A DNA stretch of 47,655 bases from Clostridia bacterium (GTDB taxonomy: Bacteria; Bacillota; Clostridia; Christensenellales; Aristaeellaceae): the NCBI GenBank assembly GCA_017464305.1, contig JAFUDS010000006.1:1-47655 (forward strand), read 5' to 3'. A program made the position numbers and the translations under genes. The notes below the pieces were generated by a model, which worked only from the letters and a program-made list of their open reading frames with translations, did not search any database and was not told where the DNA came from. Below are positions 1 through 47,655 of the stretch, piece by piece (position 1 is the first letter of the stretch; each line of letters begins with the position of its first letter).

Positions 1-416
1 CGCTCAAAGAATCGTCTGACAGAAATCTGTGGATCTGCCAGCATGATCAGCACATGCTGCAGTGGAGCAATCTTATGCAAGGTATCCAGGGAAATATTGG
101 TATCCACAAAAACTGGTTTCCCTCGCTTACAGAGGTCCGTCAAAATTCGCAGTTCCAGTATTTCGCATTCCCTGGCAACATTGTCAAACCAGCTTTCATA
201 TTCTTCCGGCGTTCTGCGGATGAAGTCATGCCAGTCCTCCAGATCCCTGGAGTACGTCAGATTGGGAAATTCATCCTTGTTCAGCCCAGGCAGCAGCTGA
301 TCGTGATAATTCTCTCCGCATTCGATCCCGCCATATTTCTCCGCCAGAAGGTGTACCATGGTAGACTTCCCAGCGTAGGCGGTTCCATTGATGAAATAGA
401 CATTGTCGAATTTCAT
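1..416 (-). CDS. P-loop kinase-like ATP-binding protein (3' part outside window)
   Basis: This reading frame starts at an ATG and stays open to the window edge, so only the first 138 codons are visible. Near the N-terminus it has FINGTAYAGKST, a Walker A P-loop of the AAA_33/shikimate-kinase type. It continues with HLLAEKYGG and later PVFVDTNISLDTLHKIAPLQ, a layout typical of small nucleotide or small-molecule kinases. Its start codon overlaps the stop codon of the upstream NUDIX gene by ATGA, so the two are almost certainly cotranscribed and translationally coupled. The substrate cannot be read from the sequence. A phosphotransferase with its NUDIX partner acting on nucleotides is a reasonable but unproven reading. 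Confidence 0.8.
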   Translation of the reverse strand, partial: MKFDNVYFINGTAYAGKSTMVHLLAEKYGGIECGENYHDQLLPGLNKDEFPNLTYSRDLEDWHDFIRRTPEEYESWFDNVARECEILELRILTDLCKRGKPVFVDTNISLDTLHKIAPLQHVLIMLADPQISVRRFFE

Positions 417-979
417 GACCCGGTCACCAGCGCTTTCGCCAAAATCAGTTCCGTGGGTTGCTCATGTCGGTCAACTGATATAATCTCGGCTTTTACTGAA
501 TCAGGCAGCAATTCACATAATGCTGTGTATTCCCGCAGATACATACCGCGCCGCATTTCATCCGTATCCGCATAGTAAGCATGTCTGGAGAAAATGTCAA
601 AAATCTCACTGATAGGAAGCCATCTGGGTTTCATACCGATTTCCTTTTCACGATCTGTCAGCTTGATATCTGTCTTTCCTTTAACAGTAGCGAAGAAGTA
701 TCTGTTAACCCACTTCCAGCCTTCATAATATTCATCGATCTGCAACTGACATTCAGAGGGCTGGATCAGGAAGCCGGTTTCTTCAGCCACTTCCCGGATG
801 CAGCATGTTTGTTCATCTTCACCGTCTTCCAGTCCGCCGCCTGGCAGCATCCACTGTCCGGTTTTTGTTTCGTAAGAAAGCAGAATTCTACCATCCTGAA
901 TAATGATGCCTCTGCACGCTGTCCGCGTCTTTTCCCAGTACCCCCAGTAATTTTCACCAACGATTTCTTTTGTTTTCAT
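413..979 (-). CDS. NUDIX hydrolase
   Basis: The 188-residue protein has a full Nudix box at residues 48-70: G-x5-E-x7-REVAEETGF, preceded by WMLPGG. This fits the family, which hydrolyses nucleoside diphosphates linked to another moiety using Mg2+ bound by the RExxEE glutamates. The length suits a single Nudix domain with short extensions. It is followed by the partial P-loop kinase with a 4-nt ATGA overlap, which suggests coupled translation. The substrate cannot be assigned from sequence. The upstream ribosome binding site (GGAG about 14 nt before the ATG) is weak, so the exact start is slightly uncertain. Confidence 0.9.
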   Translation of the reverse strand: MKTKEIVGENYWGYWEKTRTACRGIIIQDGRILLSYETKTGQWMLPGGGLEDGEDEQTCCIREVAEETGFLIQPSECQLQIDEYYEGWKWVNRYFFATVKGKTDIKLTDREKEIGMKPRWLPISEIFDIFSRHAYYADTDEMRRGMYLREYTALCELLPDSVKAEIISVDRHEQPTELILAKALVTGS

Positions 980-1075
980 TTTTCTATACGTTTCTCCATC
1001 ATATCTTTTTCGATACGATCGTCAAATGGATCCCGCCAATTCCGATCGGAATGAACTGGAAGCAGGAACTGCCAA

Positions 1076-1807
1076 CTACGATACGGGATGTGGTGAATTC
1101 ATATGGTACTCCCATCCATGATCTCCGTGGTAGATCATGAGCTTTGTCATGCCGCCATCAATGCAGATATTCTCACCGGTGATGAAGCCCGCCTTTTCGG
1201 AGCACAGGAACAAGGCCATCTCCGCAATGTCCTCCGGCTTTCCAACACGGCCCACCGGCTGCTGAACGGCATCCGCGCCGGTGATGTCAGTATCCGTAGT
1301 GTCGATCCATCCCGGTGAAATACTGTTGACCCTGACTTTTCCCGCCAGGCTGACCGCCAGTGCGTGGGTCAGCGCAGCAATGCCACCCTTGGCGGTGGTG
1401 TAGCTCTCTGTCTGGGGCTGGCTCATACGGTCACGAGAGGAGGAAATGTTGATCACTGCTGCACCATCAACAAAATGGGGAATAAACAGCTTGGTTAGGT
1501 AAAAGGGAGCCACAACACCTACCCGCTGCGCTTGCATGAATTCCTCATAGGTACATTCGTTGATACCTTTCATCAGCGGCAAAGCATTGTTGATCAGGTA
1601 ATCCACGTGACCACTTTCCTGGATCACATGCTCCGCAAAGCGCTCCAGGGTGTCCTTGTCGCCAACATCGCCCACAAACCAATCTCCAGGCTTAATGTCA
1701 ATGATATGCACAACAGCACCTTCCCGGAGGAAGGCGTCTGCGATTGCTCTGCCAATACCATGTGCGCTGCCTGTAACGACGGTGACCTTGTTATCAAATG
1801 CGCCCAT
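1076..1807 (-). CDS. SDR-family NAD(P)-dependent oxidoreductase
   Basis: A classical short-chain dehydrogenase/reductase of 243 residues. The nucleotide-binding motif TGSAHGIG is at residues 12-19, the NNA structural motif at 73-75, the catalytic Ser in NISSS at about 122-124, and the catalytic YTTAK (Tyr136, Lys140) is intact. The C-terminal GENICIDGG is the usual SDR end motif. AAAGGGG stands eight bases before the ATG. It lies downstream of a DUF503 gene on the same strand. The substrate is unknown; sugar or secondary-alcohol dehydrogenases are the commonest annotation for this subtype. Confidence 0.92.
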   Translation of the reverse strand: MGAFDNKVTVVTGSAHGIGRAIADAFLREGAVVHIIDIKPGDWFVGDVGDKDTLERFAEHVIQESGHVDYLINNALPLMKGINECTYEEFMQAQRVGVVAPFYLTKLFIPHFVDGAAVINISSSRDRMSQPQTESYTTAKGGIAALTHALAVSLAGKVRVNSISPGWIDTTDTDITGADAVQQPVGRVGKPEDIAEMALFLCSEKAGFITGENICIDGGMTKLMIYHGDHGWEYHMNSPHPVS

Positions 1808-1838
1808 GATAAACCCCTTTCACCGCAAGTAAGAGCAT

Positions 1839-2120
1839 TTAACGAACTTCTCGTGTTTCCTCCAGAATCTCTGCGTCTGTAGCTCCTTCCACGAAGGTAA
1901 ATATCTCGTCCATCAGGCTGTCTGCCATGGCGTTAGATGGCACAATGGCTGCAACGCCGATCACAACGATCTGATGAATGTCCTGCTCATCTATCTCCGC
2001 CGCAGACACATGAAACCGGTTCTGCAACTGAGCAATAAGGCTTTTGACGATCATCCTTTTTTCCTTTAGGCTATGCACCCAAGGAGCATGGAGTCGAAAA
2101 GTCATTGCCGCTATAAGCAT
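1839..2120 (-). CDS. DUF503 (YlxP-like) family protein
   Basis: The 93-residue product contains the DUF503 hallmark HSLKEKRMIVKSLIAQLQ, followed by NRFHVSAAEIDEQD and a hydrophobic VVIGVAAI strand. This matches the ferredoxin-like small YlxP family. Family members often sit near translation genes and have no firm biochemical function. I chose the ATG at 2120 because GGAGG lies five bases upstream; a GTG four codons further up is in frame but lacks such a site. It is followed by the SDR gene. The function remains unknown. Confidence 0.85.
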   Translation of the reverse strand: MLIAAMTFRLHAPWVHSLKEKRMIVKSLIAQLQNRFHVSAAEIDEQDIHQIVVIGVAAIVPSNAMADSLMDEIFTFVEGATDAEILEETREVR

Positions 2121-2133
2121 TAAAACCTCCACA

Positions 2134-2256
2134 TCAACAAATGGTCACCGTATAACGCCGGGTCTGGAGCCCGTCCGGCGTCAGAATTCTGCCGTGCAGC
2201 TGGTCAGTCAGGTACTGCTGGTACTTCTCATATTCCTTCTTCGATATCTGCTTCAT
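2134..2256 (-). CDS. Small hypothetical protein (40 aa)
   Basis: A short frame encodes MKQISKKEYEKYQQYLTDQ at its N-terminus and ends RRYTVTIC. It fills the gap between the lipoprotein gene (stop at 2274) and the DUF503 gene, in the same direction, and its stop lies just upstream of the DUF503 ribosome binding site. The N-terminal half is charged and helical, and the segment HGRILTPDGL looks domain-like. The product may therefore be the truncated front of a longer gut-bacterial protein. There is no strong ribosome binding site (GGTGGG about 4 nt upstream). I do not recognise a function. Confidence 0.45.
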   Translation of the reverse strand: MKQISKKEYEKYQQYLTDQLHGRILTPDGLQTRRYTVTIC

Positions 2257-2273
2257 CGTTCCCACCGCTCATC

Positions 2274-2642
2274 TTAGGAAACTGGAATTAATTGATTCCA
2301 TTCGTATTCTGAATGCCACCCATCTGGAATGTCGGTAACATATATTTCTTTCCATAACATGGCACCATCATGAGGTAGACTTTCTACAATCCATTTGTCT
2401 GTAGAATATCCCTTACATTCGTAAACTTTATCATCCTTATCTCCATCTACAATACCGATTTGTTTTCCTCTTTCGCCGTAATCGCTTAAAGCACCGTATG
2501 GTACATAAGTCTTATCATCCCATATTATGGTTGCATACCCATCACCGGTTCCACGAGTCATATCTTCCAAGTTCTGTTGAGAACATGCACATAAAGAAAC
2601 AAGCAAAGCAAATTCCAATAAAAGAAAGAATATCTTTTTCAT
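2274..2642 (-). CDS. Putative secreted lipoprotein, hypothetical
   Basis: The start chosen here gives an N-terminus MKKIFFLLLEFALLVSLCAC, a short basic region and hydrophobic stretch ending in a plausible lipobox Cys, so export and lipidation are likely. AAAGGAG lies ten bases upstream of this ATG. The mature part of about 100 residues is rich in Asp, Gly, Tyr and Trp (for example IIWDDKTYVPYGALSDYGE and KWIVESLPHDGAMLWKEIY). It looks like a small beta-rich extracellular domain. No enzyme motif is visible. It precedes the 40-aa frame on the same strand. Confidence 0.75.
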   Translation of the reverse strand: MKKIFFLLLEFALLVSLCACSQQNLEDMTRGTGDGYATIIWDDKTYVPYGALSDYGERGKQIGIVDGDKDDKVYECKGYSTDKWIVESLPHDGAMLWKEIYVTDIPDGWHSEYEWNQLIPVS

Positions 2643-2675
2643 TTCAACGGAACTCCTTTCCATTAAATTCCGATT

Positions 2676-2822
2676 TTACTCAGCGGTTTCCCGCTTCTCA
2701 TAAGTCAGCCGCACATCATATCCAAGCTCCTCCATCATGGCCAGAAAGGTCTTGTTGACGATCTTCTCCGGGTGATTGATTAGCCTAACTTCCTGATCGA
2801 TACATCCCAACGATTCACAATC
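2676..2822 (-). pseudogene. Orphan C-terminal fragment, possibly of an HTH/antitoxin-like protein
   Basis: Between the lipoprotein gene and the AraC gene, an open stretch without a usable start codon reads HPEKIVNKTFLAMMEELGYD followed by VRLTYEKRETAE and a stop. The end resembles the tail of small DNA-binding or antitoxin proteins, but the preceding domain is absent. The upstream sequence in this frame runs into the end of the AraC gene. I read it as a decayed gene end. The family assignment is a guess. Confidence 0.3.
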
Positions 2823-3678
2823 AAATATTCGGCAAGGTTTCGCTCGACCTGTATTGATGGGGCGTCAAGCCATGTTTTTTCTTGAAAGCGTTGCAGAAGA
2901 CACTCTCACTGGAGAAGCCAGTATTAAAGCAGATTTCCTTGACGGTCAATTCTGTATATTTCAACAGATATCGGGCGGAGGCCATGCGGCGATTGACGAT
3001 ATATTCATGGGGCGTATAGCCTGTTTCCAGCTTAAATACACGGATGAAATGATACGCGCTGAGTCCTACCATGCTGGCTAACTGCTCCACGGGTATGTTC
3101 TCGGTGAAATGCTCCGAAATATAGATCATAGCCCGCTCCACAGCCTGTGTATAATCTCGAATGTTTCCCTCTCTCGGGGTATACAGCATTAACTCCGTCA
3201 GGATATCCGTAATGTACTTGGAAAGCAGCGGCTCATGGAACTGCCGGTTATCCGCGAAGGCTTTGAGGATGGTACTCATCTTGCGAAGCACCGGAAAAGC
3301 CTCCTCCATGAAGATCACATTCCCCAGCCGGGAGACGATGAGCTCACAATAGTCCCGCGCTAGCGTCCCATCAAAATGCAGCCAAAGGCATTCAGCACCG
3401 TCCGCTGTGGAATATCCGTGAGATTGATAGCAATCAATGAGCACGAAATGCCGTTCCGGTACCGGAATCGATTTTCCTTGATAGTCCAATAGCATGCTTC
3501 CCTTCTGAACATACATGAGGAGAAAGCTGTCAAAAGAATTCCGCTTCAACACATATCCTGGCTCATAAGTAAAAACGCCGCATTGCAAAGGATACAGAAA
3601 TATCTTTTCCGCTGTTTTGCTGGGGGAGAAAACGTAATAATCCGAAATGGAAGATACTTTTTTCTCGATGGATTTCAA
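2821..3678 (-). CDS. AraC-family transcriptional regulator
   Basis: The C-terminal 100 residues form the double helix-turn-helix of AraC/XylS regulators: IPVEQLASMVGLSAYHFIRV, then YTPHEYIVNRRMASARYLL, then VKEICFNTGFSSESVFCNAF ending LTPHQYR. The N-terminal half has the cupin-type sensor signature (a glycine turn at VQKGSML and a proline-rich turn near IPVPERHFVLID). Such regulators usually sense sugars and control nearby glycosidases. I prefer a TTG start at 3678, which overlaps the stop of the upstream GH2 remnant as TTGA and has AAAGGGG upstream. An ATG at 3753 is in frame but lies inside the GH2 remnant. The likely target was the GH2 gene, and perhaps now the divergent GH35 gene. Confidence 0.88.
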   Translation of the reverse strand: MKSIEKKVSSISDYYVFSPSKTAEKIFLYPLQCGVFTYEPGYVLKRNSFDSFLLMYVQKGSMLLDYQGKSIPVPERHFVLIDCYQSHGYSTADGAECLWLHFDGTLARDYCELIVSRLGNVIFMEEAFPVLRKMSTILKAFADNRQFHEPLLSKYITDILTELMLYTPREGNIRDYTQAVERAMIYISEHFTENIPVEQLASMVGLSAYHFIRVFKLETGYTPHEYIVNRRMASARYLLKYTELTVKEICFNTGFSSESVFCNAFKKKHGLTPHQYRSSETLPNI

Positions 3679-4308
3679 CGTGATGTGTCCCCTTTCTCCT
3701 CGATTACGTTTATGTCGATACACACCGGAGATAATCCTTCCGCCGTCACACAAACATGGATGGATCCCCTATTCCGTGGAGCACGGATGACCGCGAAGGC
3801 CAGTCCCCGATATGTGTGTCGGCTTTCACTACGATAGGGAGTATGATCGCTCGGCAATCCGTTATCCATTCCAAGCAATTCGCCGCCTTCGATATGCAGC
3901 GAAACGGGAATATCTTGATCAGGAACGAGATTTCCCTTCTCATCCAGGAGTGTGATTTCCAGCTGAGCCACACTTGACATGCCCGCCAGCGTAATGGTCA
4001 TTCACCCACAGATCACAATTCATGTATACCCCTTCAAAATAAAGGCTATACAGCTCCTGCGGAAGCGGATGAATGCAGAATTTCTTTCGATACCAGCCGA
4101 TGCCGCAGCGGGCATATCCGCCGGAGCCGCAGCTCGGCGCGCCTTCATCCAGGGGATAATCCACGCTCCAGTCATGAGGCAGCTGCACTGGACGGAATGG
4201 CGTATAATCCTCCGGCCTATCCAGACTGTCCGTCAACGCAAATTCCCAGTCAAAGCAAAAAAATGCACGTGATCTGGGGAAAGTCGCCGTTCCAAAATAA
4301 TGTTCCAT
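3675..4308 (-). pseudogene. GH2 beta-galactosidase remnant with catalytic core deleted
   Basis: The 5' part (4308 to about 4000) encodes a typical GH2 N-terminus: RAFFCFDWEFALTDSLDRP, VQLPHDWSVDYPLDEGAPSC, GIGWYRKKF and YFEGVYMNCDLWVNDHYAGG. The 3' part, in another frame from about 4001, encodes a GH2 C-terminal domain: LEITLLDEKGNLVPDQDIPV, then GGELLGMDNGLPSDHTPYRS and HTYRGLAFAVIRA. Everything between, including the TIM barrel with its two catalytic glutamates, is missing. The join near 3985-4005 also shifts the frame. An intact gene of this type would be far longer. The start has GGAGGG eight bases upstream. The gene cannot make an active enzyme. Its stop overlaps the TTG start of the AraC gene, so readthrough may still feed the regulator. 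Confidence 0.85.
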
Positions 4309-4483
4309 CCCTGTTCCCTCCATTTCCCAACGATGTAAATCGTTAAATCGCAGAATAAATACCTACGGAAATGCTGGATTGCTCATCCGCCCCTCAAAGA
4401 AGACTTTCATCAGCATCTCATTCGCGCAATGAGGAGACGAAATCGGGCGGATGCCCTATCGATTCCCGTCTTCTGTCAGAAAC

Positions 4484-4513
4484 ATGCTATCATATATTTT
4501 AGGTGGATTTCAA
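4484..4513 (-). promoter_or_regulatory. Candidate promoter for GH2 remnant and AraC gene
   Basis: On the minus strand TTGAAA (4513-4508) is followed after 18 bases by TAGCAT (4489-4484), about 175 bp before the start of the GH2 remnant. The match is moderate only. Confidence 0.35.
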
Positions 4514-4670
4514 GGGGAAATATCTTTTTTCACAGAAAGACTTCAATATAATGGAGGCCCCTGTTCGCCAATCTGATCTGCCGATTCCGATAATTAACCG
4601 TTGAGTTTCTATTTAGCAATTTTTCTCAATGGTATCGCAAGATTCGTTAGTGGCATTTCAGCCCTATGCA

Positions 4671-4679
4671 TGTTATAAT
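4671..4679 (+). promoter_or_regulatory. Extended -10 promoter of the GH35 gene
   Basis: TGT followed by TATAAT (4674-4679) forms an extended -10 element 40 bp before the GH35 start. The -35 region (TGGCAT at 4651-4656, spacing 17) is weak, which suits a promoter needing an activator such as the nearby AraC protein (inference). Confidence 0.55.
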
Positions 4680-4718
4680 ACCTTCAATTTTAAGGGATAA
4701 CAGCGGAGGAAAGTACGT

Positions 4719-6962
4719 ATGAGATATCATCTGGATTTAACAAACGAGAAGCCGGGAAAGGTCTATCCCCTGGGAGAGGATTTTTCGGGTGAAAGCCCTT
4801 CAGGGGAGCGCCTGTCCTTTAACAATTTTTATATGGAGCGGAATGGAAAGCCTTTCTTTCCCGTCTCCGGGGAATTCCATTACAGCCGCATGGAGCCAGA
4901 CCGCTGGGAGGACGAGCTGATCAAGATGCGCATGGGCGGCATCAACGTCATCGCGACCTACCTTTTCTGGAACCATATCGAGGAGGAGGAAGGCGCCTTC
5001 GACTTCACCGGCCGGCGGGATCTGCGGCGGTTTGTCGAGCTCTGTGCAAAGCATGGGCTGTATGTCATTCTGCGAGTCGGGCCCTTCGATCACGGCGAAG
5101 TTCGTAACGGCGGCCTGCCGGACTGGCTGTATGGCAAGCCCTTCCAGGTGCGGACCACGGACCCCGGTTTTCTGGCCTATGTGCGCCGGCTGTATGAAAA
5201 GATCGGGGAGCAGACCCAAGGGCTGTACTATCAGGATGGCGGTCCAGTGATCGGCGTGCAGCTGGATAATGAATACATGCATTCCTCCGCCATGTGGGAA
5301 ATGACGACCGGCATCTCCAATGAATGGGTATTCATGGGCGACGAAGGGGAGAAATACATCCTGGCGCTGCGAGACATTGCACTGGAAAGCGGGCTGACCC
5401 CTGCCTTCTTTACCGGAACCGCCTGGGGTGGCGCAGCCTATTCTCCCCGGGTGTTGCCGCTATGGGGCGGATATGCCTATCGGCCCTGGCTATTCTATTC
5501 CCGCCAAGGGGAGCATCCCGCCACCGAGGAATATGTCTACCAGGATTATCACCGGAATGGAGTTACCTGCACGGATGATTTCACGCCGGAATACACTCCG
5601 GAATCCCGGCCTTATGCCTGCTGCGAGATGGGGGCAGGTATGATGTGCTGCTATAACTATCGGTTCATTTACCCCTACCGGAGCGTGGATGCTCTGGCGA
5701 ACATCAAGGTGGGCTCCGGATGCAACTTCATCGGATATTATATGTTCCAGGGCGGCACCAATCCGCTGGGAAAGCAGGGAGCCTATCTGAACGAGGCACA
5801 GGTGCCGAAGCGGAGCTACGACTATCAGGCTGCGCTGGGAGAATTCGGCCAGATTCGGGAATCCTACAGCCGCTTGAAGAGCATCCATTTCTTCACTCGA
5901 TTCTTCGGAGATCGGTTGGCCCCCATGGAGACCGCACTGCCCGAAGGAGCGTCCCAAATTAACCCCCGGAATACGGAGACGCTTCGCTTCGCGGTGCGAA
6001 CGGACGGGGAAAGCGGCTTCCTGTTTGTGAACAATTTTCAGGATCACCTGACCATGCCGGAGATCCAGCATCAGCAGGTTCAGATCGAAACTGCCTCCGG
6101 AGTCTATGATATCGAAATCAGCATGGCTTCTGAAGAAAACGCGATTCTTCCCTTCCATTTTGACTTGGACGGCATCCTGCTGCGGCAGGCGAATGCGCAG
6201 CCCGTGCTGCGGACGGAGATCGGGGGCCGGACGACCTATGTCTTCCTGGTTCCCGAGGGGATGGACGGCGCCTTCCAGTGGGACGAAGGCGTAACGGTTC
6301 TGGGAGATTCCTCTTGCCCCCAGGGGACAAAGACTCATCTGGTGACCGTGCGCCAGGGGACGGCGGAGGTGGATCTACTGCTCATCTCCCGGGAAATGGC
6401 CAACCGGCTCTTCCTGCTGCGGGATGGAAGCCTGGTCTTCACTGACGCGGCCCTGCTGGAGGACGAGAAGGGCCGGCTGCGGCTGGAGACCAGGAGCGAG
6501 GAGAACATACTCTTCTGCTACCCGCCGGAACGTTTGGGAACGCCAGTGGGGCAGGAGGGCCCGCTGGGAGTGGTTCGTCGGTCCACCGCGGCCGTGACCG
6601 TCCCCGTACAAACGGAACCCGTCGCGCCGCAGCGTTATGTGATCCGTTTTCCGGAGGGGCTACCCGCCCAGGTAAAGGATGTGATCCTTCAGATTGACTA
6701 TGAGGGCGATATCGGATCCTTATTCCTGGGGAATCAAATGGTCCATGACAACTTCTCCAATCTGGACACCTGGGAATTCGGCCTGCAGGAGCATGCGGAG
6801 GTGCTGCAGGAGCAGCCGCTGACGCTGTACATCGCTCCTATCCGAGAGGGGGCAAAGGTGCATGTGGAATCTGCCATGGCCGCTCGGAATGAGGAAGCCC
6901 GTTCCTTGATCGCGGAGCTGAAGAATGTCCGTACCCAGCCTGTCTATGAAATTGAACTGTGA
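4719..6962 (+). CDS. GH35 beta-galactosidase
   Basis: The 747-residue protein has the GH35 core: GEFHYSRMEPDRWEDELIKM (51-70), NVIATYLFWNHIEEEEGAFD (76-95), LYVILRVGPFDHGE (114-127) and GGLPDWL (131-137). The acid/base glutamate is Glu185 in QLDNEY and the likely nucleophile is Glu303 in CCEMGAG, an unusual Cys-rich context. The family cleaves terminal beta-galactosyl residues with retention. No signal peptide is seen, so it probably acts in the cytoplasm on imported oligosaccharides. The C-terminal half is beta-rich accessory domains. GGAGGAAA precedes the ATG. The next gene starts 10 bp after the stop, so the two form an operon. Confidence 0.93.
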   Translation: MRYHLDLTNEKPGKVYPLGEDFSGESPSGERLSFNNFYMERNGKPFFPVSGEFHYSRMEPDRWEDELIKMRMGGINVIATYLFWNHIEEEEGAFDFTGRRDLRRFVELCAKHGLYVILRVGPFDHGEVRNGGLPDWLYGKPFQVRTTDPGFLAYVRRLYEKIGEQTQGLYYQDGGPVIGVQLDNEYMHSSAMWEMTTGISNEWVFMGDEGEKYILALRDIALESGLTPAFFTGTAWGGAAYSPRVLPLWGGYAYRPWLFYSRQGEHPATEEYVYQDYHRNGVTCTDDFTPEYTPESRPYACCEMGAGMMCCYNYRFIYPYRSVDALANIKVGSGCNFIGYYMFQGGTNPLGKQGAYLNEAQVPKRSYDYQAALGEFGQIRESYSRLKSIHFFTRFFGDRLAPMETALPEGASQINPRNTETLRFAVRTDGESGFLFVNNFQDHLTMPEIQHQQVQIETASGVYDIEISMASEENAILPFHFDLDGILLRQANAQPVLRTEIGGRTTYVFLVPEGMDGAFQWDEGVTVLGDSSCPQGTKTHLVTVRQGTAEVDLLLISREMANRLFLLRDGSLVFTDAALLEDEKGRLRLETRSEENILFCYPPERLGTPVGQEGPLGVVRRSTAAVTVPVQTEPVAPQRYVIRFPEGLPAQVKDVILQIDYEGDIGSLFLGNQMVHDNFSNLDTWEFGLQEHAEVLQEQPLTLYIAPIREGAKVHVESAMAARNEEARSLIAELKNVRTQPVYEIEL

Positions 6963-6972
6963 GGTGCGCCAA

Positions 6973-9900
6973 ATGAGCAATGCAACTGTATGTGTAGAAA
7001 CCGTCCTGATCCCCACTTATGGCATCGGGAAAGCAGATAAAAATCCCATGTTCCTGGAAAAGCGGGTATACCAGGGTTCCAGCGGCAAGGTGTACCCCCT
7101 GCCGGTGATTGACAAGATCCTGGACGAAAAAGAGGATCAGCCCTACACCGCTGTTTGGCTGGAGAATGATTACATCAAGGTCATGGTGCTGCCCGAGCTG
7201 GGTGGCCGCATCCAGCGAGCATACGATAAGACCAATGGATATGATTTCGTGTACTATAACGAGGTCATTAAGCCCGCCCTGGTGGGCCTGACCGGTCCCT
7301 GGATTTCGGGCGGCATCGAGTTCAACTGGCCTCAGCATCACCGGCCCACTACCTTTGGGCCCACTGATTTCCGTACCGTGGAAAATGAGGATGGCAGCGT
7401 GGCGGTGGAGCTGTCCGAAGTAGATCAGATGTACGGCACCAAGGGCAAAATGACCTTCACGCTGTACCCGGACAGGGCGTATATCGAAATCAAGGGACAG
7501 TTGTATAATCGCACCAACCTGCCCCAGACCTTCCTGTGGTGGGCCAACCCCGCCGTGGCGGTGAACGACAACACGCAGTCCGTGTTTCCACCCGATGTAT
7601 GCGCCGTGTACGACCATGGCAAGCGGGACGTGAGCAAATTCCCCATCGCCACCGGGGTATACTATAAGCATGATTACGGTGCGGGGGTGGACATCAGCCG
7701 CTATAAGAATATTTCCGTGCCTACCAGCTATATGTGCGCTCATTCGGATTACAACTTTGTGGGTGGCTATGATTACGGGGTGGAAGCGGGTATATTGCAT
7801 ATCGCCGATCATCATGTCTCCCCCGGCAAAAAGCAATGGACCTGGGGCTGCGGAGACTTCGGCCAGGCCTGGGATCGGAACCTGACGGACGAAAACGGCC
7901 CCTATATCGAACTCATGACCGGCATGTACTGCGATAATCAGCCGGACTTCACCTGGCTCAAGCCCTTCGAGGAAAAGACCTTTACCCAGTATTTCATGCC
8001 CTACAAGGCCGCGGGATATGTCAAGAATGCCAGCAAGGAGTGTGTGCTGAACCTGGAGGTGGAAAAAGGCAAAGCGGCCATCACCGTATACACCACCCAG
8101 CCCTTTGAACAGGCCCGGATCACGCTGACGGCCAAGGGCGAAATCGTCTATGAACAAATCGCCGATGTAAGCCCGACCCATGTATGGAAGGACGAAATGG
8201 AAGTCAGCGTCCCCGAAACGGAGTTGACCCTTGCTGTATACACTTCCGGCGGACGGAAGCTGCTGGACTATACGCCCCAGCCTAAGAAGATCGAAGAGAT
8301 TCCCGATCCCATGCCTCCCGCCAAGCTGCCGAATGAGATTCTGACCAACGAAGAGCTATACCTTACCGGCATTCACCTGGAGCAGTACCGTCACGCCACC
8401 TACCTGCCGGATCCCTATTATCTGGAAGCCCTGAAGCGGGATTCTGGCGATATCCGAGCCAACAACGCCTATGGGACGCTGATGCTGCGCCGGGGCAAGT
8501 TTGCAGAAGCGGAGGTTTATTTCCGCGCCGCCATCCAGCGCATGACCAGCCGAAACCCCAATCCCTATGACAGCGAAGCATACCTTAATTTGGGCCTGGC
8601 CTTGCGATATCAGGGGAGAGATGACGCCGCCTACGATGCCTTCTTCAAGGCCACCTGGACGGCTGCCCAGCAGGAAACGGGATATTATCACATTGCCTGC
8701 ATCGACTGCAAGCGGGGAGATTATGAGCTGGCCCTGGAGCATGTTGAGCACAGCCTGGTGAAGAATTATCACAACCTGAAAGCCCGAGCGCTGAAGGGTC
8801 TGATCCTGGATGCCCTGGGCCAAAGCCTGGAGGCGGAGCGCTGGTATGAAGAGAATTTGAAGCTGGACGCCTTTGATTATGTATCCCGCATCGAATCCGG
8901 CGAGATCGAAGAGGCGTTGAAGCTGATGAACGGCCGGGCCAGCAGCTTTATCGAATGCGCCATCGATTACGCCGAAGCGGGCTTCTACGCTGATGCCATC
9001 TTCATTCTGGAATGCTGCCCGAACCCCACACCCATGGTGTGGTATCATCTGGCGCTGTATGCCGCCTTCAATGGCGACAACGTTTATGCAAAGGACGCCC
9101 TGACCAACGCCACGGAAGCCGATTCCCTCTACTGCTTCCCCAACAAATTGGAGGATATTCTTGCGCTGCAGTTTGCCATCCAGCACAACGAAAAGGACGC
9201 CAAAGCGCCTTACTACCTGGGCTGCCTGTGGTATGACAAGCGGCAGTATGATGACGCTATCGCCTGCTGGGAAAAGAGCGCCCAGCTGGATGATACATTC
9301 CCCACCGTGTGGCGAAATTTGGGCCTGGCATATTTCAACAAGAGGAACGATCCTGAAAAAGCCAAGGCCTGCATGGAAAAAGCCTATGCTCTGGATGAAT
9401 CCGACGCCCGCGTCCTGCTGGAGCTGCATCAGCTCTATGGCAAGCTGAATTACAGCGTCGAAGATCGCTTCTCCTTCCTGGAAGCCCACAAGGAGGTAGC
9501 TTTCCAGCGGGATGACCTGTACACCGAATACTGCGCCCTGCTCAACGATCTGGGGCGGTATCAGGAAGCGCTGGACCTGATTATGGTCCACATCTTCCAT
9601 CCCTGGGAGGGTGGCGAAGGGAAGGTAACCACGCAATACGCCGTAGCCCTTACACAGTTGGCCATCCAGGCCCTGAACAGTGGCGATGCGGCGAAGGCCA
9701 AGGAACTGCTGGAAAAGGCGCTGATTTTCCCGCACAACCTGGGAGAAGGGAAGCTGGAAGGGGCGAAGGATAACAATATCCATTATTATCTGGGCCTGGC
9801 CGAAAGAGCCTTGGGCCACGAAGCGGCAGCCATTCAGCACCTGGAGCTGGCCGCTGCGGGAAATGAAGAGCCTGCATCCGCCATGTATTACAACGATCAG

Positions 9901-10242
9901 CCCGCCGATATGATCCTGTATCAGGGTCTGGCCAATCAGGCGCTGGAAAGACACGAAAGGGCATCCAGCCGTTTCTATAAACTGATCTCCTACGGCGAAA
10001 AGCATTATTACGATCAAGTGAAAATCGACTATTTCGCCGTGTCCCTGCCTGATCTGCAATTATTTGACGAGGATCTTTCCATCCGCAACCGGGCTCACTG
10101 CGAATATCTGATCGCCCTGGGCAGCTTCGGCCTGGGCGACAGAGAGCGGGCGAAGAAATGCTATGACGCCGTGCTGAAGATTGACCAAAGTCATCAAGGC
10201 GCGATCCTGCATATTCGCCTCCTTGAATTTACTCAAAAGTAA
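6973..10242 (+). CDS. DUF5107 domain protein with C-terminal TPR repeats
   Basis: The 1089-residue product begins with a DUF5107 region (about residues 15-330: YTAVWLENDYIKVMVLPELG, GGIEFNWPQHHRPTTFGPTD, WGCGDFGQAWDRN), which has the galactose-mutarotase-like beta-sandwich fold of many carbohydrate-active proteins. From about residue 430 to the end it is a long run of tetratricopeptide repeats (for example LNLGLALRYQGRDDAAYDAF and YYLGCLWYDKRQYDDAIACW). No signal peptide is visible. I chose the ATG with GAGGTG upstream rather than one 16 codons earlier inside the GH35 gene. Pairing with GH35 points to galactoside or glycoside handling. The biochemical role is not established from sequence. 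Confidence 0.88.
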   Translation: MSNATVCVETVLIPTYGIGKADKNPMFLEKRVYQGSSGKVYPLPVIDKILDEKEDQPYTAVWLENDYIKVMVLPELGGRIQRAYDKTNGYDFVYYNEVIKPALVGLTGPWISGGIEFNWPQHHRPTTFGPTDFRTVENEDGSVAVELSEVDQMYGTKGKMTFTLYPDRAYIEIKGQLYNRTNLPQTFLWWANPAVAVNDNTQSVFPPDVCAVYDHGKRDVSKFPIATGVYYKHDYGAGVDISRYKNISVPTSYMCAHSDYNFVGGYDYGVEAGILHIADHHVSPGKKQWTWGCGDFGQAWDRNLTDENGPYIELMTGMYCDNQPDFTWLKPFEEKTFTQYFMPYKAAGYVKNASKECVLNLEVEKGKAAITVYTTQPFEQARITLTAKGEIVYEQIADVSPTHVWKDEMEVSVPETELTLAVYTSGGRKLLDYTPQPKKIEEIPDPMPPAKLPNEILTNEELYLTGIHLEQYRHATYLPDPYYLEALKRDSGDIRANNAYGTLMLRRGKFAEAEVYFRAAIQRMTSRNPNPYDSEAYLNLGLALRYQGRDDAAYDAFFKATWTAAQQETGYYHIACIDCKRGDYELALEHVEHSLVKNYHNLKARALKGLILDALGQSLEAERWYEENLKLDAFDYVSRIESGEIEEALKLMNGRASSFIECAIDYAEAGFYADAIFILECCPNPTPMVWYHLALYAAFNGDNVYAKDALTNATEADSLYCFPNKLEDILALQFAIQHNEKDAKAPYYLGCLWYDKRQYDDAIACWEKSAQLDDTFPTVWRNLGLAYFNKRNDPEKAKACMEKAYALDESDARVLLELHQLYGKLNYSVEDRFSFLEAHKEVAFQRDDLYTEYCALLNDLGRYQEALDLIMVHIFHPWEGGEGKVTTQYAVALTQLAIQALNSGDAAKAKELLEKALIFPHNLGEGKLEGAKDNNIHYYLGLAERALGHEAAAIQHLELAAAGNEEPASAMYYNDQPADMILYQGLANQALERHERASSRFYKLISYGEKHYYDQVKIDYFAVSLPDLQLFDEDLSIRNRAHCEYLIALGSFGLGDRERAKKCYDAVLKIDQSHQGAILHIRLLEFTQK

Positions 10243-10346
10243 TTAACTTTTCAGTAAACTATAAAGAGTTCACGGCGAATATCAGGCCAAAACGAAGATC
10301 CTTATCAGGCTATTAGAAGACCAGACCATAGGAACATTTTCGTATG

Positions 10347-11795
10347 TCATTGTAGATGGACCATCTCCGTATTCGTCAGATAATATAGAGCTCTACCATT
10401 TTTGTTGCATAATAGATACTGCTGTTCCACAAGTCTGCCCAAGATTTTTTCCCGTAAATAGGTTGATGTGCTGATTTTTAGTTCGTTTGCGATCTCCTTT
10501 TGCGTTCTGGATTGCGCGTAACAATAAGAGAGAATAGGCTTATCATATTTGCTTTCATTCTCGATAGGTGGATAGATCAGTTGGTTTTCCATACGATTGT
10601 CGATGCCTTCCTCATAGGTCAAATCAGGAAGCACGAGCGTAAAATGGTCAGATTGACAGTTGATATATGGCTTATGCTTATTATCTGCATCCCGATATGC
10701 TTCGCTGATTTTGTCAAAACCTGTACCAGCAGCTTCCATCACATGGCATTTGACTAGCACCGCGCTGATTACTTCATTGCGCCGCTTTGAAATAATGGAG
10801 GACAAATCATATGTTTTTCCAATCAGGCTCCCCTGGTAAAATCCACCTGGGGAAGAAATTTCCAAACGGTCTCTAAACATGTCCAGTTGAATTTGTGTTC
10901 CATCCAGAAAATAATCTCGATGGGCAACTGCATTGACGACGCCTTCAAACAATGCACGCAGCGGAAAAGCGTCTATATCCACCCGAGATGTTGGAAGCTT
11001 GATCATGGAATGATTCATCCGCTGTTGAACAAAGCTCATCATGTATTCGATGGAATTAGGAATATTTCCTTGATATCGATTCACCGTCACCAGCCGCTCG
11101 CTCCCGCGATTGAAACCCGAAAAGACAGAGCATTGAACCAGCGTCTTTCCATCCTGATATCCATCCTGAAACAATAGGGCCCCGTTGCTCAAATGAAGAT
11201 CTTCATCAAAAAATCCGATGGATCTGAGCGCTTTGTCCGAAAGTGTCTCGCTCTCCTTTCCCCGGTGATTTTCGAAGAAAGTCCAAAGATCAGAGAACTG
11301 GCTGCGATTATATTCTTCATCGCTATAGATGGCATCGAACTGGCTCTTCTGACTTTTCAAGCTCATCTCAATGATTTCTTCATAGGTGGCCCCGCCAGTG
11401 TATCCTTGTCTACGTATATAGATAGAGGGGATATTGTGATATTTTACGATAATTGGTTTCACAGTGCTCTCTGAAACTGTCACTTTCAGAATAAAACGAG
11501 TTTTTCCTCGGATTGCATAAGACAGGAAGCAAACCTGATAGTTGGGTCTTGGTGAAATATGTTCATTGATCTGATTGTTCAGATAATTCCTTTCCTGATC
11601 CGCTTTTGTACGATCAAACCCCACAAGTAAATGATCAGCATCCTCCACCCCGATATAGATTGTACCACCAGTGGCGTTTGAAAAGCCAGCAATAGTTCGA
11701 AGCCAGCTATCTGGATTGCTACGATCCAGAGTCAATTTACATTCCACTTCTTGGCTTTCGAATTCTGTTCCCGGGATCAATTCTTCCAAGTACAA
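10347..11795 (-). CDS. AlbA_2 / HATPase_c_4 ATP-binding protein (Schlafen-like regulator)
   Basis: The N-terminus carries an AlbA_2 (Schlafen-type) domain: ESQEVECKL, then TIAGFSNATGGTIYIGVED. The middle has a GHKL-type HATPase_c_4 module (FEGVVNAVAHRDYF, FRDRLEISSPGGF, EAAGTGFDKI). The C-terminus ends in a winged helix (QKEIANELKISTSTYLREKI). Such proteins are widespread, often near mobile or defence genes, and are usually annotated as transcriptional regulators with unproven function. The start is a TTG with GGGAGG eight bases upstream. The promoter lies in an array of AAGAAGT repeats, which suggests autoregulation. It converges with the GH35 operon. Confidence 0.88.
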   Translation of the reverse strand: MYLEELIPGTEFESQEVECKLTLDRSNPDSWLRTIAGFSNATGGTIYIGVEDADHLLVGFDRTKADQERNYLNNQINEHISPRPNYQVCFLSYAIRGKTRFILKVTVSESTVKPIIVKYHNIPSIYIRRQGYTGGATYEEIIEMSLKSQKSQFDAIYSDEEYNRSQFSDLWTFFENHRGKESETLSDKALRSIGFFDEDLHLSNGALLFQDGYQDGKTLVQCSVFSGFNRGSERLVTVNRYQGNIPNSIEYMMSFVQQRMNHSMIKLPTSRVDIDAFPLRALFEGVVNAVAHRDYFLDGTQIQLDMFRDRLEISSPGGFYQGSLIGKTYDLSSIISKRRNEVISAVLVKCHVMEAAGTGFDKISEAYRDADNKHKPYINCQSDHFTLVLPDLTYEEGIDNRMENQLIYPPIENESKYDKPILSYCYAQSRTQKEIANELKISTSTYLREKILGRLVEQQYLLCNKNGRALYYLTNTEMVHLQ

Positions 11796-11828
11796 CTGTC
11801 ATTCCTCCCACTCCTAAAAGCTTTTCCA

Positions 11829-11857
11829 ATTCTATTTCTTTTTCACTTCTTTGTCAA
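11829..11857 (-). promoter_or_regulatory. Sigma-A promoter of the AlbA_2 gene
   Basis: On the minus strand a perfect TTGACA (11857-11852) is separated by 17 bases from TAGAAT (11834-11829), 34 bp before the TTG start. AAGAAGT repeats overlap or flank the -35 and lie in the spacer, so a bound protein would block RNA polymerase. Confidence 0.85.
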
Positions 11858-11919
11858 CTTCTTTTATAGTTCTTGAATTACTTCTTTTTAACTTCTTCGA
11901 TAAATGGAACTCACTTCTT
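11834..11919 (-). repeat. Phased AAGAAGT direct-repeat array (putative operator)
   Basis: Minus-strand AAGAAGT occurs exactly at 11845-11851, 11857-11863, 11880-11886, 11891-11897 and 11913-11919, with a one-mismatch copy (AAGAAAT) at 11834-11840. Steps are 11, 12, 23, 11 and 22 bp, multiples of about one helical turn, so all copies face the same side of the DNA. Part of this array is duplicated at 20754-20788. Confidence 0.75.
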
Positions 11920-12043
11920 TTTGAGATGGAAAGCACGGCATCAGATTCAGAAACGAAAATCCAACTTAGGCAGGGATATCTTTTCCTTTGGGTTCCCACA
12001 AAGATAGATAGGACAATACAACACTTTTCTATAGAAAAAATGT

Positions 12044-12076
12044 AAAAAAACGCACTTTTCTTTTAGGAAAAGTGCG
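12044..12076 (-). terminator. Rho-independent terminator of the MMPL operon
   Basis: A perfect 10-bp stem, CGCACTTTTC (12051-12060) with GAAAAGTGCG (12067-12076), has a 6-base loop and is followed on the minus strand by seven T (12050-12044). It stands just after the stop of the MMPL gene. Confidence 0.92.
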
Positions 12077-12084
12077 TGATGGAG

Positions 12085-14262
12085 CTATTTTCTCCTAAGC
12101 TTCTTGATGATCCAGCGATCACACAGCGTCAGCAGCGCGGGAAGCAAAGTGAGGATCAATATCACAGAGACCAATGCCCCCCGAGAGAGAAGCGCACCGA
12201 TATCGGCAATATAGAACACGCTGCATCTTTGACCGATGATGTATCCAGCCGTGATCAGGATAATACCGGAGGTCAGAATCGTGGGCAGCGCCCGTTTCAT
12301 GGCGGCGGCCAGCGCCTCGGACGTCGGCAGCTCCTCCCGTCGCATGGTGAGATATTGGTCGCTGAGCAGGATCCCATAGTCAATGGTCGCGCCCATCTGG
12401 ATGGATACGCAGATCAGATACGAGATGAAGAAGATCGGCTGGCCGAAGAGATAGGAGGAACCCATCGTGATCCAGATGGCCCCTTCAATAACAAACACCA
12501 GTAGCAACGGAAGCCGGATGGACCGGAAGGAAAGGGTCACGATCAAGAGGATCGCCAGGAAGGTGATCAGATTGACCTTCAGCAGGTCCCCCTGGAAGGC
12601 ATTGCCGATATCATAGGTGGACATGGGAATGCCCGTCATGTAAAAGTCATCCCCATATACGGCCCGAACCTCGTCCAGAATCTGGTCGATGAGGGGAATC
12701 AAGCCTTTATGGGTGGAGGGGATGGAAAGCTCCAACAGCATGCGATCATAATGGGGGCCATGGAAGGCGGTGTTGGCCTGGTCGAGGGCCGCTTTGAGGG
12801 GCTGAATGGTCTCCCCGCCAGCGTCCAGCCCTTCCGTGGCCGCCAGCAGCTGATCCGCCCGGACGGAGTCACCAAAGCCCTGGGCCCGGAAAAACAGATT
12901 GATCACCAGGCTGTTGAGGCCCGTCAGCTTCGACACATCCTGCGGGGTGTAATATTTCAGCGCCTCCGCGCCGGTGGTCACCATGGCAGAAATATCCCGG
13001 ATCGCAGGCTGTCCATCCACCGTGATGGCCTGCAAGCGCTCCACCAGGGCCCGCTGGGTGTCATAGTCCTCATCCTCCGTCCCGCCCGGAATCAGCAGGG
13101 CCAGGGGCGTAGAGGTGCCGAAGACGGAATTGATCGCCTGGCTTTCCCCCTTGGCGGAGCCATCCGTAAAGGTGTAGGAGGTTACGCTTTGCAGCACCGC
13201 GCCTGCCGCCACCAGCAGGATCATGAGCACCGCGATGGGCTTCCGCGCCTTGTAAATCCCCTTGGCCAGGTGCTGTCCGCCCAGGCTCAAGGGCTTATGC
13301 CGAGTCAGGCGCAGGGGCTTTTCAAAGATCAGCGTCACCGCCGGCATCAGGAGGAAGACGGACAGCATGCTGATGAGGATCCCCTTGCTCAACGCCAGGC
13401 CGATATCAAAGCCGATGGTAAAGCTCATAAACAGCAGGGACAGGAGCCCCGCCACCGTGGTCAGCGCGCTGGAGGAGACGCGCATGAAGCATTGCGCCAG
13501 CGCGTTTGTCATGGCCTCCTGGGGAGCTGAACCCTCGTCCCTGCAGTCATGATAGGTATGCAGCAGCATAATGGCATAATCGATGGAGAGGGCCAGCTGC
13601 AAAATAGCGCTGACGGCAAAGGTAATGAAGGAAACATCCGGGAAAACAAAATGGGTTCCCAGGTTGATGACGATGGAAATCGCCAGCACCAGCAGGATCA
13701 CCAGCGGCTCCAGCCAGGCGTGAGAGGTCAGCAGCAGCACCGCGACCACCACGGCCAAGGAAATGACCATTACCAGGGGCATTTCCTCCGCGACGCTGTT
13801 TTGCACGTCCAGCTGCCCAGCGGCCGAGCCGCCCACATAATACGTCCCCGCCTCCGGGAACAGGCCGCGCAGTTCCTTCACCTCCGCCACGGGATCGCAG
13901 TCGGTCAGGGTCAGGCTCACCAGCTGATAGGTAACGCCCTCCTCCTGGACAACCCCTGTTTCCTCATCATGCAGGGCCGCCAGAATTTCCGGCCGATCAT
14001 TCAAAAGCGCAATATAGTCAGCCAAGGTATCCTCATCCAGGTTCACGAACATGACGCGCAGCTGCTCTGTGCTGCCGAATTCTTCCTCCATCACCTGCAG
14101 CGCGCGCTTGGTCATCGTATCGTCATCCAGATAACGATTCAGGTCATAATTGATTTTCGTCTTCCCGATGCAGCTTCCGCTCCAGACCGCGATCAACAGA
14201 ACGGCGATCAGAATCACGACCCTGTATTTTACAATCATCTTGGCAACTTTTTGCTTCATCAT
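12085..14262 (-). CDS. MMPL-family RND transporter
   Basis: The 725-residue membrane protein has the MMPL/RND plan: one N-terminal helix (about 13-31), an extracytoplasmic domain, a cluster of helices (about 160-320), then the same plan again. Each half carries the family Asp-Tyr pair in a helix: LSIDYAIML (Asp228-Tyr229) and GATIDYGIL (Asp627-Tyr628), thought to relay protons. Members export lipids, peptides or drugs. It is the last gene of a minus-strand operon with DUF308, esterase and DUF1275 genes, which suggests a lipid or ester substrate (inference). Two separated pieces of it, residues 169-192 and 351-381, reappear as a remnant near 20.8-20.95 kb. Confidence 0.93.
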   Translation of the reverse strand: MMKQKVAKMIVKYRVVILIAVLLIAVWSGSCIGKTKINYDLNRYLDDDTMTKRALQVMEEEFGSTEQLRVMFVNLDEDTLADYIALLNDRPEILAALHDEETGVVQEEGVTYQLVSLTLTDCDPVAEVKELRGLFPEAGTYYVGGSAAGQLDVQNSVAEEMPLVMVISLAVVVAVLLLTSHAWLEPLVILLVLAISIVINLGTHFVFPDVSFITFAVSAILQLALSIDYAIMLLHTYHDCRDEGSAPQEAMTNALAQCFMRVSSSALTTVAGLLSLLFMSFTIGFDIGLALSKGILISMLSVFLLMPAVTLIFEKPLRLTRHKPLSLGGQHLAKGIYKARKPIAVLMILLVAAGAVLQSVTSYTFTDGSAKGESQAINSVFGTSTPLALLIPGGTEDEDYDTQRALVERLQAITVDGQPAIRDISAMVTTGAEALKYYTPQDVSKLTGLNSLVINLFFRAQGFGDSVRADQLLAATEGLDAGGETIQPLKAALDQANTAFHGPHYDRMLLELSIPSTHKGLIPLIDQILDEVRAVYGDDFYMTGIPMSTYDIGNAFQGDLLKVNLITFLAILLIVTLSFRSIRLPLLLVFVIEGAIWITMGSSYLFGQPIFFISYLICVSIQMGATIDYGILLSDQYLTMRREELPTSEALAAAMKRALPTILTSGIILITAGYIIGQRCSVFYIADIGALLSRGALVSVILILTLLPALLTLCDRWIIKKLRRK

Positions 14263-14326
14263 ACCTTACCCTTTCATACAATTGAACGAAGATGCGCTCC
14301 GATTCATGAAGCGCATCTTTATCGTA

Positions 14327-15037
14327 TCACTCCCGGTGCCGTTTTCGCAAGGGTGTTGCGAACCACAGCCAGATCATACAGGCCATGGGCGCCAGCAGGA
14401 TCAGATTATAGCCATACCAATGCCACCAGCCCGATTCCTTTACCGGAACGGCATGCAGATACCCATAGCCGCAGGCGACGCCCAGCAGGAAGGACAGAAA
14501 GATCATCGTATACACCAGGATGGCGTAATTCTGGCTTCTGTCGTTTTCCCGAACTCTTTTGTGAATCACCGTCACCAGTCGGTTGATGTTGGCGGTCATG
14601 GTCGTGGCGGAATAAGAGTATTCGCCAAATCGAATGAAGGAACGGATCAGGAAGGCGCCTTCCAAGCCCAATAGGAAGGCGGCGATTCTTTTCCATGCCG
14701 AAAGCTCTCCCGGCGCGCGGTCATTGGGCGCCAGGGCAGCCAGCAGAAGGAGAACAAAGCTGATCACAAACAGCTCCCGCTCCTCCCGCTTTTTTCGGCT
14801 GTTTTCATACATGTTGGTCAGGAAGATACCCACCGCAAAGGCGACGATCACAAACGTCGTATCCAGGAAGGCGGCAAGGTTGCCATCCACCAGATGGGTC
14901 ATCAGCTTGATCAAATTTCCCGTATGCAGCGTAGCATACACATTGAAATTGAACAGGCAGTATACATCCAGCAGCCCGCCCACGAAGGAGAAGACGATCG
15001 CGATGATCGCGTCGGATTTAAGCCCCCGCTTGCTCAT
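14327..15037 (-). CDS. DUF1275 (YoaK-like) membrane protein
   Basis: The 236-residue protein has the DUF1275 signature near the start: SFVGGLLDVYCLFNFNVYAT followed by LHTGNLIKL. Several hydrophobic helices follow, including VIVAFAVGIFLTNMY and LVYTMIFLSFLLGVACGYGY. Function is unknown for the family. It starts 11 bp after the stop of the esterase gene and is followed by the MMPL gene, so it belongs to the same operon. A basic loop (ENSRKKREERE) separates two helix groups. Confidence 0.88.
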   Translation of the reverse strand: MSKRGLKSDAIIAIVFSFVGGLLDVYCLFNFNVYATLHTGNLIKLMTHLVDGNLAAFLDTTFVIVAFAVGIFLTNMYENSRKKREERELFVISFVLLLLAALAPNDRAPGELSAWKRIAAFLLGLEGAFLIRSFIRFGEYSYSATTMTANINRLVTVIHKRVRENDRSQNYAILVYTMIFLSFLLGVACGYGYLHAVPVKESGWWHWYGYNLILLAPMACMIWLWFATPLRKRHRE

Positions 15038-15048
15038 AGGCCATCCGC

Positions 15049-16890
15049 TTACAGGCGCAGGGTCTGGGTGGAGATGTTCGGGTCTGTGTGCTCGATCTCA
15101 CTGACCGTGCTGATGTCGTTTATGAACATGGCCTGCCGGGTTTCCTTGTCATAGGTGGGCCAGACGGGCAGCTCCGGCACGTTAGGATCCTGGGTTTTGA
15201 TAAAGGAGTTCCACATGGCGGCAGTCTGCCTGTACACGCTCTCGTAGCCATCAAAGGTGGTCACTTGAGGGGCCTGAGCTGCCGTGCAGCCGGTAGCGAT
15301 GCCAGAACAGAGGGTATGCCCCGCGCCCTGTCCGCCGCAGTCCCAATCAAAGCGGTAGAGGTACATCTTGTTCCCCTGATCCGCCTGGGCGAAGGCGTCG
15401 AACATATCTATGCAGGGGAAGCCGTAGAAGTAGCGGGAGATGATAGCCACCAGGCGCTTCATATCGCCTTCGATATGGTATTTTTCCAACACGCTCATGA
15501 TGTAGGGCGTATTCCGGCCAAAGAAGCCCACCAGATCATCCACACTCTTCATGGGATAATAAGCCATCAGGCTGGAATACTCATCCCGATTGTAGCCGCC
15601 CAGCATGGTGACATAGTTGGCCTTCCCGGAACGGATAATCTCCAGGGCATCTTCTCCGTCAAAGTTGACACCATCAAAGACCGGGCCCAGGTTCTGCAGG
15701 GAGGGACCTTCAAACAGCACGCCCTGGGATTCCATCAGCTCCTCCCAGGGAGCATCCAGCAGCTTCTTCTTCGCGTTCTTCTTGGTCACCCCATAGGCCT
15801 TGGCAAACCGCTCCGCGATTTCCTGGGCGGTGTGCAGGTCACGGATGGCGCTGGTGGCGCCGCTGTCCATCATCACCGCGCTAAACAGGCCCTTGGCCTT
15901 ATGGGAGCACAGGAGCGCGCTGGCCATCTTGGCGCCCGCGGACTGGCCAGCCACGGTCACCTTTTCCGGATCTCCGCCAAAGCCCTCGATGTTGTTATGC
16001 ACCCATTCCAGGGCCTTGATGATATCCAGCATGCCGGAGTTGCCGGACTGGATATACTCCTCCCCCAGATAGCGGTCCAGCTGCAGGAAGCCCAGCACGC
16101 CCAGGCGGTAGCTGGCGGTCACCAGCACGCAATCCATGGCCGTGGTGCCCGCGGGATCGGAATTCAGGGAATGGTCGCCCGTCTGGAAGGCGCCGCCGTG
16201 AATATTGAACAGCACCGGGCGCTTTTTCCCGTCCACAGCCGGGGTATAGACGTTCAGATACAGGCAGTCTTCCGAGCAGGGCATTTCTGAGCTTCCCCCC
16301 ACCACGCCTCCAATGGAATTGACGGGCCGAGGCTCGATGGGACCATAGGTATCACAGACCTTGACGCCTTCCCAGCCTTCAGGATCCACCGGTGGCTTGA
16401 AGCGCAGCTCGCCCACCGGCGGCTGGGCAAAGGGAATGCCCTTGAAAGCCACATAGCCATTCTCTTCCACGCCCTGTACCTGGCCATACACGGTAGAGAC
16501 AACATTGTCCACCGGCGCTTCCGCGGGTGCCGCGCCGATTTCGGGCAGCTTGGTTCCGCAGGCGGCGCAGCACACCGCTTCCTTCGCCGTTTCCTGGCCG
16601 CAGTTCGGGCAGGTCTTCGTCCCCTTGGCGGCCTGCAGCTGAGCATTCGCCTCGTTTACGCTCTCCAGCGCTTCCTTGACGGCTTTGAACTGTTCCTCCA
16701 AGCCCTTCAGGGGCTTGTTCGCGTATTTTTCATAGGTGCTCTTTCCCAGATCCGTATAATTCTGATCCAGGGCTTTCTTGGCGTCGTTGATCTTTCCGTT
16801 CAGCGCGGAAGTATCCATGAACTGCTGAATTTTCGGCCCGAAGGATGATCCCAGCTGTGAAAGCATCTGGGTAATCTGATCAAAATCCAT
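15049..16890 (-). CDS. Type-B carboxylesterase with N-terminal helical and zinc-ribbon domain
   Basis: Residues 130-613 form a type-B carboxylesterase: GIPFAQPPVGELRF (151-164), EDCLYLNVYTP (206-216), oxyanion NIHGGAF (228-234) and the nucleophile elbow GQSAGA with Ser316. The usual His may be in AGHTLCSG. Unlike ordinary family members, which begin near the GIPFA motif, this one carries about 125 extra residues. A charged helical region (1-90) is followed by a zinc ribbon with CPNC (Cys94, Cys97) and CCAAC (Cys108, Cys111). No signal peptide is present, so it is probably cytoplasmic. It lies between the DUF308 and DUF1275 genes in a TetR-linked operon. The substrate is unknown. Confidence 0.9.
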   Translation of the reverse strand: MDFDQITQMLSQLGSSFGPKIQQFMDTSALNGKINDAKKALDQNYTDLGKSTYEKYANKPLKGLEEQFKAVKEALESVNEANAQLQAAKGTKTCPNCGQETAKEAVCCAACGTKLPEIGAAPAEAPVDNVVSTVYGQVQGVEENGYVAFKGIPFAQPPVGELRFKPPVDPEGWEGVKVCDTYGPIEPRPVNSIGGVVGGSSEMPCSEDCLYLNVYTPAVDGKKRPVLFNIHGGAFQTGDHSLNSDPAGTTAMDCVLVTASYRLGVLGFLQLDRYLGEEYIQSGNSGMLDIIKALEWVHNNIEGFGGDPEKVTVAGQSAGAKMASALLCSHKAKGLFSAVMMDSGATSAIRDLHTAQEIAERFAKAYGVTKKNAKKKLLDAPWEELMESQGVLFEGPSLQNLGPVFDGVNFDGEDALEIIRSGKANYVTMLGGYNRDEYSSLMAYYPMKSVDDLVGFFGRNTPYIMSVLEKYHIEGDMKRLVAIISRYFYGFPCIDMFDAFAQADQGNKMYLYRFDWDCGGQGAGHTLCSGIATGCTAAQAPQVTTFDGYESVYRQTAAMWNSFIKTQDPNVPELPVWPTYDKETRQAMFINDISTVSEIEHTDPNISTQTLRL

Positions 16891-16934
16891 TTTTCGTTTC
16901 CTTTCTTATCGGTCGTGGTTGGATGATCTAACGA

Positions 16935-17492
16935 TTAGTAAGCTTCCCGGGGCGTGAGAGCGATGGTCAGGGTTTCACAGCCGGCCACAATGATCCCCAG
17001 GCCGATAAAGGTCCCGATGGCCGCCATGATCATGCCGGGATTCATCAGGCTCAGGATGGCGAAGATGCACATCAGCGCGCCGATGATCGCCCGAATCCAC
17101 CAATTCTTCCCCAGGAAGTTGGTCTGGAAGGTCTTATGGAATTTCCGGGCCCGGAAGGCACGAACGAGGGTGATCAGTGCGCGGACCAGGATCCAGATGC
17201 CGATCATGTAGGCGATGAACACATCCACCCGCAGCTGCGCCGCGGCATCCACGATCAGGATGAGACCGAAAATGCAGGAGATGATTCCGCCAGCCAGCAT
17301 CCAGCCGTCCGCGTCCCCGGTCTTGCGATACTGCCACCAGGCATGCAGCCGGTTCAGCGCATCCAGCAGCATGACCACGCCGACAACATAACCGATTCCC
17401 AGATAGGTCAAGCTTGGGTTAAACAGACAATACAGACCGCCGATGATCATCAGCACACCCAGGATCACGGAAAGAACTTTGACAAGCTTCAT
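16935..17492 (-). CDS. HdeD/DUF308-type membrane protein
   Basis: The product is a small polytopic membrane protein with about six helices and internally similar segments, such as SVILGVLMIIGGLYCLFNPS and AIIGALMCIFAILSLMNPG. This repeated 'G-x-L-x(2)-G-x(5)-NP' pattern is typical of the DUF308/HdeD family, linked to acid stress in enterobacteria and otherwise unknown. I chose the ATG with AGGAGG nine bases upstream rather than one six codons before. It is the first gene of the operon running left from the shared TetR promoter region. Confidence 0.85.
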   Translation of the reverse strand: MKLVKVLSVILGVLMIIGGLYCLFNPSLTYLGIGYVVGVVMLLDALNRLHAWWQYRKTGDADGWMLAGGIISCIFGLILIVDAAAQLRVDVFIAYMIGIWILVRALITLVRAFRARKFHKTFQTNFLGKNWWIRAIIGALMCIFAILSLMNPGMIMAAIGTFIGLGIIVAGCETLTIALTPREAY

Positions 17493-17519
17493 TATGAGAG
17501 CCTCCTGCATTTTTCGTAC

Positions 17520-17548
17520 TTGACAGACATCCTTATCGGTGTTACACT
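17520..17548 (+). promoter_or_regulatory. Promoter of the TetR/DUF2238 pair
   Basis: TTGACA (17520-17525), a 17-base spacer and TACACT (17543-17548) read to the right, about 110 bp before the TetR start. The -10 lies inside the left half of the dyad operator. Confidence 0.7.
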
Positions 17549-17569
17549 TGTCAAGCCGTTGAAAGTGTA
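17543..17569. promoter_or_regulatory. Dyad operator, probable TetR binding site
   Basis: The left half TACACTTGTCAA (17543-17554) and right half TTGAAAGTGTA (17559-17569) are inverted copies differing by one missing base, around a GCCG centre. The site covers the -10 elements of both opposing promoters, so one bound dimer or pair of dimers could silence both directions. Assignment to the adjacent TetR protein is an inference. Confidence 0.65.
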
Positions 17570-17592
17570 CTACGGAGACGGCAGGCTGTCAA
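17564..17592 (-). promoter_or_regulatory. Promoter of the DUF308-esterase-DUF1275-MMPL operon
   Basis: On the minus strand TTGACA (17592-17587), a 17-base spacer and TACACT (17569-17564) form a near-mirror image of the rightward promoter, 72 bp before the DUF308 start. Confidence 0.72.
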
Positions 17593-17657
17593 TAGCGGAA
17601 TGATCGGCCTATACAAAAGCTGCATTTTTTGTAACGTCGTGGCAAAGAGGTGTCGAA

Positions 17658-18215
17658 ATGGAAACGGAACTGAGTAGAATGAACATCCTGCGGCTTTCCA
17701 ATGAAGAATCCAATCGGGTGACACGGGAAGCCTTGCAAATCGCCATCTTCAAATTGATGGCCAATTCCCCTTTCGAAAAAATCACCATTTCCGATATCAC
17801 CAAGCGGGCCGGGGTCTCCCGGGCAGCCTTCTATCGGAATTATGATTCGAAAGAGGCGCTGGTGGAGGAAATCTGCCGTTCCGTGTTTTCCCAGCTGGAT
17901 GCCTCCATCAACAGCGAACGGTTCAAAAAGGACAGAAAGGCCTGGTATACAAACTTCTTCCGCACGATTAAGGAGAACCGGGAATACTTTCAAATTTATT
18001 TAGACGCGCATCTGCAGGTCTCTGACCGAGTCATCCTGGATGTTCTCCATCCGGCTTCGACCGTGCAGGCCCATTATGCCAACGCGGCCCGCGAAGGCGC
18101 GTTTATCAGCATCCTGACAGATTGGTTCCGCGCCGGGATGAACGAATCCCCGGAGGATATGGCGGAAATATGCTATGAGATTCTAATGCCCATGGGGGAA
18201 AGCAGAAATGAATAA
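17658..18215 (+). CDS. TetR/AcrR-family transcriptional regulator
   Basis: The N-terminal 60 residues are a TetR DNA-binding domain: ALQIAIFKLMANSPFEKITI, then SDITKRAGVSRAAFYRNYDS and KEALVEEI. The remaining 120 residues are an all-helical ligand-binding domain without a recognisable subfamily motif. AAGAGGT precedes the ATG. It is divergent from the DUF308-esterase-DUF1275-MMPL operon and shares a symmetric operator region with it, the classical arrangement for a repressor of an efflux operon. The downstream DUF2238 gene overlaps its end by 8 bp, so both are cotranscribed. Confidence 0.92.
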   Translation: METELSRMNILRLSNEESNRVTREALQIAIFKLMANSPFEKITISDITKRAGVSRAAFYRNYDSKEALVEEICRSVFSQLDASINSERFKKDRKAWYTNFFRTIKENREYFQIYLDAHLQVSDRVILDVLHPASTVQAHYANAAREGAFISILTDWFRAGMNESPEDMAEICYEILMPMGESRNE

Positions 18216-18918
18216 ATCAGACAACACGAGGGACCTGAGCCGACTGCACCGGATTTTTGCCATCATTTTATTTCTTTCCTTGCTGGCCGGTCTCATTTTT
18301 TCGGCGATCCAGCTCGTTGGAGCGCCCATTGAAAACAACGGGGATGAAGCCCAGCGCACCAAATCCGATTACACGCTGATGGTCGTAGAATGCATCGCGG
18401 GCCTGCTGGTCATGATGCTGCCCTCCGTGCTGGAACGCCGCCTCTCCCTGCACATCCCCCATTTGATGTATGTGCTCTATGATGTTTTCCTGTACTGCGC
18501 CGTATTCCTGGGGGAAGTGCATGATTTCTACTACCGGGTCCCCTACTGGGATTCCATTCTTCATTTTTTCAGCGGCCTGATGTTGGGGACCCTGGGTTTT
18601 ATCCTGGTAGATTTTCTCAACCGTTCCAATAAGACCAAGGTAACCCTGAGCCCCATCTTCGTCAGCATTTTCGCGTTCTGTTTCGCCCTGGCCGCGGGCA
18701 GTATTTGGGAGATCTATGAATACACAATAGACGGTGTGATGGGCCTGAATATGCAAAAGTATTTGCTGGCCGATAAGACGATCAAAATTGGCCGGGACGC
18801 CCTGCAGGATACCATGAAAGATATCATCATTGACACGGCCGCGTCCCTGCTGGCCGCGGTGCTGGGCTATCTGTCCATCAAAAAGCACAATCAGCAAGCT
18901 TCATCAGATGAGTTTTGA
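18208..18918 (+). CDS. DUF2238 (YjdF-like) membrane protein
   Basis: The 236-residue protein has about six hydrophobic helices and the DUF2238 motifs YWDSILHFFSG, FALAAGSIWEIYEYTID and DTMKDIIIDTAASLL, with conserved Asp, His and Glu in or next to helices. The family has no established function. It overlaps the TetR gene by 8 bp (ATGAATAA), so it is translated from the same message and is probably controlled by it. It may serve the same membrane or efflux stress response as the divergent operon. Confidence 0.88.
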   Translation: MNKSDNTRDLSRLHRIFAIILFLSLLAGLIFSAIQLVGAPIENNGDEAQRTKSDYTLMVVECIAGLLVMMLPSVLERRLSLHIPHLMYVLYDVFLYCAVFLGEVHDFYYRVPYWDSILHFFSGLMLGTLGFILVDFLNRSNKTKVTLSPIFVSIFAFCFALAAGSIWEIYEYTIDGVMGLNMQKYLLADKTIKIGRDALQDTMKDIIIDTAASLLAAVLGYLSIKKHNQQASSDEF

Positions 18919-18944
18919 AGCCGTGCATTCAGATGATTTACGAC

Positions 18945-18973
18945 TTGCTCTTTCAGCCTTCGTTTGATACAAT
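18945..18973 (+). promoter_or_regulatory. Promoter of the AAA/PDDEXK gene
   Basis: TTGCTC (18945-18950), a 17-base spacer and TACAAT (18968-18973) lie about 107 bp before the start at 19080. No repeat array like those before the other two ATPase genes is seen here. Confidence 0.55.
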
Positions 18974-19079
18974 ATCAGCCAGTCGAGATGCATAGGAGAA
19001 TCTTCTTGACGAGAGGAAGATGATTCCCCGTTGCAATGTCACGAATAAGAGCAATCATGCGAGAGGAGGGGGGCGCAAC

Positions 19080-20741
19080 ATGGGAGCTTATTTGAATCCG
19101 GGAAGTGAAAGCTATCGAATGGCTGTGAACTCAGCTATCTTTGAGGATAAAACACCGATGATTCAATATCTCAATACATTGATCAATACACAGCAAAGAT
19201 TTGTCAGCGTCTCCCGTCCTCGCAGATTTGGGAAAACAATGGCTGCGGATATGATATGTGCTTATTATGGCCAGGGAGCCGACAGCAGAGAATTGTTTGC
19301 CCAGAGAAAGCTTGCTGAAATCCCGGACACAGGCTTGAAGTGGGACACATTCCTCGGCTCTTTTGATGCGATTCGTGTCGTGATGACAAGATTCGTCAAA
19401 AAGAATAAAACGGTCACTGAAGCACTTGAAAAGATGCAGCGTCTTGTGATAAGGGATATCAAGAAAGCATATCCGAACCAAGAATACTTCAACGAAAGCG
19501 ATCTGATTCAAGCCATAGAAGATGTGTATTCTGAAAACGGCAAGCAGATCATCATTGTGATCGATGAGTGGGATGCAGTTTTCAGAGAGCGGCCAAATGA
19601 CAAGGAAGGACAAACAGAATACTTGGATTTTCTTCGTGACTTAATGAAGGATAATAGCCATATCGCTCTGGCATATATGACCGGAATCCTTCCCATTAAA
19701 AAGTATGGGAAGCATTCAGCGCTCAACATGTTTACAGAATACTCCATGATGTTTCCCAGGCAGCTCGCAAGATTTACAGGGTTTACAGAGGAAGAGGTTA
19801 TCAGAGAATGCAACCGATATGGGCGGGACTATCATGCGATTAGAGAATGGTATGATGGTTACAACGTCAGTGATATCGTGCCACCAGATCCAGATCATGA
19901 AGAGCTGAAAAAAACGGGAGAATCGCCCAAGGCAACCAGGTATGCTTTGTACAGCCCATTATCTGTGGTAGAGGCGATCACCACAGGAGTAATCAAGGAT
20001 TACTGGAATCAAACAGAGACTTATGAAGCCTTGGCAGAATACATCCGCAGAGATTATGACGGATTAAAAGATGCGGTGGCCCTCCTCATGGATGGTGGCA
20101 GGTTGAAGATAGATACCTCCACATACCAGAACGATATGACAACCTTCCACAGCAGAGATGATGTGCTTTCCCTCCTGATCCATCTGGGCTATCTGGGCTA
20201 TGATGATGAACAAAGTGAGGTTTTCATCCCTAACCGAGAAATCTTAGATGAGTTTAAGACATCAACAAAATCAGAGGAATGGGTTAGTACATTCAAAGCC
20301 TTTGATACATCTATGGAGCTGTTGAACGCGACCTGGAACCGTCAGGCGGATAAAGTTGCATACCTGATAGAAAAGGCGCATGACAGAGCAGACAACAAAA
20401 CCTATCACGATGAAACAGCTTTAAGCTATGCCATTCGAAGGGCTTATATAGCGGCAGAAAAATATTATACCATTCTACCGGAAACGGATGCTGGAAAAGG
20501 CTTTGCGGACTTATTCCTCATACCTGGACCCGCTTATCCAGACAAACCTGCGCTTGTGATTGAGTTGAAATACAATCAAACTGCCGAGGGAGCGATTTCG
20601 CAAATCAAACGCAGAGAATATCCAGCCAGGTTAGAGCATTACGCGGGAAACATACTCCTCGTAGGCATAAATTACGATAAAAATGCCTCCGTTGAAAGCG
20701 CAGATTTCAAGCATCATACCTGCGCAATAGAAACAGCGTAA
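19080..20741 (+). CDS. AAA-ATPase-like protein with C-terminal PD-(D/E)XK (DUF1703) domain
   Basis: The 553-residue protein starts YLNPGSESYRMAVNSAIFED and has the atypical Walker A of this family, SRPRRFGKTMAADMI, and a Walker B IIIVIDEWDAVF. The C-terminus carries a PD-(D/E)XK nuclease-like core, GFADLFLIPG followed by LVIELKY (the E-x-K). This two-domain type (Pfam AAA-ATPase-like plus DUF1703) is very common in gut Bacteroides and Clostridia, often in many copies. It is suspected to be linked to mobile DNA, but its function is unknown. I chose the ATG with GAGGAGGGG upstream. A GC stem followed by a T run 230 bp downstream is the likely terminator. Confidence 0.9.
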   Translation: MGAYLNPGSESYRMAVNSAIFEDKTPMIQYLNTLINTQQRFVSVSRPRRFGKTMAADMICAYYGQGADSRELFAQRKLAEIPDTGLKWDTFLGSFDAIRVVMTRFVKKNKTVTEALEKMQRLVIRDIKKAYPNQEYFNESDLIQAIEDVYSENGKQIIIVIDEWDAVFRERPNDKEGQTEYLDFLRDLMKDNSHIALAYMTGILPIKKYGKHSALNMFTEYSMMFPRQLARFTGFTEEEVIRECNRYGRDYHAIREWYDGYNVSDIVPPDPDHEELKKTGESPKATRYALYSPLSVVEAITTGVIKDYWNQTETYEALAEYIRRDYDGLKDAVALLMDGGRLKIDTSTYQNDMTTFHSRDDVLSLLIHLGYLGYDDEQSEVFIPNREILDEFKTSTKSEEWVSTFKAFDTSMELLNATWNRQADKVAYLIEKAHDRADNKTYHDETALSYAIRRAYIAAEKYYTILPETDAGKGFADLFLIPGPAYPDKPALVIELKYNQTAEGAISQIKRREYPARLEHYAGNILLVGINYDKNASVESADFKHHTCAIETA

Positions 20742-20753
20742 GTAATTATCATA

Positions 20754-20954
20754 TATAGTTCTCGAATTGCTTCTTTTTCACTTCTTTGGAAGACGGAATT
20801 GATCGCCTGGCTTTCCCCCATGGCGGAGCCATCCGTGAAGGTATAGGAGGTTACGCTCTGCAGCACCGCGCCTGCCGCCACCAGCAGGATCACCAGCGGC
20901 TCCAGCCAGGCGTGAGAGGTCAGCAGCAGCACAGCTACCACCATGGCCAAGGAA
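20754..20954. pseudogene. Decayed duplicate of the AlbA_2-promoter/MMPL region
   Basis: Three blocks copy the 11.9-13.8 kb locus in the same orientation: 20754-20788 matches 11865-11899 (31 of 35), 20789-20892 matches 13120-13223 (100 of 104), and 20879-20954 matches 13687-13762 with 3 mismatches outside the shared 14 bp. The last two overlap in the 14-bp CACCAGCAGGATCA, which occurs in the intact MMPL gene as a direct repeat (13210-13223 and 13687-13700). Slippage between those copies explains the 477-bp in-frame loss. The remnant still reads open on the minus strand but has no start of its own. Confidence 0.9.
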
Positions 20955-20968
20955 TCCGCCATTTTCGT

Positions 20969-20994
20969 CCGCCGCACCCGGCGGTCTTTTTTTT
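20969..20994 (+). terminator. Rho-independent terminator after the remnant
   Basis: CCGCCG (20969-20974) pairs with CGGCGG (20979-20984) around a CACC loop and is followed by a T-rich run TCTTTTTTTT. It would end rightward transcription coming from the AAA/PDDEXK gene through the MMPL remnant. Confidence 0.75.
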
Positions 20995-21109
20995 CTCTGG
21001 CTTGGTTCCTTCCTGGCTCATTCCCCTTTCCCTCTTTCTCAACAATTTCAATCCTCGGTGTTTGATAACTTTTCTTTGCCCATCCTCCATGTTCATTAAC
21101 AGACGATTG

Positions 21110-21126
21110 ATAATCAAATTGATTAT
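21110..21126. promoter_or_regulatory. Palindromic operator of the MMPL/heptad-protein operon
   Basis: ATAATCAA and TTGATTAT form a perfect 8+1+8 palindrome ending at the first base of the -35 element. A second imperfect dyad, ATTGA-AA-TCAAT (21125-21136), covers the -35 itself. The form is typical of MarR or TetR sites. No adjacent regulator gene is present, so the binding protein is unknown. Confidence 0.7.
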
Positions 21127-21154
21127 TGAAATCAATCATCAAAGTGATTATAAT
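21126..21154 (+). promoter_or_regulatory. Promoter of the second MMPL operon
   Basis: TTGAAA (21126-21131), a 17-base spacer and TATAAT (21149-21154) lie 60 bp before the TTG start at 21214. Confidence 0.82.
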
Positions 21155-21213
21155 TCGCATCGTTGATTTTATCAACACCATGTTTATTTTCTTGAACGTA
21201 AGGAGGACCCAAG

Positions 21214-23280
21214 TTGAAAGGATTCACCAAATGGCTGGTGCGGCATCGGGGCCTGGTCATCATCATCTGTTTGCTGCTGATGATCCCCTCGGTGCTGGGC
21301 ATGGCCGCGACGAAAACCAAATATGACCTTTTGTATTATCTGCCCCAGGATCTGGAAACGGTGCAAGGGCAGGAAATCCTGTTGGAGGACTTCGGCAAGG
21401 GGGCCTTTTCCCTGCTGGTGACGGAGGGCATGAGCATCTCGGACCAGGCCGACATGGAGAACGCCCTGAAGGAGATCCCCCATGTGGACAGCGTCATCGG
21501 CTTCGCCTCCCTCACGAAGGGCATGTTCCCCATTGAGATCATCCCCTCGGATCTTCGGGAGATGTTCCAGCGGGGCGACTGCATGCTCTCCGCCGTGTTT
21601 TTCGATGAAGGCTCCTCCTCCGAGGAGACCATGGAGGCCATCAATCAGGTGCGGAAAACCGCCGGCGAGAAATGCTTTGTGTCCGGCTTGTCCGCGGTGG
21701 TCACCGATACCAAGCAATTGGTGGAGGATCAGGAAGCCATTTACGTCGGCATCGCCGTGGCGCTGTGCGCCGTGGTGCTGATGATCACCATGGACAGCTT
21801 CCTTTTGCCCCTCATCTTCCTCTGCTGCATCGGCGTTTCCGTCCTGTGGAACCTGGGCAGCAATTACTTCCTCGGGGAAATCAGCTACATCACCAAGGCC
21901 GTGGCCGCCGTGCTACAGCTGGGCGTGACGCTGGACTATTCCATCTTCCTGTGGCACAGCTACAAGGAGCAAAAGGCCCTGACGGAGGATAAGGACGAGG
22001 CCATGGCCAATGCCATCCATCTGACCTTTACCTCCATCCTGGGCTCCAGCCTGACCACCATCGCAGGCTTCGTATCCATCTGCTTTATGAGCTTCACCCT
22101 GGGGAAGGATCTGGGTATCGTCATGAGCAAGGGCGTCGTCATGGGCGTGCTGGGCACGGTGGTGCTGCTGCCCTGCGTAATCCGGCTGCTGGATGGCGCC
22201 ATTGAAAAAACCAGCCACAAGCCCCTGCTCCCCGACGTGGGCGGCATTGGACGTTTCGTAGTCAAGCACTATAAGGTGCTGGCCCTGGTGCTGATCATCA
22301 TGATCTTCCCCGCCTTCTACGGCTATCAAAACGTCAATGTCTATTATGACATGAGCAAAGTCATGCCGCCGGAGCTGAAATCCGTCATCGCTAACAAAAA
22401 GTTGGAGGAAACCTTCGACATGGCCACCACCCATCTCCTGCTGGTGGACAGCGACGTCAGCCAGAAGGATGTCCGGGATATGACGGAGGAAATGGCTCAG
22501 GTGGACGGCGTGAAAACCGTTATCGGCATCGACAGCCTGCTGGGCGCCGGCATCCCGGAGTCCATCCTTCCGGATGATATTTTGTCCTTGGTGAAGGGAG
22601 ATCGGTATCAGCTGATGCTGATCAACTCCGCCTATGTGATCTCCTCCGACGAGGTCAATGCGCAGATTGATACCCTGAATGAAATTTTGAAGAAATATGA
22701 TCAGGGCGGCATGCTGATCGGCGAAGCTCCCTGCACAAAGGACCTCATCGCCTGCACCGATCACGATTTTACCGTGGTCAGCCTGATTTCCATCATCGCC
22801 ATCTTTGTGATCATCCTGCTGGTGCAGAAATCTCTTTCCTTGCCGGTGCTGCTGGTAGCGGTCATCGAGCTGGCCATTGCCGCCAACCTGTGCATCCCCT
22901 ACTACACGGGCGTAGAGCTGCCCTTCGTGGGCCCCATCCTGATTTCCACCATCCAGCTGGGGGCCACCGTGGATTATGCCATCCTGATGACCACCCGGTA
23001 TAAGCAAAACCGCCTCTCCGGCATGGACAAGCGGCAGGCAGTGGAAAACGCGGTATCCTCCGCCGCCCAGAGCGTGCTGGTCAGCGGCTTGGGCTTCTTC
23101 GCCGCCACCTATGGCGTAGGCCTGTATTCCAATGTGGATATCATTTCCTCCATGTGCCGCTTGATCGCCCGAGGCGCGCTGCTGAGCGTGGCCGTGGTGC
23201 TGCTGCTCCTGCCGGCCATGCTGCTCCTGTTGGACAAGGTGATTGTCCATTCTACCTTTGATATGAAAGCTGCCCGATAA
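21214..23280 (+). CDS. MMPL-family RND transporter (second copy)
   Basis: The 688-residue protein has the same two-half RND layout as the MMPL protein at 12-14 kb but is clearly diverged from it. Asp-Tyr pairs sit in the central helices: GVTLDYSIF (Asp241-Tyr242) and GATVDYAIL (Asp587-Tyr588). The start is TTG with AAGGAGG seven bases upstream. It is followed after 21 bp by a gene for a secreted heptad-repeat protein, an arrangement known for MMPL/YhgE-type envelope export systems of Gram-positive bacteria. The substrate is unknown. Transcription probably starts at the TTGAAA-TATAAT promoter controlled by the palindrome at 21110-21126. Confidence 0.93.
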   Translation: MKGFTKWLVRHRGLVIIICLLLMIPSVLGMAATKTKYDLLYYLPQDLETVQGQEILLEDFGKGAFSLLVTEGMSISDQADMENALKEIPHVDSVIGFASLTKGMFPIEIIPSDLREMFQRGDCMLSAVFFDEGSSSEETMEAINQVRKTAGEKCFVSGLSAVVTDTKQLVEDQEAIYVGIAVALCAVVLMITMDSFLLPLIFLCCIGVSVLWNLGSNYFLGEISYITKAVAAVLQLGVTLDYSIFLWHSYKEQKALTEDKDEAMANAIHLTFTSILGSSLTTIAGFVSICFMSFTLGKDLGIVMSKGVVMGVLGTVVLLPCVIRLLDGAIEKTSHKPLLPDVGGIGRFVVKHYKVLALVLIIMIFPAFYGYQNVNVYYDMSKVMPPELKSVIANKKLEETFDMATTHLLLVDSDVSQKDVRDMTEEMAQVDGVKTVIGIDSLLGAGIPESILPDDILSLVKGDRYQLMLINSAYVISSDEVNAQIDTLNEILKKYDQGGMLIGEAPCTKDLIACTDHDFTVVSLISIIAIFVIILLVQKSLSLPVLLVAVIELAIAANLCIPYYTGVELPFVGPILISTIQLGATVDYAILMTTRYKQNRLSGMDKRQAVENAVSSAAQSVLVSGLGFFAATYGVGLYSNVDIISSMCRLIARGALLSVAVVLLLLPAMLLLLDKVIVHSTFDMKAAR

Positions 23281-23301
23281 GAAGAAAGGAAGAATTCGAA
23301 G

Positions 23302-25053
23302 ATGAAAAAGATTGTTGCACTGCTGCTGTCCGCGGTGTTGATGCTGAGCTGCGTTTCCGGCCTGGCGGAGAACACCAAGCATGAGCGGGTCTATGTTGTT
23401 GCCGCTGCCGATGGCACGGTAAAAAGTCTCACCGATAACATCCGTCTGGAAAACGCCGATGAGCTGGCGGAGATCGTAGACCGGACCATGCTGACCGGGA
23501 TCCAAAATGTGAGCGGCAAGGAAGTCTTCTCCCTGGAGGGGGAAACCCTGACCTGGCAGGCCCAGGGAAAGGATATTACCTATCAGGGAACTTCCAACCA
23601 AGCACCCACGATCTTGCCCGTAGTCACCCTGACCCTGGACGGCCAGGAAATCGACCCGGCGGCCTTGAAGGAAAAGACCGGCGAAGCGGTGCTGACCGTT
23701 TCCTATCAGGCGCAGGAGTCCGTGCCCGCTTTGGCCTTTACGCTGCTGCCGCTGCCAGCGGAGGAAGTTTCCGATCTCCATCTGGAAAACGCCGCCGTCC
23801 TCAGCGAGATTGGCCAGCAGGTGCTGGTGGGCTGGGCGGTGCCCGGCGTCGATGCCGATCTGGCGCTGCCCACCTCCTTCACCGCGTCCTTCCATGCCGA
23901 TCATGCTGACCTTTCCTGGATGCTGACGCTGTCCACCTCCGACCCCATCGACGCGGTGTGCAAGGAGCTGGAGGAACGCATCGAGATCGATCCCCACGCG
24001 GAGCTGGCGGAAATTGAAACCCTGCTGACCGCGCTGCAAAGCGGCGAAGCTCTGCCGGAAACCACCGGAAAGACCAAGGACATCGCCCCGAAGATCAATG
24101 AACTGAATGACGGTGTCACCCAGCTGAACGATGGCGCCGCCGCCCTGGCGGAGGGTACGGCCCAACTGTCCGTCGGCGCTTCCACCCTCCAGGAGGGCGC
24201 GGCGCAGCTGAATACAGGCGCGGCGGAATTAGCCACTGGTGCGGCCGCCCTCTCCAGCGGCGCAGCGGACGCGGAAACCGGCGCTGCCGCCCTGGATACG
24301 GGCCTGGCCACCATCACTGAAAACAATGACACACTGAACGCCGGCGCTCAGGCCATCTTCCAGGCCATCCTGTCCACGGCCAATACCCAACTTGCCGCCT
24401 CCGGCCTGGACGCCGCTGGCATTGAAATTCCCGCCCTGACGGAGGAAAACTACGCGGAAATGCTGGATGCGGTCATGACCCAGATTGACCAGATGATCAC
24501 CATCGCCCAGGCCGGAGCCTCCTTGGCTCCCTCCCTGGATGACGCCATCGCCGCCAAGCTCCAGGTCGCTCAAGCGGCCCAGGAAAGCCTGGCTGCTTTG
24601 AAGGCTCAGCTGGATCAGATTAGCGCCTTCGTAACCGGCCTCCAGGCCTACACTGAGGGCGTCTCCCAGGCTTCTCAGGGCGCGGCTGCGCTGCATACCG
24701 GCCTCACCCAACTCAGCGGCGGCGCAGCAACCCTTTCTGAGGGTGCAGCCACCCTGTCCGCGGGCGCCTCCGCCCTGTCCGATGGCACTGTTTCCCTCCG
24801 CGACGGAGCAGCAGCCCTGAAGGAGGGCGCGGCTACCCTGCATACGGACGGCACACAGCAGCTGAAGGATACCCTGCTGGCCGCCGAAAAGGAAGCGGCG
24901 GAGAAGCTGCTGCCCTATGTGAAGGAGGATCTGCCCAAGGCGCTGCGCATCTATGAAGAAACCCGTGACAACGCAAAGAACAGCGGCTATGACCTGCGTC
25001 CCGAAGGTATGAAGGCCATAACGGTTTATATCATCCGCACCGACCTGCAATAA
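23302..25053 (+). CDS. Secreted XXXLXXG heptad-repeat protein (YhgE-like)
   Basis: The 583-residue product starts with a signal peptide (MKKIVALLLSAVLMLSCVSG) that could be cleaved after GLA or processed at Cys17 as a lipoprotein. Residues 270-345 and about 450-520 are runs of the XXXLXXG heptad (for example LNDGVTQLNDGAAALAEG and LSGGAATLSEGAATLSAG), the repeat seen in YhgE/Pip-like proteins. A less repetitive helical stretch separates them. Residues 25-250 form an N-terminal domain I do not recognise. No C-terminal membrane helix is seen. As partner of the MMPL exporter it may form an extracytoplasmic rod or adaptor (inference). Confidence 0.88.
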   Translation: MKKIVALLLSAVLMLSCVSGLAENTKHERVYVVAAADGTVKSLTDNIRLENADELAEIVDRTMLTGIQNVSGKEVFSLEGETLTWQAQGKDITYQGTSNQAPTILPVVTLTLDGQEIDPAALKEKTGEAVLTVSYQAQESVPALAFTLLPLPAEEVSDLHLENAAVLSEIGQQVLVGWAVPGVDADLALPTSFTASFHADHADLSWMLTLSTSDPIDAVCKELEERIEIDPHAELAEIETLLTALQSGEALPETTGKTKDIAPKINELNDGVTQLNDGAAALAEGTAQLSVGASTLQEGAAQLNTGAAELATGAAALSSGAADAETGAAALDTGLATITENNDTLNAGAQAIFQAILSTANTQLAASGLDAAGIEIPALTEENYAEMLDAVMTQIDQMITIAQAGASLAPSLDDAIAAKLQVAQAAQESLAALKAQLDQISAFVTGLQAYTEGVSQASQGAAALHTGLTQLSGGAATLSEGAATLSAGASALSDGTVSLRDGAAALKEGAATLHTDGTQQLKDTLLAAEKEAAEKLLPYVKEDLPKALRIYEETRDNAKNSGYDLRPEGMKAITVYIIRTDLQ

Positions 25054-25108
25054 GTTCGCAGCGGCTGGCCTTCGCGTTCATCATGGCCACTGCAGTTTTG
25101 AGTAAACA

Positions 25109-25147
25109 AAAAGGGCTAACTGATTCAAAAAGTCAGTTAGCCCTTTT
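25109..25147. terminator. Bidirectional rho-independent terminator
   Basis: AAAAGGGCTAACTGA (25109-25123) pairs perfectly over 15 bp with TCAGTTAGCCCTTTT (25133-25147). The A run on the left and T run on the right let it end both the plus-strand MMPL/heptad operon and the minus-strand EamA gene. Confidence 0.93.
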
Positions 25148-25219
25148 CGTTTGCTTATTTTCCTGGAAATCAGCAATCGGTTCAATCGCTGATCCATTCC
25201 GTTTTCTACCCAACCCAAA

Positions 25220-26113
25220 TCATTTCGCATTGGCCCGGTTGGAGGCCAGGTTGACACACACGATCCCGATCACAAACAGCACCGCTCCACTGATAATCCA
25301 CCCAGTGATTTGCTCCTGAAAAAACAGGTATCCCCAAACCAGCGAAAACAGCACCATGGTGCTCTGCAAAATCGCCACCATTTGAAAGGGAACCAACGGA
25401 ATCGCTTTAGCATTCAAATAGAAACCAATTCCCGTCACAAAGCCGAAATAAAGGATCGCAATCACGCATTTCCAATCCGGCACGGCAGCCGGCAGGAAAT
25501 TCCCCTGGGCTGCGGGGACAAACAATGCCAGCAAAGACGCCATGGAGAACATGACCAGATTGCTGTCGAGGATATCGAAATCATTCGCTACCTTTTTCTG
25601 CGCGAAGATAAACAACCCAGCGCAGATGCCTGACAAAACGTACAGAATCGTCAGGGGCATATTCTCCCCCAGGAAGGCGTCCACGCTGAGTCCATTCCAG
25701 GAGATCAGCAAAATGCCGGTAACGCAAAGGATCACGCCCGTCCATTTCCAGGCGTTCATCCCCTCCTTCAGCACCAGAACCCCCAGCACCGTCAGCAAAA
25801 TCATTTGTGCCGGCTGCGTCAAGATGTTTCCATAGGACACGCCGATGGAGAGGCCGATATTCTCCAAGCTATAGGCGACCATCTTCGCTACCGCGCCAAA
25901 GGCCAGCCATTTCCAATGTTTTCGGAAGGCCTGTGCGAAATCCGGTTGAAACCTTTTCTTCTTCACCAGCTTCAACATCAGCAGCCAAAACACGCCGACC
26001 ACAAAACGCATCAGCGTAATCATCGACGGCGAAAAGAAAGGCCGAATCATCCGGACACTGGTTCCACCCAGGCTGAACATCAAAGCTACAAGCAGCAAAT
26101 AGATATAACCCAT
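25220..26113 (-). CDS. EamA/DMT-family transporter
   Basis: The 297-residue protein has ten predicted helices in two EamA repeats, for example YLLLVALMFSLGGTSVRMIR at the N-terminus and GILLISWNGLSVDAFLGENM in the middle. The end of the second repeat carries STMVLFSLVWGYLFFQEQIT, the family's conserved late helix. DMT transporters move amino acids, nucleotide-related metabolites or drugs; the substrate is not readable here. It ends 72 bp from the bidirectional terminator and is a single-gene unit converging on the heptad-protein gene. Confidence 0.9.
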   Translation of the reverse strand: MGYIYLLLVALMFSLGGTSVRMIRPFFSPSMITLMRFVVGVFWLLMLKLVKKKRFQPDFAQAFRKHWKWLAFGAVAKMVAYSLENIGLSIGVSYGNILTQPAQMILLTVLGVLVLKEGMNAWKWTGVILCVTGILLISWNGLSVDAFLGENMPLTILYVLSGICAGLFIFAQKKVANDFDILDSNLVMFSMASLLALFVPAAQGNFLPAAVPDWKCVIAILYFGFVTGIGFYLNAKAIPLVPFQMVAILQSTMVLFSLVWGYLFFQEQITGWIISGAVLFVIGIVCVNLASNRANAK

Positions 26114-26259
26114 ACCCTACTCATTCCCTCACATTTATCCGATGCATAACGCATCCAAGGGTGAACAAAACAGGACGTATTATACCTATCACCGCACGTT
26201 TCGGCAAGTGCTCCGTTTGGCCAGCATGGACAACATGGAAGCATCTTTGAAATACATTC

Positions 26260-26304
26260 AAAAATGCGCCGACCGGTTCGTTTGGCAAACTAACCAGCCG
26301 GCGC
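26260..26304 (-). terminator. Terminator of the MATE gene
   Basis: On the minus strand GCGCCG (26304-26299) pairs with CGGCGC (26271-26266), and the inner segment GCTGGTT pairs imperfectly with AACCGGT. The stem is followed by ATTTTTG. It lies 34 bp after the MATE stop. Confidence 0.75.
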
Positions 26305-26337
26305 GGGGGAATTTGTGATTGATATGGGACGACCTGA

Positions 26338-27735
26338 TCAGTTCTGCTGCAGCTCCCGATACGTCCGCAGAATCACGATCAAGGACAGAGCGAAGGTCAG
26401 CACATCCGCCACGGGGAAGGAATACAGGATTCCGTTCAGCGCGAACGCCAGGGGCAGCAGGATGGGCAGGAACACGCCGAAGATGATTTCACGCACCAGA
26501 GACAGGATCATGCTCTCCTTGGCCTTGCCCAGGGCCTGCAGGAAGATGAAGGTGCCCTTGTTCACCATGGCCAATGGCATCATGCACAGATAGATGCGGA
26601 AGGAGCGGATGGCGAACTGGGTGTAATACTCGCTTTCGTTGGCCGCGCCAAAGATGTTGATGAGCCCCCGGGGGAACACTTCCACAATGAACAGCGCCAC
26701 GAAGCCCAGAATCGCCTCCGCCGCCAGCAGATAGGTGAACAGGGTCTTCACCCGATCCTTCCGCTGGGCGCCGATGTTGTATCCCACCACCGGGATGCAA
26801 CCCGCGGAAAGCCCCACGGAGATGGAAATGGCGATCTGGAAGAATTTCATCACGATGCCCAGCACCGCCAGGGGAATCTGAGTATACTGAGGCTGGCCGA
26901 ACACGGGATCCAGCGCGCCCCACTTGGCGGTGGAGTTCTGCACCGCCGCCATAGAAACCACCAGGCTGGCCTGGCTCAGGAAGCTGGTAATTCCCAGGGG
27001 AATATACTGTTTCATGAGGTCCGGATACATCCCGAAGCTCTTCTTTTCCAGCTTCACGGCCTTCATATGGCACAGATACCAGATGGACAGCGCCGCGGTC
27101 AGTACCTGACCCAGCACCGTGGCAATGGCCGCGCCCATCATACCCATATGCAGGGGATAGATAAACAGCCAGTCCAGGATGATGTTGGTGATAGCTCCCG
27201 CCACGGTGGAAATCATGGCGAACCGTGGGCTGCCGTCGGACCGGATGATGGGATTCATGGCCTGGCCGAACATATAGAAGGGCATGCCCAGGGTGATCCA
27301 GAAGAAATATTCCTTCGCCAGGGCAAAGGTTTCCTCATTCACCCGGCCGCCAAACAGGGTCAGGATGGGCTCGGACAAGAGCAGGTACACCAGCGTCACA
27401 ATGATGCTGGACGCAATGGTCAGCACTACCGCGTTGCCGATGGTCCGATGGGCGTCCTGCTGATTCTTTTTACCTAGCAGAATGCTGACGAAGGCACAGG
27501 CGCCGTCTCCGATCATGACGGCGATGGCCAGGGCCAGCACCGTCATGGGGAACACGGTGGTATTGGCGGCGTTGCCATAGGAGCCCAGATAATCCGCGTT
27601 GGCGATGTAAATCTGGTCCACAATGTTATACAGCGCGGCCACCACCAGGGAGATAATGCAAGGGATAGCAAACTTGCGCATCAATTTGCCAGGGGTTTCC
27701 TTCACCAGGAAATCGTTGGATCTCAGTTCAGACAT
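26338..27735 (-). CDS. MATE-family efflux transporter
   Basis: The product is a 12-helix MATE exporter of about 465 residues: KETPGKLMRKFAIPCIISLV, VALYNIVDQIYIANADYLG, MIGDGACAFVSILLGKKNQQ and later SVGLSAGCIPVVGYNIGAQR. MATE proteins expel drugs or metabolites using Na+ or H+ gradients. I place the start at the ATG preceded by GGAAGGAGAGG. The reading frame also extends upstream without a stop through an Arg-rich 22-codon segment that lies within a terminator hairpin (27754-27801). This looks like a regulated leader rather than part of the transporter. Its promoter is at 27818-27846. Confidence 0.92.
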   Translation of the reverse strand: MSELRSNDFLVKETPGKLMRKFAIPCIISLVVAALYNIVDQIYIANADYLGSYGNAANTTVFPMTVLALAIAVMIGDGACAFVSILLGKKNQQDAHRTIGNAVVLTIASSIIVTLVYLLLSEPILTLFGGRVNEETFALAKEYFFWITLGMPFYMFGQAMNPIIRSDGSPRFAMISTVAGAITNIILDWLFIYPLHMGMMGAAIATVLGQVLTAALSIWYLCHMKAVKLEKKSFGMYPDLMKQYIPLGITSFLSQASLVVSMAAVQNSTAKWGALDPVFGQPQYTQIPLAVLGIVMKFFQIAISISVGLSAGCIPVVGYNIGAQRKDRVKTLFTYLLAAEAILGFVALFIVEVFPRGLINIFGAANESEYYTQFAIRSFRIYLCMMPLAMVNKGTFIFLQALGKAKESMILSLVREIIFGVFLPILLPLAFALNGILYSFPVADVLTFALSLIVILRTYRELQQN

Positions 27736-27753
27736 AGGTTCCTCTCCTTCCAC

Positions 27754-27801
27754 AAAAAAACAGCGGACCCTTCGCGTTTCGTATCTGCGAAGGGCCCGCA
27801 T
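27754..27801 (-). promoter_or_regulatory. Attenuator-like leader: terminator hairpin overlapping an Arg-rich leader ORF
   Basis: GCGGGCCCTTCGC (27799-27787) pairs over 13 bp, one G-U, with GCGAAGGGTCCGC (27775-27763) and is followed by TG and seven T (27760-27754). The hairpin lies between the promoter and the MATE ribosome binding site. The same bases from the ATG at 27801 encode MRALRRYETRRVRCFF in frame with MATE. A ribosome on this leader would prevent hairpin formation. It could also serve as the 3' terminator of the upstream amidohydrolase operon. Confidence 0.7.
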
Positions 27802-27817
27802 GTATCGTTTCGTCGAA

Positions 27818-27846
27818 ATTATAACCGATGCGGGCGTTCTTGCCCA
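27818..27846 (-). promoter_or_regulatory. Candidate promoter of the MATE leader
   Basis: Minus-strand TGGGCA (27846-27841), a 17-base spacer and a perfect TATAAT (27823-27818) would start transcription roughly 10 bp before the leader ATG at 27801. Confidence 0.6.
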
Positions 27847-27917
27847 TGGAAAGTCAGGCGCAGATCAGGCCGAATTTTCCATTTCGAAGGTGGGCAATGC
27901 TTGATATTCCATCCGTG

Positions 27918-28973
27918 TCAAGTCCCCTTTTCCAGATGATACAGCCTTTCCGCATTGCCGTGCAGGATCAGTTCCTTCTCTTCCTCCGAGATATCCAACC
28001 CGCGCACAAAATCCGCGCCCTCCAGCAGCCACACGGGCCGCACGGGATAGCTGGTACCAAACAGAATATGATCCGCTCCCAGGGCCTTCACCGCGCATTC
28101 CAGTTGATCCTTGCCCCAGGGCTGAGCATGGCTCATTTCGAAATACACATTGTTCTTCAGCTGCTCTACCACCAGCTCGTTGTCGTCCTTGAACCGGCTG
28201 ACGGCCTCCTGCACCTTGGGCTTCTTCGGGAACCACAGGCTGGTATAGGCGAAGAAGCCGCCGCCCAGCATGGAATGCACCAGCTTCACATTCGGATACT
28301 TCGTAAAGAACCCACTGAACAGCTCCCGGCCGATGGCCGTAGCCTGATCGATGCAGCGGCCATAGCTGCGGCGCAGATTGGTATAGGCCGTCAGGCTGTC
28401 GTACTGCACGGGCACCGGCGTATGGTGCACATAGCAGGTGACGCCTCGCTCGTTCAGATAGGCAAAGAAGGGCGCGAAGGCTTCATCATCCAAGTATAGG
28501 TTGCCATAATGGGCGGAGAGCTGCAGCCCACCAAAGCCCAGTTCATCCAGGCAGCGGTCGATCTCCCGGAACACGGCGGGTGTCCCCTGGGGAGGCACCA
28601 CGCCCAGCGCCGCCATGCGGCCGCCAGACTGTTTCACATGCTCCGCCATGCCATCGTTGAACAGGCGGCACATCTCCAGGCTCATCCACTCCTGCTGGCA
28701 GGAAAGCTTCAGCACCGCCCGATCGATTCCGGCCTGATCCATATCTTTCAGCTGCTTCTCCAGCACATAATCGCCCTGCACGTAGTTCAGGTTTTCGCTG
28801 CCCACGGGCTTCTCGATGACATATTGCTTCAGGCCCGTCTCCTGGTTCTCCTTAAGATACCCCTTGATGCCATACTGCACAGGCACCTCGGACAGAAACT
28901 TTTCCTTCAATTCCTCGTTGGTAAATAGTTCTTCCGGAAACCAATACAGATTAGCGTCGATCACCTTGCTCAT
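27918..28973 (-). CDS. Amidohydrolase-2 family protein with degenerate metal site
   Basis: The 351-residue protein has the TIM-barrel layout of the amidohydrolase-2 (ACMSD-like) family: KVIDANLYWFPEELF (3-17), RMAALGVVPPQGTPAV (119-134), GGLQLSAHYGNLYLDD (148-163), CYVHHTPVP (180-188), VKLVHSMLGGGF (229-240) and DHILFGTSYP (301-310). The HxH after the first strand, which normally binds the metal, is here Asn8 and Tyr10. The usual late Asp of GTDYP is Ser308. The His residues on strands 5 and 6 remain. It may be a metal-independent decarboxylase, hydratase or lyase, or a binding protein. The chosen ATG has AAGGAG upstream. It is the last gene of the large cluster. Confidence 0.85.
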   Translation of the reverse strand: MSKVIDANLYWFPEELFTNEELKEKFLSEVPVQYGIKGYLKENQETGLKQYVIEKPVGSENLNYVQGDYVLEKQLKDMDQAGIDRAVLKLSCQQEWMSLEMCRLFNDGMAEHVKQSGGRMAALGVVPPQGTPAVFREIDRCLDELGFGGLQLSAHYGNLYLDDEAFAPFFAYLNERGVTCYVHHTPVPVQYDSLTAYTNLRRSYGRCIDQATAIGRELFSGFFTKYPNVKLVHSMLGGGFFAYTSLWFPKKPKVQEAVSRFKDDNELVVEQLKNNVYFEMSHAQPWGKDQLECAVKALGADHILFGTSYPVRPVWLLEGADFVRGLDISEEEKELILHGNAERLYHLEKGT

Positions 28974-28992
28974 GATTATCGTCTCCTTCTCC

Positions 28993-29949
28993 TTATTTTT
29001 CATCATGGATTTTGTTGATGTCATACACAATGGCGCAGGGCGGGTTGCCATACATCCGCTTGGTGGTCACGGGGTGGTCCGTCCACAATACACTTTGTAT
29101 CTCCCCATCACTGCCCTTCTTCTGGTTTTTGGGGCCATCACCAGGATGGGGCAATTGTCGTTTCCATACGATGTTGCCCTGCTCGTCGATTTGCTGCCAG
29201 TTGTTAAATGGCGGATCCTCCCTGGGTTCTCCCTCCGCGCCGTTCAAAATCGCGTTGCAGTTATCCAGCATTTTTTGAACGATGTCATCATCAGCCCGGC
29301 CAGGGCCGCACCAAATTTCATCGTAATCCTGCCGGAAGGGCGCCAGCTTCTGCAGGAGTCGGACCCAATTCTCCACTGTCGTATTGATAGGTTTGCCAAA
29401 GGGCATGCCCAGCTCGTCTCCCGCGAACAGGAGCCGTTTCGCTCCATCCAAAAGCATAATGCTGCCTACGGCATGATCCGGCGTTTTGAACACCAGCAGA
29501 TCCCGCCCTTTCAGCGGGATGATATCCCCATCCTCCACAACCTGCACCTTATAATCCCTTGGAAAGTAAATTCCATCAAAGCTGGGAAAGGGGCGGGTGG
29601 CCAGGGGGACGGATTCCGCAGACATATACACCAAATCGAAATAGCCATCGTTGGCGGTATGGTCAAAATGATGATGGGTGTTCACAATCCGGGGCACATC
29701 CTGCCCAATCAAGTTTTTGCAGTATTCCCGGATATTCCCCGCGCCATAGCCACTATCAATCAGGATCGCGTCCCCTTCCTCCCCCTCCAGCAAGTAGGAG
29801 AAATCCCCGTCGGAGAGAATCTGCCAGGTTTTTGGCGCGATTTCCTTCACGCGATAGTAGGGCTCGCTCATGGGTGTGCGATTGCCTTCCTCATCCTCCA
29901 GGAGGATATTGCTCTTGCAGGAAAAATCAAACGGTTTTACATCTTTCAT
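28993..29949 (-). CDS. MBL-fold metallo-hydrolase
   Basis: A metallo-beta-lactamase-fold hydrolase of 318 residues with the zinc motif THHHFDH (His92, His94, Asp96, His97 by the HxHxDH rule), a later TPDHAVGSIML and LFAGDELGMPFGK carrying the bridging Asp. An N-terminal region (1-40) and a Trp/Pro-rich tail (EPREDPPFNNWQQIDEQG) extend the core. No signal peptide is visible. GGAGGGAAGGA precedes the chosen ATG. It lies between the Sel1-repeat and amidohydrolase genes. It is probably a hydrolase for a pathway thioester, lactone or ester (inference). Confidence 0.88.
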   Translation of the reverse strand: MKDVKPFDFSCKSNILLEDEEGNRTPMSEPYYRVKEIAPKTWQILSDGDFSYLLEGEEGDAILIDSGYGAGNIREYCKNLIGQDVPRIVNTHHHFDHTANDGYFDLVYMSAESVPLATRPFPSFDGIYFPRDYKVQVVEDGDIIPLKGRDLLVFKTPDHAVGSIMLLDGAKRLLFAGDELGMPFGKPINTTVENWVRLLQKLAPFRQDYDEIWCGPGRADDDIVQKMLDNCNAILNGAEGEPREDPPFNNWQQIDEQGNIVWKRQLPHPGDGPKNQKKGSDGEIQSVLWTDHPVTTKRMYGNPPCAIVYDINKIHDEK

Positions 29950-29990
29950 GTTCCTTCCCTCCATCTTCTTTCGTCCAATGGGATTCACGT

Positions 29991-30515
29991 TCATTTCACA
30001 TCCAGGCGTTCCAACGCGTCCATGGCAGGCTTCGCAATCTTATCCCCCCGCTGCGCGGAGATTCGATACCACCGGATGGCCTCCGCCAGATCCGGTGTTA
30101 CGCCAATCCCCTGCTCATAGATCACACCCAGGTGATACTGGCTGGTGATATCTCCTCGATCCGCGCCAGTCAGGAAAGCCTGCCGAGCCGCCTGGAGAGC
30201 CTCCTCGGAGGGGATTTTCCCCTCCAGGTACATGAGTCCCAGATATCGTGGTGCCTTCATATCCCCCTTCTCCGTGGCGGTTTCGAACCAGCGGCGGGCC
30301 TCCTCGTCCTTTTCCTGATGGAGCGCCAAGATTCCCATATTTGTCATGGCCCGGGGGCGCCCTGCCTCCGCCGCCACCTGACTGTAATGCAAGGCCAGCG
30401 CTTCATCCACCGGAACCTCGTTCCCGTGAATGTATTCCTCCCCCAGATGCTCCGCTGCCTCTGGATTTCCCGCGTCCGCTAAGCGCTTTAGCTCTGTAAT
30501 ATGAACTCCATCCAT
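29991..30515 (-). CDS. Sel1-repeat (TPR-like) protein
   Basis: The 174-residue protein is built of Sel1-like repeats of about 36 residues: AGNPEAAEHLGEEYIHGNEV, AGRPRAMTNMGILALHQEKD, KGDMKAPRYLGLMYLEGKIP and RGDITSQYHLGVIYEQGIGV. These helical hairpins mediate protein contacts. No signal peptide or enzyme motif is present. AAGGAG stands before the chosen ATG. It lies between the secreted flavin reductase and the MBL hydrolase. A terminator-like hairpin (30575-30599) separates it from the reductase, so its level may be lower than that of upstream genes. Confidence 0.85.
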   Translation of the reverse strand: MDGVHITELKRLADAGNPEAAEHLGEEYIHGNEVPVDEALALHYSQVAAEAGRPRAMTNMGILALHQEKDEEARRWFETATEKGDMKAPRYLGLMYLEGKIPSEEALQAARQAFLTGADRGDITSQYHLGVIYEQGIGVTPDLAEAIRWYRISAQRGDKIAKPAMDALERLDVK

Positions 30516-30574
30516 GGCTATTCTCCTTGTTGGTCGTTTTCGTTCCACATCCAATATTTACAGTGTAGAAAGCT

Positions 30575-30599
30575 AAAACTCCCCCGCGGAGCGGGGGAG
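30575..30599 (-). terminator. Terminator-like hairpin after the flavin reductase gene
   Basis: CTCCCCCGC (30579-30587) and GCGGGGGAG (30591-30599) form a perfect 9-bp stem with a 3-base loop. On the minus strand it is followed by only four T, so it may be a partial terminator within the cluster. Confidence 0.75.
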
Positions 30600-30664
30600 C
30601 GAGGATACGTGATTTAAAATCATCACGTCCAATCTTCGTTTGATTTATTCTCCGCAGCGCGTCC

Positions 30665-32446
30665 TCAGTTGCCCGCGATCTCCGCCGCGATTTCGTTGCC
30701 GGCCAGATAGCCGAACACGAAGGCGTCGCCCGTGCCGGAGCCGTCCACCCGCTTGCTGCCATGGAAGCCGCCGGTCACCTCGCCCGCCGCGTACAGGCCA
30801 GGAATCACGTTCTCCTCCTGGTCCAGCACCTGGGTCTTTTCGTTGATCAGCACGCCGCCCATCATGTAATGGGCGCCCACGCCGAAGGCATATCCATACA
30901 GCTTGCCTTCCACCTTCTTCAGGGTGAAGGGCAGCCGCTCAAACTGGCTGTCCGCCCCTGCGTCGCAGTCCGCGTTCCACTTTTCAATGGTTTCCGCCAG
31001 GGCCGCGCCGTCCAGCCCCAGCTGGGCTGCCAGCTCTTCCGCCGTGTCTCCGGACTTCACCAGGCCCCGGGCCTCCAACCGCTTCAGATCGTCGTTCAGA
31101 TCGCTTTCGCCAAAGATCACGAAGGCATGCTCCTGGGCCAGGGTCCCCTCGATGGAGGAATCAAAGCCCTCCGTGGTATACCGCTGGGCGTCCTGATTCA
31201 GGAAGAGGCCTGTGGTCATAAAGCCGCCTGGCATGCCCATGGGAGAGAGCCAAGTATCGCCCACCGGCACATGGGGAAACAGCTGCATCTCCGCCATGTC
31301 CACCGTCTTGGCGCCCACAGCTTCCGCCATCATGACGCCATCGCCAGTAGTGGGCGCCATCTCATCGGTAATCGCGTTCTTCAGGTCCGGGCGATAGGCC
31401 ACCACCATCTCATGGTTCTGGCCGAATCCGCCGGTGGCCAGCAGCACCGCTTTCCCGCTGAAGGTTACCTCGGAGCCATCCGCCGCCTTGGCCTTCACAC
31501 CGATCACCGCGCCGTTTTCATCCGTAATCAGCTCGGTCGCTTCCGTGTTCACATACAGCTTCACCCCCGCGCCGACGATGGCAGTGTTCAACGCCTTCAC
31601 CAGGGTGTTGGAGGTATAGCCATCCGCGTCCGCCCGGACCATGAACAGCTCGCTGCCGGAGGGATGATCCTCGCCCACGCTGGCCAGCGGATCCGCCGGA
31701 TCCACCTGGTCTCCGGTCTTACCGCTGAAATCAATTCCCAGGTTCTCCGCGAACCAATCCACGGCCTTGCCGCTGTTTTCCACATAGGCATTGACCAGGT
31801 TCTCCCGGCCACCCCACTGCATCTGGGCTTCCTTCAGCAGATCCTCCGTGGCATATTCCATACCCAGGGTTTCCTGCACCTTGGAAGCCGCCGCGTTAAT
31901 GCCCATCTGAGAGCACAGGCTGTTGCCGCCCACTACGCCAGATTTCTCGATCAGGATCACGGAGGCGCCCGCGTCCGCGGCCGTCTTGGCCGCGGTCAGA
32001 CCCGCGCCGCCCGCGCCTACGATGATAATGTCCGCCTCCGTCACGTCATATTCCGTTTGAGCCGCCGCGTTTTCCACCGGCACAGCCTTCAGGGCGCCCA
32101 CATCCCCGCCAGCCTGTTCCACGCAATCCTCCAGGGCCTCCATAAACGCGCCGGAGGACAGGGTCGCACCGGAGATCGCGTCCACGTCCAGAGTCTGATT
32201 CTTCAACACGACCGCGGTCAACTGCTCAATGGCCGTATCTCCCAGGGTGGGGGTCTCCTCATGGGTCACTTCAATGCCCGTGATGGCGCTGTCCGAGAAG
32301 GTGGCCGTCACGGTGACCTCCCCATTCCGCCCCATGGCGGTAGCACTGTAGGTACCGGGATTGGCAAAGCTATTCTCCGCCATTCCGGAGCTCATGCTCA
32401 ACAGCATGCTCCCTGCCAGCACCATCGAAATTACCTTCTTATTCAT
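30665..32446 (-). CDS. Secreted FMN/FAD flavin reductase (flavocytochrome c / urocanate-reductase type)
   Basis: The 593-residue protein has a signal peptide (MNKKVISMVLAGSMLLSMSS). Next is an FMN_bind domain (about 28-115) with DAISGATLSSG at 89-99, the motif where ApbE attaches FMN covalently. Then comes a fumarate-reductase-like FAD_binding_2 domain (137-590) with IIIVGAGGAGLTAA, GGNSLCSQMGINAA, LLATGGFGQN and GLYAAGEVTGGFHG. The motif GSKRVDGSGTGDAFVFGYLA ends the FAD domain. Relatives reduce fumarate, urocanate, acrylates or cinnamates outside the membrane using FMN-relayed electrons. There is no haem motif. The exact electron acceptor is unknown. In this cluster it would supply an anaerobic C=C reduction step (inference). 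Confidence 0.92.
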   Translation of the reverse strand: MNKKVISMVLAGSMLLSMSSGMAENSFANPGTYSATAMGRNGEVTVTATFSDSAITGIEVTHEETPTLGDTAIEQLTAVVLKNQTLDVDAISGATLSSGAFMEALEDCVEQAGGDVGALKAVPVENAAAQTEYDVTEADIIIVGAGGAGLTAAKTAADAGASVILIEKSGVVGGNSLCSQMGINAAASKVQETLGMEYATEDLLKEAQMQWGGRENLVNAYVENSGKAVDWFAENLGIDFSGKTGDQVDPADPLASVGEDHPSGSELFMVRADADGYTSNTLVKALNTAIVGAGVKLYVNTEATELITDENGAVIGVKAKAADGSEVTFSGKAVLLATGGFGQNHEMVVAYRPDLKNAITDEMAPTTGDGVMMAEAVGAKTVDMAEMQLFPHVPVGDTWLSPMGMPGGFMTTGLFLNQDAQRYTTEGFDSSIEGTLAQEHAFVIFGESDLNDDLKRLEARGLVKSGDTAEELAAQLGLDGAALAETIEKWNADCDAGADSQFERLPFTLKKVEGKLYGYAFGVGAHYMMGGVLINEKTQVLDQEENVIPGLYAAGEVTGGFHGSKRVDGSGTGDAFVFGYLAGNEIAAEIAGN

Positions 32447-32461
32447 GTGCTTTCCCTCCTT

Positions 32462-33238
32462 TTACACCAGGCTCAGACCGCCGCTGAGATCCAGCACGGT
32501 CCCGGTCACATAAGCCGATTCCTCGCTGGCCAGGAAGCAAATCGCCCCGGCCAGGTCTTCAGCCGTGCCCATTCTTCCCTGGGGAATGTAGGGCAGCAGC
32601 GCGTTCATATCCTTGAAGGGGGGCTCCCCCGGCCGAGCCGGGTGCGGAATGCGGGAAATCGCTCCCTTCTGGATGCAGTTCACATTGATCTTTTCCGAGG
32701 CTAGCCGAGCGGCGCAGTTGCGCATAAGCCCGACCACCGCTCCTTTGGCCACCGCGTTGGCGAAGCTTTCCAGCCGGCCGCCCCGAACGCCCTCCACCGT
32801 GGTCATGAAAATCACCCTTGGGGCGGCGCTCTTCCGCAGGTAGGGCAGCGCGGTTTTCAGCATGTGATAGCTGCCGCCCATCAGCATCCCGACTTCCTTG
32901 ATCAGCTGATCCTCCTCCACGGAGTCTATGCTGTCCTCAAAGCCATCCCCGCCGGTGTTGGTGATCACCACATCAATGGACCCGAAGCGCTCCGCCACCT
33001 GGCGGAACACCTCCGCGTCCGGAATCGGCGGATTCTGGGATTTTCCATCCTGCACGGCGATGCACTTTCCCGGCAGGTTCATGGCTTCAATTTCATCCAG
33101 GAGCCGCTGGGCCTGAGCCGGCTGATGGGTCATCATGGCCACGTTCATTCCGCCAGCCAGCAGCGCCTTCAGCGCTTCCACCCCGTCCCCGCCGCTGGCG
33201 CCCGCGAAGATACAGGTTCTTCCTTTTAATGTTTGCAT
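32462..33238 (-). CDS. SDR-family protein with replaced catalytic Tyr
   Basis: The 258-residue Rossmann protein has FAGASGGDGVEAL (11-23) at the nucleotide site, VVITNTGGDGF (90-100) in place of NNAG, FMTTVEG (144-150) at the Ser/Thr position, and a typical end TGTVLDLSGG. The YxxxK signature reads NAVAK: Lys165 is kept but the Tyr is Asn161, so ordinary SDR proton transfer is not possible. It may have another chemistry or a binding role. GAGGAG precedes the chosen ATG. It is tightly packed between the alpha/beta hydrolase gene and the flavin reductase gene. Confidence 0.87.
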   Translation of the reverse strand: MQTLKGRTCIFAGASGGDGVEALKALLAGGMNVAMMTHQPAQAQRLLDEIEAMNLPGKCIAVQDGKSQNPPIPDAEVFRQVAERFGSIDVVITNTGGDGFEDSIDSVEEDQLIKEVGMLMGGSYHMLKTALPYLRKSAAPRVIFMTTVEGVRGGRLESFANAVAKGAVVGLMRNCAARLASEKINVNCIQKGAISRIPHPARPGEPPFKDMNALLPYIPQGRMGTAEDLAGAICFLASEESAYVTGTVLDLSGGLSLV

Positions 33239-33248
33239 GGGTCTCTCC

Positions 33249-34547
33249 TCACACAAATTTCTTCATCCACTGGGCAATGTAATCAAACAGCGCGCCTTCC
33301 GTATCTCCAAAGGGGCCGTATACCTTTTCCGCGTCCCGGTTGGGCACGAAGTTGTGGCCGGCGCCCCGGACAAAGGCAATGGACTTGTCCTGAATCTTAG
33401 TGGCATGCTCATAGATCATCTCCGCTGCCAGATACTCATATCCGCCGGTCATGCCCATGAACAGGGAGGGCACGGAGATATGCTGGATGTTGCCGATGGG
33501 GGAAGCATAGCTGCTATCCCAGTCCACGCCCTTGACCTCGTCCTCCGTGACGGCAAAATCCTCCGTGGTGCGAATGGCCTGGGAGCTGAGGAAGCCCTTG
33601 ATGGTATTCTTGTTCACCCCCATGAAATAGGTGTTGGAGAAGCAGCGATCCATCTCCGGGGTCCGCAGGCTGCTGATCCGCTCATGGGTGATGGTTCCAT
33701 CCCCGTGCAACAGATCGTACTCGCCCTTGGTGTGGGCCAGCAGATGCAGATCCTCCGGCAGCAGCCGGTTGTTGGGCTTGGGCTGGTCCGCCGCGGCGAT
33801 CATGAAGGGCTCGTCGTCCACATAGTTCCCTTCCCCCTTCCGGATTTTCTCCAGCCGGTCCAGGGCGAAGTCGATCAGCCGTTCGTTCCGCTCCCGCTGG
33901 GCCTGCTGATACATCCGAATAAACTCGGGGGAATAATTGGCGCCATCCTTGTCATAGCCATTGGCGGGATCGAAGATGTCATACTTCGGATCCAGCTTCA
34001 TGCCATTTCCTTCCTCCAGCACCGCGGGATCCAGGCTCAGCAGGGACATGACCGCGTTGCCATAATTGGCGTCCAGCAGCAGCAGCCCGTCCGCCGGCTC
34101 CAAGGGCTCCCTTACGGTGCACTGATAAATCATCTTCTCCCCCTGGAAAACCTGGGGGCCGTTTTCCGCAATGGCCTGATAGGCGGTCATCAGGGTGGCG
34201 CCGCCGCTATGGCCCATGAGCACCACCTTTTCAATGCCGGGCTGGACCTTCATGTACTTGACCATCTTGCTCAGATGCTCGCACTTCCGGTCGATTTCGC
34301 CGCCCACCCAGGCGTCCACCGCCATGACATGGTATCCCCGCTTCGCCAGCTCCGGCGCGATGTTGAAGCCCATGTAGTTCTGGTCACAATGCATGACCAT
34401 CACCGCAATGCTGCTGACCTCCGTAGGGGTCACCGGCGCGTAATACATCGCCATGTGGTGGCCCATGTCCATGACCACCAGATTTTCCGTAATGGTTTTA
34501 TTCACTTCCTGTTCTACCTGTCCGCCGCGATCGATTTTGATGATCAT
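33249..34547 (-). CDS. Alpha/beta hydrolase
   Basis: The 432-residue protein shows an alpha/beta-hydrolase core: AVMVMHCDQNYMGFNIAPEL (a HxxxxNYxG oxyanion region), GYHVMAVDAWVGGE, the nucleophile elbow VVLMGHSGGATLM with Ser114, and a late RGAGHNFVP carrying the probable catalytic His398. A large insertion (about 200-330) forms a cap. No signal peptide is present, so it probably acts on imported substrate. AAGGAGGAG lies before the chosen ATG. It follows the ABC importer and PH-like genes. An ester or C-C bond hydrolase acting on the imported compound is the best guess. Confidence 0.87.
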   Translation of the reverse strand: MIIKIDRGGQVEQEVNKTITENLVVMDMGHHMAMYYAPVTPTEVSSIAVMVMHCDQNYMGFNIAPELAKRGYHVMAVDAWVGGEIDRKCEHLSKMVKYMKVQPGIEKVVLMGHSGGATLMTAYQAIAENGPQVFQGEKMIYQCTVREPLEPADGLLLLDANYGNAVMSLLSLDPAVLEEGNGMKLDPKYDIFDPANGYDKDGANYSPEFIRMYQQAQRERNERLIDFALDRLEKIRKGEGNYVDDEPFMIAAADQPKPNNRLLPEDLHLLAHTKGEYDLLHGDGTITHERISSLRTPEMDRCFSNTYFMGVNKNTIKGFLSSQAIRTTEDFAVTEDEVKGVDWDSSYASPIGNIQHISVPSLFMGMTGGYEYLAAEMIYEHATKIQDKSIAFVRGAGHNFVPNRDAEKVYGPFGDTEGALFDYIAQWMKKFV

Positions 34548-34569
34548 TCGGTCGCTCCTCCTTTTATTT

Positions 34570-35010
34570 TCATTGATTTTCGATCCAGAATTGGTGCAGC
34601 TGCCGATAGATCGCCTGGGTGGTTTCCGCGTTTTCCGCATTAAAGATGGCCGTTTTCTCCCCGTCCCGGGCAATCATGTAGGTAGGAAAGCGTTCCGACA
34701 CATAGGCCTCGTACACCCCGAGGGACTCGTTCTCCCAGGTGCCATAATGATATCCCCCCCACAGTCGGCCGCCCTCCACCGGGCGTCCATAGTCGCTCTC
34801 CGTCCCTTCGTACAGCCGCAACTCCTCCAGGGTATCCAGGGAGAAGACCGCGCTGGTATGCTTCGAGCCATAGAAGCCGAAAACCCTTTTCTCCGCGGAA
34901 AAGCGGAAGCTGGGGCTGCCCTGGGAGACGATGAAATAGTACCCCGTGGCCAGAATCAGCACGAAGGCCAGAAAAATCGTGCTTCGTTTTTTGCTCTTGT
35001 CCGCCAGCAT
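34570..35010 (-). CDS. Membrane-anchored hypothetical protein, PH-like domain
   Basis: The 146-residue protein has one N-terminal membrane helix (STIFLAFVLILATGYYFIV, about 10-28) and an outside domain that looks like a bacterial PH-type barrel, with YEAYVSERFPTYMIARDGE and a C-terminal helix TTQAIYRQLHQFWIENQ. No catalytic motif is visible. GGAGAGAG precedes the ATG. It sits between the oppF-type ATPase and the alpha/beta hydrolase in the same direction. The function is unknown. Confidence 0.75.
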   Translation of the reverse strand: MLADKSKKRSTIFLAFVLILATGYYFIVSQGSPSFRFSAEKRVFGFYGSKHTSAVFSLDTLEELRLYEGTESDYGRPVEGGRLWGGYHYGTWENESLGVYEAYVSERFPTYMIARDGEKTAIFNAENAETTQAIYRQLHQFWIENQ

Positions 35011-35055
35011 GGTCTCTCTCCTTTCCTCATGATGTTGCCAAGCGCCGTAGTCGCT

Positions 35056-36015
35056 TTATTCCCCGATTTCGTGAATTCGGCAGCAGGACACGAAATGTCC
35101 GGCGCTGACCTCCTCCAGCTTCTGGGGCTGCTGGCAGGCTTCCGTGGCATAGGGGCAGCGGGCCGCGAACCGGCAGCCCGGCTTGGGATTGATGGGGCTG
35201 GTGATTTCGCCCTTCAGCCGAATCCGCTGCATGGGATGATGAATATCCGTGCTGGGAATGGCAGACAGCAGCGCCTTGGTATAGGGGTGCAGCGTATGGG
35301 CGAAAAGCTCCTTGGTCGGCGCTTTTTCCACCAGCTGGCCCAGATACATGACGCAGATATTATCGCTGATGTGCTTCACCACGCTCAGGTCATGGGTCAC
35401 GAACATATAGGCCATGCCCATCTTCTGCTGCAGCTCCTGCAATAGGTTCAGCACCGCCGCCTGAATGGATACATCCAGGGCGGAAACCGGCTCGTCGCAG
35501 ACGATAAACTCCGGATTCAGCGCCAGAGCCCGGGCGATACACACCCGCTGGCGACGGCCGCCATCCAGCTCATGGGGATAAGCCTCCCGCAGGCGCTCGT
35601 CGATGCCCACCAGCTCCATCAGCTTGTTGGCCTCCGCCTTCAGCTCCGCCTTGGAGTGGAAGCGGCCGGACATCTTCAAAGGCTCAATGACGGTGTTCTC
35701 AATCCGCAGCCGGGGGTTCAGGCTGGAGTAAGGATCCTGGAAAACGATTTGCATCTTTTCCCGCAGGGCCTTCAGCTCCGCCTTGTTCACATGGGTAATA
35801 TCCTTGTCGTTCAGGAATATTTTTCCGTCCGTGCTTTCCAGCAGATGGATGATGGTCCGGCCCAGGGTGGATTTTCCGCAGCCGGATTCTCCCACCACCC
35901 CCAGGGTCTCCCCCCGGGCGATGGTGAAGCTGACGTCATCCACGGCATGGTTGGTACCCGCGGGAACCTTGAAATATTTCTTCAGATGCTCTACGCGAAT
36001 CAGTTCATTCGCCAT
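35056..36015 (-). CDS. Peptide/nickel-type ABC transporter ATPase (OppF/DppF-like)
   Basis: The 319-residue ATPase has Walker A GESGCGKST (42-50), the Q-loop VFQDPYSSLNP (91-101), Walker B IVCDEP (171-176) with SALDVS, and the C-terminal oligopeptide-transporter tail with a Cys cluster (PGCRFAARCPYATEACQQP). The signature reads LDGGRRQR rather than LSGGQRQR: Asp151 replaces the Ser that contacts ATP. This change occurs in some Opp-type subfamilies. It begins 2 bp after the stop of the OppD-like gene and pairs with it. Confidence 0.93.
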   Translation of the reverse strand: MANELIRVEHLKKYFKVPAGTNHAVDDVSFTIARGETLGVVGESGCGKSTLGRTIIHLLESTDGKIFLNDKDITHVNKAELKALREKMQIVFQDPYSSLNPRLRIENTVIEPLKMSGRFHSKAELKAEANKLMELVGIDERLREAYPHELDGGRRQRVCIARALALNPEFIVCDEPVSALDVSIQAAVLNLLQELQQKMGMAYMFVTHDLSVVKHISDNICVMYLGQLVEKAPTKELFAHTLHPYTKALLSAIPSTDIHHPMQRIRLKGEITSPINPKPGCRFAARCPYATEACQQPQKLEEVSAGHFVSCCRIHEIGE

Positions 36016-36017
36016 GA

Positions 36018-37004
36018 TCAGGCCCCTCCTTTCAAGGTTCCGGGTTCGTTGCGGTTAAAGCAGGCGCACAGGTGTCCCGGGGAAAGCTCCTTCATCTCCG
36101 GCTTCCGGCGGCGGCATTCCTCCGTCGCGTAGGGGCACCGGGGCGCGAAGGCGCATCCCTCCGGCAGGTCCGTGGGGTCCGGGGGCATGCCCGCGATGGG
36201 CTTCAGCTTCTCCCCCTCCGCCGTCATGTTGGGCAGAGACTCAAACAGCCCGATGGTATAGGGATGGGTCGGATGATCAAAGATATCCTCCCGGGTGCCG
36301 CTTTCCACGATGGATCCCGCATAGATCACCGCCACGTTTTCGCAGGTCTGGGCGATGACGCCCAGATCGTGGGTGATCAGGATCATGGAGGTTTGGAATT
36401 TCTCCTTCAGCTCGTTGATCAAATCCAGCACCTGGGCCTGAATGGTCACGTCCAGAGCTGTGGTGGGCTCGTCCGCCAGCAGCAGCTCCGGATTGCAGGC
36501 CAGCGCCATGGCGATAACCACCCGCTGCTTCATGCCGCCGGAGAACTGATGAGGATACTCTCCGTAGCGTTCCGCGGGGATGCCTACGGTTTCCAGCATC
36601 TCCCCCGCCTTTTTCATCCCCGTCTTGATGTCATAATCATTGTGCAGGGTCAGCACTTCCAGAATCTGGTCGCCCACGGTCATCAGGGGATTCAGGGCGG
36701 TCATGGGGTCCTGGAAAATCATGGCGATCTTCCCGCCCCGGACCTGCAGCATCTCGCTCTCCGGCTTCTTCAGCAGGTCCTCCCCGTCCAGCAGGATCTC
36801 TCCCCGCTTGATCTTCGCGGGTGGATCCGGCAGGATGCGCAAAATCGCCTTAGCGATGGTGGTCTTTCCCGCGCCAGTTTCTCCCACCAGGCCCAGGGTA
36901 TGCCCCTTCCGGACCTCCAGGGAAACACCGTTTACCGCGTGGACGGTACGGCCGGCCTGGGTGTAAATGACTTCCAGGTCTTTCACCTTCAGAAAATCAG
37001 ACAT
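36018..37004 (-). CDS. Peptide/nickel-type ABC transporter ATPase (OppD/DppD-like)
   Basis: The 328-residue ATPase has Walker [10 protein letters not shown] (41-49), a Q-loop [11 protein letters not shown], a canonical signature FSGGMKQRV, Walker [15 protein letters not shown] and the oligopeptide-family C-terminal extension with [13 protein letters not shown]. It forms a heterodimer with the next gene to power the permeases. Because its signature is intact, the dimer would have one canonical and one variant composite ATP site. AAGGAGG precedes the ATG. Confidence 0.94.
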
Positions 37005-37020
37005 TCTCCGTACCTCCTTC

Positions 37021-37887
37021 TTAGTCTCTCAGCTTGGGATCCAGCGCGTCCCGAACGCCGTCTCCCATCAGGTTGATGGCGAACACCGTCAGGGCGATGG
37101 CAATCCCGGGAACCAGCAGCAGATGGGGATTGGTCCGGATATAGGTCCGGCCCTCGGTCAGCATGGCGCCCCATTCCGGGTTCGGGGGCTGAATGCCCAG
37201 TCCGATATAGGACAGGCCCGCGGCCATAATCATGGTGGAGCCGATGCCCATGGTGGTGGTTACGATGACCGGCTGAATCACGTTGGGCAGCAGGTGCTTA
37301 AACATAATCACCGGGCTGGAGCAGTTGATGGATTGCGCCGCTTCGATGTACTCCTTGCTGCGTTCGGAAAGGATCTGGCCTCGAATCATCCGCACCGTTC
37401 CGGGAATGCCGCCCACCGTCAGGGCGATCACCGTCGCGAAGAATCCGGAACCCATGGCGTTGGAAACCAGAATGCACAGCATGGTGCCGGGCAGCGCGGA
37501 CCAAACATCCATGAACCGCATGATCACCGTCTCGGTTACGCCGCCGAAATATCCGCCGATAGAGCCAATAATGATACCCAGGGCCGCGCCGAACAGGGAG
37601 GCACAGATGCCCAGGGCCAGGGAGTACCGGCCGCCATAGAGCAGACGGGTCAGCATATCCCGGCCCATGCTGTCGCAGCCCAGCAGATGCTCCTTGGAAG
37701 GCCCGGCGTACATATTGAACAGGTCCACATCGTTCACGCCATACGGAGAAAGGAAGGGACCAATCACACAAGCCAACACGATGAACAGCAGCAGGAATAC
37801 TCCCAGCTTGGAGGAGAAGGATTTGGTCGCCCGGCGGAAAAACTCGCCCAGGGCGCTGGATTTCTTATATCCTTTTTGCTTTGCCAT
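37021..37887 (-). CDS. Peptide/nickel-type ABC permease (OppC/DppC-like)
   Basis: The 288-residue inner-membrane permease has an N-terminal helix (LGVFLLLFIVLACVIGPFLS), further helices and the cytoplasmic coupling loop EAAQSINCSSPVIMFKHLLP, the EAA motif of importer permeases. The early GCDSMGRDMLTRLLYGGR is typical of DppC. It starts 2 bp after the stop of the OppB-like gene, so translation is coupled. Confidence 0.94.
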   Translation of the reverse strand: MAKQKGYKKSSALGEFFRRATKSFSSKLGVFLLLFIVLACVIGPFLSPYGVNDVDLFNMYAGPSKEHLLGCDSMGRDMLTRLLYGGRYSLALGICASLFGAALGIIIGSIGGYFGGVTETVIMRFMDVWSALPGTMLCILVSNAMGSGFFATVIALTVGGIPGTVRMIRGQILSERSKEYIEAAQSINCSSPVIMFKHLLPNVIQPVIVTTTMGIGSTMIMAAGLSYIGLGIQPPNPEWGAMLTEGRTYIRTNPHLLLVPGIAIALTVFAINLMGDGVRDALDPKLRD

Positions 37888-37889
37888 GC

Positions 37890-38837
37890 TTATTTCACCT
37901 TCTTTCCCTTGCTATACTGCGCCTTGATCCGGGGATCCAGGAAGGCGTAACACAGATCCATGATCAGCACCGCAATGGAGGCGAACAGCGCGAAGAAAAT
38001 CACGCAGGCCCGCACCACCGGATAGTCATGCTGATTGACGCCGGACAGCAGATAAGCCCCAACGCCGGGGATGGAGAACACCGTCTCAATCACCGGAGAA
38101 CCGGCGATCACGCCCGCCAGGCCGCCGCCCACGCCCGTGATGATGGGCATCATGGCATTGGGGAGCATATGCTTCCGGACGATGATTCCCTCCTTCTGGC
38201 CCTTGGAACGAGCGGTAGTCACAAAGTCCGCCCGAATGACCTCCAGCATGGAGGACCGGGCCTGCCGCGCGTTAATGGCGATGCCGCCGAAGCTGGAGGC
38301 CAGAATGGGCATCACATAGCATTTCCAGCTGTCGATACCGTAGGCCGGCAGCCAGTTCAGCTTCAGGGAGAACAGCAGGATCATCAGCAGCGCCACGAAG
38401 AAGTCCGGCGCGGAGACGAAGACCATGGCGATGATCATTACCAGGGAATCCTGCCAGCGGCCTTCATGGGTTCCGGCAAAGATGCCCAGCAGCGTGCCGA
38501 ACACCACGTTCAGCACCATGGCCGCCAGCCCGACGATCAGCGTCCGGGGCAGCCGCACGCCCAGCTCGGAAATGACGGAGCTGGAGAAAACCCAGCTTTC
38601 GCCGAAATCCAGGCGGACAAACGTGTTGTACATATAGGATCCCAGCTGGCCCAGGAAGGATTTATCCAGCCCCATAACATGGCGCTTGATTTCGATGGTT
38701 TCCTGGGAAGCCTCCTTGCCCAGCAGCAGGGAAGCCGGATCGCCGGGGACCAAATAGGTCAGCGTAAAAATGACCAGACCGGCACACCAGAGGATGACGA
38801 TCATGCCAAGGATACGCTTCAGGATGTACCGTGACAT
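37890..38837 (-). CDS. Peptide/nickel-type ABC permease (OppB/DppB-like)
   Basis: The 315-residue permease begins MSRYILKRILGMIVILWCAG, the classical OppB/DppB start, and keeps YLVPGDPASLLLG. The EAA-like loop is DFVTTARSKGQKEGIIVRKH, and the C-terminus has VLIMDLCYAFLDPRIK. It pairs with the OppC-like protein. Upstream lies a strong hairpin (38862-38889) separating it from the binding-protein gene, as often seen where the binding protein must be made in excess. Confidence 0.94.
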   Translation of the reverse strand: MSRYILKRILGMIVILWCAGLVIFTLTYLVPGDPASLLLGKEASQETIEIKRHVMGLDKSFLGQLGSYMYNTFVRLDFGESWVFSSSVISELGVRLPRTLIVGLAAMVLNVVFGTLLGIFAGTHEGRWQDSLVMIIAMVFVSAPDFFVALLMILLFSLKLNWLPAYGIDSWKCYVMPILASSFGGIAINARQARSSMLEVIRADFVTTARSKGQKEGIIVRKHMLPNAMMPIITGVGGGLAGVIAGSPVIETVFSIPGVGAYLLSGVNQHDYPVVRACVIFFALFASIAVLIMDLCYAFLDPRIKAQYSKGKKVK

Positions 38838-38861
38838 AGTTTTCCTCCTTTTTTCACAAAT

Positions 38862-38889
38862 CAGGGGGAGCCGTAACCGGCTCCCCCTG
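38862..38889 (-). terminator. Intergenic stem-loop between binding-protein and permease genes
   Basis: CAGGGGGAGCCG and CGGCTCCCCCTG form a perfect 12-bp stem with a TAAC loop. On the minus strand it lacks a proper T run (TGATTTGTG). It more likely protects the upstream mRNA end or partly terminates than stops transcription fully. Confidence 0.8.
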
Positions 38890-38930
38890 CAGGGTTTTCA
38901 GCTACGAAAGCCTCAGACCGTTTTCTATTC

Positions 38931-40490
38931 TTATTGTCCTACGAAGGTGGCAGCGCCGGGGGTGTAATATCCTTCGCGATAGAACATCTCGGCGATGTCC
39001 TTGGTGTACACCAGGCCCGTGGAAATCTTGGCGATGGGATAGATGTAAGCATGCTCCACATCGTGGTCCAGCACCGCGCGCATATGCTCCGCGTCATGGG
39101 TAGCGTCGGCCACAGCCGCTTCGTACAGCTCCTGCAGCTCCGGATCGTCGATCAGGGAGAAGGTGATGCCGTTGTTCACTTCGTTGTCGAAGATCAGATG
39201 CCAGGAACCCACCATGTTGGGGCCGCCCAGCTGCTGCACCATCACGTCCCACTCATCGGAATGCTGGGGGCTGGTAATGGTGTTGTACACATCGGGGGTC
39301 ACCAGGCTGATCTTGGAATTGATGCCCGCCTGCAGCAGCATGACCTGAATCATCTGGCAAGCCTTGGAGGTTACTTCGGAGTTGTTGGAAATCAGCACGA
39401 TCTCCCGTCCGTCGTATCCGGAGCTGGCCACATATTCCTTGGCCTTGGCCAGATCATAATCAGTAATGAAGGTGCCCGTCATTTCCAGGGACTCGTCATA
39501 GTCGGAGAAGGCTTCCGTACCGATGGTGGTGGCGGGGCTGAAGGAGCCGCCCATGGCCTGGCACAGCACGCCATTGTCCACGGCGTAGAAGATAGCCTTG
39601 CGCAGATCCTCGTTGATGGTCTGGGCATTGGGGGCCATCAGGTAATAGTCGCCCTGGGTGACGATTTCCACGGTGTAGTTCGCAGACTGGGCGCCATTCT
39701 GGAATTCGTCCAGCATGGACAGGGGCACATAGCTGCACACGTCCAGGTTGCCCTGCTCCAGGCCGATCACGGCGGTGGAAGCTTCGGCCACCACGTCCAT
39801 CTCCAGGGTCTGGACCGTGGCGGTGTGGCGCTTGGACAGCTCGGGGTGATTCAGTCCCCAGTATTCATCGTTCGCTTCCATCACCAGCTTGGAGCCGGGC
39901 ACGAAGGAAGTGATCTTGTAGCAGCCCGTGCCGCAAGCATCCTGGGTCATGCCGTTGTGATCGTTGTAGGCCTTCTCGCTCCAGATCAGGGTCCGGGCCA
40001 GGGGGAATTCCAGCTCGGCGATGGCCGGGGGAACATCTTTCCAGTGGATGTAGAAGGTGTAATCATCGATGGGCTCGATGGAATCAAAGAAGTCAAAGCG
40101 CATGGCCTGGCCCCGGTTGATGATCCACTCGAAGCAGTACTTGACGTCGCTGGAGGTAATGTTGTTGCCATCCCAGTCATAGATGTCGTTGTTCAGGGTC
40201 ACCTTCCAGGACTTGCCGCCGTCCACCTCTTCATATTCCTTGGCCATGGCGGGCATCAGCTTTCCGGAAGAATCGTCCGCGAAATCGAACAGGGACTCGT
40301 ACACACCGTAGATCCAGAAATACCGGGAACCCAGGTTGGTGTCGTCTCCCTCCAGATCCTGAGGATCGGTGTCGATGGCCACCACCAGCTTGTCATAGCG
40401 GCCATTGTCCAGCAAGGTGCCCGCCATCGCGCTGCCCATCACGGCGCACAGAAGGCAAAGGGCCAACAACAGAGATACCAGTTTCTTCAT
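38931..40490 (-). CDS. ABC transporter substrate-binding protein, family 5 (OppA/DppA-like)
   Basis: The 519-residue protein has a signal peptide (MKKLVSLLLALCLLCAVMGS, probable cleavage after AMA) and an SBP_bac_5 body: DTDPQDLEGDD, SLFDFADDSSGKLMPAMAKE, the family motif TLNNDIYDWDGNNITSSDVK, and DACGTGCYKI. Proteins of this family bind peptides, nickel or small glycosides and aromatics outside the membrane. GGAGGAAC precedes the chosen ATG. It is first in the cluster, so it defines the imported substrate, which cannot be named from sequence. Confidence 0.93.
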   Translation of the reverse strand: MKKLVSLLLALCLLCAVMGSAMAGTLLDNGRYDKLVVAIDTDPQDLEGDDTNLGSRYFWIYGVYESLFDFADDSSGKLMPAMAKEYEEVDGGKSWKVTLNNDIYDWDGNNITSSDVKYCFEWIINRGQAMRFDFFDSIEPIDDYTFYIHWKDVPPAIAELEFPLARTLIWSEKAYNDHNGMTQDACGTGCYKITSFVPGSKLVMEANDEYWGLNHPELSKRHTATVQTLEMDVVAEASTAVIGLEQGNLDVCSYVPLSMLDEFQNGAQSANYTVEIVTQGDYYLMAPNAQTINEDLRKAIFYAVDNGVLCQAMGGSFSPATTIGTEAFSDYDESLEMTGTFITDYDLAKAKEYVASSGYDGREIVLISNNSEVTSKACQMIQVMLLQAGINSKISLVTPDVYNTITSPQHSDEWDVMVQQLGGPNMVGSWHLIFDNEVNNGITFSLIDDPELQELYEAAVADATHDAEHMRAVLDHDVEHAYIYPIAKISTGLVYTKDIAEMFYREGYYTPGAATFVGQ

Positions 40491-40546
40491 CTTGTGTTCC
40501 TCCTTTTTTCTTTTGCGAAAAACTTCTTTTCGCTGTTTCTGGAGAA

Positions 40547-40555
40547 AGTATAGCA
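40547..40555 (-). promoter_or_regulatory. Candidate extended -10 promoter of the importer cluster
   Basis: On the minus strand TGC followed by TATACT (40552-40547) lies 57 bp before the binding-protein start. The -35 region is poor, so an activator is likely. Confidence 0.5.
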
Positions 40556-40640
40556 CGGACTTTTCCTTCCCCGTGCACCGGAAAATGGATGCTTTGTCCC
40601 GGTTTTTGCATCATTGGGTAGTTATTTATCCATTTTAGAC

Positions 40641-40667
40641 AAAATAAAAGAGCCCCCGCAGGGACTC
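40641..40667 (-). terminator. Terminator of the LysR/membrane-protein unit
   Basis: On the minus strand GAGTCCC (40667-40661) pairs with GGGGCTC, including one G-T pair, and is followed by TTTTATTTT. It lies 20 bp after the stop at 40688 and separates this unit from the importer cluster. Confidence 0.7.
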
Positions 40668-40687
40668 CTTTCCGGGACTTGCGCTAT

Positions 40688-41398
40688 TTACTTTCCGCGG
40701 CGAAAAATGCCTTCACTCCTTTCGTTCTCGATGGGGACGCCGTCCTCCGGCGCCTTCTCCCCGCTTTCCTCCTGAGTGTAGGGAAGGTTCGTCTCCATTC
40801 GCACCATCAGCATCGCCAGGGCCGCCCCCAGGGTGAAGGCCCCCAGCGTCATCCACAGGCTTCTGTACAGTCCCGCGTTGGCCGGGCTCAGGAAGTAATC
40901 GATCACCGTCGCCAGAAAATCCAGCCCAAAGGCCACCGCCAGCCACTTCCCGTATCGCCGCAGCGCCAGGGAGGATACCCTGTAATCATTGACCGTCATT
41001 CTTTCCGGCAGGAAGAGGTAATTCACCGCCAGGGTATAAAGCATCCAGGCCAACAGGCACAGGGTCGCCACCTCCGGCAGCGCCACATAGAGCGCCCGCC
41101 CCGCACCTCCCTGGCCATAGGCCGCCAGGGCCACGCAGCCCGCCATGATGAAAAAGAGAATCAAATAGCAGATTCGCAGCCAGATTCGATTTTTCCGCGG
41201 CAGATCCTGCCTGTATACCGTGCCCGTATAAACCCGGAGGATTCTGGTTTTTCCCCGCTCATCCGTCCTTTTGGTTTCCGTATAGCCTTCAAAATATCGA
41301 TGGTAGGCTCCTCCCTGCCAACTGCGGGTATCCCGATCCTCCAGGGCCTTTCGCTGCAGCTCCCTGTTTTTCCGCTTCGCCCAGTCCTTGATTGCCAT
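40688..41398 (-). CDS. Four-helix membrane protein, hypothetical
   Basis: The 236-residue protein has a basic N-terminus (MAIKDWAKRKNRELQRKALE), then four hydrophobic helices at about 75-95, 105-128, 150-170 and 180-200, for example LRICYLILFFIMAGCVALAA. The tail is acidic and charged. No family is recognised. It begins 15 bp after the LysR stop, so the two are probably cotranscribed. It may be a membrane partner of the regulated pathway. Confidence 0.7.
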   Translation of the reverse strand: MAIKDWAKRKNRELQRKALEDRDTRSWQGGAYHRYFEGYTETKRTDERGKTRILRVYTGTVYRQDLPRKNRIWLRICYLILFFIMAGCVALAAYGQGGAGRALYVALPEVATLCLLAWMLYTLAVNYLFLPERMTVNDYRVSSLALRRYGKWLAVAFGLDFLATVIDYFLSPANAGLYRSLWMTLGAFTLGAALAMLMVRMETNLPYTQEESGEKAPEDGVPIENERSEGIFRRGK

Positions 41399-41413
41399 CT
41401 TTCTTCTTGCCCC

Positions 41414-42310
41414 TTATTCGATCAAACTCTGATTCACTTCCTGATGATTCGCCACCCACCGCCGAGCAAAATTCACGAAGGTTTCCGCCCCCTTGCTCAG
41501 GGGCATATCGTTTCGGAAGTAGATGTTCAGCTCATATTCGATACGGGGATTCAGGGGCAGCACCTTCAGCCCTGGCGCCGGCGGCACAGTGTCATATCGG
41601 CCATGAATCACGGAGATGCCCATTTTCTCCCGCACCATCCGAATCACGTCCGACCCGGCAGGCACGGAGGCCACCACATTCTGCATCCAGGAAGGGGAGA
41701 AGATTTGCTGGCTGAACCGCTCCCGCCCGGTCACCTCGTTCACCAGCATGATCTGCTTTTCCTCCCGCAGCTGCTCCAGGGTGATGGATTCCTGCTCCGC
41801 CAGGGGATGGGTATCGTACAGCAGGGCCAGCACCTCCTCCTGGGCATAATGTATCTCCTGAAACACGGCCCGGAAACGGGGGGAAACATTGGTCAGGAAG
41901 GCCACGTCCACCTCCCCGTCGAACAGGGCTTCCTCCACATCCTCCTGCTGGCCATAGTAGTCGATGGTGTAATCCGGGTACGCCCGGTGGAAATCCATCA
42001 GCAGATCAATGATCTTTCCATCCGCAAACACGCGAATGACATCGTTTCGCTCATCCCCCTTGTGCAGCATGCCATAGCACCGATTCTTCAGGCTGGCAAT
42101 CTGTCGGGCATAGGGCAGAAAGATCTGCCCCTCCGCATTCAGGATGAAGCCCTTCCGCGATCTTTCAAACAGGGGCATGCCAAACTCATCCTCAATCGAC
42201 TGCACATGGCGCAGCAGCGTGGACTGGGACACAAAAAGCTTCTCCGCCGCCAGATAGGAGCTACCATACTCCGCCAGGGCCAGGAATTCTGGAATATAAT
42301 TCGTCTCCAA
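41414..42310 (-). CDS. LysR-family transcriptional regulator
   Basis: The N-terminal 60 residues are a LysR winged helix: YIPEFLALAEYGSSYLAAEK, LFVSQSTLLRHVQSIEDEFG and MPLFERSRKGFILNAEG. A LysR-substrate effector domain follows. I prefer the TTG start at 42310, with AAAGGAG ten bases upstream; an ATG 13 codons earlier is in frame but has no site. It is divergent from the GH3/tannase-like pair and upstream of the importer cluster, so either could be its target. LysR proteins usually activate in response to a pathway metabolite. Confidence 0.9.
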   Translation of the reverse strand: METNYIPEFLALAEYGSSYLAAEKLFVSQSTLLRHVQSIEDEFGMPLFERSRKGFILNAEGQIFLPYARQIASLKNRCYGMLHKGDERNDVIRVFADGKIIDLLMDFHRAYPDYTIDYYGQQEDVEEALFDGEVDVAFLTNVSPRFRAVFQEIHYAQEEVLALLYDTHPLAEQESITLEQLREEKQIMLVNEVTGRERFSQQIFSPSWMQNVVASVPAGSDVIRMVREKMGISVIHGRYDTVPPAPGLKVLPLNPRIEYELNIYFRNDMPLSKGAETFVNFARRWVANHQEVNQSLIE

Positions 42311-42476
42311 AAGGGAACGTCTCCTTTCATGATGTACAAATACACACAACTGATTAGAATCATTATAATGTGCAATTTGTCATAATATGAACCAGATTCT
42401 GCAACGATTATATCATATTCTGAATCAAAAAGTCAAAATACCTTTTTTCGATTTCTCTGCTACTCTCAGACATAGG

Positions 42477-42493
42477 TTCGTGATTGTCACGAA
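42477..42493. promoter_or_regulatory. Palindrome in the LysR/GH3 intergenic region
   Basis: TTCGTGA and TCACGAA form a perfect 7+3+7 palindrome 18 bp before a TATAAT (42511-42516). It contains a T-N11-A frame as in LysR boxes and sits at the -35 position of the GH3 promoter, suggesting LysR activation. Confidence 0.65.
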
Positions 42494-42510
42494 TTTCGGG
42501 ACAATCCCCC

Positions 42511-42516
42511 TATAAT
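42511..42516 (+). promoter_or_regulatory. -10 element of the GH3 promoter
   Basis: A perfect TATAAT 72 bp before the chosen GTG start. The best -35-like hexamer, TTGTCA (42484-42489), is 21 bases away, too far for unaided recognition. Confidence 0.6.
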
Positions 42517-42587
42517 TTGGTTTGATTTTTTCCATAAACTACCGGTATAATGCAATCAGAAATGAAGGAGAGGAAGGAGCCCTGACC

Positions 42588-44228
42588 GTGGTGAATCTCA
42601 AAGATCGACCTTTTTATCTGAATGACGAACAGGAATCATGGGTGCTGGAAACTTTGCGTTCCATGACCGTGGAGGAAAAGGTGGGGCAGCTGTTCTGCGT
42701 CATGGGCCAGGATTATGAACCTGCGCGGTTAGAGCGCATGGTGGCCTCCGGCCAAGTCGGCGCCATCCTGTTCCGCCCGGAACCCGCAGACAGCATCCGG
42801 AATCGCTTCGCCCCTTTGGACAAAGCGGCGCGAATTCCCCTACTGAAGGCCGCCAACCTGGAGGAGGGCGGCACTGGAGGAATCAGCGATGGTACCTTGT
42901 TTGGCTGGCCCATGCTGACCGCGGCCACCGATGATGAAACCCTGGTGGAAAAGTTTGGCCAGGTCTGCGCTGTGGAAGGCCGCTCCGCGGGCATCAACTG
43001 GACCTACAGCCCGGTGTGCGATATCGACATGAATTTCCGAAATCCCATCACCAATGTTCGCACCTACGGCAGCGACCCGGACCGAGTGCGCCGCTTCACC
43101 CAAAAATACGTGGAAGCCGTGCAAGGCTGCGGCATGGCCGCCTGCGCCAAGCACTTCCCTGGGGATGGCGTGGATTACCGGGATCAGCATCTCCATCCCA
43201 CCTATAACAGCCTACCCGCCCAGGAATGGTACGACACCTATGGACGCATCTATCAAAACCTGATCGCCCATGACCTGTTATCCATCATGGTGGGGCACAT
43301 CGTGCAGCCCAACGTGGCCATGGAAATCAATCCCCAGCTCAGCTTCGCTGATTGTCTTCCCGCTTCCCTGAGCAAAGAGATGCTCACCGGCGTGTTGCGG
43401 GAGAAGTTTGGCTTCAACGGCATCATTACCACGGACGCCACCATCATGGGCGGCTTCTGCATGGCCATGGAGCGCGAAAAAGCCATTCCCGCCGCCATTG
43501 CCGCAGGAAATGATATGCTGGTTTTCAACACGGATTTTGAAGAGGATTATCAGTATCTGCTGTCCGGCGTCCAGCATGGCGAGGTATCCCTGTCTCGTCT
43601 GGAGGAGGCCGTTACCCGCGTGCTGGCGCTGAAAGCCAAGGTATGCTTCTCCAGTCCCTGTAAAATAAAGATCGATGGACCCAAATGGCACAAGGAAGCT
43701 GCCGAAAAGGCCATCACCTTAGTGAAAAACAATCAGCCAGAGGTTTTCCCTGTTACACCGGAGCGTTATCCCCAGGTTCGCTTGATTGTGCTGGGTCGAG
43801 ATGAGATTCTGGACGGCAGCATCGGACGGATCGCCTTGGAATACCTGCGTCGGCAGGGCTTCGACGCGGAGCTTTATCGCCCCTTGGAGGATGACCTACA
43901 TGGCACCGGGAAGCTCTCCCGCCAACGCCTGACCCTGTACCTGGCCAACTATGAGCAGGCTAGCAATCAAACCACCGTCCGCATCGATTGGTGTAAAAAG
44001 CATGCCTTGGATGGGCCCCGTTTTCTCAACGAGGAGCCCTGCGTGTTCGTCTCCCTGGCCAATCCCTATTTGCTGCAGGACGCGCCTCGGGTCAAGACCT
44101 ACCTCAACGCTTATACCGCCACCCGCACCGTAATCGAAACCGTAATCGACAAGCTGATGGCCGGCGGTCCCTTCCTGGGCGTCAGCCCAGTGGATGCTTT
44201 CTGCGGCCTGCCTGACACTCGCTTATAG
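42588..44228 (+). CDS. GH3 glycosidase, NagZ-like
   Basis: The 546-residue protein is a GH3 glycosidase: MTVEEKVGQLFCVMG (26-40), NWTYSPVCDIDMNFRNPITN (137-156), CAKHFPGDG (186-194) and the nucleophile Asp283 in TTDATIMGGF. The loop GDGVDYRDQH keeps an Asp-x-His like the NagZ subgroup, where the His is general acid, so it may cleave beta-N-acetylhexosaminides or beta-glucosides. No signal peptide is present. I chose the GTG at 42588 with GGAAGGAG eight bases upstream; an ATG 22 codons before is possible. The tannase-like gene follows after 12 bp. Confidence 0.88.
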   Translation: MVNLKDRPFYLNDEQESWVLETLRSMTVEEKVGQLFCVMGQDYEPARLERMVASGQVGAILFRPEPADSIRNRFAPLDKAARIPLLKAANLEEGGTGGISDGTLFGWPMLTAATDDETLVEKFGQVCAVEGRSAGINWTYSPVCDIDMNFRNPITNVRTYGSDPDRVRRFTQKYVEAVQGCGMAACAKHFPGDGVDYRDQHLHPTYNSLPAQEWYDTYGRIYQNLIAHDLLSIMVGHIVQPNVAMEINPQLSFADCLPASLSKEMLTGVLREKFGFNGIITTDATIMGGFCMAMEREKAIPAAIAAGNDMLVFNTDFEEDYQYLLSGVQHGEVSLSRLEEAVTRVLALKAKVCFSSPCKIKIDGPKWHKEAAEKAITLVKNNQPEVFPVTPERYPQVRLIVLGRDEILDGSIGRIALEYLRRQGFDAELYRPLEDDLHGTGKLSRQRLTLYLANYEQASNQTTVRIDWCKKHALDGPRFLNEEPCVFVSLANPYLLQDAPRVKTYLNAYTATRTVIETVIDKLMAGGPFLGVSPVDAFCGLPDTRL

Positions 44229-44240
44229 GAGGAAAAGCTG

Positions 44241-45896
44241 ATGATTCCTACGAATGATTTCATCCCGATTACAAATGCAACCATGGAGCTGGCTGATTGC
44301 CAGGAGAAATGGTTCTTCGACGAAAAATATCACTGCTGGTGCCTGGAGGATATTCTGTACACCGCAAAAGCGGATGTGCCCAAGTTTCAGCGGCTGTCCA
44401 TTTTCGTGCCGGAAGCCCTGATGCGGGACGGGGTTCCCACCCCGGAGAGCAAGCAGGTACCCATCGTGTTCGAGAACAACGCGGCCGGGTATATGCAGAT
44501 GCCCCATACCTGGCTGGGCGGGCCCCGCTGCTATGCGGAGCAGTACCTGAATCATGGCCTGATTTATATTACCTGCGGCTGTCGAGGCCGGGAAAGCCGA
44601 AACACCCAGGGTGCCTTGGTGGGAAAATCGCCCATCTCCCTGGTGGACCTGAAAACGGCTCTCCGGTTCCTGCGGCATAATGCTGCCGCGCTGCCCGGGG
44701 ATTTCGACCGGATCATTTCCGTGGGCTGGAGCGCCGGCGGCGCCATGAGCACCTTGCTGGGCGTTACAGGGGATAATGCCCGATATATCACCTATCTGGA
44801 AAAAAACGGCGCCTTCCTGGAAGAAAGCGACGCCGTTTTCGCCAGCCAGATTTATTGCCCCATCATCGATCTGGAGCATGCCGATTTGGCCTATGAATGG
44901 TGCTTTGGGGCGGACAAAACCAGCGAGGACTGCATGTCCGGCCCCTCCGAAATCATGACCCCCTTTAAGGAGGCGCTGTCCCGTAAATTATCCAGGCAGT
45001 ATGTGGAATATATCAATGGATTAGCTCTCCGACATCCCCAATCGGGCAAAGCGCTGACCCTCCATCCGGATGGCCGTGGCGGTTCCTTCTATGATTATCT
45101 GATGGATTGCCTGAACTCCTCTGCCACCAACTTCTTGACCCGGCTGGCCAGCGGTAGCCTGCCGCAGAAATATACCGTGGCGGACTATCTCAGCGGCCAG
45201 TATACCTATGAAGCGCCGGTACCCCACGGCGGCCAGGCCCATCACGCCGGCCCCGGCGTTGCTCTGAAGGAAGAGCAGCCCATGAGCCTGGGGGATATGG
45301 TGTCCCGCCCGCCCAAGGGCGTGCCTTTCGTGGATCATAAGTCTGAAATGATCACCAACCAAGGGACTGACAAGCGTTCCTGGCTATCCTGGGATGGCCA
45401 GCAGGCCGCTATTTCCTCGCTGGATGATTATGTGCTGCACCACCGCCGCCGGATGAAGCCCTGCACCTCCTTCGATCAACTGAACAATCGCAGCGGCGAA
45501 AATCATGTCTTTGGCTCTCCGGAAACAGACTATTCTCACTTCAATCCCTTGATTGGCAAATCCATCAACGAGCTGAGCGCAGCTTACCCAGAGGAAGCGG
45601 CACAATACGCGAAGGCCTTCGATGTTTCCAGGGACGCTGCCCTCCAGGAAAGGATTTATCTTCTCAATCCCATGAATTTCATCGGAGGTCAGGAGCAGAG
45701 CAACCAGGCCAAACATTACCGCATCCGGGTCGGCGCCAGCGATGCAGATACCTCCTTTTCGATCTCCATGGCCCTGGCCGTCAAATTAGCCAATGCAGGC
45801 TATCCAGTGGATTACGCCCTGGTGTGGGATCAGCCCCACAGCGAGGCGGATTATCCCGGGGAAGTGCTTTCCTGGATCGACAGTATCTGCCGCTGA
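44241..45896 (+). CDS. Tannase/feruloyl-esterase-like alpha/beta hydrolase
   Basis: The 551-residue protein has the nucleophile elbow VGWSAGGAMSTLLG with Ser164, preceded by LIYITCGCRGRES and LVDLKTALRFLRHN. The late motifs RVGASDADTSFS (Asp501/503 candidate) and WDQPHSEADYPGE (His533) complete the triad, as in bacterial tannases and related feruloyl esterases. These hydrolyse gallate or hydroxycinnamate esters. A long middle insertion forms a lid. No signal peptide is visible. AGGAGG precedes the ATG, and it is cotranscribed with the GH3 gene, suggesting phenolic glycoside or ester breakdown. Confidence 0.85.
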   Translation: MIPTNDFIPITNATMELADCQEKWFFDEKYHCWCLEDILYTAKADVPKFQRLSIFVPEALMRDGVPTPESKQVPIVFENNAAGYMQMPHTWLGGPRCYAEQYLNHGLIYITCGCRGRESRNTQGALVGKSPISLVDLKTALRFLRHNAAALPGDFDRIISVGWSAGGAMSTLLGVTGDNARYITYLEKNGAFLEESDAVFASQIYCPIIDLEHADLAYEWCFGADKTSEDCMSGPSEIMTPFKEALSRKLSRQYVEYINGLALRHPQSGKALTLHPDGRGGSFYDYLMDCLNSSATNFLTRLASGSLPQKYTVADYLSGQYTYEAPVPHGGQAHHAGPGVALKEEQPMSLGDMVSRPPKGVPFVDHKSEMITNQGTDKRSWLSWDGQQAAISSLDDYVLHHRRRMKPCTSFDQLNNRSGENHVFGSPETDYSHFNPLIGKSINELSAAYPEEAAQYAKAFDVSRDAALQERIYLLNPMNFIGGQEQSNQAKHYRIRVGASDADTSFSISMALAVKLANAGYPVDYALVWDQPHSEADYPGEVLSWIDSICR

Positions 45897-45971
45897 AAAT
45901 GACGGATATCAATATGTATGATATACAGACTATTACACTGAAACAGGTGATTACCAATCACCAATGCGCAT

Positions 45972-47270
45972 TTAATAATCTTTTACTCTGCAGGCAGTAT
46001 ACAGTGGAAGATTAATCAGCCAGTCTTGATGCCGATAATCAGACATAGATATTCGAAGAGGAATAGAATGAGGGAAAGTATCATGGAATACCTTCAACGA
46101 TTTGGAACGCAGATTTTCTCCGGCTTTGACCTCGATGGGAATCAGCTGAGAACGTCCCTGAGTTAGAAAGTCTATTTCCAACTTCCCCGTGTCGCTATCG
46201 TAATAGTAGATTCCCGTGGTAAGAGAGCAAATCAACTGTTCTAAAACATACTGCTCTGTAAAGGTGCCATCATATTCCTCGAACACATTTTTATTCAAAA
46301 GGATATCGGAGATGGGGGCGTCCGTCATGGCTCCCATCAGCCCGTGATCCAGCAGATACAACTTGAAAGCGGAGAAATCCTCATAATACTTTAGAGGAAT
46401 GCCCGCTTTTCTCACACGAGGTATTTTATATATAAGACCAGCATCAAGCAGCCATTGGATCGCAAGTTCAAAATCCTTTGCCCTTGCGCCTTTTTGAATA
46501 TCTCCATAAAAAAACTTACTGTTTCTTTTTGCTAATTGCTGTGGAATGGAGTTCCATACTTGATGGATACGACCCAGAATCGCTGAAGATGCATGCTTAG
46601 AAATATCCAACGCATAATCAGCCAGAATTCTTTTCTGGATCCCACGTAGATCTTCATATGCCATGCTTGCGAGATAGCCTTGTACAACTTCCGGCATTCC
46701 CCCCGTGAAATAGTATTCACGAAGCAAATCTGTAAGAACTGTTCGCATGCTGGACAGCTCTTCGATCTGTCCGTGGATCAAGCGTTCGTAAAGCAGTTCT
46801 CCAGCTTTAGCACGGACAAACTCTGCAAAAGAAAGGGGGTAAAGCTTGAATTCATCCGTTTTTCCAACTGGATAGGAAACACCTTCATGGATGGCCAGTC
46901 CAAGTAGCGACCCTGCCACAATAACGTGATACTCTGGGGCATCTTCTTGAAAGTATTTCAAAGCGGCCAATGCCTTTGGAGCTTCTCCCACCTCATCTAT
47001 AAATAAAAGCGTCTTGCCGGCAACGATTCGCTGAGACGTTAGGATCTCTATGTCAGATAGTATACGATCAATCTGATATCCATGATCAAAGATCTCTTTG
47101 ATCCTTGGATCCTTGTCGCAGTTCAATACAACCATGCGCTCAAATTCATGAGAGCCAAACTCCTTGATTAACCATGTTTTCCCAACTTGTCTGGCCCCCT
47201 GTATGACAAGTGGCTTACGAGTTGGGCTGTCCTTCCATCGCAGAAGCTGATCGTACAAATCCCTTTTCAT
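45972..47270 (-). CDS. AAA_14/DUF4143 ATPase with nuclease-like C-terminus
   Basis: The 432-residue protein has an AAA_14 domain with Walker A GARQVGKTWL and Walker B LLFIDEVGE, then a DUF4143 region carrying a winged helix and a PD-(D/E)XK-like core (LEIDFLTQG, IPIEVKAGE). Such ATPases are abundant in gut bacteria and archaea, and their function is unclear. I chose the ATG with GAGGT upstream. Its promoter is a perfect TTGACA-17-TAAGAT, with three direct repeats spaced exactly 32 bp apart at and beyond the -35, suggesting autoregulation. Confidence 0.9.
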   Translation of the reverse strand: MKRDLYDQLLRWKDSPTRKPLVIQGARQVGKTWLIKEFGSHEFERMVVLNCDKDPRIKEIFDHGYQIDRILSDIEILTSQRIVAGKTLLFIDEVGEAPKALAALKYFQEDAPEYHVIVAGSLLGLAIHEGVSYPVGKTDEFKLYPLSFAEFVRAKAGELLYERLIHGQIEELSSMRTVLTDLLREYYFTGGMPEVVQGYLASMAYEDLRGIQKRILADYALDISKHASSAILGRIHQVWNSIPQQLAKRNSKFFYGDIQKGARAKDFELAIQWLLDAGLIYKIPRVRKAGIPLKYYEDFSAFKLYLLDHGLMGAMTDAPISDILLNKNVFEEYDGTFTEQYVLEQLICSLTTGIYYYDSDTGKLEIDFLTQGRSQLIPIEVKAGENLRSKSLKVFHDTFPHSIPLRISMSDYRHQDWLINLPLYTACRVKDY

Positions 47271-47338
47271 GGGTTTACCTCGTTTCATAAATCATGTCGG
47301 AATCATTCAAACATACTGTCGTCCCTATTGCAGGAATC

Positions 47339-47367
47339 ATCTTAGTATGAAAATGAAATATTGTCAA
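47339..47367 (-). promoter_or_regulatory. Sigma-A promoter of the AAA_14 gene
   Basis: Minus-strand TTGACA (47367-47362), a 17-base spacer and TAAGAT (47344-47339), 69 bp before the ATG. The -35 shares its first base with the first repeat unit. Confidence 0.85.
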
Positions 47368-47447
47368 CATTTTTAGGAACGAAGTTTTTGAATTTAGAAC
47401 ATTTTTAGGAACGAAGTTTTGGAAACTGGCACATTTTTAGGAACGAA
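47367..47447 (-). repeat. Three direct repeats with 32-bp period (putative operator)
   Basis: The 17-bp plus-strand unit ACATTTTTAGGAACGAA occurs without mismatch at 47367-47383, 47399-47415 and 47431-47447. The period is 32 bp, about three helical turns. Similarity extends a few bases beyond each unit (GTTTT). The array abuts the -35 of the AAA_14 promoter. Confidence 0.9.
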
Positions 47448-47511
47448 TTTTCTTCATTTGCAGATTTTACGGTCAATAGAAATTTGAAGTTCCGGTTTGC
47501 AAAAGTTATTT

Positions 47512-47545
47512 CCGGCGCTATTTTTTTTGCAGAAGTAAGCGCCGG
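47512..47545. repeat. Inverted repeat
   Basis: CCGGCGCT (47512-47519) and AGCGCCGG (47538-47545) form an 8-bp GC-rich stem around 18 bases that include a run of eight or more T. It could be a terminator-like hairpin or a protein site. Confidence 0.45.
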
Positions 47546-47655
47546 TAAAGGGTATTCTTACCAGAAGTAAATCATGCAGAAATGGAACTTCGGATTGCAA
47601 ATTCTTTCAAAACTGGAAGTTACTCATACAAACCTATTGAATTCAAGGTTCACAG

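Follow-up and report, generated by a model that had tools for sequence, protein, structure and literature searches.

Which compound is handled by a long array of import and hydrolase genes on contig JAFUDS010000006.1 of a Clostridia bacterium, and do these genes belong together? Anaerobes of the rumen and gut transform many plant polyphenols, with genes of which few are known. In the 47,655-nt stretch analysed here (the window), an earlier note had drawn a twelve-gene cluster for import and reductive processing at 27918-40490. We find a wider cluster, spanning approximately 26,338-45,896, and read it as a catabolic cluster of modular make-up that would serve imported phenolic beta-glucosides bearing acyl groups, with galloyl-type esters as the best-supported example (probability about 0.47). 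The features observed in the window are the following:

26338..27801, minus strand: MATE-family exporter (Pfam MatE, 113 bits)
27918..28973, minus strand: AH, amidohydrolase-2 of the ACMSD/LigW aromatic-decarboxylase fold (Amidohydro_2, 103 bits)
28993..29994, minus strand: MBL-fold hydrolase (Lactamase_B, 69 bits)
29991..30554, minus strand: Sel1-repeat protein (Pfam Sel1, 75 bits)
30578..30600, minus strand: terminator-like hairpin between the Sel1 and reductase genes (10-bp stem, 8 GC pairs, T-rich tail; pattern match only)
30665..32446, minus strand: FCC, FMN_bind and FAD_binding_2 flavin reductase, with an apparent signal peptide (by eye)
32462..33256, minus strand: SDR with Asn replacing the catalytic Tyr (adh_short_C2, 101 bits)
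33249..34547, minus strand: ABH, alpha/beta hydrolase, the core marker (a longer frame starts at 34673)
34570..35010, minus strand: k1, 146-aa protein with a hydrophobic N-terminal stretch
35056..36015, minus strand: ABC importer ATPase 2 (ABC_tran and oligo_HPY)
36018..37004, minus strand: ABC importer ATPase 1 (ABC_tran and oligo_HPY)
37021..37887, minus strand: ABC importer permease C (BPD_transp_1 and OppC_N)
37890..38837, minus strand: ABC importer permease B (BPD_transp_1)
38931..40490, minus strand: family-5 solute-binding protein, SBP (SBP_bac_5, 180 bits)
40646..40671, minus strand: terminator-like hairpin between the membrane protein and SBP genes (pattern match only)
40688..41398, minus strand: membrane protein (by eye)
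41414..42349, minus strand: LysR-type regulator (Pfam HTH_1 and LysR_substrate)
42522..44228, plus strand: GH3 glycosidase or phosphorylase, longest ORF, TTG start (Glyco_hydro_3, 207 bits, cut-off 27)
44241..45896, plus strand: tannase, subtype B (NCBIfam tannase_B, 344 bits, cut-off 300)

An ORF check together with Pfam searches bore out the position, strand and family of every gene that the earlier note had named within 27918-40490. Eleven genes had been named for a count of twelve; the twelfth is k1, which was missing from that list. k1 has no match in Pfam or NCBIfam, and its homologs occur in seven other loci, six of which have it between ATPase 2 and ABH; genes in neighbour loci were called by an amino-acid-composition score, with which small genes may be missed or misplaced. 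One frame of L014 also groups with k1. The MATE gene, lying outside the earlier span and passed over there, appears to be part of the cluster; homologs (64-90%) adjoin AH or ABH, or lie one gene off, in L023, L024, L025, L028, L052, L054, L055, L056 and L057. The description of a LysR gene facing GH3 and a tannase-like esterase also held, since LysR and GH3 are divergently transcribed across a gap of 211 bp (by the LysR start used) and the esterase passes tannase_B. Homologs of LysR (41-58%) are found in L014, L016-L018 and L020-L025, and those of the membrane protein, which has no match in Pfam or NCBIfam, precede the ABC genes in L014-L018, L020 and L028. Because of the terminator-like hairpins at 30600-30578 and 40671-40646, one transcript for the whole cluster is not implied.

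A check for conserved co-occurrence showed that the Tyr-less SDR shares a locus with ABH in 21 of 22 other loci, the single exception (L025) ending inside ABH, and that linkage with AH, MBL, the ABC genes and MATE recurs; the homologs are thus clustered and not scattered. AH is present in all 15 genomes of L014-L028, in none of the seven of L029-L035 and in neither of the two with a distant ABH, the 15/7 split of loci having been drawn post hoc, after the result was seen. ABH identity (58-60%) does not part L026-L028 from L029-L035. Among 12 AH loci fetched separately, homologs of MBL (43-66%) were present in 10, of the ABC importer in 8 and of MATE in 6, and the window seems to join two modules. 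Many of the MAGs are closely related, so that locus counts are counts of non-independent events, and L014/L052, L021/L056 and L022/L054, whose contigs are of equal length within each pair, are most likely the same contigs counted under two labels. The arrangement goes beyond chance, since parts of the set are met again in the 22 named-record loci and elsewhere; other gut bacteria carry the cluster in recombined form. The two-module structure, like the twelfth gene and the conserved odd active sites considered below, was absent from the earlier note.

Both marker proteins are rare: AH (E 1e-60) and ABH (E 1e-20) were each present in 3 of 391 sampled Clostridia genomes, order-level single-protein searches returned only the window's own genome (1/248), and three sampled congeneric genomes have neither. 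AH occurs without ABH in genomes G424 and G497, and a distant ABH occurs without the rest of the cluster in G302 (L041) and G514 (L040). A recurring set with two such markers offers a testable handle on polyphenol alteration, and its Hungatella and Kineothrix homologs lie in named genomes. A literature search over titles and abstract openings, with few subscription journals, found no title on this gene set among the entries listed.

Regarding the substrate, the window tannase, which has no signal peptide by eye, was compared with structure 4j0g, and the triad Ser163/Asp419/His451 and the galloyl contacts Lys343/Glu357/Asp421 were all present, these catalytic and galloyl-binding roles being those given in the available part of PMC4233993. 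Family, triad and galloyl-binding residues are common to the window enzyme and the subtype B tannase of Lactiplantibacillus plantarum, whereas the former has diverged, differs in its middle part (alignment in two pieces) and lies within a larger import cluster. GH3 homologs are found in L014, L026 and L028; in L026 GH3 is followed by a beta-phosphoglucomutase (237 bits, cut-off 189), as it is in L014 (234 bits), where the tannase stands in between, and L028 has a homolog of this mutase after GH3. The tannase occurs in 1/22 ABH loci and GH3 in 3/22, so neither is a core marker.

ABH itself matched DUF1749 in Pfam (25 bits), with Abhydrolase_1 under cut-off, and gave no match in NCBIfam or, up to E 0.1, among PDB sequences. 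Its GHSGG motif and His398 are invariant in the 15 rows of alignment A3, which omits L024 (stop codon). A Foldseek search returned PHB depolymerase and esterases (best E 1.5e-8), generic esterases that give no hint of the substrate. In a paralogous cluster of the window's own genome, two PF18089 (PhlG-type) hydrolases lie between ABH and the ABC genes, and in Agrobacterium plasmids from walnut and rose, ABH relatives (34.5 and 34.7%) stand amid esterase genes with 4-oxalomesaconate tautomerase and aldolase genes 7-10 kb away, not adjacent. The walnut plasmid also bears an annotated tannase. What links these pAt plasmids, with their gallate-pathway genes and tannase, to the window is the relative of ABH, placed in an esterase cluster 7-10 kb off; they differ in their aerobic ring cleavage, and the rose plasmid has two amidohydrolases that are distant from AH (best 29%). 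On a Roseomonas plasmid, the annotated genes around a relative of ABH (32%) include none for gallate. Sixty plasmid matches were listed for ABH and three loci examined, one of them standing for 19 walnut-type Agrobacterium records that look alike; plasmid searches with SDR and with MBL gave distant relatives only, among the matches listed. As for AH, a BD-FAE-type esterase lies two genes ahead of it in Kineothrix, and a second tannase_B (599 bits) lies beside it in Hungatella L060. Among outside relatives (best 8 of 250 listed matches viewed, two loci examined), that of Enterococcus raffinosus (56.5%) is three genes ahead of a beta-glucoside PTS, and that of Thioclava (50%) adjoins a flavin monooxygenase and an FAH-family gene, with hpaD 5 kb off.

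The tannase residues, the association of GH3 with beta-phosphoglucomutase and the placing of some ABH and AH relatives near gallate or other aromatic genes uphold one part of what had been proposed, namely uptake and ester or glycoside hydrolysis; a core role for extracytoplasmic C=C reduction is not supported. The block probably imports decorated plant phenolics, removes their sugar and acid groups and exports what is left. From the gene content we infer a substrate class, an order of steps and product export, in which the LysR regulator would control the cluster, the family-5 ABC importer would take up the compound, the tannase would cleave galloyl groups off and GH3 would free glucose. ABH, the Tyr-less SDR, AH and MBL would act next on the aglycone or acyl part, through hydrolysis as well as ring chemistry of a reductive or non-redox kind, and the MATE pump would expel the product.

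Some variant loci fit acylated sugars or lactones, and the core substrate could be an acylated sugar, sugar acid or sugar lactone of plant cell walls, with the tannase and phenolic neighbours as local add-ons. In this regard, variant loci carry a YdjC deacetylase and another protein bearing a GQSHNG motif, an MFS_2 transporter, Gfo/Idh/MocA and FMN_dh proteins, a gluconolactonase-type lactonase and two aldo-keto reductases, and L018 has a GH115 nearby. However, the fold of AH is that of aromatic decarboxylases and its Thioclava neighbours belong to aromatic catabolism, and both the PhlG-type hydrolases of the paralogous cluster and the gallate genes near the Agrobacterium ABH point away from sugars, which makes this substrate class somewhat unlikely.

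Returning to acylated phenolic beta-glucosides, degradation of phloroglucinol or gallate by known genes was considered and rejected: UbiD, PF04199 (which we take to be the family of the phloroglucinol-pathway cyclohydrolase) and beta-phosphoglucomutase were not found in the window's genome (68.6% complete), so that no known onward gallate route is visible there, and its ApbE is weak (25.5 bits, 26.3 with neighbours, cut-off 25.6). ApbE was found in 6 of 7 relatives tested at E 1e-53 or better. In the anaerobic phloroglucinol pathway of Clostridium scatologenes, as described in the available part of PMC10470551, an SDR reduces the phenol and a hydrolase opens the ring. An SDR plus a hydrolase are also found in the window's cluster, whereas the C. 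scatologenes cyclohydrolase is isatin hydrolase-like according to that part of the source, and the incomplete genome of the window has 0 matches to PF04199.

The MATE homologs near AH or ABH in the nine loci listed above, together with the sporadic distribution of the set, could also indicate detoxification, in which ABH, SDR and AH would modify plant or microbial toxins entering the cell, for expulsion by MATE instead of use as food. A dedicated importer, GH3 with beta-phosphoglucomutase and the PTS and MFS_2 importers of variant loci suggest carbon uptake instead, and we consider detoxification unlikely.

Two enzymes of the cluster have altered active sites, which had already been pointed out and were confirmed here. 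The SDR has Asn167 at the catalytic Tyr column and keeps Lys171; NxxxK replaces the classical YxxxK in 24/24 SDR rows of at least 53% identity (Tyr column read from two alignments), with Ser or Thr retained at the usual Ser site. Sequence family and Lys are shared with FabG-type SDRs, which differ in their catalytic Tyr and, by eye, in the N-terminal glycine motif. AH has the fold and sequence family of ACMSD/LigW, with a conserved Met at the strand-6 catalytic His column and Ser at the strand-8 ligand Asp column (His228 and Asp294 of ACMSD, roles as in the available part of PMC11650718). At the expected HxH strand (His9 and His11 of ACMSD) it reads DANLYW, that is N-x-Y, by columns that are inferred, as PDB alignments begin at about residue 70. 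Cluster AH rows thus differ from the ACMSD/LigW/gamma-resorcylate decarboxylase group in lacking the ligand Asp, the catalytic His and probably HxH. The HxHxDH motif of MBL is intact in 13/13 rows. Because the SDR and AH changes are conserved, they are not sequence errors.

Loss of family-defining catalytic residues in both proteins might mean that AH and SDR have no catalytic activity and are relatives with a scaffold or regulatory role, the chemistry being left to ABH, MBL, GH3 and tannase only, but the replacing residues are conserved, as many others are, and the SDR keeps Lys171 and the Ser/Thr site, so that we find this very unlikely. As a tentative and rather doubtful proposal, AH, the NxxxK SDR and ABH may form a new oxygen-independent set dismantling acyl-phenols or phenolic esters, in which AH would carry out proton transfer (tautomerisation, hydration or decarboxylation) in a metal-free ACMSD-type barrel, the SDR would reduce or bind a C=C or enol, presumably in the manner of dienoyl reductases, and ABH would cleave the resulting bond. 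If true, the set would amount to an undescribed route for plant polyphenols that gut bacteria share. AH and SDR would in addition be useful cases of a kept fold with a replaced catalytic centre.

The importer set of the peptide/nickel family is complete (SBP_bac_5, two permeases and two oligo_HPY ATPases). Against NCBIfam, SBP reached 81 bits with the NikA model (cut-off 393) and stayed far under cut-off with oligopeptide and glutathione models; its solved relatives include the agrocinopine-binding AccA (E 6e-18), the top structure (E 2e-18) being an SBP without assigned name. That these are chance neighbours in an ordinary peptide/nickel transport region, as the broad SBP family and its best NCBIfam models, nickel/peptide and far under cut-off, might suggest, is contradicted by linkage recurring across many genomes and by AH co-occurrence of 15/15 against 0/9, and is hardly credible.

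Lastly, extracytoplasmic C=C reduction is an optional element of the cluster, as FCC is found in the window and in only 4/22 ABH loci. FCC scored 226 bits with FAD_binding_2 and 285.2 with TIGR01813 (cut-off 285.45). Aligned to flavocytochrome c3, it has Phe at the Arg402 proton-donor position, as do the other four rows, R402, R544, H504 and H365 being what we take to be fumarate reductase numbering. FAD_binding_2 and the R544 and H504 equivalents are shared with the flavocytochrome c/urocanate reductase group, from which FCC differs by this Phe, a non-His residue at H365, FMN_bind and the absence of a Pfam haem domain. The secreted reductase could be an add-on through which electrons are passed to an unsaturated product in the extracellular space. 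In Hungatella L060, Sel1 repeats are fused to an EstA-like Ig domain.

The gene calls and Pfam matches recovered all the genes of the import and processing cluster described in an earlier note, in the same direction, and the observation of a gene cluster stands. The minus-strand order is a LysR regulator, a membrane protein, a family-5 solute-binding protein (SBP), permeases B and C, ATPases 1 and 2, a 146-aa gene missing from the earlier list, an alpha/beta hydrolase (ABH), a Tyr-less (NxxxK) short-chain reductase (SDR), an FMN_bind plus FAD_binding_2 reductase (FCC), a Sel1 protein, an MBL-fold hydrolase (MBL), an Amidohydro_2 protein with changed metal-site residues (AH) and a MATE exporter. 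A GH3 protein and a tannase lie upstream of LysR in the opposite direction. The features concerned are:

34570-35010, minus strand, 146-aa gene between ATPase 2 and ABH
30600-30578, terminator-like hairpin (pattern match)
40671-40646, terminator-like hairpin (pattern match)

Same-strand intergenic gaps range from -8 to 45 bp, apart from permease B-SBP (93 bp), FCC-Sel1 (110 bp), AH-MATE (116 bp) and membrane protein-SBP (197 bp). Because of the two hairpins the row was not taken as one transcript; such patterns numbered 33 in 19.5 kb versus 18.9 in shuffles, so any single hairpin proves nothing. Elsewhere in the window, 21214-25053 encodes an MMPL transporter, followed by a repeat-rich protein of 583 aa that appears to carry a signal peptide.

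A scan of genome contigs for ABH gave 22 loci, from Hungatella hathewayi WAL-18680, Kineothrix alysoides and 20 metagenome-assembled genomes. The conserved clustering by which the earlier note proposed to judge the cluster was found: SDR is present in 21 of the 22, directly after ABH save in L028, where it lies elsewhere in the locus, and AH occurs in the genomes behind L014-L028 (15/15). L025 stops within ABH. AH was also sought behind the other ABH loci and in two genomes with distant ABH, and was not found in the seven genomes of L029-L035 (0/7, a grouping we made post hoc) or in G514 and G302 (0/2). Counts within the ABH loci themselves were 6 for AH, 4 for FCC, 3 for GH3, 2 for MBL and 1 for tannase. 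L026 and L027 have the order AH, ABH, SDR, SBP, permeases, ATPases, and Kineothrix alysoides has AH, ABH, SDR and ABC genes one after another. In L021-L025 the place of the ABC genes, upstream of ABH, is taken by genes for FMN_dh, Gfo/Idh/MocA and MFS_2. Common to L029-L035 are a YdjC gene, a further unassigned gene (k3) and SDRs with 53-55% identity. Near the cluster in L017, L018, L019 and L040 there are 46-49% homologs of an AAA_14/DUF4143 protein of the window (45972-47288, minus strand).

AH also has company of its own. MBL homologs were present in 10 of the 12 AH loci fetched, genes for an ABC importer in 8 and MATE homologs in 6, and in three of the 12 (L052, L055, L059) ABH was in or adjoining the locus. 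Hungatella has three AH loci (L026, L059, L060). The window holds both gene sets in one row, separated by the hairpin at 30600, and a roe deer rumen relative has nearly the full window set (L014 and L052, very probably the same contig). A protein of about 450 aa, ceramidase-like by eye (L014 564-1919, minus strand), recurs beside AH in several AH loci, its homologs being AH-linked from Clostridia to Enterococcus; it had no Pfam or NCBIfam match, and homology grouping of the AH loci found no homolog in the window.

Several neighbours bear on the substrate. The window tannase scores above the tannase_B cut-off and keeps the catalytic and galloyl-binding residues of subtype B tannase, and L060 has a second tannase_B beside AH. 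A beta-phosphoglucomutase stands behind GH3 in L026 and behind GH3 and tannase in L014, and L028 has a homolog after its GH3 gene. This order suggests that a beta-glucoside is split by phosphorolysis, yielding beta-glucose 1-phosphate. No beta-phosphoglucomutase was found in the window's own genome. Two further neighbourhoods are:

L012, a paralogous cluster in the window's own genome (contig C30, 62001-82000), with MATE, ABH (43%), two PF18089 hydrolases, ABC importer genes, a degenerate SDR and LysR
L073, 1-3424 and 11539-17051, AH relative with methyltransferase and corrinoid-like neighbours (by eye), resembling O-demethylation systems

PF18089 (PhlG-type) includes C-C hydrolases of acylphloroglucinols. 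Two kinds of Agrobacterium plasmid (walnut, rose) carry ABH relatives in esterase clusters, with gallate-pathway genes at a distance of 7-10 kb; none was found among the annotated neighbours of the Roseomonas relative. The 613-aa window protein at 15049-16890 (minus strand) has 29 and 37% identity to two carboxylesterases flanking the walnut-plasmid relative. AH relatives lie among aromatic-catabolism genes in Thioclava (50%), two genes from an FCC-like protein (31%) in L072, and in E. raffinosus (56.5%) beside two neighbours like the ceramidase-like protein, followed by a beta-glucoside PTS. Five kb upstream of the distant ABH in L040, 2662-5182 encodes UbiD, a flavoprotein of the UbiX type and one more protein, a small one. 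A single phenolic substrate is made less likely by variant loci that encode YdjC, a lactonase, aldo-keto reductases and 2-hydroxyacid enzymes.

We propose that a compound would be imported, deacylated and deglycosylated, its remaining part modified and the product exported. Import and hydrolysis are predicted from well-known families; the central chemistry we infer. According to PMC11650718, ACMSD itself is able to tautomerise oxaloacetate, so proton transfer in place of hydrolysis is plausible for an AH relative, but the paper suggests that metal-bound water may matter in the ACMSD reaction. Candidate pocket residues are Asn8, Tyr10, His183, Met235 and Ser308 in AH and Asn167 and Lys171 in SDR. 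The outline of the earlier interpretation (import, hydrolysis and extracytoplasmic C=C reduction of a phenolic or similar plant compound) holds, except for C=C reduction as a core step, since FCC, in 4/22 ABH loci, is an optional part; export of the product and the make-up from two modules are additions to it.

Both markers are rare. Neither ABH nor AH was found in three genomes of the window's genus, and among 391 Clostridia genomes each occurred in three, the two together in the window's own genome only.
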